From the NCBI GenBank assembly GCA_029865965.1, contig JARXAJ010000066.1, positions 1 to 47,699 of the forward strand: a stretch of 47,699 nt of DNA. The letters run 5' to 3'. Source of the stretch: Aquabacterium sp. GTDB lineage: Bacteria > Pseudomonadota > Gammaproteobacteria > Burkholderiales > Burkholderiaceae_C. The notes beneath the pieces are model-generated. The model had not been told where the DNA came from. It saw nothing but the letters and a program-made list of their open reading frames with translations, and did not search any database. Both the position numbers and the translations under genes were made by a program. How positions within the stretch are numbered: position 1 is the stretch's first letter; each line of letters starts with the position of its first letter. Positions 1 through 47,699 of this stretch are shown one piece after another.

Positions 1-833
1 ACGCTGGAGTACAGCGCCGACGAACCGGTGTACATCGCGCATTCACCCGACGGGAAGGTGGCGTCGGGCACGTTGGCGCGGCCCTTGTAGACGAACAGGC
101 CCTGCTTGCTCATGTTGGCGAGGTTCTCGATGTGGCGCACATGCAGCGGGGTGTTGATCACCAGGCGCGTGTCGAGCGCGCTGTAGCCGTTGTTCTTGGT
201 GGCGAACAGCACGTTGTGCCAGGCGCTGAAGCTCTCCAGCTGCGTCCAGCTCTGCCAGCTGGTGGTGAACGGGCACTTGTGGCCGCTGGCCTTGAGCTTG
301 GCGGCGGCCAGGGCCACCTCGGGCCAGGTGCCCGGTGCCTTCTCGGGGTCGAGCCCGGCGGCCTTGAAGGCGTCCTTGTTGTAGTAGAAGACCGGCGTCG
401 AGCTGTTGAACGGGAAGCTCAGCATCTGGCCATTGGGGGCGGTGTAGTAACCCGCCACCGCGCCCACGTAGGCCTTGGGGTCGAACTTGTAGCCGGCGTC
501 GGCCATCACCTTGGCCACCGGCACGATGGCGTTCTTGCTGGCCATCATGGTAGCGGTGCCCACTTCGAACACCTGCAGGATGTGGGGCGCATTGCCGGCG
601 CGGAAGGCGGCGATCGCTGCGGTCATGCTCTGGTCATAGCTGCCCTTGAAGGTGGGCACGACCTTGTAGTCCTTCTGGCTGGCGTTGAAGTCGTTGGCCT
701 GGTCGTTGACCCACTCGCCCAGGGCGCCGCCCATCGAGTGCCACCATTGGATCTCGGTCTGTGCGTGCACCATTGCCGGGGCGCAAAGGGCTGCTGCAGC
801 AGCCAGGACTGCTGCGGTAAGTTTCAGTTTCAT
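1..833 (-). CDS. ugpB: sn-glycerol-3-phosphate ABC transporter periplasmic binding protein (3' end off the window)
   Basis: The gene is absent from the ORF track because it runs off the left edge; it was read from the complement. The ATG at 833 follows GGAG with about 5 nt spacing. A signal peptide (MKLKLTAAVLAAAAALCAPA..., cleavage near VHA-QT) precedes a mature start EIQWWHSMGGALGEWVND, which is typical of UgpB. Further family blocks include SFPFNSSTPVFYYNKDAF and TSWQSWTQLESFSAWHN. About 277 codons are present of a usual 430-440. In the family, UgpB binds glycerol-3-phosphate or glycerophosphodiesters in the periplasm for UgpAEC and is often Pi-starvation induced. This fits the phosphorus-scavenging theme of the neighbouring phn genes. 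The partner permease and ATPase genes would lie to the left, outside the window. Confidence 0.92.
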   Translation of the reverse strand, partial: MKLKLTAAVLAAAAALCAPAMVHAQTEIQWWHSMGGALGEWVNDQANDFNASQKDYKVVPTFKGSYDQSMTAAIAAFRAGNAPHILQVFEVGTATMMASKNAIVPVAKVMADAGYKFDPKAYVGAVAGYYTAPNGQMLSFPFNSSTPVFYYNKDAFKAAGLDPEKAPGTWPEVALAAAKLKASGHKCPFTTSWQSWTQLESFSAWHNVLFATKNNGYSALDTRLVINTPLHVRHIENLANMSKQGLFVYKGRANVPDATFPSGECAMYTGSSALYSS

Positions 834-887
834 GTCATCTCCGTGAAGGCGTCAGGGCAGAAAAGGCCTGAGTGTGTCGGCGCTCTG

Positions 888-1000
888 TGACAGTCGCGTT
901 TCTGTCATGCCGCAAGCGGTGCACGCAACGGGATTAACCCGCCAGCCGGTGCGGGCCCGCTGCCTGGGGGCAACAGTGGCCGGTGCCGCGCTGCGATAAT
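888..1000. promoter_or_regulatory. divergent control region between ugpB and the oxidoreductase gene
   Basis: The 233-nt gap between the two start codons holds an inverted repeat TGACAG-N8-CTGTCA (888-907) and a plus-strand -10-like GATAAT (995-1000) about 67 nt before the downstream ATG. No good -35 precedes the GATAAT. One arm, CTGTCAT, matches a PHO-box heptamer, but the paired heptamer 11 nt away is poor (CAGTCGC). It is therefore listed as a candidate control region only. Confidence 0.3.
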
Positions 1001-1066
1001 TACATGTTTTGAAGTGCCTGCCATGGCGTCATTGACCGTCCACCCTGCACCCGGCACCTGCGCCCC

Positions 1067-4000
1067 ATGAATGCACCGATCGACCTGACCCAGCTGGCCC
1101 AGCCCCCCGCCCATGCCGATGCGTTGTCGCACGCACCCCGGTTGCGCGAGATTCCCTACAACTACACCTCGTTCTCCGACCGTGAGATCGTGGTGCGGCT
1201 GCTGGGTGCCCGCGCCTGGGAACTGCTGAACCTGCTGCGCGACGAGCGCCGCACCGGCCGGTCTGCCCGCATGCTGTATGAAGTGCTGGGCGACATCTGG
1301 GTGGTGCAGCGCAACCCTTACCTCGAAGATGACCTGCTCGACAACCCCAAGCGCCGGCAGTTGCTGATTGACGCGTTGAACCACAGGTTGAGCGAGGTGG
1401 CCCAGCGCCGCACGCCAGATGCCGACGCCGTGCGCGACCGCCATGTGGGTGAGCTGCTGCAGATGGCGCGTGCAGCGGTGGAACGCTTTGCCGGCCACTT
1501 TGCCACCGTGACCAGCCTGCGCACGCGCAGCCGCAAGGTGCTGGGCCGCGCTACCGCGAAGGACAACATCAAGTTCGACGGCCTGTCGCGGGTGTCGCAT
1601 GTGACCGACGCCACCGACTGGCGGGTGGAATACCCCTTCGTGGTGCTGACGCCCGACACCGAGGCCGAGATGGCCGCGCTGGTGGCCGGTTGTGTCGAAT
1701 TGGGCCTGACCATCATCCCGCGGGGCGGTGGCACCGGCTACACCGGCGGCGCGGTGCCGCTGACCTGGAAGAGTGCGGTCATCAACACCGAGAAGCTCGA
1801 GCAGATGAGCGAGGTCGAATTCGTCGCCCTGCCGGGTGTTGACCAACCCGTGGCCACGGTGTGGACCGGGGCTGGCGTGGTGACCCAACGCGTGGCCGAT
1901 GCGGCCGAGCGCGCCGGCCATGTGTTTGCCGTCGACCCCACCAGCGCCGAGGCCAGCTGCATCGGCGGCAACATCGCGATGAATGCCGGCGGCAAGAAGG
2001 CGGTGCTGTGGGGCACGGCGCTCGACAACCTGGCCTCATGGCGCATGGTGACGCCACAGGCCAAGTGGCTGGAAGTGGTGCGCCTGAACCACAACCTGGG
2101 CAAGATCCATGACATCCCGCTGGCCAGCTTCGAGCTGCGCTGGTTCGACGCCAGCGGCAAGCACCTGGAAAAGACCGAGCGGCTCGACATCCCCGGCGGC
2201 GTGTTCCGCAAGGCCGGCCTGGGCAAGGACGTCACCGACAAGTTCCTGGCCGGCCTGCCCGGCATCCAGAAGGAAGGCTGCGACGGCCTGATCACCAGCG
2301 CGCGCTGGATCGTGCACAAGATGCCGCCGCATGTGCGCACGGTGTGCCTGGAATTCTTCGGCAACCCGATCATCTCGGTGCCGTCGATCGTCGAGATCAA
2401 AAACTTCCTGTTCGAAGAAGCCAAAAAGCCCGGTGGGGCTGTCCTGGCCGGCCTGGAGCACCTGGACGACCGCTACCTGAAGGCGGTGGGCTACACCACC
2501 AAGAGCAAGCGCGGCGGCTTGCCCAAGATGGTGCTGGTGGGCGACATCGTCGGCGACGACGAGAACGCCGTGGCGCGTGCCACCAGCGAGGTGGTGCGCA
2601 TCGCCAACAGCCGCAGCGGTGAAGGCTTCGTGGCGGTGAGCGCCGATGCGCGCAAGAAGTTCTGGCTCGACCGCAAGCGCACGGCGGCCATTGCCCGCCA
2701 CACCAATGCCTTCAAGGTCAACGAGGACGTGGTGATCCCGCTGGAGCGCATGGGTGAGTACACCCTGGGCATCGAGCGCATCAACATCGAGCTGAGCCTG
2801 CGCAACAAGCTGGAGCTGGTCGACCGGCTGGAAGCCTTCCTGACGGACGCCGACAAGGCGGGCAGCCTGCCACTGGGCAAGACCGACGACGCCAGCGAGA
2901 TCCCCAGCGCCGAGCTGCTGGAAGACCGGGTGCAGCAGGCCCTGGCCGGCCTGCGTGCGGTGCGGGATGAATGGCTGCACTGGCTGCACCACCTGGATGT
3001 GACCGCCGCACCGGGCCAGGCGCCGGCTGCTGGCGCAACCGCGGTGGGCGGCGAAGGCGGCCGCAGCCACTTCGACCTGTTGCAGGACCACAGCCTGCGC
3101 GCCAGCTGGAAGCAGCAGATCCTCAAGCCCTGCGAGCTGCTGTTTGCTGGCGCAGCGTTGTCGCCGATCGTCGCCGAGTTCAAGCGCATCCACGCCGAAG
3201 TGCTGCGCGGCCGGGTGTGGGCGGCGCTGCACATGCACGCCGGTGACGGCAATGTGCACACCAACATCCCCGTCAACTCAGACAACTACGCCATGCTGCA
3301 GACGGCGCATGAGGCGGTGGCCCGCATCATGGCCCTGGCCCGCAGCCTGGGCGGGGTGATCAGCGGCGAGCATGGCATCGGCATCACCAAGCTCGAATTC
3401 CTGAGTGACGCCGAGATGGCGGACTTCACCGACTACAAGGCCCGCATCGACCCCGAAGGCCGCTTCAACAAGGGCAAGCTGCTGCGCGGCGATGCGCTGA
3501 AACGCCTGGGTGACGAAGTTCACGCAGCCGACCTGAGCCATGCCTACACGCCCAGCTTCGGCCTGATGGGGCATGAGTCGCTGATCATGCAGCAGAGCGA
3601 CATCGGCGCCATTGCCGACAGCATCAAGGACTGCCTGCGTTGCGGCAAGTGCAAGCCGGTGTGTGCCACCCATGTGCCACGCGCCAACCTGCTGTATTCG
3701 CCCCGCAACAAGATCCTGGCGACCAGCCTGCTGATCGAGGCCTTCCTCTATGAAGAGCAGACCCGCCGCGGCGTCAGCCTGAAGCACTGGGAAGAGTTCG
3801 AGGACGTGGCCGACCATTGCACCGTCGGCCACAAGTGCCTGAGCCCCTGCCCGGTGAAGATCGACTTCGGCGACGTGTCGATGAACATGCGCAACCTGCT
3901 GCGCAAGATGGGCAAGAAGAGCTTTCGCCCCGGCAATGCTGCGGCCATGCTGATGCTCAATGCCACCAATCCGCAGACCATCAAGCTGGTGCGCAGCGTG

Positions 4001-5059
4001 ATGGTGGATGTGGGCTTCAAGGCACAGCGCCTGGCCAACGAAGTGCTGAAGCTGGCGGCCCGCAAGCAGACCACGGCCCCGCCGGCCACGCTGGGTGCGG
4101 CGCCCATCAAGCAGCAGGTCATCCACTTCATCAACAAGAAGCTGCCCGGTGGCCTGCCCAAGAAGACGGCGCGCGCGCTGCTCGACATCGAAGACCGGGA
4201 CTATGTGCCCATCATCCGTAATCCGGTGGCCACCACATCGGAGACCGAGGCGGTGTTCTACTTCCCCGGCTGCGGATCGGAGCGGCTGTTCAGCCAGGTG
4301 GGCCTGGCCACCCAGGCCATGCTGTGGCATGCCGGTGTACAGACCGTGCTGCCGCCGGGTTATCTGTGCTGCGGCTACCCGCAGCGCGGCAGCGGCCAGT
4401 TCGACAAGGCTGAGAAGATCATCACCGACAACCGGGTGCTCTTCCACCGCGTGGCCAACACCCTGAACTACCTGGACATCAAGACGGTGGTGGTCAGCTG
4501 TGGCACCTGCTACGACCAACTGCAGGGCTACCAGTTCGACAAGATCTTCCCCGGCTGCCGCATCATCGACATCCATGAATATCTGCTGGAAAAAGGCATC
4601 ACCCTGCCCGGCGCGCAGGATGGCAATGCAGCGGGTTACCTGTTCCACGACCCCTGCCACAGCCCGATGAAGCTGCAGGAGCCGATGAAGACGGTGAAGG
4701 CACTGGTCGGCCCGAATGTGTTGAAGAGCGACCGCTGCTGCGGCGAGAGCGGCACGCTGGGCGTGACCCGGCCCGACATCAGCACACAGGTGCGCTTCCG
4801 CAAGGAAGAAGAGCTGCGCCATGACGAAGTGGCGCTGCGCGCCACCGGCAGCGTGGCGGCGGGTGCCAACGTCAAGATCCTGACCAGCTGCCCCAGCTGC
4901 CTGCAGGGCCTGAGCCGTTACCTGGACGACATGCAGACCGGCCTGCTGGAGGCCGACTACATCGTGGTGGAGATGGCGCGCAAGATCCTGGGCGAGACCT
5001 GGATGCAGGATTACGTGGGCCGGGCCAATGCGGGTGGCATCGAGCGGGTGCTGGTGTAG
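1067..5059 (+). CDS. DUF3683-type FAD/Fe-S oxidoreductase (D-2-hydroxyacid dehydrogenase-like)
   Basis: A 1330-aa multidomain redox protein. In order it has an N-terminal DUF3683-like segment (about 1-150); a FAD_binding_4/PCMH-type domain with [17 protein letters not shown] near residue 217; a FAD-linked oxidase C-terminal domain with [12 protein letters not shown] near 722 and [14 protein letters not shown] near 762; a ferredoxin-like double cluster site with [11 protein letters not shown] near 855 and HKCLSPCP near 923; and two CCG-type cysteine-rich domains ([10 protein letters not shown] about 1065, CCGYPQRG about 1101, HDPCHSP about 1194, CCGESGTLG about 1223). The same architecture in GlcD/GlcF and YdiJ proteins oxidises D-2-hydroxyacids and passes electrons through Fe-S centres to the respiratory chain. 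The substrate here cannot be read from sequence. The start is an ATG just downstream of a putative promoter region. The deaminase gene follows after 58 nt and may be co-transcribed. Confidence 0.9.
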
Positions 5060-5117
5060 TTGCCCCGCGCCGGGCCACGCAGTTCAGCCACACAAGCCCG
5101 CGACCTGGAGCCGAGCG

Positions 5118-5621
5118 ATGACCGACACCGCCGCCCGCACAGCGCCCAGCGCCGAGCAGATATTGCGCCACCTGCGCCGGTCCAATGACGTGGCACGGCG
5201 TGCCATGGCGCTGGGCCGCCATCCGTTCGGTGCGGTGCTGGTGGGCCCCGACCATGAGACGGTGCTGCTGGAGCAGTGCAACATCGACACCGTCAACCAT
5301 GCCGAGGCCACGCTGGCCCGGGTGGCGGCCAGCAACTTCACGCCCGAGGTGCTGTGGGGCTGCACCCTGTACACCGCCGTCGAGCCCTGCTGCATGTGCG
5401 CCGGCACCGCCTACTGGGCCAACATCGGCCGGGTGGTCTACGGCATGACCGAGGCGCAGCTGCTTGCTGTCACCGGCAACCATGCCGAGAACCCGACGCT
5501 GAGCGTGCCGGCGGCCCATGTCTTCAGCCACGGCCAGAAGGCGGTGGAGTTGATCGGCCCGGTGCAGGCCATCATCGATGAGACGGTGGCGATGCAGCGC
5601 GCCTTCTGGTCCAGCCGCTGA
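5118..5621 (+). CDS. nucleoside/guanine-type deaminase of the cytidine deaminase-like superfamily
   Basis: The track ORF begins at 5028, but the conserved protein starts at the ATG at 5118 (MTDTAARTAPS...), giving 167 aa. The zinc site is complete: HAEATL supplies the His and the catalytic Glu, and PCCMCAGTAYWANIG supplies the two Cys ligands. The overall length and the sequence VVYGMTEAQLLAVTG resemble nucleoside deaminases of the guanine deaminase or TadA-like group. It is unlikely to be the tRNA deaminase because a better tadA lies at 30145. It probably deaminates a free purine base or nucleoside in the cytoplasm. It follows the oxidoreductase on the same strand and converges with the M14-family gene 10 nt away. 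Confidence 0.82.
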   Translation: MTDTAARTAPSAEQILRHLRRSNDVARRAMALGRHPFGAVLVGPDHETVLLEQCNIDTVNHAEATLARVAASNFTPEVLWGCTLYTAVEPCCMCAGTAYWANIGRVVYGMTEAQLLAVTGNHAENPTLSVPAAHVFSHGQKAVELIGPVQAIIDETVAMQRAFWSSR

Positions 5622-5631
5622 CCGGACGGGT

Positions 5632-6606
5632 TCAGCCGGTTTGCAGGGGCGGCAAGGCTTCGAACCGCCCCAGCCGCACCACCGTGTTGCCCGCCTTGGC
5701 ATGGGCGGTCGATGGCATCACCAGCACCGCGTCGTCATAGGGCGTGTGCCAGACATGGCCGCTGTCTTCGGCGATGGCCGTGCCGGCGGCTGGCACCACG
5801 CCCAGGCCGTCGGCCGGCACCAGGAAGCGGAAGTTGCTGCTGCGTGCCACCACCGCTTCGGTCACCCGCACCAGGTGCTGCTGCGCTGGCAGCGGCAGGC
5901 GGGTGCGGGCGGCGGCCCACCCCGCATCGACCACGCCGGCCAGGTGCAGAAAGCGCACCAGCGTGTCGATGGCGACATCGGTGGCGCTGCGCTCCCAGTG
6001 CTGGCCGCATTCCACCAGCAGGGCCTGGCGCGGGCTGGCGGGGTCGCCGAAGCCCCCGCGCTCGACCATGCGCAATCCGGCCGGGTGGCCGGTGTCGATC
6101 AGCAGGTCGGCCGGCGTGCCCAGTTGGCGGGCCAAGGCGGCGTTCTTCTCCTGCGTGCCGCAGACCATCAGCGGGCGGCAGGGGTCGCTCATCGAATGGA
6201 TGTCGAGCTGCAGGTCGGCCGCATCGACGAAGGGCTGCAGCGCACGCGCGCGCCGCAACTCCGCCGAATCACGCGGGCCGAACAGCACGTCGTCGGCCCA
6301 CACCCGGTTCAGGTCTTCATCGACACAACGCGATGCATGCGGCGCCGCCGGGTCGAAGCGCTCAAAGGCGGCCACGTTGGCACACGCCAGCACCAGGCTG
6401 CCATGCAGCGGTGCCAGGGGCTGGCTGAACAGCCACTGCAGCGCGATGGCGCCGCACAGCTCATTGCCGTGGGTCAGCGCCTGCACCATCACCACCGGCC
6501 CGGGGCGGCCGGAATCGATGCGGTGCACATAGGGCACGCCGGTGTTGCCGTTGGCAAACGGGCGGATGTCGGGGGGGTGCAGTTCGATCGGGGGCAGGGT
6601 GGGCAT
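5632..6606 (-). CDS. succinylglutamate desuccinylase/aspartoacylase-family (M14-like) zinc hydrolase
   Basis: A 324-aa protein with the first zinc-binding motif HGNELCGA near residue 45 and a downstream histidine in LDIHSM, the usual arrangement in the AstE/AspA family. The C-terminal half carries a beta-rich domain (RVTEAVVARSSNFRFLVPADG) as in succinylglutamate desuccinylase-like proteins. The family removes acyl groups from N-acyl amino acids or related compounds; the substrate here is unknown. It is the last gene of the minus-strand run that begins with phnS and lies 9 nt downstream of the HAD gene. This suggests a role in processing an acylated amine or amino acid linked to AEP or ethanolamine use, but that is inference from position. 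Confidence 0.75.
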   Translation of the reverse strand: MPTLPPIELHPPDIRPFANGNTGVPYVHRIDSGRPGPVVMVQALTHGNELCGAIALQWLFSQPLAPLHGSLVLACANVAAFERFDPAAPHASRCVDEDLNRVWADDVLFGPRDSAELRRARALQPFVDAADLQLDIHSMSDPCRPLMVCGTQEKNAALARQLGTPADLLIDTGHPAGLRMVERGGFGDPASPRQALLVECGQHWERSATDVAIDTLVRFLHLAGVVDAGWAAARTRLPLPAQQHLVRVTEAVVARSSNFRFLVPADGLGVVPAAGTAIAEDSGHVWHTPYDDAVLVMPSTAHAKAGNTVVRLGRFEALPPLQTG

Positions 6607-6615
6607 GTGGGGGTG

Positions 6616-7125
6616 TCATGAAGGGCGGTCAAGGCGCAGCACCGGCCAGCCCAGGGCCTGGGCCTCGGCCAGCAGGCGGATGTCCGGGTCCACCACCACC
6701 GGGTGGCCCACGGCCCGCAGCAGCGGCAGGTCGTTGGCCGAATCGCTGGCGGCGGCCGTCAGCGCGGTGATGACGCGGTTGGTGGCGGTGCTCAGCACCA
6801 GGGTGTGGCTGGCATCGCGGTGTTGCGCCACCAGGGCGCGGGCAGACGCCGGCAGGCGCGGCAACACCACCTGCTGCAGGAAGCGCTGCAGCCAGGGTGC
6901 CCAGAAGCCCGGGCTGCGCCTGCCCAGCGTGCCGACATGGAACTGCGAGAAGTCGGCCACCGACACCGTGCCGGCGCGGTAGCCGGCGTCCATGCGGGCA
7001 TTCAGCGCCAGCTGGTCCGGTGGCTGCAGGCCCTGGGCGACCAGGAACTCGCACCACAGCACATCGCTGTCACCGGTCAGCAGGGTGTTGTCGAGGTCGA
7101 AGACGGCCAGGGTGCTGTTGTTCAT
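6616..7125 (-). CDS. HAD-IB-like phosphatase lacking its middle segment
   Basis: A 169-aa protein that starts like an HAD-IB phosphatase. Motif I is AVFDLDNTLLTGDSD, motif II is LSTATNRVIT near residue 116, and motif IV is SDSANDLPLL near 130. Usual members are about 215-230 aa and have roughly 50 residues between motifs II and IV, including the motif III lysine. Here ATNRVITALTAAA runs directly into SDSANDLPLL, so motif III and part of the core are gone without loss of frame. The start overlaps the eutC stop by 4 nt, so it is translated with eutBC. Family members release phosphate from small phosphomonoesters. This copy may be inactive or may have a changed function. Confidence 0.7.
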   Translation of the reverse strand: MNNSTLAVFDLDNTLLTGDSDVLWCEFLVAQGLQPPDQLALNARMDAGYRAGTVSVADFSQFHVGTLGRRSPGFWAPWLQRFLQQVVLPRLPASARALVAQHRDASHTLVLSTATNRVITALTAAASDSANDLPLLRAVGHPVVVDPDIRLLAEAQALGWPVLRLDRPS

Positions 7126-7919
7126 GCGCCTATGCCGGGTTGTGCCGCCGGCCCGCCCAGCAGCGCCAGCGCGCTGTCGTCCTTCAGCCCCACGCCGGTC
7201 AGGCGGCGGCGCAGCGCCTCGGTGGCCAGCCAGGCCAGGCGCTGGGCGGCCACCACCGGCGGCAGGCCGGCGGGGCGGATGTTGCTGACGCAGTTGCGCT
7301 GGGCATCGTGGCAGCCCAGCTGCGGCGCATGGGTGAGGTAGGCGCCCAGGCTGTCGGGCGAACTGAGGCCGGGCCGCTCGCCCAGCAGCACCAGCACCAG
7401 CCGTGCCTGCAGCAGCGCGCCGATCTCATCGCCCAGTGCCACCCGGGCTTGCGTGGCGATGACCGGCAGCGCCAGCGTGAGGCGGCCGTTCAGCGCCGCG
7501 CGCAGAGCCTGCAGCACCGGCACCGCATGCCGCTGCAGTGCCACGGCCGACAGGCCGTCACCCAGCACCACCGCCAGGTCCACCGGGCCAATGCCCAGGG
7601 CCTGCAGCGCGTCGGCACTGTCGGGTGCCAGGCGGCGGCCAAAGTCAGGGCGGCGCAGGTAGACCGTGCGGCTTGCGGCGCGGCTGTGCACCACGGTGCT
7701 GGCCCAGCCGGCCACGGCCAGGTCGGCCTGCAGCGCCGGCACATCCAGCGCCACGTGCACCGCATCACGCGCCTGGGCATGGGCAGCGGCAAAGCGCAGC
7801 ACCTCGTGCGTGGGCAGGGCGGCACCGGCGCGGCCCAGGGCGATGCGGGCGGGGGTGTGGCGGCGCAGCTCGGCCCAGGGGTCGGGCGGCGGGGTGGTGT
7901 CTTGCGGCAGGCTGGTCAT
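7122..7919 (-). CDS. eutC: ethanolamine ammonia-lyase small (light) subunit
   Basis: A 265-aa protein with the EutC signatures TPARIALGRAG, LPTHEVLRFAAAHAQARDAVH, GDGLSAVALQRHA, VLLGERPGLSSPDSLGAYLT and RNCVSNIRPAGL. EutC pairs with EutB to form the adenosylcobalamin-dependent enzyme that converts ethanolamine to acetaldehyde and ammonia. The ATG overlaps the eutB stop by 4 nt, indicating coupled translation. No eutA reactivase, eutT, permease or microcompartment genes are visible, so this is the simple non-compartment form found in many beta-proteobacteria. Its position directly behind phnW is unusual (see findings). Confidence 0.93.
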   Translation of the reverse strand: MTSLPQDTTPPPDPWAELRRHTPARIALGRAGAALPTHEVLRFAAAHAQARDAVHVALDVPALQADLAVAGWASTVVHSRAASRTVYLRRPDFGRRLAPDSADALQALGIGPVDLAVVLGDGLSAVALQRHAVPVLQALRAALNGRLTLALPVIATQARVALGDEIGALLQARLVLVLLGERPGLSSPDSLGAYLTHAPQLGCHDAQRNCVSNIRPAGLPPVVAAQRLAWLATEALRRRLTGVGLKDDSALALLGGPAAQPGIGA

Positions 7920-9316
7920 GGCGCCGGCCCGTCCAGCCAGGGGCTGAAGCCCTGGGTGAGCGCAGGCCGCGCCGCCACCGGCTGCAAGCGGCCCTGGCCA
8001 TCGGTGAGGCCCTGGCGCTGCAGCCAGGCTTCGAATTCGGGTGCGCGCTGCAGGCCCAGCAACTGGCGCACGAACAACGCGTCGTGGAACGAGGTGCTCT
8101 GGTAGTTCAGCATCACGTCGTCGGCGCCCGGCACGCCCATCATGAAGTTCAGCCCGGCGGTGGCCAGCAGCACCAGCAGGTTGTCCATGTCGTCGCTGTC
8201 GGCTTCGGCATGGTTGGTGTAGCAGATGTCGCAGCCCATCGGCAGGCCCAGCAGCTTGCCGCAGAAGTGGTCTTCCAGCCCGGCGCGGATGATCTGCTTG
8301 CCGTCGTACAGGTATTCGGGCCCGATGAAGCCGACCACGGTGTTGACCAGCAGCGGCCGATAGCGCCGCGCCACCGCATAGGCGCGGGCTTCCAGCGTCT
8401 GCTGGTCCACGCCGTGGTGGGCGTTGGCCGACAGCGCGCTGCCCTGGCCGGTCTCGAAGTACATGCAGTTGTCGCCCAGCGGCCCGCGCCGCAGCGACAG
8501 CGCCGCGGCATGGGCTTCATCCAGCAGCGCCAGGCTCACGCCGAAGCTGGTGTTGGTGCCCTGCGTGCCGGCGATGCTCTGGAACACCAGATCGACCGGT
8601 GCGCCCTGGTCGATGGCCTGCAGGGTGTTGGTGACATGGGTCAGCACGCAGCTTTGCGTGGGCACCTGGTGGGTGTGGATCAGGCCGTCCAGCAGGTGCA
8701 GCAGGTCCACCAGCGCCGGCACGCTGTCGGCTGCCGGGTTGATGCCGATGACCGCATCGCCGGCGCCGTACATCAGCCCGTCAAGCATGCTGGCGACGAT
8801 GCCGGCCGGGCTGTCGGCCGGGTGGTTGGGCTGCAGCCGCACCGCCAGGTGGCCGGGCAGGCCGATGGTGTTGCGAAACCGCGTGACCACATTGACCTTG
8901 CGCGCCACCGCGATCAGGTCCTGGTTGCGCATCAGCTTGCTGACTGCGGCCACCATCTCGGGCGTGAGGCCGGGCGCCAGTGCGGCCAGCCCCGGCGTGG
9001 TGGCAGCGTCGCCCAGCAGCCAGTCGCGCAAGCCACCCACGGTGAGGTGGGCCACTGGCGCAAAGGCGGCGGCGCTGTGGCTGTCGATGATCAGGCGCGT
9101 GACCTCGTCGGCCTCGTAGGGCACCAGCGCCTCTTGCAGAAAGGTGGCCAGCGGCAGGTCGGCCAGGGCCAGGCGGGCGGCCACGCGCTGGGCCGCGCTG
9201 TCGGCGGCCACGCCGGCCAGCTCGTCGCCCGAGCGTGCGGGCGTGGCCTTGGCCAGCAGCGTGGCCAGGCTGTCGAAGTGGAAGGTCTCGCTGCCGAGTG
9301 TGGCGCGGTAGGGCAT
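7916..9316 (-). CDS. eutB: ethanolamine ammonia-lyase large (heavy) subunit
   Basis: A 466-aa protein with EutB landmarks: NKLMRNQDLI-like text (VSKLMRNQDLIAVARK), RLQPNHPADSPAGIVASMLDGLMYGAGDAVIGINP, ETGQGSALSANAHHG, GFIGPEYLYDGKQIIRAGLEDHF and MGVPGADDVMLNYQSTSFHD (each shown only in part). These form the TIM barrel that holds the substrate and the B12 cofactor. Length matches the family. The start is an ATG 31 nt after the phnW stop, and it overlaps eutC by 4 nt. It acts in the cytoplasm with EutC to split ethanolamine, giving nitrogen and a two-carbon unit. Placement in the phn run suggests coordinated use of AEP and ethanolamine. Confidence 0.94.
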   Translation of the reverse strand: MPYRATLGSETFHFDSLATLLAKATPARSGDELAGVAADSAAQRVAARLALADLPLATFLQEALVPYEADEVTRLIIDSHSAAAFAPVAHLTVGGLRDWLLGDAATTPGLAALAPGLTPEMVAAVSKLMRNQDLIAVARKVNVVTRFRNTIGLPGHLAVRLQPNHPADSPAGIVASMLDGLMYGAGDAVIGINPAADSVPALVDLLHLLDGLIHTHQVPTQSCVLTHVTNTLQAIDQGAPVDLVFQSIAGTQGTNTSFGVSLALLDEAHAAALSLRRGPLGDNCMYFETGQGSALSANAHHGVDQQTLEARAYAVARRYRPLLVNTVVGFIGPEYLYDGKQIIRAGLEDHFCGKLLGLPMGCDICYTNHAEADSDDMDNLLVLLATAGLNFMMGVPGADDVMLNYQSTSFHDALFVRQLLGLQRAPEFEAWLQRQGLTDGQGRLQPVAARPALTQGFSPWLDGPAP

Positions 9317-9347
9317 GGGTTGCAGTGTGCCAGCGCGGCAGCGCCTG

Positions 9348-10460
9348 TCAGGCGGGGCTGGTGGGGATGCCCATCTCGTGCAAGGTCTCGCCCACGGCGT
9401 TGACCGCCTGCTGCATCTCCAGGCTGCCGATGGCGCCGATGCAGCCCACGCGGAAGGTGTCCACCGTCGTCAGCTTGCCCGGGTAGAGCATGAAGCCGCG
9501 CCGCTTGGCCGCCTGGTAGAAGCGCTGGAAGTCATAGGCCGGGTGCGCCGGCGCATGGAAGGTGACGATGATCGGCGCCTGGTGGTCGGGCTTCAGGAAG
9601 GGCTTGAGGCCCAGCTGGCGCATGCCGCCAATCAGGGTGGCGCAGTTGGCGGCATAACGCGCCAGCCGGGCGGGCTGGCCGCCTTCCTCGACAAACTGGC
9701 TGATGGCCTCGGCCAGCGCCACCACCACATGGGTGGGCGGGGTGAAGCGCCACTGGCCGGTTTTTTCCATGTACTGGTGCTGGTCGTGCAGGTCCATCGC
9801 CAGGCTCTGGCTGTTGCCGGCGCAGCCGGCCAGCACCGCCTGGCGGATGAACACGAAGCCCATGCCCGGCACGCCTTCCAGGCACTTGCCGCTGGCGGCC
9901 ACCAGGGCGTCGAAGCGCACCGTGCGGGCGTCGATGGGCAGCGCCGCAAAGCTGCTCATCGCATCGACGATCAGGCCCTTGCCGTGGCGTTCACACACCG
10001 CCGCCACATCGGCCAGCGGGTTCTCGACGCCGGCACCGGTCTCGCAGTGGATCAGCACCACATGGGTGATGCTGGCATCGGTGCGCAGGCGCGCGTCCAG
10101 CACGGCGGGCGACACCGGGGCATCTTCGGCAAAAGCCACGGTGCTGACGCGCCGGCCCATCATCTGGGTCAGCTTGCCGGCGCGTTTGCAGTAGGCGCCG
10201 TTGTCCAGCACCAGCACATGGCCGTCCTTGGGCACCACCGTGGCCACCGCGGCTTCCACGCTGAAGGTGCCACTGCCCTGCAGCGGCACCACCACATGCG
10301 TGCCGTGGCCGTGCACGATGTCGAGCAGGCGGCTGCGCACGCCGGCCGTCACCGCGTTGAAGTCGGCGTCCCATGATCCCCAGTCGTGCAGCATCGCCAG
10401 CTTGGTGCGCAGCGTGGTCGTCAGCGGGCCGGGGGTAAGCAGGATGCGGTCGCGGTCCAT
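9348..10460 (-). CDS. phnW: 2-aminoethylphosphonate:pyruvate transaminase
   Basis: The track ORF begins at 10547; the protein clearly begins at [15 protein letters not shown] (ATG at 10460), giving 370 aa. The PLP-lysine motif reads [16 protein letters not shown], matching the PhnW pattern SANKCIQGVPGFGFV. Other blocks are [28 protein letters not shown] and [13 protein letters not shown]. PhnW converts AEP and pyruvate to phosphonoacetaldehyde and alanine in the cytoplasm, the first step of AEP breakdown. The gene lies 16 nt after phnU and 31 nt before eutB. No phosphonoacetaldehyde hydrolase gene (phnX) is visible, so the aldehyde is presumably oxidised by PhnY and then cleaved by PhnA, both encoded divergently. 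Confidence 0.95.
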
Positions 10461-10476
10461 CAGTGTGTCTCCATGG

Positions 10477-12180
10477 TCATGTTCTCCAGGCCTGGTTCTT
10501 CTTTTCCACCATCCAGGCCAGCGCGCTGAAGGCCAGCATCGCCACACTGGATGCGGCCGTGATCAGCACCGCGCAGGCGGCGGCCGCGCCCATCTCGCCT
10601 GCTTCGTCAAGGTTCAGGATGGCGATCGCCGCCACCTTGGTCTCGGGCGCATACAGGAACACCACCGCCGAGATGGTGGTCATCGCGTTGATGAAGAAGT
10701 AGCGGGCAATGTCGATGATCGCCGGCGTGCAGATCGGCAGCGTCACCCGCCGCAGCGTCACCCACCACGGCACCTTCAGGCTGGCGGACACGGCCTCGAA
10801 CTCGGCATCCAGCGCCTTCAGGGCCGTCACGGCGGTGAGGTGGCCGGTGGTGTAGAAGTGGGCGATGGTGCAGACGGTCAGCAGCGCCATCGTGTGGTAC
10901 AGCCCGCCCATCGGGTTGCCCGGGGCGTTGAAGAAGAAGATGTAGCCCAGGCCCAGCACCAGGCCCGGCACGGCCATCGGCAGCATGGCCAGCAGGCGCA
11001 CGGCGCTTCTCAGCGGGCTGGCGCCCTGGGTCTTTTCCAGCAGGTAGGCGCCTGCAAACACCAGGGCGGTGCCGAACACGGCCGTGCCTGCGGCCATGGT
11101 CAGGCTGTTGACGAAGGCGGTGCCCACCTCGGCATCGACCAGGCCCAGGGTGTAGTGCTTGAGCGTGGGCGCCAGGTTGTAGGGCCAGAAGCTGGCCAAC
11201 GAGGCAAACACCGCCATGCCCATCATCGCCAGCACCAGGGCGGCGATCAGCAGGCAGTACAGCGTGGCCAGGCTGTCGCGCCAGGGCTTGGCCGCCGGGC
11301 GGTAGGGCACGGCGCGGGCGGTCAGCAGCGCGGTCTGTCGGCCGGCTACCCAGCGGTCGACCGCGAAGGTGAGCACCGCCGGGGCCAGCAGCAGCAGGGC
11401 CACCACCGCACCACGCTGGAAGTCTTGCTGGCCGATGACCAGCTTGAACACATCGGTGGCCAGCATGTTGAAGTTGCCGCCGATCACCTTGGGGATGCCG
11501 AAGTCGGTGATCACCAGGGTGAAGCTGACCAGCGCGGCCGAGATCAGCCCGTACTTGGCGCCCGGCAGGGTGATGGTGAAAAAGCGCCGCAGCGGCCGTG
11601 TGCCCATGGCGGCGGCGGCCTCGTACAGCCGGCCGTCGGCCGCGCCCAGCGCGGTGATCAAAATCATCAGCGCATGCGGAAACACCGCAAAACACTCGGC
11701 CACCACGACGCCGGGTGCACCGTAGATCTGGGCGATGCCCACGGCCTGCATCGCATCCTTGAGCACGCCCTGGTTGCCGAACCAGTAGATCAGCGAGATG
11801 GCCGACAGCAGGCTGGGCGCCAGCAGCGGCAGCAGGGTGATGCCGCGGAACAGGGGCTTCAGGCGCATGCGGCTGCGCTGCAGCGCATAGGCAAAACCGA
11901 AGGCCAGCGGGATGACGATCACGGTGACCAGGGCCGACACCCACAGGCTGTTGACCAGCGACTGCAGCAGCGCCGGCGTGCGCGCATAGGCGATGAAGTT
12001 GGCCAGGCCGACGAAGCGGCCGCCGGCGTCTTCCAGCGCCTGCAGCAGGATGGCCGCCAGCGGTGCGGCCAGAAAAGCCAGCAGCAGCAGCAGCACGACT
12101 GCCAGCCCCGCATGGGCCACGCGCTGCCTTGGGTCCACCCGCTGCTGCAGTTTGGGGGCGATGCGCACGCCTGCCGTCAT
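10477..12180 (-). CDS. phnU: double-domain ABC permease for 2-aminoethylphosphonate
   Basis: About 567 aa from the ATG at 12180; the track's 12195 start is a TTG inside the end of phnT. The protein holds two FbpB-like permease halves in one chain, each with about six membrane segments. The conserved loops are [21 protein letters not shown] in the first half and [19 protein letters not shown] in the second. The length and fusion match the PhnU2 (AepW-like) permease of the phnS2-T2-U2 type importer rather than the separate PhnU and PhnV proteins of Salmonella. It forms the inner-membrane channel with PhnT and receives AEP from PhnS. It starts 7 nt downstream of the phnT stop. Confidence 0.88.
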
Positions 12181-12187
12181 GGATGGG

Positions 12188-13249
12188 TCAGGCAAACACC
12201 CGCAGCCGCTCGGGCAGCAGCTTCAGCGGCAGCGTGGCGCCCACGTCCAGCGCCTGCTCCGACAGGAAGTTCAGCGACAGCACCACCTTCAGCGCGTGGT
12301 TGCCCAGCGCGGCGGCCTGCACCGTCACCAGGCAATAGGCGCCGAGGAATTCAACGGCCTGGATCTGCGCGGCGAAGACATGCGGCTCACCCGGGGCGAT
12401 GGGCCGGGCCAGCACGTCCTCGGGCCGCAGGTAGACGCTGACATCGCGCCCGGCCGCCATGCCGTGCTCCACCGGCACCTGGTGCTGGCCGATCTGCAGC
12501 GCGCCGCCGTCGGCCGTGCGCGCGGGCAGGGTGTTGATGCGGCCGACGAAGTCGGCCACGAAGGCGCTGGCCGGCTCACGGTAGACCTGCAGCGGTGTGC
12601 CCACCTGCTCGATCACGCCATGGTTCATCACCACGATGCGGTCGGCCACGCTCAGCGCCTCTTCCTGGTCATGGGTGACCATGATGGTGGTCACGCCCAG
12701 CTGGCGTTGCAGGCGCTTGATCTCCTGGCGCAGCTGCACCCGCACGATGGCGTCGAGTGCCGACAGCGGCTCGTCCAGCAGCAGCAGGCCGGGCGCCGTG
12801 GCCAGCGCCCGCGCCAGCGCAATGCGCTGCTGCTGCCCGCCCGACAGCTGCGCGGGGTACTTGCCCTCGCTGCCGGGCAAGCCCACCAGGGCCACCAGCT
12901 CGCGCACCCGTGCGGTGGTCTGCGCCCTGGGCGCCTTGCGGTTCACCAGGCCGTAAGCCACGTTGTCGGCCACGCTCAGGTTGGGGAACAGCGCATACGA
13001 CTGGAAAACGATGCCGTAGTCACGCTGCGCCGGGGGCAGGGTGGAGATGTCGCGCCCGCCCTGGCGGATGTGGCCGGCGGTCTGGCCTTCCAGCCCTGCA
13101 ATGATGCGCAGCAGCGTGGTCTTGCCGCAACCCGACGGCCCCAGGAAGCAGATGAACTCGCCCTGCGCAATCTGCAGGTCGATGCCCTGCAAGGCCTGGA
13201 AGCTGCCGAACGCCTTGGTGATGCCTTCCAGCTGGAGGTAGGTGTCCAC
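12188..13249 (-). CDS. phnT: 2-aminoethylphosphonate ABC transporter ATPase
   Basis: A 353-aa ATPase of the PotA/FbpC type with Walker A GPSGCGKTT near residue 37, Q-loop VFQSYALFP, signature LSGGQQQRIALARAL, Walker B LLLLDEPLSALD and H-loop TMVTHDQEEAL. The C-terminal TOBE-like regulatory domain covers about 245-353. The likely start is GTG (13249), since the conserved YLQLEGITKAFG begins four codons in. It lies 18 nt from phnS and 7 nt from phnU, so the three form one transport operon. Assignment to AEP rests on the linked phnS and phnW. Confidence 0.88.
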   Translation of the reverse strand: MDTYLQLEGITKAFGSFQALQGIDLQIAQGEFICFLGPSGCGKTTLLRIIAGLEGQTAGHIRQGGRDISTLPPAQRDYGIVFQSYALFPNLSVADNVAYGLVNRKAPRAQTTARVRELVALVGLPGSEGKYPAQLSGGQQQRIALARALATAPGLLLLDEPLSALDAIVRVQLRQEIKRLQRQLGVTTIMVTHDQEEALSVADRIVVMNHGVIEQVGTPLQVYREPASAFVADFVGRINTLPARTADGGALQIGQHQVPVEHGMAAGRDVSVYLRPEDVLARPIAPGEPHVFAAQIQAVEFLGAYCLVTVQAAALGNHALKVVLSLNFLSEQALDVGATLPLKLLPERLRVFA

Positions 13250-13267
13250 GGGTTGCAGCGAAGGGGC

Positions 13268-14308
13268 TTACTTCCTGGGCTCGCTCTTGGCGTTGTAGCG
13301 CTTGGTCCATTCGGCCAGCACGCGTTCACGGCTATCGGCGGCCACGGTGAAGTCCATCTTCACCAGGCGGGCCTCGTAGTCCTTGGGCACGTTGGCCAGC
13401 GGTGCAGCCACGCCGGGCTGGGCGGTGATGGCGAAGTTCTTGCCGTACAGCAGCATCGCGTCCTTGCTGCTGGCCCAGTCGGCCAACTTCTTCGCGGCGT
13501 CGAGCTTCTTGGTGCCCTTGTGGATGGCGAAGGCTTCCAGGTCCCAACCCAGGCCTTCCTTCGGGAACACCAGGTCGATCGGCGCGCCCTTGGCCTTGTT
13601 GGCATTGGCGCGGTATTCGAAGCTGATGCCCACCACGTATTCACCGGCGGCAGCCATGTTGCAGGGCTTGCTGCCGCTGTGGGTGTACTGGCCGATGTTC
13701 TCGTGCAGGCCGTCCATGTACTTCCAGCCACCGCCCTTGCCGTTGTCGTCGCCCCACAACGTGAGCCAGGCGGTCACGTCGAAGAAGCCGGTGCCCGAGC
13801 TGGCCGGGTTGGGCATCACGATCTGGCCCTTGTAGGCGGGCTTGAGCAGGTCCTTCCAGGTCTCGGGCTTGGGGATGTTCTTCTTCGCGGCTTCTACCGT
13901 GTTGAAGCAGATGGTGGCGCCCCACACGTTCATGCCGAACCAGGCGGGCGGGTTCTTCTTGTCGCGGTACTGCGACATGATGGCGTCGAGGTTGATCGGC
14001 CTGAAGGGCTCGAGCATGCCGTTCTTGTCGAGCAGCGCCAGGCTGCTGGCGGCCACGCCCATCACCGCGTCGGCCTGGGGGTTGGCCTTCTCGGCCAGCA
14101 GCTTGGCGGTGATGACACCGGTGCTGTCACGCACCCACTTGATGTCGATGTCGGGGTTCACCTTGTTGAAGCCTTCCTGGTAGGCCTTGAGCTGGTCGGT
14201 CTCCAGGGCGGTGTAGACCAGCAGCTGGGTCTTCTGGGCCAGGGCAGGGCCGGCGGCCAGGGTCAGCAGGGCGGCAGCGGCCAGGGCTAGGCGACGCGGC
14301 ATGGGCAT
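13268..14308 (-). CDS. phnS: 2-aminoethylphosphonate ABC transporter periplasmic binding protein
   Basis: The track start (14386) is upstream of the real one. An ATG at 14308 is preceded by GGAG about 8 nt away and opens a signal peptide (MPMPRRLALAAAALLTLAAGPALA-QK). The mature part begins TQLLVYTALETDQLKAYQEGF, followed by VMGVAASSLALLDK, NVWGATICFNT, VMPNPASSGTGFFDVTAWL and VGISFEYRANANKAKG, all typical of the PhnS2/AepX-like group of iron-type binding proteins adapted to AEP. About 346 aa. It is the first gene of the minus-strand operon; 176 nt separate it from divergent phnR, and that gap holds candidate PhnR and PhoB sites. Confidence 0.9.
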   Translation of the reverse strand: MPMPRRLALAAAALLTLAAGPALAQKTQLLVYTALETDQLKAYQEGFNKVNPDIDIKWVRDSTGVITAKLLAEKANPQADAVMGVAASSLALLDKNGMLEPFRPINLDAIMSQYRDKKNPPAWFGMNVWGATICFNTVEAAKKNIPKPETWKDLLKPAYKGQIVMPNPASSGTGFFDVTAWLTLWGDDNGKGGGWKYMDGLHENIGQYTHSGSKPCNMAAAGEYVVGISFEYRANANKAKGAPIDLVFPKEGLGWDLEAFAIHKGTKKLDAAKKLADWASSKDAMLLYGKNFAITAQPGVAAPLANVPKDYEARLVKMDFTVAADSRERVLAEWTKRYNAKSEPRK

Positions 14309-14367
14309 GTGGGGTTCTCCGTTGGTCATGGTTAGGGGCAAAAACCGCTGAGCATGTGCTGGCGTGC

Positions 14368-14385
14368 ATGACAGCACGATGACCA
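14368..14385 (-). promoter_or_regulatory. candidate PHO box upstream of phnS
   Basis: Read on the minus strand, two heptamers TGGTCAT and CTGTCAT lie 11 nt apart (4-nt spacer). The enteric PhoB site is two CTGTCAT-like direct repeats with the same 11-nt period, so 12 of 14 positions fit. The site is about 60-77 nt before the phnS ATG. Pi-starvation control of AEP uptake would make sense, but no -10 of quality sits at the expected distance. Confidence 0.4.
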
Positions 14386-14403
14386 CGCTGCCCGCGTTGA
14401 TTC

Positions 14404-14433
14404 ATCTTGGCCCAGCGTTCGATCGCCTGTCAA
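14404..14433 (-). promoter_or_regulatory. candidate sigma70-type promoter for phnS
   Basis: On the minus strand a perfect -35 TTGACA (14428-14433) is followed after 18 nt by CAAGAT (14404-14409) as a weak -10. It would give a leader of about 90 nt before the phnS ATG. The adjacent palindrome at 14444-14459 lies just upstream of this -35. Confidence 0.4.
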
Positions 14434-14443
14434 TGGATTTCGT

Positions 14444-14459
14444 AGATTGTTGACAATCT
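14444..14459. promoter_or_regulatory. phnR operator: perfect palindrome, candidate PhnR (GntR/FadR-type) operator
   Basis: AGATTGT-TG-ACAATCT is a perfect 7-bp inverted repeat with a 2-bp centre in the phnS/phnR divergent gap. FCD-type GntR regulators typically bind short palindromes with TNGT...ACNA cores, which this contains (TTGT..ACAA). It overlaps the TTGACA -35 of the phnR promoter (14450-14455) and abuts the phnS -35, so one bound dimer could control both directions. Confidence 0.6.
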
Positions 14460-14478
14460 GCTATTTGGCGCGTCCAAT
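14450..14478 (+). promoter_or_regulatory. candidate phnR promoter overlapping the operator
   Basis: TTGACA (14450-14455), a 17-nt spacer and a weak TCCAAT (14473-14478). Transcription would start about at the phnR ATG (14485), and no Shine-Dalgarno precedes that ATG, so a leaderless or nearly leaderless mRNA is possible. Overlap with the palindrome predicts autoregulation. Confidence 0.4.
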
Positions 14479-14484
14479 GCCTGC

Positions 14485-17933
<3,449 letters not shown>

Positions 17934-17952
17934 CGCCGCAGGAGAGATCGGC

Positions 17953-18498
17953 ATGTTGCGCATCGACACCATCGAAGCCATCTTCCTGCGCCGTGGCGGC
18001 GAGCAGTACAGCGGCGAGCCGGTCACCCAGCTGCAGCATGCCCAGCAGGCGGCCACGCTGGCCGAGGCCGAGGGCGCCGACGACGAACTGGTGACCGCCG
18101 CCCTGCTGCACGACCTGGGCCATCTGGTGCAAGACCTGGGCGACACGCCCAGCCTGCGTGGCGTGGATGATCTGCACCAGTTCATCGCCATTCCGTTCCT
18201 GCGCGGCCTGTTCAGTGACCGGGTGCTGGGCGCGGTGCAGGGCCATGTGGATGCCAAGCGCTGGCTGTGTGCCACCCGGCCCGGCTACCTGCAGGCGCTG
18301 TCGGCCGATTCGCAGCGCAGCCTGGTGCTGCAGGGCGGGGTGTTCGATGCGGCGCAGGCGGCCACCTTCATCGCCAGGCCGGGTGCACAAGAAGCGGTGC
18401 GCCTGCGCCTGTGGGACGACCAGGCCAAGAGCGCCACCATGCTGACCCCGCCGCTGGCGCACTTCATTGCGCGGGCCCGGCGCTGCGCGCTTTGCTGA
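17953..18498 (+). CDS. phosphonate-operon HD-domain oxygenase (PhnZ-like)
   Basis: A 181-aa HD-superfamily protein preceded by AGGAGA. Metal ligands are visible in QLQHAQQAA (first His), ALLHDLGHLV (HD) and later QGHVDAKRWL. A Tyr-X-X-Glu pair (YSGE, near residue 19) sits just before the first His, as in PhnZ, where Tyr24/Glu27 gate and bind the hydroxylated AEP substrate. The protein matches the phosphonate-operon-associated HD family. PhnZ-type mixed-valent di-iron oxygenases cleave (R)-1-hydroxy-AEP to glycine and phosphate after hydroxylation by PhnY*. No such 2-oxoglutarate hydroxylase lies in the window. The stop overlaps the start region of the next gene. Confidence 0.85.
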   Translation: MLRIDTIEAIFLRRGGEQYSGEPVTQLQHAQQAATLAEAEGADDELVTAALLHDLGHLVQDLGDTPSLRGVDDLHQFIAIPFLRGLFSDRVLGAVQGHVDAKRWLCATRPGYLQALSADSQRSLVLQGGVFDAAQAATFIARPGAQEAVRLRLWDDQAKSATMLTPPLAHFIARARRCALC

Positions 18499-19385
18499 CG
18501 CCGACGCTGACACCAGACCTCACCTGGCCGGTGGTGCTGGCCGTGCTGCTGGGCGCCGCCTTGCATGCGCTGTGGAATGCGCTGGTCAAAAGCAGCGGAG
18601 ACAAGCCGCTGGACACCGCCCTGGTGCACCTGCTGGGCGCCCTGATCGCGCTGCCGCTGCTGTTGATCGTCGGCCTGCCCGGGCCGGCCGGGCTGCCCTA
18701 CATCGCCGCGTCGCTGGTCATCCACGTCGGCTACTACACCGCGCTGGCTGGCGCCTACCAGCATGGCGACCTGGGGCTGACCTACCCCATCATGCGTGGC
18801 TTTGCGCCGCTGCTGGTGGCCCTGGGCAGCAGCAGCCTGATCGGCGAGACCCTCAGCCCGGCGGCCTGGGCCGGTGTCATCGGCATCACCACCGGCGTGG
18901 CACTGGTGGGCCTGGCCAGGCCGGGCGAGGCCTTGAACCACCGCAAGGCGCTGTTGTTCGCCTTCGCCAACGCCGGCATCATCGCCGCTTACACCGTGGT
19001 CGATGGCCTGGGCGTGCGGGCCGAAGTGGCCGCCGGCGGCAACGCGCTGCGCTATGTGCTGCTGCTGTTCGTGCTGGACGGCATCGCCTACCCGCTGCTG
19101 GTGTGGCTGCGGCGCGGGCCTGCCGGGCGCGCCCACATCCTGGCCTATGCGCGCGGGCGCTGGCCGCTGGCGGCCGTGGGCGGGGCCGCCTCCATTGGCA
19201 GTTATGCGATTGCGTTGTGGGCGATGACACGCGCCCCGGTGGCCAGCGTGGCAGCGCTGCGCGAGACCTCGGTGCTGTTTGCAGCGGTGCTGGGCACCCT
19301 GCTGCTGAAAGAGACGTTCGGCCTGCAGCGCGCCATCGGCACGGTGGTGATCGTGGCTGGCGTGGTGGCCTTGCGCATCGGATGA
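18492..19385 (+). CDS. DMT-superfamily (EamA) transporter
   Basis: About 297 aa with roughly ten hydrophobic segments and two EamA repeats. Conserved text includes LHALWNALVKSSGD near the N-terminus, LTYPIMRGFAPLLVALGSS closing repeat 1, and ASIGSYAIALWAM plus ALRETSVLFAAVLG in repeat 2. The track ORF is extended upstream through the HD gene. No ATG is available in the right place, so a TTG at 18492 overlapping the HD stop is proposed, with GTG at 18531 as the alternative. It is probably an inner-membrane exporter or importer of a small metabolite. Tight spacing places it in the phnR-A-Y operon, so it could move AEP, a methylated AEP or a product, but the substrate is not visible. Confidence 0.85.
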   Translation: MLTPTLTPDLTWPVVLAVLLGAALHALWNALVKSSGDKPLDTALVHLLGALIALPLLLIVGLPGPAGLPYIAASLVIHVGYYTALAGAYQHGDLGLTYPIMRGFAPLLVALGSSSLIGETLSPAAWAGVIGITTGVALVGLARPGEALNHRKALLFAFANAGIIAAYTVVDGLGVRAEVAAGGNALRYVLLLFVLDGIAYPLLVWLRRGPAGRAHILAYARGRWPLAAVGGAASIGSYAIALWAMTRAPVASVAALRETSVLFAAVLGTLLLKETFGLQRAIGTVVIVAGVVALRIG

Positions 19386-19398
19386 AGGAGACCCGGGC

Positions 19399-21846
19399 AT
19401 GACCCTGCCAAGCCATGTGCAGACCCTGATCGTCGGTGGCGGCATTGCCGGTTGTTCCACTGCCTACCACCTGACGCAGCTGGGCCGCACCGATGTGCTG
19501 CTGCTGGAGCAGGGCCGCCTGACCAGCGGCACCACCTGGCATGCCGCCGGCCTGGTGGGCCAGATGCGGCCCAACCGCAGCATGACGGGGATGAGCCGCT
19601 ACGGCATCGACCTGTACAGCCGCCTGGAAGCCGAAACCGGCCTGGCCACCGGCTGGAAGCAATGCGGCAGCCTGAACGTCGCCCGCACGCCCGAGCGTTT
19701 GCAGCTGCTGCACAAGCAGGCGGCGCTGGCGCGCAGCTTCGGTGTGGAGGTGCATGTGGTCAGCCCGGCCGAGGCCGGCGTGCTTTGGCCGCTGATGCGC
19801 ACCGACGACCTGCAGGGCGGGCTGTGGATCCCCGGTGACGGCAAGGCCAACCCGACCGACCTGACCATGTCGCTGGCCAAGGGCGCCCGCAACCGCGGCG
19901 CCCGCCTGGTGGAAGGCGTGCAGGTCACCGGCGTGTTGATCGAAGACGGCCAGAACGGGGCAGCAGGCCCCCGCGTGACCGGCGTGCACACCCTGCAAGA
20001 CGGTGTGCCGGGCCTGGTGCGCTGCGAGACGCTGGTCAACTGCGCCGGCCAGTGGGCGCGGCAGTTCGGTGCGCTGGCCGGTGTCAACGTGCCGCTGTAC
20101 TCGGCCGAGCACTTCTACATCGTCACCGACCGCATCCCTGGTGTGCACCCCATGCTGCCGGTCATGCGCGACCCCGACGGCCTGATCTACTACAAGGAAG
20201 AAGTCGGCGGCCTGGTGATGGGCGGCTTCGAGCTGGCGGCCAAGCCCTGGCGTGTGGACCCGATCCCGGCCGACTTCCAGTTCCAGTTGCTGGGCGAAGA
20301 CTGGGACCAGTTCGAGCCGTTGATGACCAACGCCATCCACCGCACGCCCTGTCTGGCCACCGCGCCCATCAAGATGCTGCTCAACGGGCCCGAGAGCTTC
20401 ACGCCCGACGGCAACTTCATCCTGGGCGAGGCGCCGGGGCTGCGCGGCTACTTCGTCTGTGCGGGCTTCAATTCGGCCGGCATCGCCAACAGTGGCGGTG
20501 CTGGCAAGCTGATCGCCGAATGGGTGGTGGGCGGCGAGGCACCGCAAGACCTGTGGGAGGTGGACATCCGCCGCTTCGGCGCCTTCACCGGCAACCGCCG
20601 GGCGCTGGCCCAGCGCACCGCCGAGACCCTGGGCCTGCACTACGCCATGCGCTGGCCGCGGCAAGAGTTGCAGAGCGCCCGCCCGCTGCGCACCAGCCCG
20701 CTGCACGACCGCCTGGCCGCGCGCGGCGCCGAGTTCGGCAGCAAGAACGGCTGGGAGCGGGCCAATGTCTTCCGCCCGGCGGGCGTGGATGCCTTGCCGC
20801 CGCACACCCTGGGCCCACCCGGCTGGCTGCCGTGGATGCAGGCCGAGCAGCGCGCCACCCGCGAGGCCGTGGCGCTGTATGACCAGACCAGCTTCGGCAA
20901 GCTGCTGCTGCAGGGCCGCGATGCGCTGGCCGTGCTGCAGCGGCTGTGCGCCAACCAGATCGACGTGCCGCCGGGCCGCCTGGTCTACACCGCCATGCTG
21001 AACGCCCGTGGCGGTTTCGAGAGCGACTGCACCGTGCTGCGCCTGGCGGCTGAGCGCTTCCTCGTCATCACCGGTTCGGCCCAGCCGGTGCGTGATGCCG
21101 ACTGGATCGGCCGCCACATCGGCGCTGGCCAGCATGTCACCCTCACCGACGTGAGCGCGCTGTGGAGCGTGCTGTCGGTGATGGGCCCGAAGGCCCGCGA
21201 CCTGCTGGCCAGGCTGAGCCCCGACGACCTGTCGCCCGCAGCGCTGCCCTGGGGCCACAGCCAGGAGATCGACCTGGGCCTGGCCCGGGTGCGCGCCGCC
21301 CGCATGGCCTATGTGGGCGGGCCAGGCTACGAGCTGTATGTGCCGGTGGAGATGGCCCGCCATGTCGACATCGCCTTGCAGGAGGCCGGCGCCGACCTGG
21401 GCCTGCGCGATGCCGGCTACTTTGCGCTGGATGCCCTGCGCATCGAAGCCGGCCGCCGTGCCTGGGGGGCCGAGCTGGGGCCGGACGAGACGCCGGCCGA
21501 AGCCGGGCTGTTGCAGTTCGTGCGCTTCGACAAGGGCTGCGACTTCATCGGCCGCGATGCGCTGCTGGCCGCCCGGGGCCGGCCGCTGCGCAAGAAGCTG
21601 GTGACCGTGGTGCTGGCCGATGCCAGCGCCTATGTGTGGGGCGGCGAGGCACTGACGCTGCACGGCCAGGCCGTGGGCGAGCTCAGCGCAGCCGGCTGGA
21701 GCCCGAAGGCGGGTGCCTGCGTGGCGCTGGCCTACCTGCGTGGCGCGGCGGCGCAGCAGGCCCATGCCGGCACGCCGTTGACGGTGGACCTGTGGGGCCG
21801 GCCGGTGCTGGCGCGGGCCTGGGACCAGTGGCCGCCCAGGCCTTGA
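19399..21846 (+). CDS. FAD-dependent oxidoreductase with GcvT domain (dimethylglycine/sarcosine dehydrogenase family)
   Basis: An 815-aa protein. Residues 1-400 form a DAO-type FAD domain with the dinucleotide motif LIVGGGIAGCSTAYHL and GTTWHAAGLVGQ, where the His is the usual covalent FAD site in DMGDH/sarcosine dehydrogenases. A linker follows (to about 450), then a GcvT-like tetrahydrofolate domain (about 470-720, with YDQTSFGKLLLQG, YTAMLNARGGFESDCTV, GGPGYELYVPVE and FALDALRIEAG) and a GcvT C-terminal barrel (to 815). Family members oxidatively demethylate N-methylated amines and pass the one-carbon unit to folate. It starts 13 nt after the transporter with GGAG upstream. Being last in the phn operon, it may demethylate an N-methylated aminophosphonate; that is inference. 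Confidence 0.88.
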   Translation: MTLPSHVQTLIVGGGIAGCSTAYHLTQLGRTDVLLLEQGRLTSGTTWHAAGLVGQMRPNRSMTGMSRYGIDLYSRLEAETGLATGWKQCGSLNVARTPERLQLLHKQAALARSFGVEVHVVSPAEAGVLWPLMRTDDLQGGLWIPGDGKANPTDLTMSLAKGARNRGARLVEGVQVTGVLIEDGQNGAAGPRVTGVHTLQDGVPGLVRCETLVNCAGQWARQFGALAGVNVPLYSAEHFYIVTDRIPGVHPMLPVMRDPDGLIYYKEEVGGLVMGGFELAAKPWRVDPIPADFQFQLLGEDWDQFEPLMTNAIHRTPCLATAPIKMLLNGPESFTPDGNFILGEAPGLRGYFVCAGFNSAGIANSGGAGKLIAEWVVGGEAPQDLWEVDIRRFGAFTGNRRALAQRTAETLGLHYAMRWPRQELQSARPLRTSPLHDRLAARGAEFGSKNGWERANVFRPAGVDALPPHTLGPPGWLPWMQAEQRATREAVALYDQTSFGKLLLQGRDALAVLQRLCANQIDVPPGRLVYTAMLNARGGFESDCTVLRLAAERFLVITGSAQPVRDADWIGRHIGAGQHVTLTDVSALWSVLSVMGPKARDLLARLSPDDLSPAALPWGHSQEIDLGLARVRAARMAYVGGPGYELYVPVEMARHVDIALQEAGADLGLRDAGYFALDALRIEAGRRAWGAELGPDETPAEAGLLQFVRFDKGCDFIGRDALLAARGRPLRKKLVTVVLADASAYVWGGEALTLHGQAVGELSAAGWSPKAGACVALAYLRGAAAQQAHAGTPLTVDLWGRPVLARAWDQWPPRP

Positions 21847-21858
21847 CAGGCCTGGCGA

Positions 21859-21957
21859 CTGCGGCACCAGGCCCGCCGCCTTCACCAGCCCGGCATGCAG
21901 CGTGATGTCGGTGGCGATCAGCTGCTGCAGTTCTTCCGGTGTACTGGCGGCGCGAAG
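21859..21957 (-). pseudogene. remnant of a Bug/TctC-type binding protein C-terminus
   Basis: In the gap between the FAD gene and ppc, the minus strand reads ASTPEELQQLIATDITLHAG then LVKAAGLVPQ. This looks like the last 35 residues of a tripartite tricarboxylate (Bug) solute-binding protein. There is no start, no upstream domain and no stop at the expected place; the frame runs on into the antisense of the FAD gene. It is most simply a leftover of a lost gene. The rest of the gap (21847-22032) shows nothing else. Confidence 0.35.
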
Positions 21958-22032
21958 TGGCGTGTGGTGTGGCCATGGGGCTCCGTCAAGGGTGGTGGGT
22001 GCCACTGGACGGAGTGGGCCGCCGGCGCGCTG

Positions 22033-24921
22033 TCAGCCGGTGTTGCGCAGCCCGGCCGCCACACCGTTGATCGACAGATGGATGCCGCGCTGCAGCCGGG
22101 CGTTCTCGGGCGCGCCTTCCTTGCGGTTGCGGTAGCGGCGCATCAGCTCCACCTGCAGGTGGTTCAGCGGGTCCAGGTAGGGGAAGCGGTGCTCGATGCT
22201 GCGCGCCAGCGCCGGGTTGCTTTGCAGCCGCTCGGTCTCGCCGGTGATCTGTGACAGCGCATCCTGCGTGCGCTCCCACTCGGCCTTGATGGCGCTGAAG
22301 ATGCGCTTGGCCAGCTTCTGGTCTTCGACCAGCTCGCAGTAGCGTGATGCGATGCGCAAGTCGCTCTTGGCCAGCACCATGTCCAGGTTCGACATCAGGG
22401 TGCGGAAGAACGGCCACTGCTTGTGCATCTTCTGCAGCAGCTTGAGCTTGTCGGCGCGGTCGGCGCCGGTGCCCAGGAAGGCGTCGATCGCCGACCCGAA
22501 GCCGCACCAGCCCGGCAGCGCCACACGGCACTGGCCCCAGCTGAACCCCCAGGGGATGGCGCGCAGGTCTTCGATCGCCCGCGTGGCCTTGCGGCTGGCC
22601 GGGCGGCTGCCGATGTTCAGCTCGGCGATCTCGCGGATCGGCGTGGCGGCAAAGAAATAGTCGGTGAAGCCGGGTGTCTCGTAGACCAGCTTGCGGTAGC
22701 CGGCATGGCTGGCGTCGCTGATGGCGGCGGCCGCCTCCAGAAACGCCTTGGGCGCGCCCGACTTGCTGGCCCCTGCGCCGGTGCTGGTGTGCAGCAGCGT
22801 GGCCTCCAGCGTGGCGGCTACCAGGGTTTCCAGGTTGCGGCGGCCGATCTCGGGGTTGGCGTATTTGCTGCCGATCACCTCGCCCTGCTCGGTCAGGCGG
22901 ATCTGGCCGTTCACCGTGCCCGGCGGCTGCGCCAGGATGGCCTGGTAGCTGGGGCCGCCGCCGCGGCCCACCGTGCCGCCCCGGCCATGGAACAGCCGCA
23001 GCGTGATGCCGCGTGCGGTGCGCAAGGGGCCGAACAGCGCCACCAGCGCCAGTTCGGCCCGGTACAGCTCCCAGTTGCTGGTGAAGAAGCCGCCGTCCTT
23101 GTTGCTGTCGGAATAGCCCAGCATGATGTCCTGCTCGCCGCCGCTGCGCACCACCAGGTCGGTGATGCCGGGCAGGGCGTAGAAGGCGCGCATGATCGGC
23201 TCGGCCTGGCGCAGATCGCCAATCGTCTCGAACAGCGGCACCACGATCAGCGCATTCACCGCGCCGGCGTCCAGCGTGCCGCCCTGCAGCACACCCCCAT
23301 TCGGCCCGGCCAGCAGGCCGCATTCCTTCTGCAGCAGCAGCACCTCCAGCAGGTCACTCACGCTCTCGGTGTGGCTGATGATGTAGTGGCGCAAGGCCTC
23401 GCGGCCATAACGCGCCAGCATGGTCTTGGCGGTCTCGAAGATCGCCAGCTCGCTTTGCGCCAGGTCGCTGTAGGCGGCGCCATGCACCCGCAATGGGCGG
23501 GCATCGTTGAGCAGGCCCATCAGCAGGCTGCGCTTGGCGTCTTCGTCCAGCGCGCTGTAGTCGGGGTGCAGGCGGGCTTCGCGCAGCAGCTCGGCCACCA
23601 CCGCCTCGTGCTTGTCACTGCTTTGGCGCAGGTCGAGCGTGGCCAGGTGGAAGCCGAACACCTGCACCGCCCGCATCAGCGGTGCCAGGCGCGGCGCCAC
23701 CAGGGCCTGGGCATGGTGGCGCTGCAGGCTGTCGGCGATCACGCCCAGGTCGGCCAGAAACTGCGCCGGGCTGGTGTAGGCGTCCTGTGGCTGCACCGCA
23801 TGGCGCAGCGCCTCGGTGCCGGTCAGCGCCTGCAGCGTGGCGGCCAGCCGGGCATACATGCCCACCAGGGCGCGGCGGTAGGGCTCGTCCTCGCGGTGCG
23901 GGTTCTTGTCGGGCGAGGCTTCGGCCAGTGCCGCCATCTCGGGCGTCACGCCGGCCAGCATCTGGCTGATCGACAGCTCGGCGCCCAGCGCATGCACCTC
24001 GGTCAGGTAGAAGCGCAGCGCCACCTCGCTTTGCCGCGCCAGGGCCATGCGCAGGGTGTCGGCCGTCACATTGGGGTTGCCGTCGCGGTCGCCGCCGATC
24101 CACTGGCCCATGCGCAGGAAGCTGGGCACCGCAAACCCGGCCAGGTGCTCCTCGATCTCGGCATACAGCCTGGGGATCTGGCGCAGGAAGGTGCTCTGGT
24201 AGTAGCTCAGCGCGTTCTCGATCTCGTCGGCCACCGTCAGCTTGGTGTAGCGCAGCATGCGCGTCTGCCACAGCTGGGTGATGCGGGCGCGCATCAGCGC
24301 CTCGTTGGCGCGGCGTTCACGCTCGGTGGGCAGTTCGTCGCGCGCGCCCACCAGTTCGGCGATCGCCCGCTCGGCATCCAGGATGCTCTTGCGCTGCACC
24401 TCGGTGGGGTGGGCGGTCAGCACCGGGCTGATGTAGGCCTGGGTCAGCATCTGCGCCACGTCGGCCGAGCGGATGTCGGCCTGGTGCAGGCGCTCGAAGC
24501 ACAGCGCCAGGCTGCCGTCCTGCTGGTGGCCCTGGCGCTCATGGTGCTGGCGGCGGCGCACATGGTGGCGGTCTTCGGCAATGTTGGCCAGGTGGCTGAA
24601 GTAGCTGAAGGCGCGGATCACGCTCACCGTCTGGTCGGCCGACAGGTTCTTGAGCAGCCGGTCGAGCACCCGGCCGGCCGATGCGTCCTTCTTCAGCCGG
24701 TAGGCCACGCTGAGCTGGCGCACCCGCTCGATCAGCTCGAAGGCGTCCTTGCCCTCCTGCTCACGGATCACGTCGCCCAGCAGCCGGCCAAGTAACCGGA
24801 TGTCATCCATCAGCGCCTTGTTCTTGGCGGCGGCGTCGCCGGCATCGGCCAGTTTGACGGCGGCAAGCCCTGGCTTCGGTGGCCGGACGGGGCGCTTCCC
24901 GGGGGTGATCGAGCTTGGCAT
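22033..24921 (-). CDS. ppc: phosphoenolpyruvate carboxylase
   Basis: 962 aa from the ATG at 24921. The track ORF extends upstream to 25773 through the antisense of hemC, which is not real. Catalytic landmarks: [12 protein letters not shown] near residue 160 (active-site His), [50 protein letters not shown] and the C-terminal RNTG. The enzyme carboxylates PEP to oxaloacetate to refill the TCA cycle. It is divergent from hemC with 138 nt between the starts, an arrangement common in beta-proteobacteria. The first 40 residues ([12 protein letters not shown]...) are a variable, probably unstructured tail. Confidence 0.97.
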
Positions 24922-25044
24922 GGAGAACTCCAGAAGAGGTAACAAGGTTACCAAACCACGGGTATGGACCAGGCCGGCGCAGCAGTCGTGGCGGCGGCCT
25001 GTCGCACCCGGGTTGGCACCCACGGCTGCCCTGAACCGCCTAGC

Positions 25045-25050
25045 GATAAT
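25045..25050 (+). promoter_or_regulatory. candidate -10 box of hemC
   Basis: GATAAT lies 9 nt before the hemC ATG (25060). Transcription would start at or within 3 nt of the ATG, and there is no Shine-Dalgarno between, so a leaderless hemC mRNA is plausible. No clear -35 is seen. Confidence 0.4.
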
Positions 25051-25059
25051 CGGGCCACC

Positions 25060-26049
25060 ATGACCCAATCCACCCCTGGCGCCAGCGCGCAAGACACGCC
25101 CGACACCCTGATCGCCACCCGTGAGAGCCGCCTGGCCCTGTGGCAGGCCGAGCATGTGCGCGACCTGCTCGGCGCCCGCTTCGGCCTGCGTGTGGGCCTG
25201 CTGGGCATGACCACCCGCGGCGACCAGATCCTCGACCGGGCGCTCAGCAAGGTGGGCGGCAAGGGCCTGTTCGTCAAGGAGCTGGAAGTGGCGCTGGAAG
25301 AAGGCCGCGCCCACCTGGCCGTGCATTCGCTGAAAGACGTGCCGATGGAGCTGCCCGACGGCTTCGTGCTGGCTGCGGTGCTGGAGCGTGAAGACCCGCG
25401 CGATGCCTTCGTCTCCAACCGCTATGCCAGCGTGGCTGATCTGCCCCAGGGCGCGGTGGTCGGCACCAGCAGCCTGCGCCGGGTGGTGCAGCTGAAGAAC
25501 CTGCGGCCCGACCTGCGCATCGAGCCGCTGCGCGGCAACCTCGACACCCGGCTGCGCAAGCTCGATGAAGGCGGCTATGACGCCATCGTGCTGGCCGCCG
25601 CCGGCCTGAAGCGCCTGGGCCTGGCCGACCGCATCCGCGCGCCCTTCGACGAGGCAGCGATGATCCCCGCCGCTGGTCAGGGCGCGCTGGGCATCGAGGT
25701 GCGCAGCAGCGCCACCACGCTGCGCGCCCAGCTGGCCGAGATGGTGCATGCGCCCACCTGGCTGTCGGTGCATGCCGAGCGTGCGGTGTCACGTGCCCTG
25801 GGCGGCAGTTGCAGCATGCCGCTGGCCGCCCACGCCGTGTGGCAGGGCGACCAGTTGGTGATGACCGCCGCGCTGGGCCATGCCGAGGACACCGCCCGGC
25901 CGCTGCTGCGCACCCAGGCCCAGGCCCGCATCCCGCAAGACAGCGGCGCTGCCGCCACCGCCCTGGCCGATGCCCTGGGCCGCCAGGCCGCCGACCAGCT
26001 GCGCGCCCAGGGTGCAGACGCCTACCTGGCCGCCGCACCGTTGGCCTGA
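25060..26049 (+). CDS. hemC: porphobilinogen deaminase (hydroxymethylbilane synthase)
   Basis: 329 aa from the ATG at 25060; the track start is 96 nt upstream. Diagnostic text includes [76 protein letters not shown] and [13 protein letters not shown]-like [13 protein letters not shown]. Cys251 in [11 protein letters not shown] carries the dipyrromethane cofactor. The enzyme polymerises four porphobilinogens to hydroxymethylbilane in tetrapyrrole synthesis. It begins the hemCDXY cluster; hemD follows closely. Confidence 0.97.
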
Positions 26050-26093
26050 CCGGCCGCGTGGCGCTGCCCCGCCTTGCCAATTTGCCGCCGGCC

Positions 26094-26897
26094 ATGGCCG
26101 ATCTGCCGCATGTGCTGGTGACCCGGCCGCAGCCGCAGGCCGATACCTGGGTGGCGCGCCTGCAGGCGCTGGGTCTGCCGGCCAGCGCCTTCCCGCTGCT
26201 GGGCATCGACGGCCCGGCCGACCCTGCGCCGGTGCAGGCAGCCTGGGCCACCGTCGCACGTGGGTGCGACGCGCAGCAGCGCCCGCTGGCGATGGTGATG
26301 TTCGTCAGCCCCAGTGCCGTGCAGCGCTTCTTTGACCAGCAGCCAGCTGGCCAGGCCTGGCCGGCAGCAGTGTTGGCGGCGGCGCCCGGACTGGGCACCC
26401 GCCAGGCCCTGCAGCAGGCGGGCGTGCCGGATGCCGCGCTGTGCAGCCCGGCCGAGGATGGCGGGCAGTTCGATTCAGAAGCACTGTGGGCCGTGCTGCA
26501 ACCCCGCTGCGCCTGGCCGGGCACCAGTGCGTTGGTGGTGCGGGGTGAATCGGGCCGCGATTGGCTGGCCGACGTGCTGCGCCAGCAGGGCGCACAGGTG
26601 CACTTTGTGGAGGCTTATCGCCGCACCGTGCCGGTGCCTGGCGCAGCGGCCCAGGGCGTGCTGGCCGGTGCCCTGGCCCGGCCCCGGGCACACTGCTGGC
26701 TGTTTTCCAGCAGCGAGGCGGTGGGCCATCTGCCGCTGCTGGCGCCAGCGGCCGACTGGTCGCAGGCCCGTGCCCTGGCCACCCATCCGCGCATCGCCCA
26801 AGCGGCCCGCCGGCTGGGCATGGCCGACGTGCAGACCGTGGTCCCCACGCCCGAGGCCGTGGCCGACCACCTGCGCGGACCTGCGGCGCCTGCCTGA
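26094..26897 (+). CDS. hemD: uroporphyrinogen-III synthase
   Basis: About 267 aa from the ATG at 26094 (MADLPHVLVTRPQPQAD); a GTG at 26058 is a possible longer start. The fold is recognised from the N-terminal VLVTRPQPQADTWVARL, VMFVSPSAVQRFF, GLGTRQALQQAG, ALVVRGESGRDWLADVLRQQG, VEAYRRTVP and WLFSSSEAVGHL, all standard HemD blocks despite the family's low conservation. It closes and inverts ring D of hydroxymethylbilane. It lies 44 nt after hemC and 49 nt before hemX. Confidence 0.9.
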   Translation: MADLPHVLVTRPQPQADTWVARLQALGLPASAFPLLGIDGPADPAPVQAAWATVARGCDAQQRPLAMVMFVSPSAVQRFFDQQPAGQAWPAAVLAAAPGLGTRQALQQAGVPDAALCSPAEDGGQFDSEALWAVLQPRCAWPGTSALVVRGESGRDWLADVLRQQGAQVHFVEAYRRTVPVPGAAAQGVLAGALARPRAHCWLFSSSEAVGHLPLLAPAADWSQARALATHPRIAQAARRLGMADVQTVVPTPEAVADHLRGPAAPA

Positions 26898-26946
26898 GCC
26901 CGGCCAAGCAGGCCGGGGCGCCGGATGGGCCGTCGATACAATCACT

Positions 26947-28074
26947 GTGAACGTGACTGACAACGCATCAACCGCCGCCCAACCAGCTGTCGCCGCACCC
27001 GTCGCCGCTGCAGCCGGCGACGCGGCGCCCGCGGCGGCCAGCGTGGCGCTGCCCACCGGCTTGTCCGGCGCCTGGTGGGCGGTTTTCGCGGCGGTCGGCG
27101 GCCTGGCGGTGGTGGCCATCACCCTGGCGCTGATGGGCCAGCAGCGCATCAAGAGCCTGGAGCAGGAACTGGTGCGCCGCCAGCAGGACAGCCAGGGCCA
27201 GGCCATCGAAGCCCGCGCCATGGCCCAGCAGGCGCAGGAACTGGCCCGCTCGGCCGAGACCAAGGTGGCTTTGCTCGATGGCCGCGTGGCCGAGACGGCA
27301 CTGCAGCGCACCCAGCTCGAAGAACTGATCCAGCAGCTATCGCGCTCCCGCGACGAAAACGTGTTGGCCGATGTCGATGCGGCCCTGCGGGTGGCCGCGC
27401 AGCAGAGTGCGATCACCGGTAGCGCCGAGCCCCTGATCGCAGCCCTGCGCCAAAGCGAGGAGCGCCTGGCGCGCATGAACCAGCCCCGGCTGGAACGGGT
27501 GCGCCGGGCGCTGGCGCGTGACCTGGACAGGGTGCGCGCGGTGGTCATCAACGACATCGCCAGCCTGACGATCAAGCTCGACGAGGCTGTGCGCACGGTC
27601 GACGATCTGCCCTTGCTGGCCCAGCCCGAGCGCAAGCCGGTGGCTGCCGCACGGCCGGGTGCAGCGGCTGCGGCGGCTGACCAGGCCCAGGGCTGGTGGC
27701 CCTGGTTGCAGGCCCAGGCTGCCTGGGCAGGCGAGCGGGTGTGGAGCGAAGCGCGCGCCCTGGTGCGGGTGACGCGCATTGACCACCCCGAGGCCGCCCT
27801 GATGGCGCCCGAGCAAGCCTGGTTCCTGCGGGAAAACCTGAAACTGCGGTTGCTCAATGCGCGGCTGGCGCTGTTGTCACGCCAGTTCGAGACCGCCCAG
27901 GCCGACCTGCGCGACGCCGTGGCCTCGCTCGACCGCTATTTCGACCGCAGTGCCCGGCGCGTGGCGCTCACGGCCGACCTGCTGCGCCAGGTGGCTGACC
28001 AGGCCAGGCAAGTGAGCTTGCCGCGGCCAGACGAAACCCTGGCAGCGCTGGCCGCAGCGCAAGCCGGCCGCTAG
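26947..28074 (+). CDS. hemX: HemX-like membrane protein
   Basis: About 375 aa. The track extends it through hemD in another frame; the protein plausibly starts at GTG 26947 (or GTG 26953) just behind a -10-like TACAAT (26937-26942), so initiation may be leaderless. An Ala/Pro-rich cytoplasmic tail is followed by one membrane helix (WWAVFAAVGGLAVVAITLALM, about residues 40-60) and a long coiled-coil (KSLEQELVRRQQDSQ to about 140). A HemX globular domain has LRAVVIND-like RAVVINDIASL, WFLRENLKLRLLNARLALL and DLRDAVASLDRYFD. It is often misnamed uroporphyrinogen methyltransferase because of fusions, but no SAM-binding domain is present. The exact role in heme synthesis is unclear. Confidence 0.88.
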   Translation: MNVTDNASTAAQPAVAAPVAAAAGDAAPAAASVALPTGLSGAWWAVFAAVGGLAVVAITLALMGQQRIKSLEQELVRRQQDSQGQAIEARAMAQQAQELARSAETKVALLDGRVAETALQRTQLEELIQQLSRSRDENVLADVDAALRVAAQQSAITGSAEPLIAALRQSEERLARMNQPRLERVRRALARDLDRVRAVVINDIASLTIKLDEAVRTVDDLPLLAQPERKPVAAARPGAAAAAADQAQGWWPWLQAQAAWAGERVWSEARALVRVTRIDHPEAALMAPEQAWFLRENLKLRLLNARLALLSRQFETAQADLRDAVASLDRYFDRSARRVALTADLLRQVADQARQVSLPRPDETLAALAAAQAGR

Positions 28075-28084
28075 GCGCGGGGCC

Positions 28085-29329
28085 GTGCGCAACGTCGTCT
28101 GGCTGGTGCTGCTCTTCGTGGTGGCCGTGGTCGCCGCGCTGACGCTGGGCGACAACACCGGCATGGCCTCGTTTTACTGGGAGAACTGGCGGGTCGACTT
28201 CTCCCTGAACTTCTTCATCCTGGCAGCCCTGGCCGCCGGTTTTGCGCTGATGACGGCGGTGCAGGCCGTCAATGCCCTGATCGGCCTGCCGGCGCGCGCC
28301 CGCGAATGGCGTTTGTTGCGCCTGGAGCGTGCAGCCCAGGCCGCCCTGCGTGAGGCGCTGGCCGAATATTTCAGCGGCCGCTTTGGCCGGTCGCACAAGG
28401 CGGCGCAGCGCGCTGTCGCCATCCAGGACGAGCGGCAGGATGCCGGCGACGACCATGAGTTCCGCACCCTGGCGCACCTGCTGGCTGCCGGCAGCCTGCA
28501 CCGCCTGCAGGACCGCGGCCGCCGCGACGCGGTGCTGCAGCGTGCCTTGCGCCCGGGCCGGCGTGGTATCAACCAGGCCGTGGACGATGGCGCCCGCCTG
28601 CTAGCGGCCGAGTGGGCCCTGGACGACCGCGACGGCCCGCGTGCCGAGGCCTTGCTGGCCGAACTGCAGCCCGGCGTGGCGCGGCGCACCCAGGCGCTGC
28701 GGCTCAAGCTGCAGGCTGCCCGGCTGGAGCGCCGGCCGATGGACGCGCTGCACACGGCCCGGCTGCTGGCCAACCACCAGGCGTTTTCCAACACGGCGGC
28801 CCAGGGGCTGCTGCGGTCGCTGGCGATCGAGACACTGGAATCGGCCCATGACGCCGACCAGTTGCGCCGGGCCTGGCAGGCCTTTGACCTGGCTGACCAG
28901 CGCGACCCCTTCGTGGCCGCCCGTGCGGCGCGCCGGGCAGCCCAGCTGCAGTTGGCTGAAGAGGCCCGCATCTGGCTGCGCCCGCTGTGGGACCGGCTCG
29001 ACAGCCTGGGCGCTGACGGCCGTGCCGAGGTGGCGCTGGCCCTGGTCGACACCGTGGCCGGCCTGGGGCCCGACTGGCTGGCCCGGGTCGAGGCGGCTCA
29101 GCGCGCCTTTCCCACCGAGCCGGCCGTCCAGGCCGCCGTGGGTGCGGTGCTGGCCGAGCGCCAGCTGTGGGGCAAGGCGCGCCGTCCGCTGGAGATCGCC
29201 GCGGGTGACCCGCAACTGCAGGCCCGGGCCCGACGCCAGGCCTGGCGCGCCCTGTCGCGGCTGGCCACCGAACAGGGTGACGATCCGCGCGCACTGGATT
29301 GCCTGCGGCAGGCGGCGGCCCAGGACTGA
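28085..29329 (+). CDS. hemY: HemY-like TPR membrane protein of heme biosynthesis
   Basis: 414 aa with a GTG start 10 nt after hemX. Two N-terminal membrane helices (NVVWLVLLFVVAVVAALTL and FFILAALAAGFALMTAVQAV) enclose the typical WENWRVDFS periplasmic loop. The rest is alpha-helical TPR-like repeats rich in Ala, Leu and Arg. This matches the proteobacterial HemY N-domain family, not the protoporphyrinogen oxidase also called HemY. It is thought to scaffold late heme enzymes at the membrane. It is last in hemCDXY, and tRNA-Arg follows after 82 nt. Confidence 0.9.
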   Translation: MRNVVWLVLLFVVAVVAALTLGDNTGMASFYWENWRVDFSLNFFILAALAAGFALMTAVQAVNALIGLPARAREWRLLRLERAAQAALREALAEYFSGRFGRSHKAAQRAVAIQDERQDAGDDHEFRTLAHLLAAGSLHRLQDRGRRDAVLQRALRPGRRGINQAVDDGARLLAAEWALDDRDGPRAEALLAELQPGVARRTQALRLKLQAARLERRPMDALHTARLLANHQAFSNTAAQGLLRSLAIETLESAHDADQLRRAWQAFDLADQRDPFVAARAARRAAQLQLAEEARIWLRPLWDRLDSLGADGRAEVALALVDTVAGLGPDWLARVEAAQRAFPTEPAVQAAVGAVLAERQLWGKARRPLEIAAGDPQLQARARRQAWRALSRLATEQGDDPRALDCLRQAAAQD

Positions 29330-29411
29330 CGCGGCGTCCGCACTGTTTTTTTCAACTGCAGGCCGGTGGATGGCGGAAGCACTCGATTTTCGCTGTAGAC
29401 TGCAAGGCTTC

Positions 29412-29488
29412 GCGGCTGTAGCTCAGCTGGATAGAGTACTTGGCTACGAACCAAGGGGTCGTGGGTTCGATTCCTGCCAGCCGCACCA
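29412..29488 (+). tRNA. tRNA-Arg, anticodon ACG
   Basis: A 77-nt cloverleaf. The acceptor stem GCGGCTG pairs with CAGCCGC, followed by discriminator A and an encoded CCA. The D-arm is GCTCAGCTGGATAGAGT. The anticodon stem CTTGG/CCAAG encloses the loop CTACGAA with anticodon ACG, and the T-arm has GGTTCGATTCC. The A34 of this tRNA is the known substrate of TadA, encoded 656 nt downstream. Confidence 0.96.
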
Positions 29489-29507
29489 GAACAAAGCGTT
29501 CTAGACC

Positions 29508-29546
29508 AACGGGTCAGCTCCACAAGAGCTGACCCGTTTTTCTTTT
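29508..29546 (+). terminator. intrinsic terminator after tRNA-Arg
   Basis: A 13-bp perfect stem AACGGGTCAGCTC / GAGCTGACCCGTT with the 5-nt loop CACAA is followed by a T-rich tract (TTTTTCTTTT overlapping the stem end). It lies 20 nt after the tRNA CCA. Confidence 0.9.
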
Positions 29547-29663
29547 CCGGGTCGGTCAAACCCACCTACTTCGTCTCTGGCTTGGGCTTGCTGTTGCGAA
29601 GTACGGTTCCAACCATGACCAGTCGTCCGCCTTCCTGTCCGAGTCACCGGTGCAGGCCGCCAG

Positions 29664-31682
<2,019 letters not shown>

Positions 31683-31761
31683 CCCCGCAGGCGGTGGCGG
31701 GTGCTGTCTGCAAAGCCGGCCCATGGGCTGAAACACGGGTGGTGATGCAGTTGCTGCCCCC

Positions 31762-31858
31762 TAGAATGTTGTGATCGCCTCGCAGGGGTTGGCCACAAGC
31801 AGGCCCTGCCGAGGCGATGTCATTCATGGCGCAGGGCGGGGGCTGACCAGGCCCCTGC
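31762..31858 (+). promoter_or_regulatory. promoter and structured 5' leader of the peptide-transporter operon
   Basis: A -10-like TAGAAT (31762-31767) predicts a transcript start near 31774. The leader begins with a long hairpin: ATCGCCTCGCAGGG (31774-31787) pairs with CCCTGCCGAGGCGAT (31804-31818), with one bulged base. A second hairpin, GCAGGG (31831-31836) with CCCTGC (31853-31858), follows. The 3' arm of the first (CCCTGC, 31804-31809) can also pair with the 5' arm of the second, so the two structures are alternative. The ATG is 28 nt further on. Function is unproven. Confidence 0.45.
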
Positions 31859-31885
31859 ATTCGATTCGTTCCAGGAGCTGTCCGC

Positions 31886-34138
31886 ATGCGCGGCATCGTT
31901 GTGTTGTGCACCCTGCTGTGGCGCCGCGCCGGCCTGGCGCTGGCCCTGGTTGCCGGCCTGCTGACGGCAGGGTGCAACAACAACCCCTACCCGCTGGGGG
32001 CCGAGCGCGAGAACACCCTGTTCTATTCATTCGACGAGCGCTCGCCCCGCTACCTGGACCCGACCGCGTCGTATTCCAACCCCGAGTCGGCCTACACCAT
32101 GCAGGCCTACGACCCGCCTTACGGCTACCACTACCTCAAGCGCCCTTACCAACTGCAGCCCAAGTCGGCCGCAGCCGTGGCCAGGCCGCGCTACCTGGAC
32201 AAGAACGGCCAGCCCCTGCCCGACGATGCGCCGGGCGAGTCGATCGCCGAGAGCGTGTATGACGTGCCCATCCGCCCCGGCATGCGCTACCAGCCGCACC
32301 CGGCCTTTGCGGTCGATGCGCAGGGCAGGTACCGCTACCACTCGGATGCGCCGCTGACCCACGCCACCCTGGGCAAGCGCCGTTCACCCTGGGACTTTGA
32401 ACACCAGGGCACGCGCGAGGTGGTGGCCGAAGACTTTGTCTATGCGCTCAAGCGCCACGCCACCACCCGCATCGAGGCGCCGGTGTTTGCGGTGTTTGCC
32501 GAGTACGTGATCGGCCTGAAGGACTATGCGGCCCTGGTCAAGCGTGAAGACACCAAGCTGCTGGCCGGCCTGCCCGAAGACCTGCGCGACAAGCCGTTTC
32601 TCGACTTCCGCCGCTGGCCGCTGGCCGGCGCCACCGCGCCCGAGAAGCACCTGCTGCGCATCCGCCTGAAGGGGAAGTACCCGCAGTGGAACTACTGGAT
32701 GGCGCTGGCCTTCACCGCGCCCATCCCCTGGGAGGCCGATGCCTTCTATGCCCAGCCCGGCATGAGCGAGGCGGGCCTGAGCCTGAACCAGTGGCCGGTG
32801 GGCAGCGGCGCCTACATGATGGCCGAGTTCGTGCGTGACCGCCGCCATGTGATGGTGCGCAACCCCAACTACCGTGAAGACCTGTACCCCTGCGAAGGCA
32901 TGCCTGGCGACCGCGAGGCCGGCCTGCTCGACGACTGCGGCAAGCGCATGCCCTTCATCGACAAGCTCTACGTCACCATCGAGAAGGAGAAGGTGGCGCG
33001 CAAGGAGAAGTTCAAGCAGGGCTACCTGGACGTGCCCGAGATCGAACGGCCCGAATGGGGCGTGGACTTCCGCAACGATGCCGATGATTCGGACGACGTG
33101 GCCGCGCTGTTCCAGGCGCGGGGCTTCCAGTTCCCGCTGGCCACCGACATCAGCAACTGGTACCTGGGCTTCAACATGCTCGACCCGGTGGTGGGCCACG
33201 GCGCCACACCCGCCCAGGCCGAGAAGAACCGCAAGCTGCGCCAGGCCCTGGCCATCGTGATCGACTATGAAGAGGGCTATGGCCGCATCTTCAAGCACAA
33301 GGGCGGCGTGGCCGCGCACAGCCCGTTTCCGCCGGGGCTGTTCGGCTCGCGCGAGGGCGTCGGCACCTTCCACAACCCGGTGACGCACACGCTGGTCAAT
33401 GGCCAGGTGCAGCGCCGGCCGGTGGCTGATGCCAAGCTGCTGCTGGCCGAGGCCGGCTACCCGGGCGGGCGCGATGCGGTGACCGGCAAGCCGCTGGTGC
33501 TGAACTACGACTTCCAGCGCGCCGTGACGCCTGAATTCAAGAGCGAGAACGACTGGATGGTCAGGCAGTTCGCCAAGCTGGGCATCCAGTTGGAGATCCG
33601 TGCGACCGACTTCAACCAGTTCCAGGACAAGACGCTCAAGGGCAAGCACCAGATCTACTGGGCCGGCTGGCTGGCCGACTACCCCGATGCAGAGAACTTC
33701 AGCTTTCTGCTTTACGGCCCCAATGCCAAGAGCAAGAACAATGGCGAGAACGTCAGCAACTACCAGAACGCCGAATACGACGCGCTGCACCGCCAGCTGC
33801 AGATGCTCGACGACGGCCCGGCCAAGCAAGCCGCGCTCGACCGCATGGTGGCCGTCGTGCAGCAAGACGCGCCCTGGGCCTTCGGCTACTTTCCCTGGGG
33901 TGGCCTGGCCTTCCAGCAGTGGGTGCACAACGGCAAGCCCAGCATCCTGATCCGCGACATGGCCAAGTACTACCGGGTCGATGCCAACCTGCGTGCCGCC
34001 AAGCAGGCCGAATGGAATGCGCCGGTGCGCTGGCCGCTGGCGCTGGTGGCCATCGGCGTGCTGGCCCTGCTGTGGGCGGCCCGGCGCAGCGTGCGCCAAC
34101 GCGAGACGGCCACCGCCCGCCGCCGCGCCGCAGCCTGA
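31886..34138 (+). CDS. family 5 extracellular solute-binding lipoprotein with C-terminal membrane helix
   Basis: 750 aa. The N-terminus has a lipoprotein signal with lipobox LLTAGC (Cys30). The body is an oligopeptide/nickel-type binding protein: REVVAEDFVYALKRHATTR, PVGSGAYMMAEFVRDRRHVMVRNPNY, KLRQALAIVIDYEEGY, AKLLLAEAGYPGG and GKHQIYWAGWLADYPDAENF. Unusually for the family, the protein ends with a hydrophobic helix (WPLALVAIGVLALLWAA) and a basic tail RRSVRQRETATARRR, so both ends would be membrane-held. It is first of four genes for a peptide-type importer; the substrate is not predictable from sequence. GGAGC precedes the ATG. Confidence 0.88.
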   Translation: MRGIVVLCTLLWRRAGLALALVAGLLTAGCNNNPYPLGAERENTLFYSFDERSPRYLDPTASYSNPESAYTMQAYDPPYGYHYLKRPYQLQPKSAAAVARPRYLDKNGQPLPDDAPGESIAESVYDVPIRPGMRYQPHPAFAVDAQGRYRYHSDAPLTHATLGKRRSPWDFEHQGTREVVAEDFVYALKRHATTRIEAPVFAVFAEYVIGLKDYAALVKREDTKLLAGLPEDLRDKPFLDFRRWPLAGATAPEKHLLRIRLKGKYPQWNYWMALAFTAPIPWEADAFYAQPGMSEAGLSLNQWPVGSGAYMMAEFVRDRRHVMVRNPNYREDLYPCEGMPGDREAGLLDDCGKRMPFIDKLYVTIEKEKVARKEKFKQGYLDVPEIERPEWGVDFRNDADDSDDVAALFQARGFQFPLATDISNWYLGFNMLDPVVGHGATPAQAEKNRKLRQALAIVIDYEEGYGRIFKHKGGVAAHSPFPPGLFGSREGVGTFHNPVTHTLVNGQVQRRPVADAKLLLAEAGYPGGRDAVTGKPLVLNYDFQRAVTPEFKSENDWMVRQFAKLGIQLEIRATDFNQFQDKTLKGKHQIYWAGWLADYPDAENFSFLLYGPNAKSKNNGENVSNYQNAEYDALHRQLQMLDDGPAKQAALDRMVAVVQQDAPWAFGYFPWGGLAFQQWVHNGKPSILIRDMAKYYRVDANLRAAKQAEWNAPVRWPLALVAIGVLALLWAARRSVRQRETATARRRAAA

Positions 34139-34156
34139 TCGCGCGAGACCGACACG

Positions 34157-35140
34157 ATGGCCCGCTACATCCTGCGCCGCATGGGCTATGGCCTGCTGAT
34201 CCTGATCGGCGTGAACCTGCTCACCTTCTTTTTGTTCTTCACCGTCAACACGCCCGACGACATGGCGCGGCTGAACATCGGCGGCAAGCGCATCACGCAA
34301 GAGCAGATCGACAAGTGGAAGGCCGAGCGCGGCTACGACAAGCCGCTGTACTTCAATGCCCAGGCGCAGGGCACCGAACAGATCACCCGCACCGTGCTGT
34401 GGGAGCGCAGCATCTCGCTGCTGCTGCTGGACTTCGGCCGCAGTGATTCGGCCCGGTCCACCGACATCGGCCACGAGGTGGCCACCCGCATGGGCGTGAG
34501 CCTGCAGCTGGCGCTGCCGCTGTTCATCTTGCAGTTGATCGTGAGCGTCAGCTTCTCGCTGATGCTGGTGTACTTCCGCCATACCCGCATCGATTTCTGG
34601 GGCGTGGTGCTGTGCGTGGGGATGCTGTCGATTTCCAGCCTGTTCTACATCATCGTCGGCCAGTACTTCTTCTCGCGGGTGCTGCGGCTGGTGCCGATCT
34701 CGGGCTTTGCCGAGGGGCTGGATGCGGTGCGCTTTCTGGCGCTGCCGATCTTTCTCAGCCTGCTGGCGCGGCTGGGTGGCGAGGCGCGGCTGTACCGGGC
34801 GATGTTCCTGGAAGAGATCGGCCGCGACTATGTGCGCACCGCCCGCGCCAAGGGCCTGAGCGAGCAGGTGGTGCTGTTCCGCCATGTGCTGAAGAACGCG
34901 CTGATCCCCATCATCACCAGCGCCGGTGCCTACCTGCCCTATGTGTTCATGGGCAGCCTGGTGTTCGAAAGCTTCTTCGGCATCCCTGGCCTGGGCGCCT
35001 TCGTCATCGAGGCCATCTCGGGCCAGGATTTCGCCATCGTGCGCACCATGGTGTTCCTGGGGGCTGCGCTGTACATCGCCAGCAATGTGCTGATCGACAT
35101 TGCCTACACCTGGGTGGATCCCCGGGTGCGCTTGTCATGA
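34157..35140 (+). CDS. ABC transporter permease, OppB/YejB type
   Basis: 327 aa. The N-terminus MARYILRRMGYGLLILIG is typical of OppB-like permeases. The extended periplasmic loop (about 35-110, WKAERGYDKPLYF) and the EAA loop EIGRDYVRTARAKGLSEQVVLFRHVLKNALIP fit the peptide/YejB group. About six membrane segments. It pairs with the following OppC-type permease, with which it shares a 4-nt overlap, and lies 18 nt after the binding protein. Confidence 0.92.
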   Translation: MARYILRRMGYGLLILIGVNLLTFFLFFTVNTPDDMARLNIGGKRITQEQIDKWKAERGYDKPLYFNAQAQGTEQITRTVLWERSISLLLLDFGRSDSARSTDIGHEVATRMGVSLQLALPLFILQLIVSVSFSLMLVYFRHTRIDFWGVVLCVGMLSISSLFYIIVGQYFFSRVLRLVPISGFAEGLDAVRFLALPIFLSLLARLGGEARLYRAMFLEEIGRDYVRTARAKGLSEQVVLFRHVLKNALIPIITSAGAYLPYVFMGSLVFESFFGIPGLGAFVIEAISGQDFAIVRTMVFLGAALYIASNVLIDIAYTWVDPRVRLS

Positions 35141-36591
35141 TGGATTTCAAGTTCGTCATTCTCTGGACCGACGTGGCGCTGTGGGTGCTGTTTGCCGCCA
35201 TCGCCGGCTACGGCATCCGCGTGGCGCGGCACGACAACCTGCGCGCCACCTGGCACCGGGTGCTGCGCGATGCACCGGCCATGTGCTCGGCGCTGGTGCT
35301 GGGCCTGTTTGTGGTGGTCACCCTGCTCGACAGCGTGCACTTCCGCCGTGCTCTGCCGGCCACCGACGCGCAAGCCGCTGGCCGGGTGTTTTACGACACC
35401 CGCACCGAAAGCCTGCTCGACCTGGTGCTGGCCCGGCCGATCGCGATGCGCGAGACCACCTACTCGGCGCCGCTGGCCTACCTGGCCATCACCAAGCAGA
35501 CGGTCACCCGCGACGGCCAGGCGGTGCGTGAACTGCCGCGCCTGATCCACGGTGGCGTCCACCTCAGCGACCCGGCCACCCAGTGGCAGGCCGATGTGTG
35601 GCGCCGTGCCGGCACGGGCGCTCTGGCCGGCCTGGGCCTGGCGCTGCTGGCCAGCCTGGGCGCGGCGGCCTTGCTGCGCGGTGTACACGGCGGCATGGGC
35701 CCCGCCTGGCGCGCCATCGCGGCCGACCGCACCCACTACCCGGTGCGGGCCCTGCTGATCACCGCCGCCGTGGTGTGCATGGCCGGCGGCGCGGTGGTGG
35801 CGCTGGCCGGCCACTACCATGTCTTCGGCACCGACCGCACCGGCAACGACGTGCTGGTGCAGACGATCAAGAGCATCCGCACCGCCTTCGTCATCGGCAT
35901 GCTCAGCACCCTGGCCACGCTGCCGATCGCGGTGGTGCTGGGCATCCTGGCGGGCTGGTACCGCGGCTGGGTTGACGAGGTGGTGCAGTACCTCTACACC
36001 ACGCTGTCCAGCGTTCCCAATGTGCTGCTGATCGCCGCCTGCGTGCTGATGGTGCAGGTGGCACTCGACAAGCACCCCGAATGGTTCGAGACCGGTGCCG
36101 AGCGTGCCGACCTGAAGGTGTTCCTGCTGTGCCTGATCCTGGGCGCGACCGGCTGGGCCACGCTGTGCCGCCTGGTGCGGGCCGAGACCCTGAAGCTGCG
36201 TGAACTTGAATTCGTGCAGGCCGCCACGGCCTTCGGCGTGCCCCCGGTGCGCATCATGGCCCGCCACATCCTGCCCAATGTGATGCACCTGGTGCTGATC
36301 ACCACGGTGCTGAACTTCAGCGACCTGATCCTGTACGAAGCTGTGCTGACCTATGTGGGCGTGGGCGTGGACCCCAGCACCAGCAGCTTTGGCGGCATGA
36401 TCAACCTGGCCCGCAGCGAGATGAGCCGCGACCCGGTGGTGTGGTGGAGCTTCGCTGCCGCCTTCGGCTTCATGGTGGCCCTGGTGCTGGCGGCCAACCT
36501 GTTTGCCGATGGGGTGCGGGATGCGTTCGATCCACGGTCGCGCGCCTTGCGGCCGCGCATCCTGGGCCGCAAGCCCGCCGCCAAGGTCTGA
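35137..36591 (+). CDS. ABC transporter permease, OppC/YejE type, with enlarged N-terminal part
   Basis: 484 aa from the ATG at 35137; the track's 34612 start is inside the previous gene. The C-terminal half is a standard OppC domain with VFGTDRTGNDVLVQTIKSIRT, the EAA loop ELEFVQAATAFGVPPVRIMARHILPN and YVGVGVDPSTSSFGGMIN. The N-terminal 230 residues hold extra helices and a soluble segment (DTRTESLLDLVLARPIAMRE), making it longer than usual OppC (about 300) and more like the YejE group. It completes the channel with the upstream permease. Confidence 0.9.
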   Translation: MMDFKFVILWTDVALWVLFAAIAGYGIRVARHDNLRATWHRVLRDAPAMCSALVLGLFVVVTLLDSVHFRRALPATDAQAAGRVFYDTRTESLLDLVLARPIAMRETTYSAPLAYLAITKQTVTRDGQAVRELPRLIHGGVHLSDPATQWQADVWRRAGTGALAGLGLALLASLGAAALLRGVHGGMGPAWRAIAADRTHYPVRALLITAAVVCMAGGAVVALAGHYHVFGTDRTGNDVLVQTIKSIRTAFVIGMLSTLATLPIAVVLGILAGWYRGWVDEVVQYLYTTLSSVPNVLLIAACVLMVQVALDKHPEWFETGAERADLKVFLLCLILGATGWATLCRLVRAETLKLRELEFVQAATAFGVPPVRIMARHILPNVMHLVLITTVLNFSDLILYEAVLTYVGVGVDPSTSSFGGMINLARSEMSRDPVVWWSFAAAFGFMVALVLAANLFADGVRDAFDPRSRALRPRILGRKPAAKV

Positions 36592-36600
36592 AATGACACG

Positions 36601-36674
36601 GCCCCCTGACGCGCTGCGCTCGTTTCCCCCCGTGGGGGAGCTCAGTTCCTTCGGAACGGCCGTGCGGAACTGAC
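36601..36674. repeat. REP-like palindromic intergenic element
   Basis: The 83-nt gap before the ATPase gene holds nested palindromes: CCCCCCGTGGGGG, GTTCCTTCGGAAC and CAGTTCC...GGAACTG. Elements with similar CCCCCTGACGCGCTGCGC text are, as I recall, frequent between genes in Burkholderiales genomes. It may limit read-through or stabilise the upstream mRNA within the operon. Confidence 0.5.
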
Positions 36675-38510
36675 ATGCTGTCCATCGACCAACTGCAAGT
36701 GGAACTGGATGCCGAGTCGGGCATCGTGCGCGCCATCGACGGCCTGGCCCTGGCCATCCAACGGGGCGAGACCTTCGCCCTGGTGGGCGAATCCGGCTGC
36801 GGCAAGAGCATGACGGCGCTGGCCCTGATGCGCCTGCTGCCCGACAGCGGTGCGGTGACCGGCGGCGACATCACGCTGGACGGCGACGACCTGCTGGCCA
36901 TGCCTGAATCGGCAATGCGCGCGGTGCGTGGCGGGCGCATCGGCATGATCTTCCAGGAGCCCGGCACCAGCCTGAACCCGGTGCTGACCGTGGGCCAGCA
37001 GATGCGCGAGACCATCGAGACGCACACCGCCCTGCGCGGCGATGCCGCCCGCGCCAAGGCCATCGACTGGCTGCGCCGCGTGGGCATCCCCGAGCCCGAG
37101 CGCCGCTTCGACGACTACCCCTTCCGCATGAGCGGTGGCCAGAAGCAGCGCGTGATGATCGCGATGACCCTGGCCGCCGAGCCCGACTACCTGGTGGCCG
37201 ACGAGCCCACCACCGCGCTGGACGTCACCATCCAGAAGCAGATCCTCGACCTGCTGCGCGACTTGCAGCGGGAGCAGGGCATGGGCCTGCTGCTGATCAC
37301 CCACGACCTGGCCGTGGTGGCCGGCATGGCCCAGCATGTGGCGCTGATGTATGCCGGCCAGATCATCGAGGTGGCGCCGGCGGCGCAGTTCTTTGCCACC
37401 CCGCGCCACCCTTACGCCCAGGCCCTGCTGCGGGCGCTGCCCGACAGCCAGCGCCGCGGCCAGCCGTTGGCGGCGATTGCCGGCACCGTGCCCCCGCTCA
37501 CGCAGGCCTTTAGCGGCTGCCGGTTTGTGCCGCGCTGCGGCTTTGCCCAGGCGGTCTGCCACAGCCAGCAGCCTGAGTTGCTGGGTGCTGCGGGCGACCA
37601 GGTGCGCTGCCTGCTGCTGCAGGCCGGCGGGCCGGGCCTGGTCGCGACAACTGCAGCAGCCGGGGTGGCGGCGCCGCCAGCTGCTGCCACGGCTGCCAGA
37701 CCAGCGGCCACCGGGGCGCCGTTGCTGCAGGTGGTCGGCCTGAGCGTCAGCTTCCAGTTGCGCAAAGGCTTCCTGCAGAAGCAGCCGCCGCGCTTCGATG
37801 CGGTCAAGGGCGTGTCGTTCCAGGTGGCGGCCGGCCAGACCCTGGCGCTGGTGGGCGAATCTGGCTGCGGCAAGACCACCACCGGCAAGGCCATCGTGCA
37901 GTTGCTGCGCGGCCAGGCACTGATCGAAGGCCAGGCCCTGCTGGAAGGCCAGAACCTGTTTGACCTGGACGGCGCCGCGTTGCGCGAGGCCCGCCGCACG
38001 GTACAGATCATCTTCCAGGACCCGTTTGCATCCTTGAACCCGCGCATGCGGGTGGCCGAGATCCTGGACGAGGGCCTGGCCGCGCTGCAGCCCGACACCA
38101 CGCCGGGCGACCGCCGCCAGCGCATCGAGGCCATCGCCGAGCAGGTGGGCCTGCGCCGCGACGCGCTGCAGCGCTGGCCGCATGAGTTCTCGGGCGGGCA
38201 GCGCCAGCGCATTGCCATCGCCCGTGCGCTGGCGGTCAACCCGCGGCTGATCGTCTGTGACGAGCCCACGTCGGCGCTGGACGTCAGCGTGCAGGCACAG
38301 ATCCTGAACCTGCTGCGCGAACTGCAGCGCGAGCTGGGAGTCAGCTACCTGTTCATCACCCACAACATCGCGGTGGTGGAGTACATCGCCGACCAGGTGG
38401 CGGTGATGCGGGCAGGGCGCATCGTGGAGCAGGGGGCGTGCGCGGATGTGCTGGAGCAGCCGGTGGACGACTACACCCGCACGCTGCTGGCGGCGGTGCC
38501 GCGGCTGTAG
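36675..38510 (+). CDS. double ABC ATPase for peptide-type import (OppD-OppF/YejF-like)
   Basis: 611 aa with two ATPase halves. Half 1 (1-320): Walker [11 protein letters not shown], signature [13 protein letters not shown], Walker [12 protein letters not shown], and the oligopeptide C-terminal block with [14 protein letters not shown], whose cysteines resemble the family Fe-S site. Half 2 (about 350-611): Walker [13 protein letters not shown], signature [15 protein letters not shown], Walker [14 protein letters not shown] and H-loop [13 protein letters not shown]. It energises the two upstream permeases. The last part of this gene is the intact parent or sibling of the two decayed copies at 39021-39379 and 40087-40660 and so forms the left border of the accessory region. 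Confidence 0.93.
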
Positions 38511-38841
38511 GCTGGCAGCGCGCCGGCCTGTCAGCCTGCGGGCGCTGGCCCAGATAGCCCAGTCGCTCCAGGCGATCGAGTCGGTCGTGCATGGGCCAGT
38601 CTTCGAAGGGTTCCAGCAGCACGGCAAGCGTCGCCGGCAGCAGGCGTTCGCCCACGGCATCCTGCAGTTTCATGAAGCGGTAGAGGATCTGGTCGAGCAG
38701 ACGCACCAGCGCTGGGTTGGCCTCCAGGTCTGCCCAGGGCAGGGTTGGCAAGCGACCCCAATCAGCCAGCGCGAGTTGCAGGGCCGCCGCGTGGCGCCGG
38801 CTTTCCCAGCAGGCCGATTCCAACCTGGCCGCAGCAGTCAT
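38511..38841 (-). pseudogene. truncated HEPN-domain (HepT-like) protein
   Basis: From the ATG at 38841 the frame reads MTAAARLESACWESRRHAA, then ILYRFMKLQDAVGERLLPAT and DRLDRLERLGYLG. The latter resembles VARFVRLQDTLGDKLLPGV / SLVRAERLGWVES in the HEPN protein at 46623-47138. The coding similarity ends near 38511, where the frame enters the antisense of the ABC ATPase 3' end, so the catalytic R-X4-H motif (present in the other copy as RNFMIH) is missing. The start overlaps the MNT stop by 4 nt. It is a broken toxin/HEPN partner. Confidence 0.7.
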
Positions 38842-38990
38842 GCGCGGGCCAGCTCGATCCAGAGATCGACATCGCCGCCGCGGCGTGCGTCATCCAGGCG
38901 CGATCCGAACAGGCTGATCCTGCTGTCTGCGGGCAGCACCGCCTTGGCAATGTCGGCAATGTCCGCTTGCTCCAAAAGGGTGAGACGCAT
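38838..38990 (-). pseudogene. truncated MNT-type nucleotidyltransferase
   Basis: Not in the ORF track (50 codons). It reads MRLTLLEQADIADIAKAVLP, then the nucleotidyltransferase core LFGSRLDDARRGGDVDLWIEL, with GSR and the DxD metal pair visible. It stops after IELARA. The paralog at 47135-47456 continues for about 41 more residues, so this one lacks its C-terminal half. It sits in the usual MNT-HEPN order with a 4-nt overlap. MntA/HepT pairs are type VII TA systems in which MntA AMPylates the HEPN RNase; here both halves are damaged. Confidence 0.75.
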
Positions 38991-39020
38991 CGGCACAGAT
39001 TACGGCGCCGGCGAGGTTGA

Positions 39021-39379
39021 AAGCCAGCGCCCGAGCGTTGGCGCTGCAGCCTCGCCGGATCGTCTGCGACGAGCCCACGTCGGCGCTGGACGTCAACATG
39101 CAGGCGCCGGTCCTCAACCTGCTGCGCGCACTGCAGCGCGAGCTGGGTGTCAGCGACCTGTTCATCACCCACAACATCGCGGTGGTGGAATACATCGCCG
39201 ACTTCGTGGCGGTGATGCGGGCAGGGCGCATCGTGGAGCAGGGGGCCTGCGCGGATGTGCTGGAGCGGCCGGTGGACGACTACACCCGTACGCTGCTTGC
39301 GGCGGTGCCCAGGCTCCAGCCGTTGACGGCGGCGCTGGGCAACCGGCTCCAAGCGATGTCGCACCGATTGACATCATGA
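39021..39379 (+). pseudogene. decayed copy 1 of the ABC ATPase 3' end
   Basis: From about 39021 the plus strand matches the last ~95 codons of the 36675-38510 gene: [49 protein letters not shown] and [16 protein letters not shown] count 8 differences in the 86 residues from IVCDEP to VPRL. It has no Walker A or signature motif, so it cannot be a working ATPase. It runs past the normal stop for about 20 codons (LQPLTAALGNRLQAMSH...). It lies between the MNT/HEPN remnant and fitAB. Confidence 0.88.
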
Positions 39380-39380
39380 T
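39373..39380. promoter_or_regulatory. candidate FitA operator
   Basis: The 8-bp perfect palindrome ATCATGAT lies 18 nt before the FitA ATG and overlaps a TTGACA (39368-39373). FitA-type RHH antitoxins bind inverted repeats over their own promoter; the site is suggestive only. Confidence 0.3.
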
Positions 39381-39398
39381 ATTTTTCAAGGGATGACC

Positions 39399-39650
39399 AT
39401 GGGTCAGTTCACCGTTCGCAACATCGAAGATGACGTCAAGGCGCGGCTGAAGCGCCGTGCGGCGTCCCATGGCATCAGCATGGAAGCCGAGGTTCGGGAA
39501 ATCCTGCGCAACGCGGTCAAGGATGACGACCTGTCTGCCGGCATGGGGCTGGGCACCCGGATCGTCGCCCGGTTTGCGGGGGCCGGGCTGAACGAACCCC
39601 TGCTTGAATTGAAGGGCCAAGGGCCTCAGGCCATCACCCTCGAAACATGA
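39399..39650 (+). CDS. fitA: FitA-like ribbon-helix-helix antitoxin
   Basis: About 83 aa. The ATG at 39399 is preferred over 39393 because AAGGGA then lies at normal distance. The N-terminus GQFTVRNIEDDVKARLKRRA followed by HGISMEAEVREILRNAV is the FitA/Phd-like RHH DNA-binding domain, and the C-terminal tail (GMGLGTRIVARFAG) binds the PIN toxin. The stop overlaps the toxin ATG by 4 nt. It probably represses its own promoter. The module is intact and sits between two decayed ATPase 3' ends. Confidence 0.9.
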   Translation: MGQFTVRNIEDDVKARLKRRAASHGISMEAEVREILRNAVKDDDLSAGMGLGTRIVARFAGAGLNEPLLELKGQGPQAITLET

Positions 39651-40063
39651 TCATTCTTGATACCAACGTGTTGTCGGAGTTGATGCGGCGCCAGCCCGCG
39701 CCTGCCGTGCTGCGTTGGCTGGACCTGCAGCCGTCCCAGTCGGTCTGGATCACCACCATCACCCTGTTTGAGAGCCGACTTGGACTGGCGCTGTTGCCGC
39801 CAGGACAACGGCGGGCGAGCTTGGCGCAGGCCTTTGATCAGTTGTTGACGATCGACCTCGAGAACCGTGTTCTGCGCTTCGACGCAGAGGCTGCCGCGCA
39901 GGCCGCGCTGCTGGCGGCCGATTGGCAACGCAACGGTCGTCCAGTGGACCTCCGCGACATTCAAATTGCCGGCATCGCTCAGGCGCGACGCGCCACGCTG
40001 GCGACCCGGAACCTGCAGCACTTTGAAGGGCTGACTGTGGCGTTGGTCGATCCCTGGGCCTGA
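39647..40063 (+). CDS. fitB: FitB/VapC-type PIN-domain toxin
   Basis: 138 aa, PIN fold. Acidic residues are visible in MIILDTNVLSELMR (Asp5), FESRLGLALLP (Glu near 43), RPVDLRDIQIAGIA (Asp near 104) and the closing TRNLQHFEGL. The family cleaves RNA, often initiator or other tRNAs, when freed from its antitoxin. It forms a complete TA pair with the upstream RHH gene (4-nt overlap). 24 nt after its stop the second decayed ATPase copy begins. Confidence 0.9.
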   Translation: MIILDTNVLSELMRRQPAPAVLRWLDLQPSQSVWITTITLFESRLGLALLPPGQRRASLAQAFDQLLTIDLENRVLRFDAEAAAQAALLAADWQRNGRPVDLRDIQIAGIAQARRATLATRNLQHFEGLTVALVDPWA

Positions 40064-40086
40064 GCGCGAACGCTGCCCGGGGCGCC

Positions 40087-40660
40087 GAGGCGGGTCGGGC
40101 TGAGGCCAGACCACCAGCGGCCAGGCCACCATGCAACTTGTGCGTGGTCAGGCCCAGATCGATGGCCAGCCGTTGTTGAACGGCCGCAACATGGTCGACC
40201 TGGAAGGGGCCGCGCTGCGCAACGCCCGCCGCACGGTGCAGATCATCTTCCAGAACCCGATCGCCAGCTTGAACCTGCGCATGCGGGCGGCAGAGATCCT
40301 GGACGCGGGTCTGACCGCGCTGAAGCCTGACACCGCGCCGAGCGACCGTGGCCAGCGCATCGCCATCGCCCGCGCGCTGGCGGTCAGCCCGCGGCTGATC
40401 GTCTGTGACGAGCCCACGTCGGCGCTGGATGTCAGCGTGCAGGCGCAGATCCTGAACCTGCTGCGCGAACTGCAGCGCGAACTGGGTGTCAGCTACCCGT
40501 TTATCACCCACAACATTGCCGTGGTGGAGTACATCGCCGACTTCGAGGCGGTGATGCGGGCTGGGCGCATCGTGTAGCAGGGGGCAAGCGCGAATGTGCT
40601 GGAGCGGCAGGTGGACGCGTACACGCGGGCTTTGCTGGCGTCTGCGCTGCGGCTTTTAGG
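40087..40660 (+). pseudogene. decayed copy 2 of the ABC ATPase second half
   Basis: Similarity starts at the Walker A region, where [12 protein letters not shown] has become G-G-S-G-stop-G-Q-T-T-S-G-Q: a nonsense codon plus loss of the catalytic Lys. It continues through VQIIFQ and IASLNLRMRAAEILD to [12 protein letters not shown] and [13 protein letters not shown]. About 33 codons, including the ABC signature FSGGQ, are deleted in frame, exactly between two near-identical CAGCGCAT stretches of the intact gene. A second stop (GAG to TAG) follows RIV, and the tail to about 40660 still resembles the ATPase end. The track ORF 40131-40577 is the longest open part. Confidence 0.88.
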
Positions 40661-41068
40661 GCACTTACCTGCCCTTGCTTTCGGCTGCACCGGCCCATGT
40701 CGTTTCCGCAGGCGCTGACCTTGCTAGCGAAGATGTTGCACCAGACCAACGCCTGCAGGAAGTGGTTCTAGGTGCGGGCCTCTAGGTTTTGGCGGGCCAG
40801 GTCTGCCGCCAAGAACCCATCGCGCGTGCAAGTGGCTGTCAGTGTTTGGTAATTCAATGGTCGCTGATCCGATCCGGCACCAGGTCGTCGCGCCTTTGCT
40901 CCAGCACGGTGCGCGACAAGGGTTTCCCTAACACGAGGGGTAGGCGGCGCCCCGTGAGAATCCTGTTTACACGCCGCTAACTATCGAACGACATTGGCTT
41001 ACACAACGTGTGGTCAATCGGGCGGCTCGTCGATTCACGGATCCAACCCTCCTTCAAGGAACAGTCCA
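40661..41068. other. 408-nt intergenic stretch upstream of the TonB receptor
   Basis: No convincing gene. It contains a short hairpin AGGGCA-N6-TGCCCT (40658-40675) at the edge of the ATPase remnant and, near its end, an AAGGA ribosome site (41056-41060) for the receptor. The middle has lower GC than the flanking operons and may be debris of lost genes, but I cannot assign it. Confidence 0.4.
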
Positions 41069-43930
41069 ATGTTCAAGCGAACCTCTATCAATACTGGCGT
41101 GCTGGTGGCTCTCGGCGCCTTGACGGCCTTGCCCTCCTTTGCACAGCAGGCGGACCAGCGCGTGGAAATCACCGGTTCTAACATCCGGCGCGTGCAGGCA
41201 GAGACCGCCTCGCCGGTGCAGACGGTGACGCGCGAGGAGATCGAGCGTTCTGGCAAGACCAGCGTGGCCGAACTGCTGCAAACCCTGGCCGTGGACAATC
41301 AAGGCTCGGTGCCCACCACCTTCGGTAGCGGCTTCGCCTCTGGCGCTTCTGGCATCTCGCTGCGCGGCCTGGGAGCTGCGTCCACCCTTGTACTGGTCAA
41401 TGGTCGGCGTATCGCACCCTATGGCTTGGCCGACGACGGCCAGAAGGTCTTCGCCGACTTGAACATGATCCCGCTTGAGGCGGTCGAGCGTGTCGAGGTG
41501 CTGAAGGATGGCGCATCGTCGATTTACGGTTCCGATGCTATCGCTGGTGTCGTGAACGTCATCCTCCGCAAGGATTTTGTCGGCACTGTTTTCAAGGCGT
41601 CGGCTGGCCAGTCGCGCTACAGCGATGGCGACAACTACACCGCCGCAATCACCCACGGCTTCGGCAGCCTGACCAAGGACAAGTTCAACATCCTGCTGAA
41701 CTTCGAGGCCGGCAAGAAGGGGGCAATCTACAACCGAGACCGTGCTGACCGTGGCGTGGTGGGCAAGGGCGACCTGCGCAGCATCGGTTTCGACGCGCTC
41801 AACAGCGGTGGCGCCAATGGTGGTAACGGTGCCATTCTGGACACCAACACCGCCGTTTCGTCGACGGTGGGGAACGTCCGCAATCCGGCCACCAGCAATT
41901 ACTACAGCCGCAGCCAGCTCAATGGTGTCGATTTCACCCGCACCTTCCCGGCTGCGGATTGCGCGCTGTTCAGCAAGATCCCGCAGGGCGACCCAGGCTT
42001 TGCTGGTGGCGTCGGCTGTCTCACCGATGCGCCGCAGGATTACGGCATGGTCCAGCCTTCGCAGGACAGCCTGAATCTGTTCGGTCGTGCCACCATGCAG
42101 CTGACAGCTGATTTCGTGGGTTATGTGGAGGTGAATTGGTACAAGAATAAGTCGGTGTCCCAGACCACGCCCAGCGGTGTGAGCGGCAGCACCGGCTACC
42201 CTGGCGGGCCTGTCAGCAACGCAACGATCGCCCTGGGCGCTGCTCACCCCGACAACCCGTACTTCGGCACCGCCGCCCGGGTGCGCTACCTGGCAGCCGA
42301 TGTCGGGCGGCGCGTGAGCAATGTCGACTCCAACTTCACTCGCGTGGTTGGCGGCGTGAAGGGCACTTTCGGCGCCTGGGACTTCGACTCCGCAGTGCTC
42401 TACTCGCAGAGCAAGGTGTCCAACGACCGTACTGGTTACCTGCTGCGCGACGCCACCTTTGCCCTGCTGAACCCCAACGGTGCCAACACGCTTGTGGCAG
42501 GCCAGACCAATGCGCAAGTGGCGCAGGCGAACAATGCGGCCTATGCCGCGCTACCGGCCGGCACTTACTGGCGCATTGCAGAGAACAAGGGTCTGAACTC
42601 CGCCGCGATGTATGCGGCGCTGTCGCCCACACTGTCGAACGACGCGGTCTCCAAGACGACCCAGATCGACCTCAAGGTCTCCCGCGACCTGATGCAGTTG
42701 CCAGGCGGCATGATGGCCCTGGCCATGGGCGCGGAAGCGCGGCGTGAGTCGATCTCGCTCGAGCCGACGACGGGCACCAGCACAGGCAACGTGATCGGCC
42801 TGGGTTATTCGGCCTACTCGGGTGCCCGCACCCTGACGGCGGCCTATGCCGAAGTGTTGGCGCCGGTCACCAAACAACTGGAGTTGTCGGCCGCGCTGCG
42901 CGGTGACCACTATTCCGACGTCGGCAATTCCTTCACGCCCAAGTTCGGCGCGAAGTTCACCCCGATGCGTGAACTGGCCATCCGCGGCACCTATGCGCAG
43001 GGCTTTCGGGCACCAAGCGCTGCGGAGAACGGCAAGGGCGGTCTGGCTGCGTTCTCTACCGCGAGCGACCCATTGCGCTGCAACCTGGGTATCCTTCAGG
43101 CCTGTAGTGCGTCAAGCGTGGCGGTCATCACCTCTCCGAACCCTGCCTTGAAGCCAGAGAAATCCAAGTCCTACAGTCTGGGCCTGGTGTTCGACCCACT
43201 GCCGGGCACCAGCGCCTCGGTCGATTTCTGGCAGATCGAGCGCAGCAACGAGATCAACCAAGAATCCACTTCGGCCGCCATTGCTGCTGGCAAGGTCTCG
43301 CGCGACCCGACCACCGCCACCGCTGTGGCCGGCGACCCTGGTGCCATCACTGCGGTGCTGGCTAACTACGTGAATTCGACCAAGACCGTGGTGCGCGGCG
43401 TAGACGTGGACCTGCGGCACTCACTGGGTATGGGCGCCAACGGCAAGATCGACTTCGATCTGAAGTGGACCCACATGTTCAAGTTCGAGCGCCAGGAGAT
43501 TGACGGATCGGTGCTGAACTTTGCCGGCACGCACGGCAATTGCGACGTGACGAACTGCATCGGCACCCCGGCTGACCGCGTCAACATCGGCGCTACCTGG
43601 GCAATGGGCCCGTGGCGGGTGGGCGGTGTGGCCAACTACCGTGCGTCGATCTCGGGCAAGGACTCCAAGGAGGCTACTGACTGCCCGAGCATTTATGCCG
43701 ACGGTACCGATGCACCGGCCGGCTGCCGCCTGGCTTCGTTCACCACGGTTGATCTGACGCTGCGTTGGAAAGCATCCAACAATTTGGAAGTCTTCGGCTC
43801 GATCCAGAACCTGTTCGACCGGATTCCGCCGGTGGATGCCCATACCTACGGTGCGACCTCTTACAACCCGCTGGACTACAGCGGTGCTGTAGGCCGGTAT
43901 TACAGCCTGGGCTTGAAGTACAAGTTCTGA
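41069..43930 (+). CDS. TonB-dependent outer-membrane receptor
   Basis: 953 aa from the ATG at 41069, with AAGGA 8 nt upstream; the track start at 40994 lacks the signal peptide. Signal peptide MFKRTSINTGVLVALGALTALPSFA-QQ. The plug domain (about 30-175) has RVEITGSNIRRVQAETASPV, TVTREEIERSGKTSVAELLQ, ISLRGLGAASTLVLVNGRR and VERVEVLKDGASSIYGSDAIAGVVN. The barrel ends in LGLKYKF with the terminal Phe typical of outer-membrane proteins. It imports a ligand using TonB energy; the ligand is unknown. It lies between the two TA/3'-end arrays and looks less GC-rich than neighbouring operons. Confidence 0.92.
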   Translation: MFKRTSINTGVLVALGALTALPSFAQQADQRVEITGSNIRRVQAETASPVQTVTREEIERSGKTSVAELLQTLAVDNQGSVPTTFGSGFASGASGISLRGLGAASTLVLVNGRRIAPYGLADDGQKVFADLNMIPLEAVERVEVLKDGASSIYGSDAIAGVVNVILRKDFVGTVFKASAGQSRYSDGDNYTAAITHGFGSLTKDKFNILLNFEAGKKGAIYNRDRADRGVVGKGDLRSIGFDALNSGGANGGNGAILDTNTAVSSTVGNVRNPATSNYYSRSQLNGVDFTRTFPAADCALFSKIPQGDPGFAGGVGCLTDAPQDYGMVQPSQDSLNLFGRATMQLTADFVGYVEVNWYKNKSVSQTTPSGVSGSTGYPGGPVSNATIALGAAHPDNPYFGTAARVRYLAADVGRRVSNVDSNFTRVVGGVKGTFGAWDFDSAVLYSQSKVSNDRTGYLLRDATFALLNPNGANTLVAGQTNAQVAQANNAAYAALPAGTYWRIAENKGLNSAAMYAALSPTLSNDAVSKTTQIDLKVSRDLMQLPGGMMALAMGAEARRESISLEPTTGTSTGNVIGLGYSAYSGARTLTAAYAEVLAPVTKQLELSAALRGDHYSDVGNSFTPKFGAKFTPMRELAIRGTYAQGFRAPSAAENGKGGLAAFSTASDPLRCNLGILQACSASSVAVITSPNPALKPEKSKSYSLGLVFDPLPGTSASVDFWQIERSNEINQESTSAAIAAGKVSRDPTTATAVAGDPGAITAVLANYVNSTKTVVRGVDVDLRHSLGMGANGKIDFDLKWTHMFKFERQEIDGSVLNFAGTHGNCDVTNCIGTPADRVNIGATWAMGPWRVGGVANYRASISGKDSKEATDCPSIYADGTDAPAGCRLASFTTVDLTLRWKASNNLEVFGSIQNLFDRIPPVDAHTYGATSYNPLDYSGAVGRYYSLGLKYKF

Positions 43931-43935
43931 TGAGT

Positions 43936-43954
43936 CAGCAACGGGCCGTTGCTG
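43936..43954. repeat. short perfect palindrome after the TonB receptor
   Basis: CAGCAACGG-G-CCGTTGCTG, a 9-bp inverted repeat, begins 6 nt after the receptor stop. It has no T-tract of its own and may stabilise the mRNA end. Confidence 0.45.
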
Positions 43955-44002
43955 GCACCGTGTCCGGGTCTTGCGAAACTAGGTCAGTGCTCGAAACCTA
44001 TG

Positions 44003-44035
44003 GCAACGCCCAGGCCTGCCTGGGCGTTGCGCTTG
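44003..44035. terminator. probable bidirectional terminator hairpin
   Basis: GCAACGCCCAGGC pairs perfectly with GCCTGGGCGTTGC (13 bp, 2-nt centre). It lies between the TonB receptor (plus) and SDR remnant A (minus), which converge here. T-tracts are weak on both sides, so termination strength is uncertain. Confidence 0.55.
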
Positions 44036-44047
44036 ATGCAGCTGGCC

Positions 44048-44362
44048 TCACTTCGGCGCCAACCGGATCGCCCCGTCCAGCCGGATCACCTCGCCATTGC
44101 GCATGTCGTTCTCAATGAGGTGCTTGACCAGCTTGGCATAGTCGGCCGGCGTGCCCAGCCGCGATGGGAAGGGCACGCCCGCCGCCAATGCATCCTGCAC
44201 CGCCTGCGGCATGGTGAACAGCATCGGCGTGCCGAAGATGCCCGGTGCGATGGTCATGTTGCGGATGCCGTTGCGCGCCAGGTCGCGGGCGATGGGCAAT
44301 GTCATGCCCACCACGCCGCCCTTGCTGGCGGCACAGGCGGCCTGGCCGATCTGGCCTTCATA
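44048..44362 (-). pseudogene. SDR 3'-end copy A
   Basis: About 104 codons, from [20 protein letters not shown] through [16 protein letters not shown] to [12 protein letters not shown]-stop, matching the C-terminus of 3-hydroxyacyl-CoA-dehydrogenase-like short-chain dehydrogenases. The Rossmann half with the cofactor motif is absent. The catalytic YxxxK is changed to C-A-A-S-K (Tyr to Cys). Its last 228 nt differ from copy C at only 6 positions by my count. It is fused in frame to a truncated PIN toxin (track ORF 44048-44692). Confidence 0.88.
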
Positions 44363-44692
44363 TCGCACCAACCGCCGTTGGCCTTGCCGGCATGATTCGG
44401 GCCTCTTCGGGGTGGCCGCAAATAGGTTGGCAGTGACCAGCTTGCCCAGCATCCGCGCTGCCTGCAGATCCTCGCTCCACAACTGTGGGCAGCCGCTGGC
44501 CAGCGCGGCCTGCACGATCAGCGCGTCGTCGAACGCCAATCCATGCGCGACGTGCAAATCAAGGGCCGACTGGATCAGCGCCGGCGAATTCCTGATGACA
44601 TCAAAGCCAGCAAAGAAGATCAGCCACCTCCGCACCAGCGCGGGCGGCAGCCGCAGCTTTCGCAGTGCCACATTCGCGAACTCCTGCAACAC
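44363..44692 (-). pseudogene. PIN toxin lacking its N-terminus, fused to SDR copy A
   Basis: It reads [38 protein letters not shown] and [22 protein letters not shown], closely matching the PIN toxin at 45786-46229 from its residue 50 on. The N-terminal 50 residues with the first catalytic Asp are gone. The stop is also lost: the frame continues into SDR copy A. It is a damaged paralog of the RHH/PIN toxin, probably from duplication of a unit PIN + SDR 3' end. The 119 nt to its right (44693-44811) hold the AbrB promoter region and nothing else clear. Confidence 0.82.
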
Positions 44693-44811
44693 CTGGGGTT
44701 CGCCACGCTGAACAGCGGGCCTGGCCGTTGGCCTCGTGGCGCACGTCGCATTTGGAAGCTCCGAGTGACCACACTCAAGTATGATTACGCCAAGACAATC
44801 GGAAGAAGCTC

Positions 44812-45066
44812 ATGTTTTCTACTGTCAGTGAAAAAGGTCAACTGACTTTGCCAAAGCGGATTCGCGACCAGATGGGCATCGTTCCAGGCTCCCGCCTGCA
44901 ATTGCAGCTAGGGCCGGATGGAACACTGCAAATCCGGGTGCAAGCACGGGGTTCGGCATCGTTGTTTGGCTTGTTGTCCAGGCCCGACCAGGCCGCGCTG
45001 TCGCTTGAGCAACTCGATGGTGCGGTCACCGCATCCGTACAAAGCCGCTCCAAGGTTCGTCGGTGA
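44812..45066 (+). CDS. AbrB/MazE-type (VapB) antitoxin
   Basis: 84 aa. The SpoVT/AbrB swapped-hairpin motif STVSEKGQLTLPKRIRDQMG is followed by GSRLQLQLGPDGTLQI. The C-terminal 35 residues (SLFGLLSRPDQAALSLEQLD) would wrap the PIN toxin. The ATG follows GGAAGAAG; a possible -10 TATGAT lies at 44780-44785. The TGA stop overlaps the toxin's GTG start (GTGA). This intact module is on the plus strand, opposite to the other modules of this array. Confidence 0.9.
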   Translation: MFSTVSEKGQLTLPKRIRDQMGIVPGSRLQLQLGPDGTLQIRVQARGSASLFGLLSRPDQAALSLEQLDGAVTASVQSRSKVRR

Positions 45067-45458
45067 TTGCTGTCGATACCAATGTGCTCGTGCGGCTGAT
45101 GGTCAATGACGAGCCATCGCAAGCGGGCAGGGCCAAACAGCTTTTTGACGCCAAAGCGGGCGAAGATGGCTCGATTTGGGTCAGCGACACCGTGCTGGTC
45201 GAGTTGGTGTGGACCTTGGCGCGGGCCTACGGCCGGTCGCGCACAGAGCTCGCCACTGCGGTGCGGGCCTTGGCCTCGCACGCCACGCTGACCTTGGAGT
45301 CGGCGGTTGCCGTCAGGGCTGCAGTGGATGTATTTGAAGGCGGCGCTGCCGACTTTTCAGACTGCCTGCTGGCAGCCAAGGCGCAAGGCGCCGGCTGTGA
45401 GCACCTCTTTACTTTTGACAAGGGCATGCGGGCGCTGGCGGGCGTCAAGCTCCTGTAA
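45063..45458 (+). CDS. VapC-type PIN-domain toxin
   Basis: 131 aa with a GTG start overlapping the AbrB stop. Acidic PIN residues occur in IAVDTNVLVRLMVND (Asp5), VLVELVWTLARAYG (Glu near 47) and ADFSDCLLAAKAQGAG (Asp near 97), with the final TFDKGMRALAGV. The family cuts RNA when free of its antitoxin. It forms a complete TA pair with the AbrB gene. SDR copy B converges on it 64 nt away. Confidence 0.9.
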   Translation: MIAVDTNVLVRLMVNDEPSQAGRAKQLFDAKAGEDGSIWVSDTVLVELVWTLARAYGRSRTELATAVRALASHATLTLESAVAVRAAVDVFEGGAADFSDCLLAAKAQGAGCEHLFTFDKGMRALAGVKLL

Positions 45459-45522
45459 GTGCCCCCTGGCCGGCCGGCGCCAGCCTTCCCCTGCCTCCCC
45501 CGGAGACCAAGGAAAGTGGCGG

Positions 45523-45789
45523 TCACTTCGGTGCCAGCCGGATCACCTCACCGTTGAGCATGTCGTTCTCAATGATGGGCTTGACCAGCTTGGCATCCTC
45601 GGACGGCTTGCTCAGCCGGCTGGGGAATGGAACACCCGCCGCCATTGCGCCCTGCACCGCCTGCGGCATGGTGAACGGGGCCGGCGTGCCGAAGATGCCC
45701 GGCGCGATGGTCATGTTGCGGATGCCGTTGCGTGCCAGTTCGCGAGCGATGGGCAGTGTCATGCCCTTCGCCCGATCTGGCGCCGTCAC
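45523..45789 (-). pseudogene. SDR 3'-end copy B
   Basis: It reads [40 protein letters not shown] and [14 protein letters not shown]-stop. Relative to copies A and C it lacks 18 nt coding DGAIRL, lost between two GATCCGGCTG direct repeats, and about 30 nt near the YxxxK motif. Its left edge (GACGGCGCCAGATCGG) starts at the same SDR position as copy A, exactly at the stop codon of the adjacent PIN toxin. It has diverged clearly more than A from C. Confidence 0.86.
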
Positions 45790-46229
45790 ATGGGGCCCAC
45801 TGGTCCAGATGCAAATGGGTTGGCAATGGCCAGCTTGCCCAGCAGCCGCCCCGTTTGCAGGTCTTCGCTCCACAGTTGCTGGCAGCCACTGTCCAGCGCG
45901 GCCTGCACGATCAGCGCGTCGTAGAAGGCTAGGCCATGCGCAATGTGCAGGTCCAGCGCCGACTGAATCAGTTCCGGGGAGTTCCTGGCGACATCGAATC
46001 CGGCGTAGAAGCTCAGCCGCTCCCGCACCAGCGCAGGTGGCAGTCGGAGCTTTCGCAGTGCCACGTTCGCGAACTCCTGCAGCACCTGGGTCGAGATCAC
46101 GCCCGTACCCTCGCGGCGCAATCGGCTGATCAGTGCAATGGCTGCAATTTGCTTGACGGGTTCATCGCCGGCATCGGCATAGACCAGCACATTGGTGTCC
46201 AGGAAACTTCGCATCGCCGATCCAAACAT
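45786..46229 (-). CDS. PIN-domain toxin of the RHH/PIN pair
   Basis: About 147 aa from ATG 46229 ([15 protein letters not shown]); the inner ATG at 46214 is also possible. PIN features: [15 protein letters not shown] (first Asp), [15 protein letters not shown] (Glu), [13 protein letters not shown] (Asp) and [13 protein letters not shown]. The C-terminus ([11 protein letters not shown]) differs from that of the paralog because the coding frame meets the SDR copy B; its TGA lies at the SDR junction. The ATG overlaps the antitoxin stop (TGATG). Apparently intact. Confidence 0.88.
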
Positions 46230-46456
46230 CAACGCCTGGCATTGGCCTCGTCCCGGTCAAATCGCCAGCCGTTCAAACGGCCGGGGCTGGCGCGCGCAGA
46301 GCGTTCGAACGCTGCCGTCTGTACATCCTGCTGGGTCAAGCCGGCAAGCTCTTCCAGGTGGTCACGCACCGCCTGGTTCAAGCTCTTGCCCATGGCCTGC
46401 GCAGCCTGGCGAGCACGCTCTGCCACGCGTTCATCGATGGACAAGGTGATGTTCAT
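46229..46456 (-). CDS. ribbon-helix-helix antitoxin
   Basis: 75 aa. MNITLSIDERVAERARQAAQ followed by MGKSLNQAVRDHLEELAG is a CopG/RHH-like DNA-binding domain; the tail (ERSARASPGRLNGWRFDRDE) is the probable toxin-binding region. GGACCTCC lies directly upstream of the ATG. It is translationally coupled to the PIN toxin. Its promoter carries clear inverted repeats, consistent with autoregulation. Confidence 0.87.
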   Translation of the reverse strand: MNITLSIDERVAERARQAAQAMGKSLNQAVRDHLEELAGLTQQDVQTAAFERSARASPGRLNGWRFDRDEANARR

Positions 46457-46470
46457 GGAGGTCCGAAGCT

Positions 46471-46520
46471 CACAAGTAATTTGTGCACACAGTTTATGTG
46501 TGATTTAGCGCTTCGGTCAA
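46471..46520 (-). promoter_or_regulatory. promoter and operator of the RHH/PIN module
   Basis: On the minus strand: -35 TTGACC (46515-46520), 18-nt spacer, -10 TAAACT (46491-46496). Directly downstream are two overlapping palindromes, TGTGCACA (46482-46489) and CACAA-GTAAT-TTGTG (46471-46485), between the -10 and the ATG, where an RHH antitoxin would repress. Confidence 0.6.
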
Positions 46521-46533
46521 GGCGGCGGTTGTG

Positions 46534-46602
46534 TCAATTCGGCGACAGCCGGATCACCTCTCCGTTGAGTGGGTCGTTCTCGGATGCCATTGCGCGCCCA
46601 GC
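46534..46602 (-). pseudogene. SDR 3'-end copy D (short, internally deleted)
   Basis: The minus strand reads ARNGIR joined directly to [15 protein letters not shown]-stop. The roughly 45 codons between are missing, and the 18-nt DGAIRL segment is also missing as in copy B. It lies between the HEPN stop and the RHH/PIN promoter. Too short for the ORF track. Confidence 0.75.
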
Positions 46603-46622
46603 TTTGCGGCCCGTCTGTGCTT

Positions 46623-47138
46623 TCATCGTGGGTTGGTTGACGGCAGGTTCAATGTCTCCCACAGCACCAGGTCTGCCGACGTCTTCGCCGTGCCTTCCAG
46701 CAGCGGCACGGCCAGATGGCCTTTGTGCAGGGCGTTGGCCAGCACCGACATGTCACGCACGTACTCGTGGATCATGAAGTTGCGCAGTTGCCAAGCGGCC
46801 AGCCATTCGGCTGCCGATTCAACCCAGCCAAGGCGCTCCGCACGGACCAGGCTGTCGATAGCAGGGCCAACAGGCTCGGCCAGCCATGCCAGGACGCCCG
46901 GCAGCAACTTGTCGCCCAGGGTGTCTTGCAGGCGAACGAATCTTGCGACGAAGGCGTCGACGCGCTCACCAAGGTCGATGTCCTGGGCCAATGTGGCGGC
47001 CCGCTCGGCGTCCATTGGCGAGGAAAACAGTCGCGCGTCAGTGATGCGCAGCAACGCAGCCTCTACGAGCACGGTCTCTGCCAAATGAACCAGCTTGTCC
47101 CCCGGTTGCGAGCGCAAACCCAACGCGTGAGCCGTCAT
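46623..47138 (-). CDS. HEPN-domain (HepT-like) protein of an MNT/HEPN pair
   Basis: 171 aa, largely helical. It shows FVARFVRLQDTLGDKLLPGV and the HEPN RNase motif R-X4-H in QLRNFMIHEYVRD near residue 120, followed by a tail (ADLVLWETLNLPS). In MntA/HepT systems the HEPN protein is an RNase toxin kept inactive by the nucleotidyltransferase, which adenylylates a Tyr close to the R-X4-H site; HEYVRD supplies such a Tyr. The ATG overlaps the MNT stop by 4 nt. Unlike the copy at 38511, it is full length. Confidence 0.85.
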   Translation of the reverse strand: MTAHALGLRSQPGDKLVHLAETVLVEAALLRITDARLFSSPMDAERAATLAQDIDLGERVDAFVARFVRLQDTLGDKLLPGVLAWLAEPVGPAIDSLVRAERLGWVESAAEWLAAWQLRNFMIHEYVRDMSVLANALHKGHLAVPLLEGTAKTSADLVLWETLNLPSTNPR

Positions 47139-47456
47139 CGCAGTTCAATGCCCTGGCTGCGGGCGGTGCGGATGAGTGCGGTCTCTTTTGACAGCGGGTC
47201 GGTCACGACCACATCGATTTTGCGTTCGCCAATTGCCAACTGCAGGCGCGCGCCTATGCGTCCGGACACTGCCAGCTTGTCGTTGGTCGCCTCAGGCAAC
47301 TCGATCAGCAAGTCAATGTCGCCGCCGCGCAAGTCATCGCGGGTGCGGGAGCCGAAAAGGCTGACCTTTGCGAGAGGGCCTGCAACCTCCGTCGTGATGC
47401 GGCGGATGGCGGCGGCTTCTTGGGGGGGTGATGCGCGTCAGGTCGATTCTAGGCAC
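47135..47456 (-). pseudogene. MNT-type nucleotidyltransferase with a frameshift in a C7 run
   Basis: Reading from GTG 47456 gives MPRIDLTRIT, but a run of seven C (complement 47422-47428) shifts the frame. With six C the protein would continue P-Q-E-A-A-A-I-R-R into VSLFGSRTRDDLRGGDIDLL, IGERKIDVVV and the stop at 47135 (about 106 aa). The GSR and DxD catalytic motifs are intact after the shift, and no start codon lies in that frame before GSR. It may be a true pseudogene, a slipping (phase-variable) tract or a sequencing error. It lies 15 nt after SDR copy C. Confidence 0.78.
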
Positions 47457-47471
47457 GCCGTCATGATCGAC

Positions 47472-47699
47472 TCACTTCGGCGCCAGCCGGATCGCCCCGT
47501 CCAGCCGGATCACCTCGCCATTGAGCATGTCGTTCTCGATGATGTGCTTGACCAGCTTGGCATAGTCGGCTGGTGTGCCCAGCCGCGATGGGAAGGGCAC
47601 GCCCGCCGCCAATGCATCCTGCACCGCCTGCGGCATGGTGAACAGCATCGGCGTGCCGAAGATGCCCGGTGCGATGGTCATGTTGCGGATGCCGTTGCG
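47472..47699 (-). CDS. SDR-family dehydrogenase, C-terminal 75 codons (copy C; 5' part off the window)
   Basis: It reads [19 protein letters not shown], then [18 protein letters not shown] and [22 protein letters not shown] in part. This is the C-terminus of a short-chain dehydrogenase like the 3-hydroxyacyl-CoA dehydrogenase (HSD10-type) group. No lesion is seen, so it may be the intact gene, but the window ends before the catalytic and cofactor parts. If intact, it is the right-hand parent of copies A, B and D. MNT starts 15 nt after its stop. Confidence 0.75.

Follow-up and report, generated by a model that had tools for sequence, protein, structure and literature searches.

The 3' ends of an ABC-ATPase gene and of an SDR gene in Aquabacterium sp. 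are, on balance, probably capture sites for DNA that carries toxin-antitoxin (TA) modules, with recombination driving the growth of arrays at both genes. The analyzed stretch of 47,699 nucleotides, here called the window, contains the 3' end of the ABC-ATPase gene three times and that of the SDR gene four times, and every gap between the copies holds a TA module, the first of which is a decayed MNT/HEPN pair. This layout had been proposed in the original prediction and was confirmed by self-comparison of the window, which was used to map the 3'-end copies, and by identification of the predicted TA modules in the gaps through Pfam and NCBIfam profiles, sequence motifs and one fold model. The direct repeats of target DNA around the modules range from 130 to about 656 bp and differ by module. 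The genome that contains the window (G000) is a draft bin of 317 contigs with contig breaks at repeats. Beyond the window it was sampled as TA-centred and random stretches, and it was compared with 20 congeneric genomes, one representative genome per species.

The intact ABC transporter ATPase gene (36675-38510, + strand) is of the peptide type with two ATPase domains (ABC_tran, oligo_HPY), and its repeated segment is its 3' end at 38203-38506. The module in the first gap (38520-38996, - strand) is 96% identical to a pair that is intact in G004 (L043; HEPN at 128-604 with RNRLAHEY, MNT at 601-924). An MNT/HEPN module is thus present in the gap for which it was predicted, but as a remnant: about 165 and 150 bp have been lost in comparison with G004, the HEPN Rx4H motif among them. 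The displaced 3' end that follows, copy 2 (39023-39315, + strand, 90%), begins 296 nt before the stop and is a mosaic, as its left end is common with copy 2 of G004 and its right end is 92-98% identical to its own gene. The second gap contains a FitA-like RHH antitoxin (39393-39650, + strand; PF22513, 5.9e-19) and a FitB/VapC-type PIN toxin (39647-40063, + strand; profile match). Copy 3 (40089-40654, + strand) begins 656 nt before the stop and had been taken for one block, which proved incorrect, as it aligns as two blocks (40089-40370, 80%; 40351-40654, 89%) with an 84-bp internal deletion. The same deletion is found in two copies of G011, and both the left edge and the deletion match copy 4 of that genome. 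The starts of the ABC copies are scattered (q1138, q1180, q1540-1545, q1600 and q1635) and no fixed crossover core is apparent. Across six copies, 36 nonsynonymous changes were observed where about 55 are expected, as if the ABC copies had passed part of their history inside functional genes. An attempt to tell native from new ABC ends by their downstream flanks failed, as the intergenic DNA there was too diverged.

A TonB-dependent receptor gene (40994-43930, + strand) separates the ABC array from the SDR array, whose gene ends all lie on the - strand. Copy A (44048-44362), the last 105 codons, is located farthest from the SDR gene and is in frame with a PIN toxin fragment (44418-44697, - strand). 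The same gap contains an AbrB/MazE-type antitoxin (44812-45066, + strand; PF04014) and its partner PIN toxin (45063-45458, + strand; PF01850, 9.8e-15). Copy B (45522-45766), 88% identical to copy A, is followed by a PIN toxin (45786-46232, - strand; PF01850, 1.9e-11) and an RHH-like antitoxin (46229-46456, - strand; DUF6364, slightly under the Pfam cut-off). The PIN fragment is 83% identical to this intact PIN at 45811-46090 and each of the two adjoins an SDR end, so that a unit of PIN and SDR end is present twice. Copy D (46533-46602) is a short remnant with a self-comparison match at 46533-46581. Behind it lie a HEPN toxin (46623-47138, - strand) with the Rx4H motif RNFMIH and with homologues at this locus in G004, G006, G011 and G019, and an MNT-like nucleotidyltransferase antitoxin (47135-47332, - strand) with an uncertain 5' part and a weak profile match (PF01909, E 0.1). 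Copy C (47471-47699), 97% identical to copy A, is cut by the contig end at 47699; it is presumably the end of the intact SDR gene, whose 5' part was searched for in the assembly and is absent. The SDR copies show neutral decay from the local gene, and copy B decays without constraint (12 nonsynonymous changes versus 12.4 expected).

The HEPN Rx4H motif is invariant in five proteins and stands beside a nucleotidyltransferase with GSx..DxD. The fold model of the G004 HEPN protein (pLDDT 83) had HEPN-MNT complexes as its best PDB matches (probability 1.0, TM 0.60, but E 0.035). Judged by motifs and predicted fold, these pairs combine a HEPN fold that contains Rx4H with an adjacent nucleotidyltransferase, as is characteristic of MNT/HEPN toxin-antitoxin systems, and they are considered putative members.

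Arrays at the orthologous genes were detected in three of the 20 congeneric genomes for ABC (G004, G011 and G014) and likewise in three of 20 for SDR (G011, G019 and G009); the PIN remnant in the SDR gap of G009 was read by eye only and had no Pfam match. Including G000, four genomes carry TA and duplication at the ABC site and none carries the duplication alone, one of the two findings in relatives that would have spoken against the original prediction; at the SDR gene, too, no 3'-end duplication lacking a TA was seen. All eight ABC gaps that were read contain a TA (Fisher 0.009, with shared ancestry ignored). As had been anticipated for related loci that lack a module, a single 3' end without recognized TA is present at the ABC site of 12 genomes. 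A TA without detectable duplication was found in G006, G019 and G015, and a search for a decayed ABC copy 3' of the TA in these three genomes detected none. Homologous gaps are filled by partly unrelated TAs in both orientations; the modules start close behind stop codons and different TAs recur at the same genes. The FitAB module was found in one other genome, G011, and the search for it at other loci returned the ABC gene only. The unit made up of FitAB and an ABC end that shares the 84-bp deletion and the left edge is restricted to G000 and G011 and always stands at the ABC gene.

Exchange between species is illustrated by the MNT/HEPN tract, which is 95.8% (460/480) identical between G000 and G004. 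The gene-end repeats that flank it reach 84% (c1 upstream, P 5e-4) and 87% (c2 right part, P 5e-5) between the same genomes, and the switch in identity falls inside both gene ends. In displaced copies, the TA-side end is common between species and the remainder resembles the resident gene. The position of the tract edges and the mosaic copies argue for homologous recombination via the gene ends, and the alignments support a movement of the TA tract between species with its edges within the gene-end repeats. A homologous anchor at one side of the insertion is likewise supported; the opposite junction is old.

The preferred explanation builds on what is shown: arrays that recur across species, sites that are empty, copies that are mosaic and a transferred tract with its edges in repeats. 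A DNA fragment from a related cell would bring a gene 3' end followed by a TA module and would pair with the resident gene via the common 3' end as homologous anchor. Its other end would be joined, with little homology, at a point before the stop within the resident gene; this first illegitimate step is inferred, as are selection for the TA and the way in which the DNA was taken up. The outcome would be a whole gene with the TA right after its stop codon and the resident end displaced downstream as a dead fragment, and repeated rounds would produce arrays of TA plus gene end. Once two gene ends surround a TA, RecA recombination could transfer, exchange, duplicate or delete the module. Sites with a TA and no displaced end could be accounted for by a junction on the anchor's far side or by a subsequent loss. 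A wider reading, in which the TA modules of the genus are enzyme-free, homology-addressed cassettes with the host gene 3' end as address label, spread between species by RecA and arrayed without gene damage, is tentative and somewhat doubtful.

A search for the layout at other genes of G000 had also been suggested, and it is present at a sugar epimerase gene, where a 1.0-kb insert consists of a TA and a displaced end alone. The displaced copy is of its own lineage, and the site is empty, with a single 3' end, in G003, G004 and G019. The moaC gene (L201, 96% repeats) was initially taken as a further case and was rejected as a decayed tyrosine-integrase island: G003 has a 29-kb island at moaC in which a tyrosine integrase (PF00589, 2.6e-21) adjoins the displaced gene end, and fragments about 90% identical to this island are present in the G000 insert. 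The duplicated ends are 3' ends at ABC, SDR and epimerase, but at pglL a real duplication of the 5' end surrounds VapBC, and in G012 the junction of an AbiE-like operon is affected. The pglL case was rejected as proof of joint entry, since G017 has the TA without duplication. A fadJ fragment that surrounds AbrB/PIN (L204) was kept as a weak case, as no empty site flanked by these neighbours was found. Neither the intergenic 83-bp repeats around VapBC in G006 (L435) nor the attC-like repeats in G003 (L453) consist of gene ends, and both were discarded. Among 38 PIN loci in relatives, a clear gene-fragment duplication spans one (the G012 case), an unclassified weak repeat another (G001) and an intergenic repeat a third, while a fourth belongs to an integron-like array. 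The arrangement of gene end, TA and gene end is thus uncommon outside the ABC, SDR and epimerase sites. In 316 kb of other G000 DNA no split gene-end duplication was detected, and the gap structure is more than chance; the repeats in that DNA are a duplicated FKBP domain, homology between LivF and LivG, and one repeat between genes.

That TA and target end enter together, as had been claimed, agrees with their co-occurrence at two genes in several species, but the TAs without duplication (ABC in G006, G019 and G015, epimerase in G006, pglL in G017) indicate that TA entry and duplication are not strictly one event. The orthologous epimerase TA of G006 and the pglL TA of G017, both without a copy, would fit a local tandem duplication, in which a TA already behind the gene was doubled together with the gene 3' end by an error of replication or repair, with later loss or replacement of one TA. 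This rather unlikely alternative gains from the repeated unit of PIN and SDR end (83-88%), from a PIN module in tandem duplicate elsewhere in G000 (L206, 81%) and from the SDR and epimerase copies: given neutral decay from the local gene and a copy of own lineage, a foreign donor is unnecessary at those sites. Unrelated TA families in neighbouring gaps are, however, beyond duplication alone, the arrays finish in a gene end and not in a TA, and the inter-species tract and the shared deletion-bearing unit require transfer.

It is improbable that the arrays are remnants of integrase-type elements that entered at the 3' end through a tyrosine recombinase and later lost all but the TA. This is true of moaC in G000, but no integrase was found at the ABC-SDR locus in 18 genomes, the repeat starts at one gene vary (about 200, 296 and 656 nt before the stop) without a single core site, modules occur in both orientations and the epimerase insert is restricted to TA and displaced end. 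The noted absence of recombinases holds at this locus, the one exception being a fragment of an IS-type transposase in G011. A dedicated mobility mechanism, so far unknown, that is directed at stop codons and copies the end of its target would place different TAs near the stop codons of the same genes, yet the modules share no common ends, motif or enzyme, the 5'-end case of pglL and the intergenic cases do not fit, and the edge at the stop codon is accounted for by recombination together with selection for intact genes, which makes such a mechanism very unlikely. A coincidence of independent events or misassembly of the metagenome bin, suggested by its many contigs and breaks at repeats, is most improbable, as the same arrays occur in four separately assembled genomes with copies 10-20% diverged and the control DNA lacks such duplications.

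Capture at gene ends bears on the long-standing question of how solitary TA modules get into chromosomes when no mobile element is visible. The loci provide comparable snapshots in about 20 sister species, among them sites without an insert or with a single one, arrays, mosaics and decayed remnants. Whether ordinary homologous recombination via a neighbouring gene end is a sufficient route is now testable, and the succession of gene end, TA and gene end can be used as a search signature in other genomes.

The mode had been regarded as undescribed, which is not wholly upheld in view of displaced immunity arrays (PMC5361080) and of the target duplications known from restriction-modification systems. 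The latter are reported to insert together with long, variable duplications of the target, of about 100 bp (PMC3874152, PMC3031569); this work (Nobusato 2000, Furuta 2010) is described in PMC3874152, PMC3031569 and PMC1643837. Both cases share a selfish addiction module, an otherwise empty site, long variable direct target repeats and the lack of a recombinase; here, the cargo is a TA, the repeats are ends of conserved genes, the same genes are hit in several species, arrays pile up and repeats recombine. Displaced T6SS immunity arrays, for which homology-facilitated illegitimate recombination is the explanation given (PMC5361080), and orphan 3' ends of Rhs genes share a conserved upstream anchor, entry of a new module, an old downstream part that is displaced and kept, serial arrays and mosaic exchange. 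Their displaced part belongs to the module's own toxin gene, whereas here the ABC, SDR or epimerase gene that serves as anchor is unrelated. Integrative elements that restore 3' ends, such as the G003 moaC island, also leave the gene intact with the insert after the stop codon and the displaced end at the far side; ABC, SDR and epimerase differ by the missing integrase, the variable repeat start and inserts of about 1 kb. Integron cassettes, exemplified by the attC-like repeats around a VapC-type PIN in G003, resemble the arrays in their TA-sized modules with repeats between them, but the window repeats are coding gene ends, module orientation varies and the G003 attC-like unit had no match in the window. 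The window arrays thus have their nearest precedents in T6SS immunity arrays and in the long target duplications that accompany the insertion of restriction-modification systems.

Self-comparison of the window bore out the repeated gene ends of the original prediction, with three copies of the 3' end of the ABC-ATPase gene, four of that of the SDR gene and a toxin-antitoxin (TA) module in each gap. The gaps hold MNT/HEPN (the first, decayed), FitA/FitB, a PIN fragment with AbrB/PIN, RHH/PIN and a further MNT/HEPN. An Rx4H motif, invariant in five homologues, supports the HEPN assignment, as does the fold model, which gave HEPN-MNT complexes as its top PDB matches (probability 1.0 but E about 0.04). 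The ABC gene (36675-38510, plus strand) and the SDR gene, which enters at the right window edge on the minus strand, are convergent neighbours; in relatives they bound a single variable interval that a TonB-dependent receptor usually occupies. The window is the entire contig C17 (47,699 bp) of a draft genome, G000 (317 contigs, 88% complete), and the named relatives matched by its ABC protein are Rubrivivax-like Burkholderiales. A single 214-codon open reading frame at 44048-44692 joins the PIN fragment to an SDR 3' end and is a chance fusion produced by rearrangement.

Arrays of the same kind were found at the orthologous ABC locus of congeneric genomes. The order is ABC, FitAB fragment, ABC end, MNT/HEPN, ABC end, FitAB, ABC end in G011; ABC end, MNT/HEPN, ABC end in G004; and ABC end, RHH/PIN, ABC end, a region with a second PIN, ABC piece in G014, where the second end is 97.7% identical to the first over 132 bp. 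A TA occupies all eight gaps read at the ABC gene in four genomes. The predicted coupling of module and gene-end copy held in one direction: no genome compared has the copy without a TA, and the 12 remaining genomes have neither, whereas G006, G019 and G015 carry a TA or TA remnant with no copy detected. The association gave a Fisher P of 0.009, uncorrected for shared ancestry, in a small sample of one genome per species made up of drafts that break at repeats. In G011 (C597, oriented 3846-3880) the end of the intact ABC gene is joined to sequence within fitA, and the ABC protein terminates at an out-of-frame stop supplied by fitA. At the SDR gene, a displaced end lies behind MNT/HEPN in G011 and G019, the latter also with a PIN gene, and a 45-bp displaced end in G009 lies behind a frameshifted sequence that was PIN-like when read by eye.

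Elsewhere in G000, direct repeats span 3 of 18 other PIN/HepT places (P 0.006, counting all of the other stretches described below as controls). RHH/PIN lies between copies of the 3' end of an NDP-sugar epimerase gene (130 bp, 85%), the gene end-TA-partial end arrangement that the original prediction had proposed as a search target in other genes; AbrB/PIN lies between copies of a fadJ-like fragment (76 bp), and VapBC between copies of a pglL-like 5' end (114 bp). The arrangement was absent from 280 kb of other G000 stretches and window positions 1-36000; the few repeats in control DNA were an FKBP domain duplication, an intergenic repeat and LivF/LivG homology. The epimerase is the cleanest of these sites: the next gene follows within tens to about 200 bases in G003, G004 and G019, and RHH/PIN with the displaced end accounts for all of the roughly 1.0 kb extra in G000. 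In G006, however, the orthologous TA lies 31 bp from the next gene, with no displaced end between them. A PIN/AbrB module on another G000 contig (C122:3500-15000, 5577-6933) is tandemly duplicated (681 bp, 81%), with one toxin copy truncated.

Outside the sites described above, repeats span 4 of 38 PIN loci in relatives: one in G012 that takes in the end of an AbiE-like antitoxin and its toxin's start, a weak and unclassified one in G001, an intergenic one and an integron-like one. As gene-fragment duplications around PIN modules are thus uncommon elsewhere, gene-end capture would be one route by which predicted TAs accumulate and not the sole one. In G012 (C111:125200-135600, 3146-7130) the antitoxin 3' end and toxin start of an AbiE-like type IV operon recur twice more with VapBC between copies; a DUF1778/GNAT pair lies beyond, and two 160-bp repeats enclose part of the region, where families were assigned by eye. 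In G006 (C569) a VapBC module lies between two 83-bp repeats (8895-8976 and 10576-10658) that are intergenic and carry a GC-rich hairpin; it may have inserted there, outside any gene, with duplication of the target. A PIN gene in G003 (C3:265700-276000) is surrounded by about ten attC-like repeats (GCCTAAC...GTTAGGC), each about 120 bp long and 0.5-0.9 kb apart, which probably form a chromosomal integron.

Integrase islands can leave exactly the same picture. In G000 (C24:2500-14000, 7853-10167) a 96% moaC repeat surrounds a Phd/ParE-like TA and HsdR fragments, and the same site in G003 (C14:8805-39211) holds a 29-kb island with type I restriction genes and a tyrosine integrase adjoining the displaced moaC end. 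The fragments in G000 match this island at about 90% identity; the 3' end of moaC serves as an integration site, G000 carries a decayed remnant, and the G003 island rules moaC out as an example of recombinase-free capture. At the ABC-SDR interval, where the original prediction had seen no transposase or integrase, no integrase was found among 18 genomes, the sole recombinase-type trace being a DDE-transposase fragment in G011, and the ABC repeats start at several different points within the gene.

Recombination through the gene ends is indicated by several observations. At its TA-side end, copy 2 (the first displaced ABC end) of G000 matches that of G004 at 89-92% over the first windows, compared with 67-69% to the intact gene; its rest is 92-98% identical to G000 copy 1, and the remainder of the G004 copy is 92-100% identical to G016 and matches G004 copy 1 at 97%. 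Identity between G000 and G004 rises from 84% in copy 1 to 97% over the final 30 nt of that copy, is 96% across MNT/HEPN, and falls to 91% where copy 2 begins and to 87% beyond. A transferred tract edged inside both gene ends is what recombination through them predicts. An 84-bp deletion within the ABC end is common to copy 3 of G000 and two copies in G011, the unit of FitAB and deleted end has an identical left edge in both genomes, and FitAB was not found away from the ABC gene in 21 genomes. Branches of six ABC copies carry 36 nonsynonymous changes against a neutral expectation of about 55, a deficit which argues that ABC ends have swapped sequence with functional genes or derive from them; SDR copies show neutral decay, so their ends are dead. 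On the tract edges, mosaic copies, shared deletion unit and nonsynonymous deficit, we favour a model in which incoming DNA would be anchored by homology in the gene end and form an illegitimate joint within the resident gene, a first joint that we infer, with later RecA-mediated traffic through the gene-end repeats.

A literature search, with subscription journals mostly outside it, returned no account of such a process for TA modules situated at the ends of conserved genes unrelated to them. As reviewed, some restriction-modification systems insert with long, variable target duplications on the order of 100 bp and have no link to a mobile element (PMC3874152); such insertion is also described in PMC3031569 and PMC1643837, with Nobusato 2000 and Furuta 2010 as the cited sources. 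Transformation has been shown to generate duplications in pneumococcus (PMC3784515), and T6SS immunity arrays and Rhs orphan ends have been explained by homology-facilitated illegitimate recombination followed by homologous exchange (PMC5361080).
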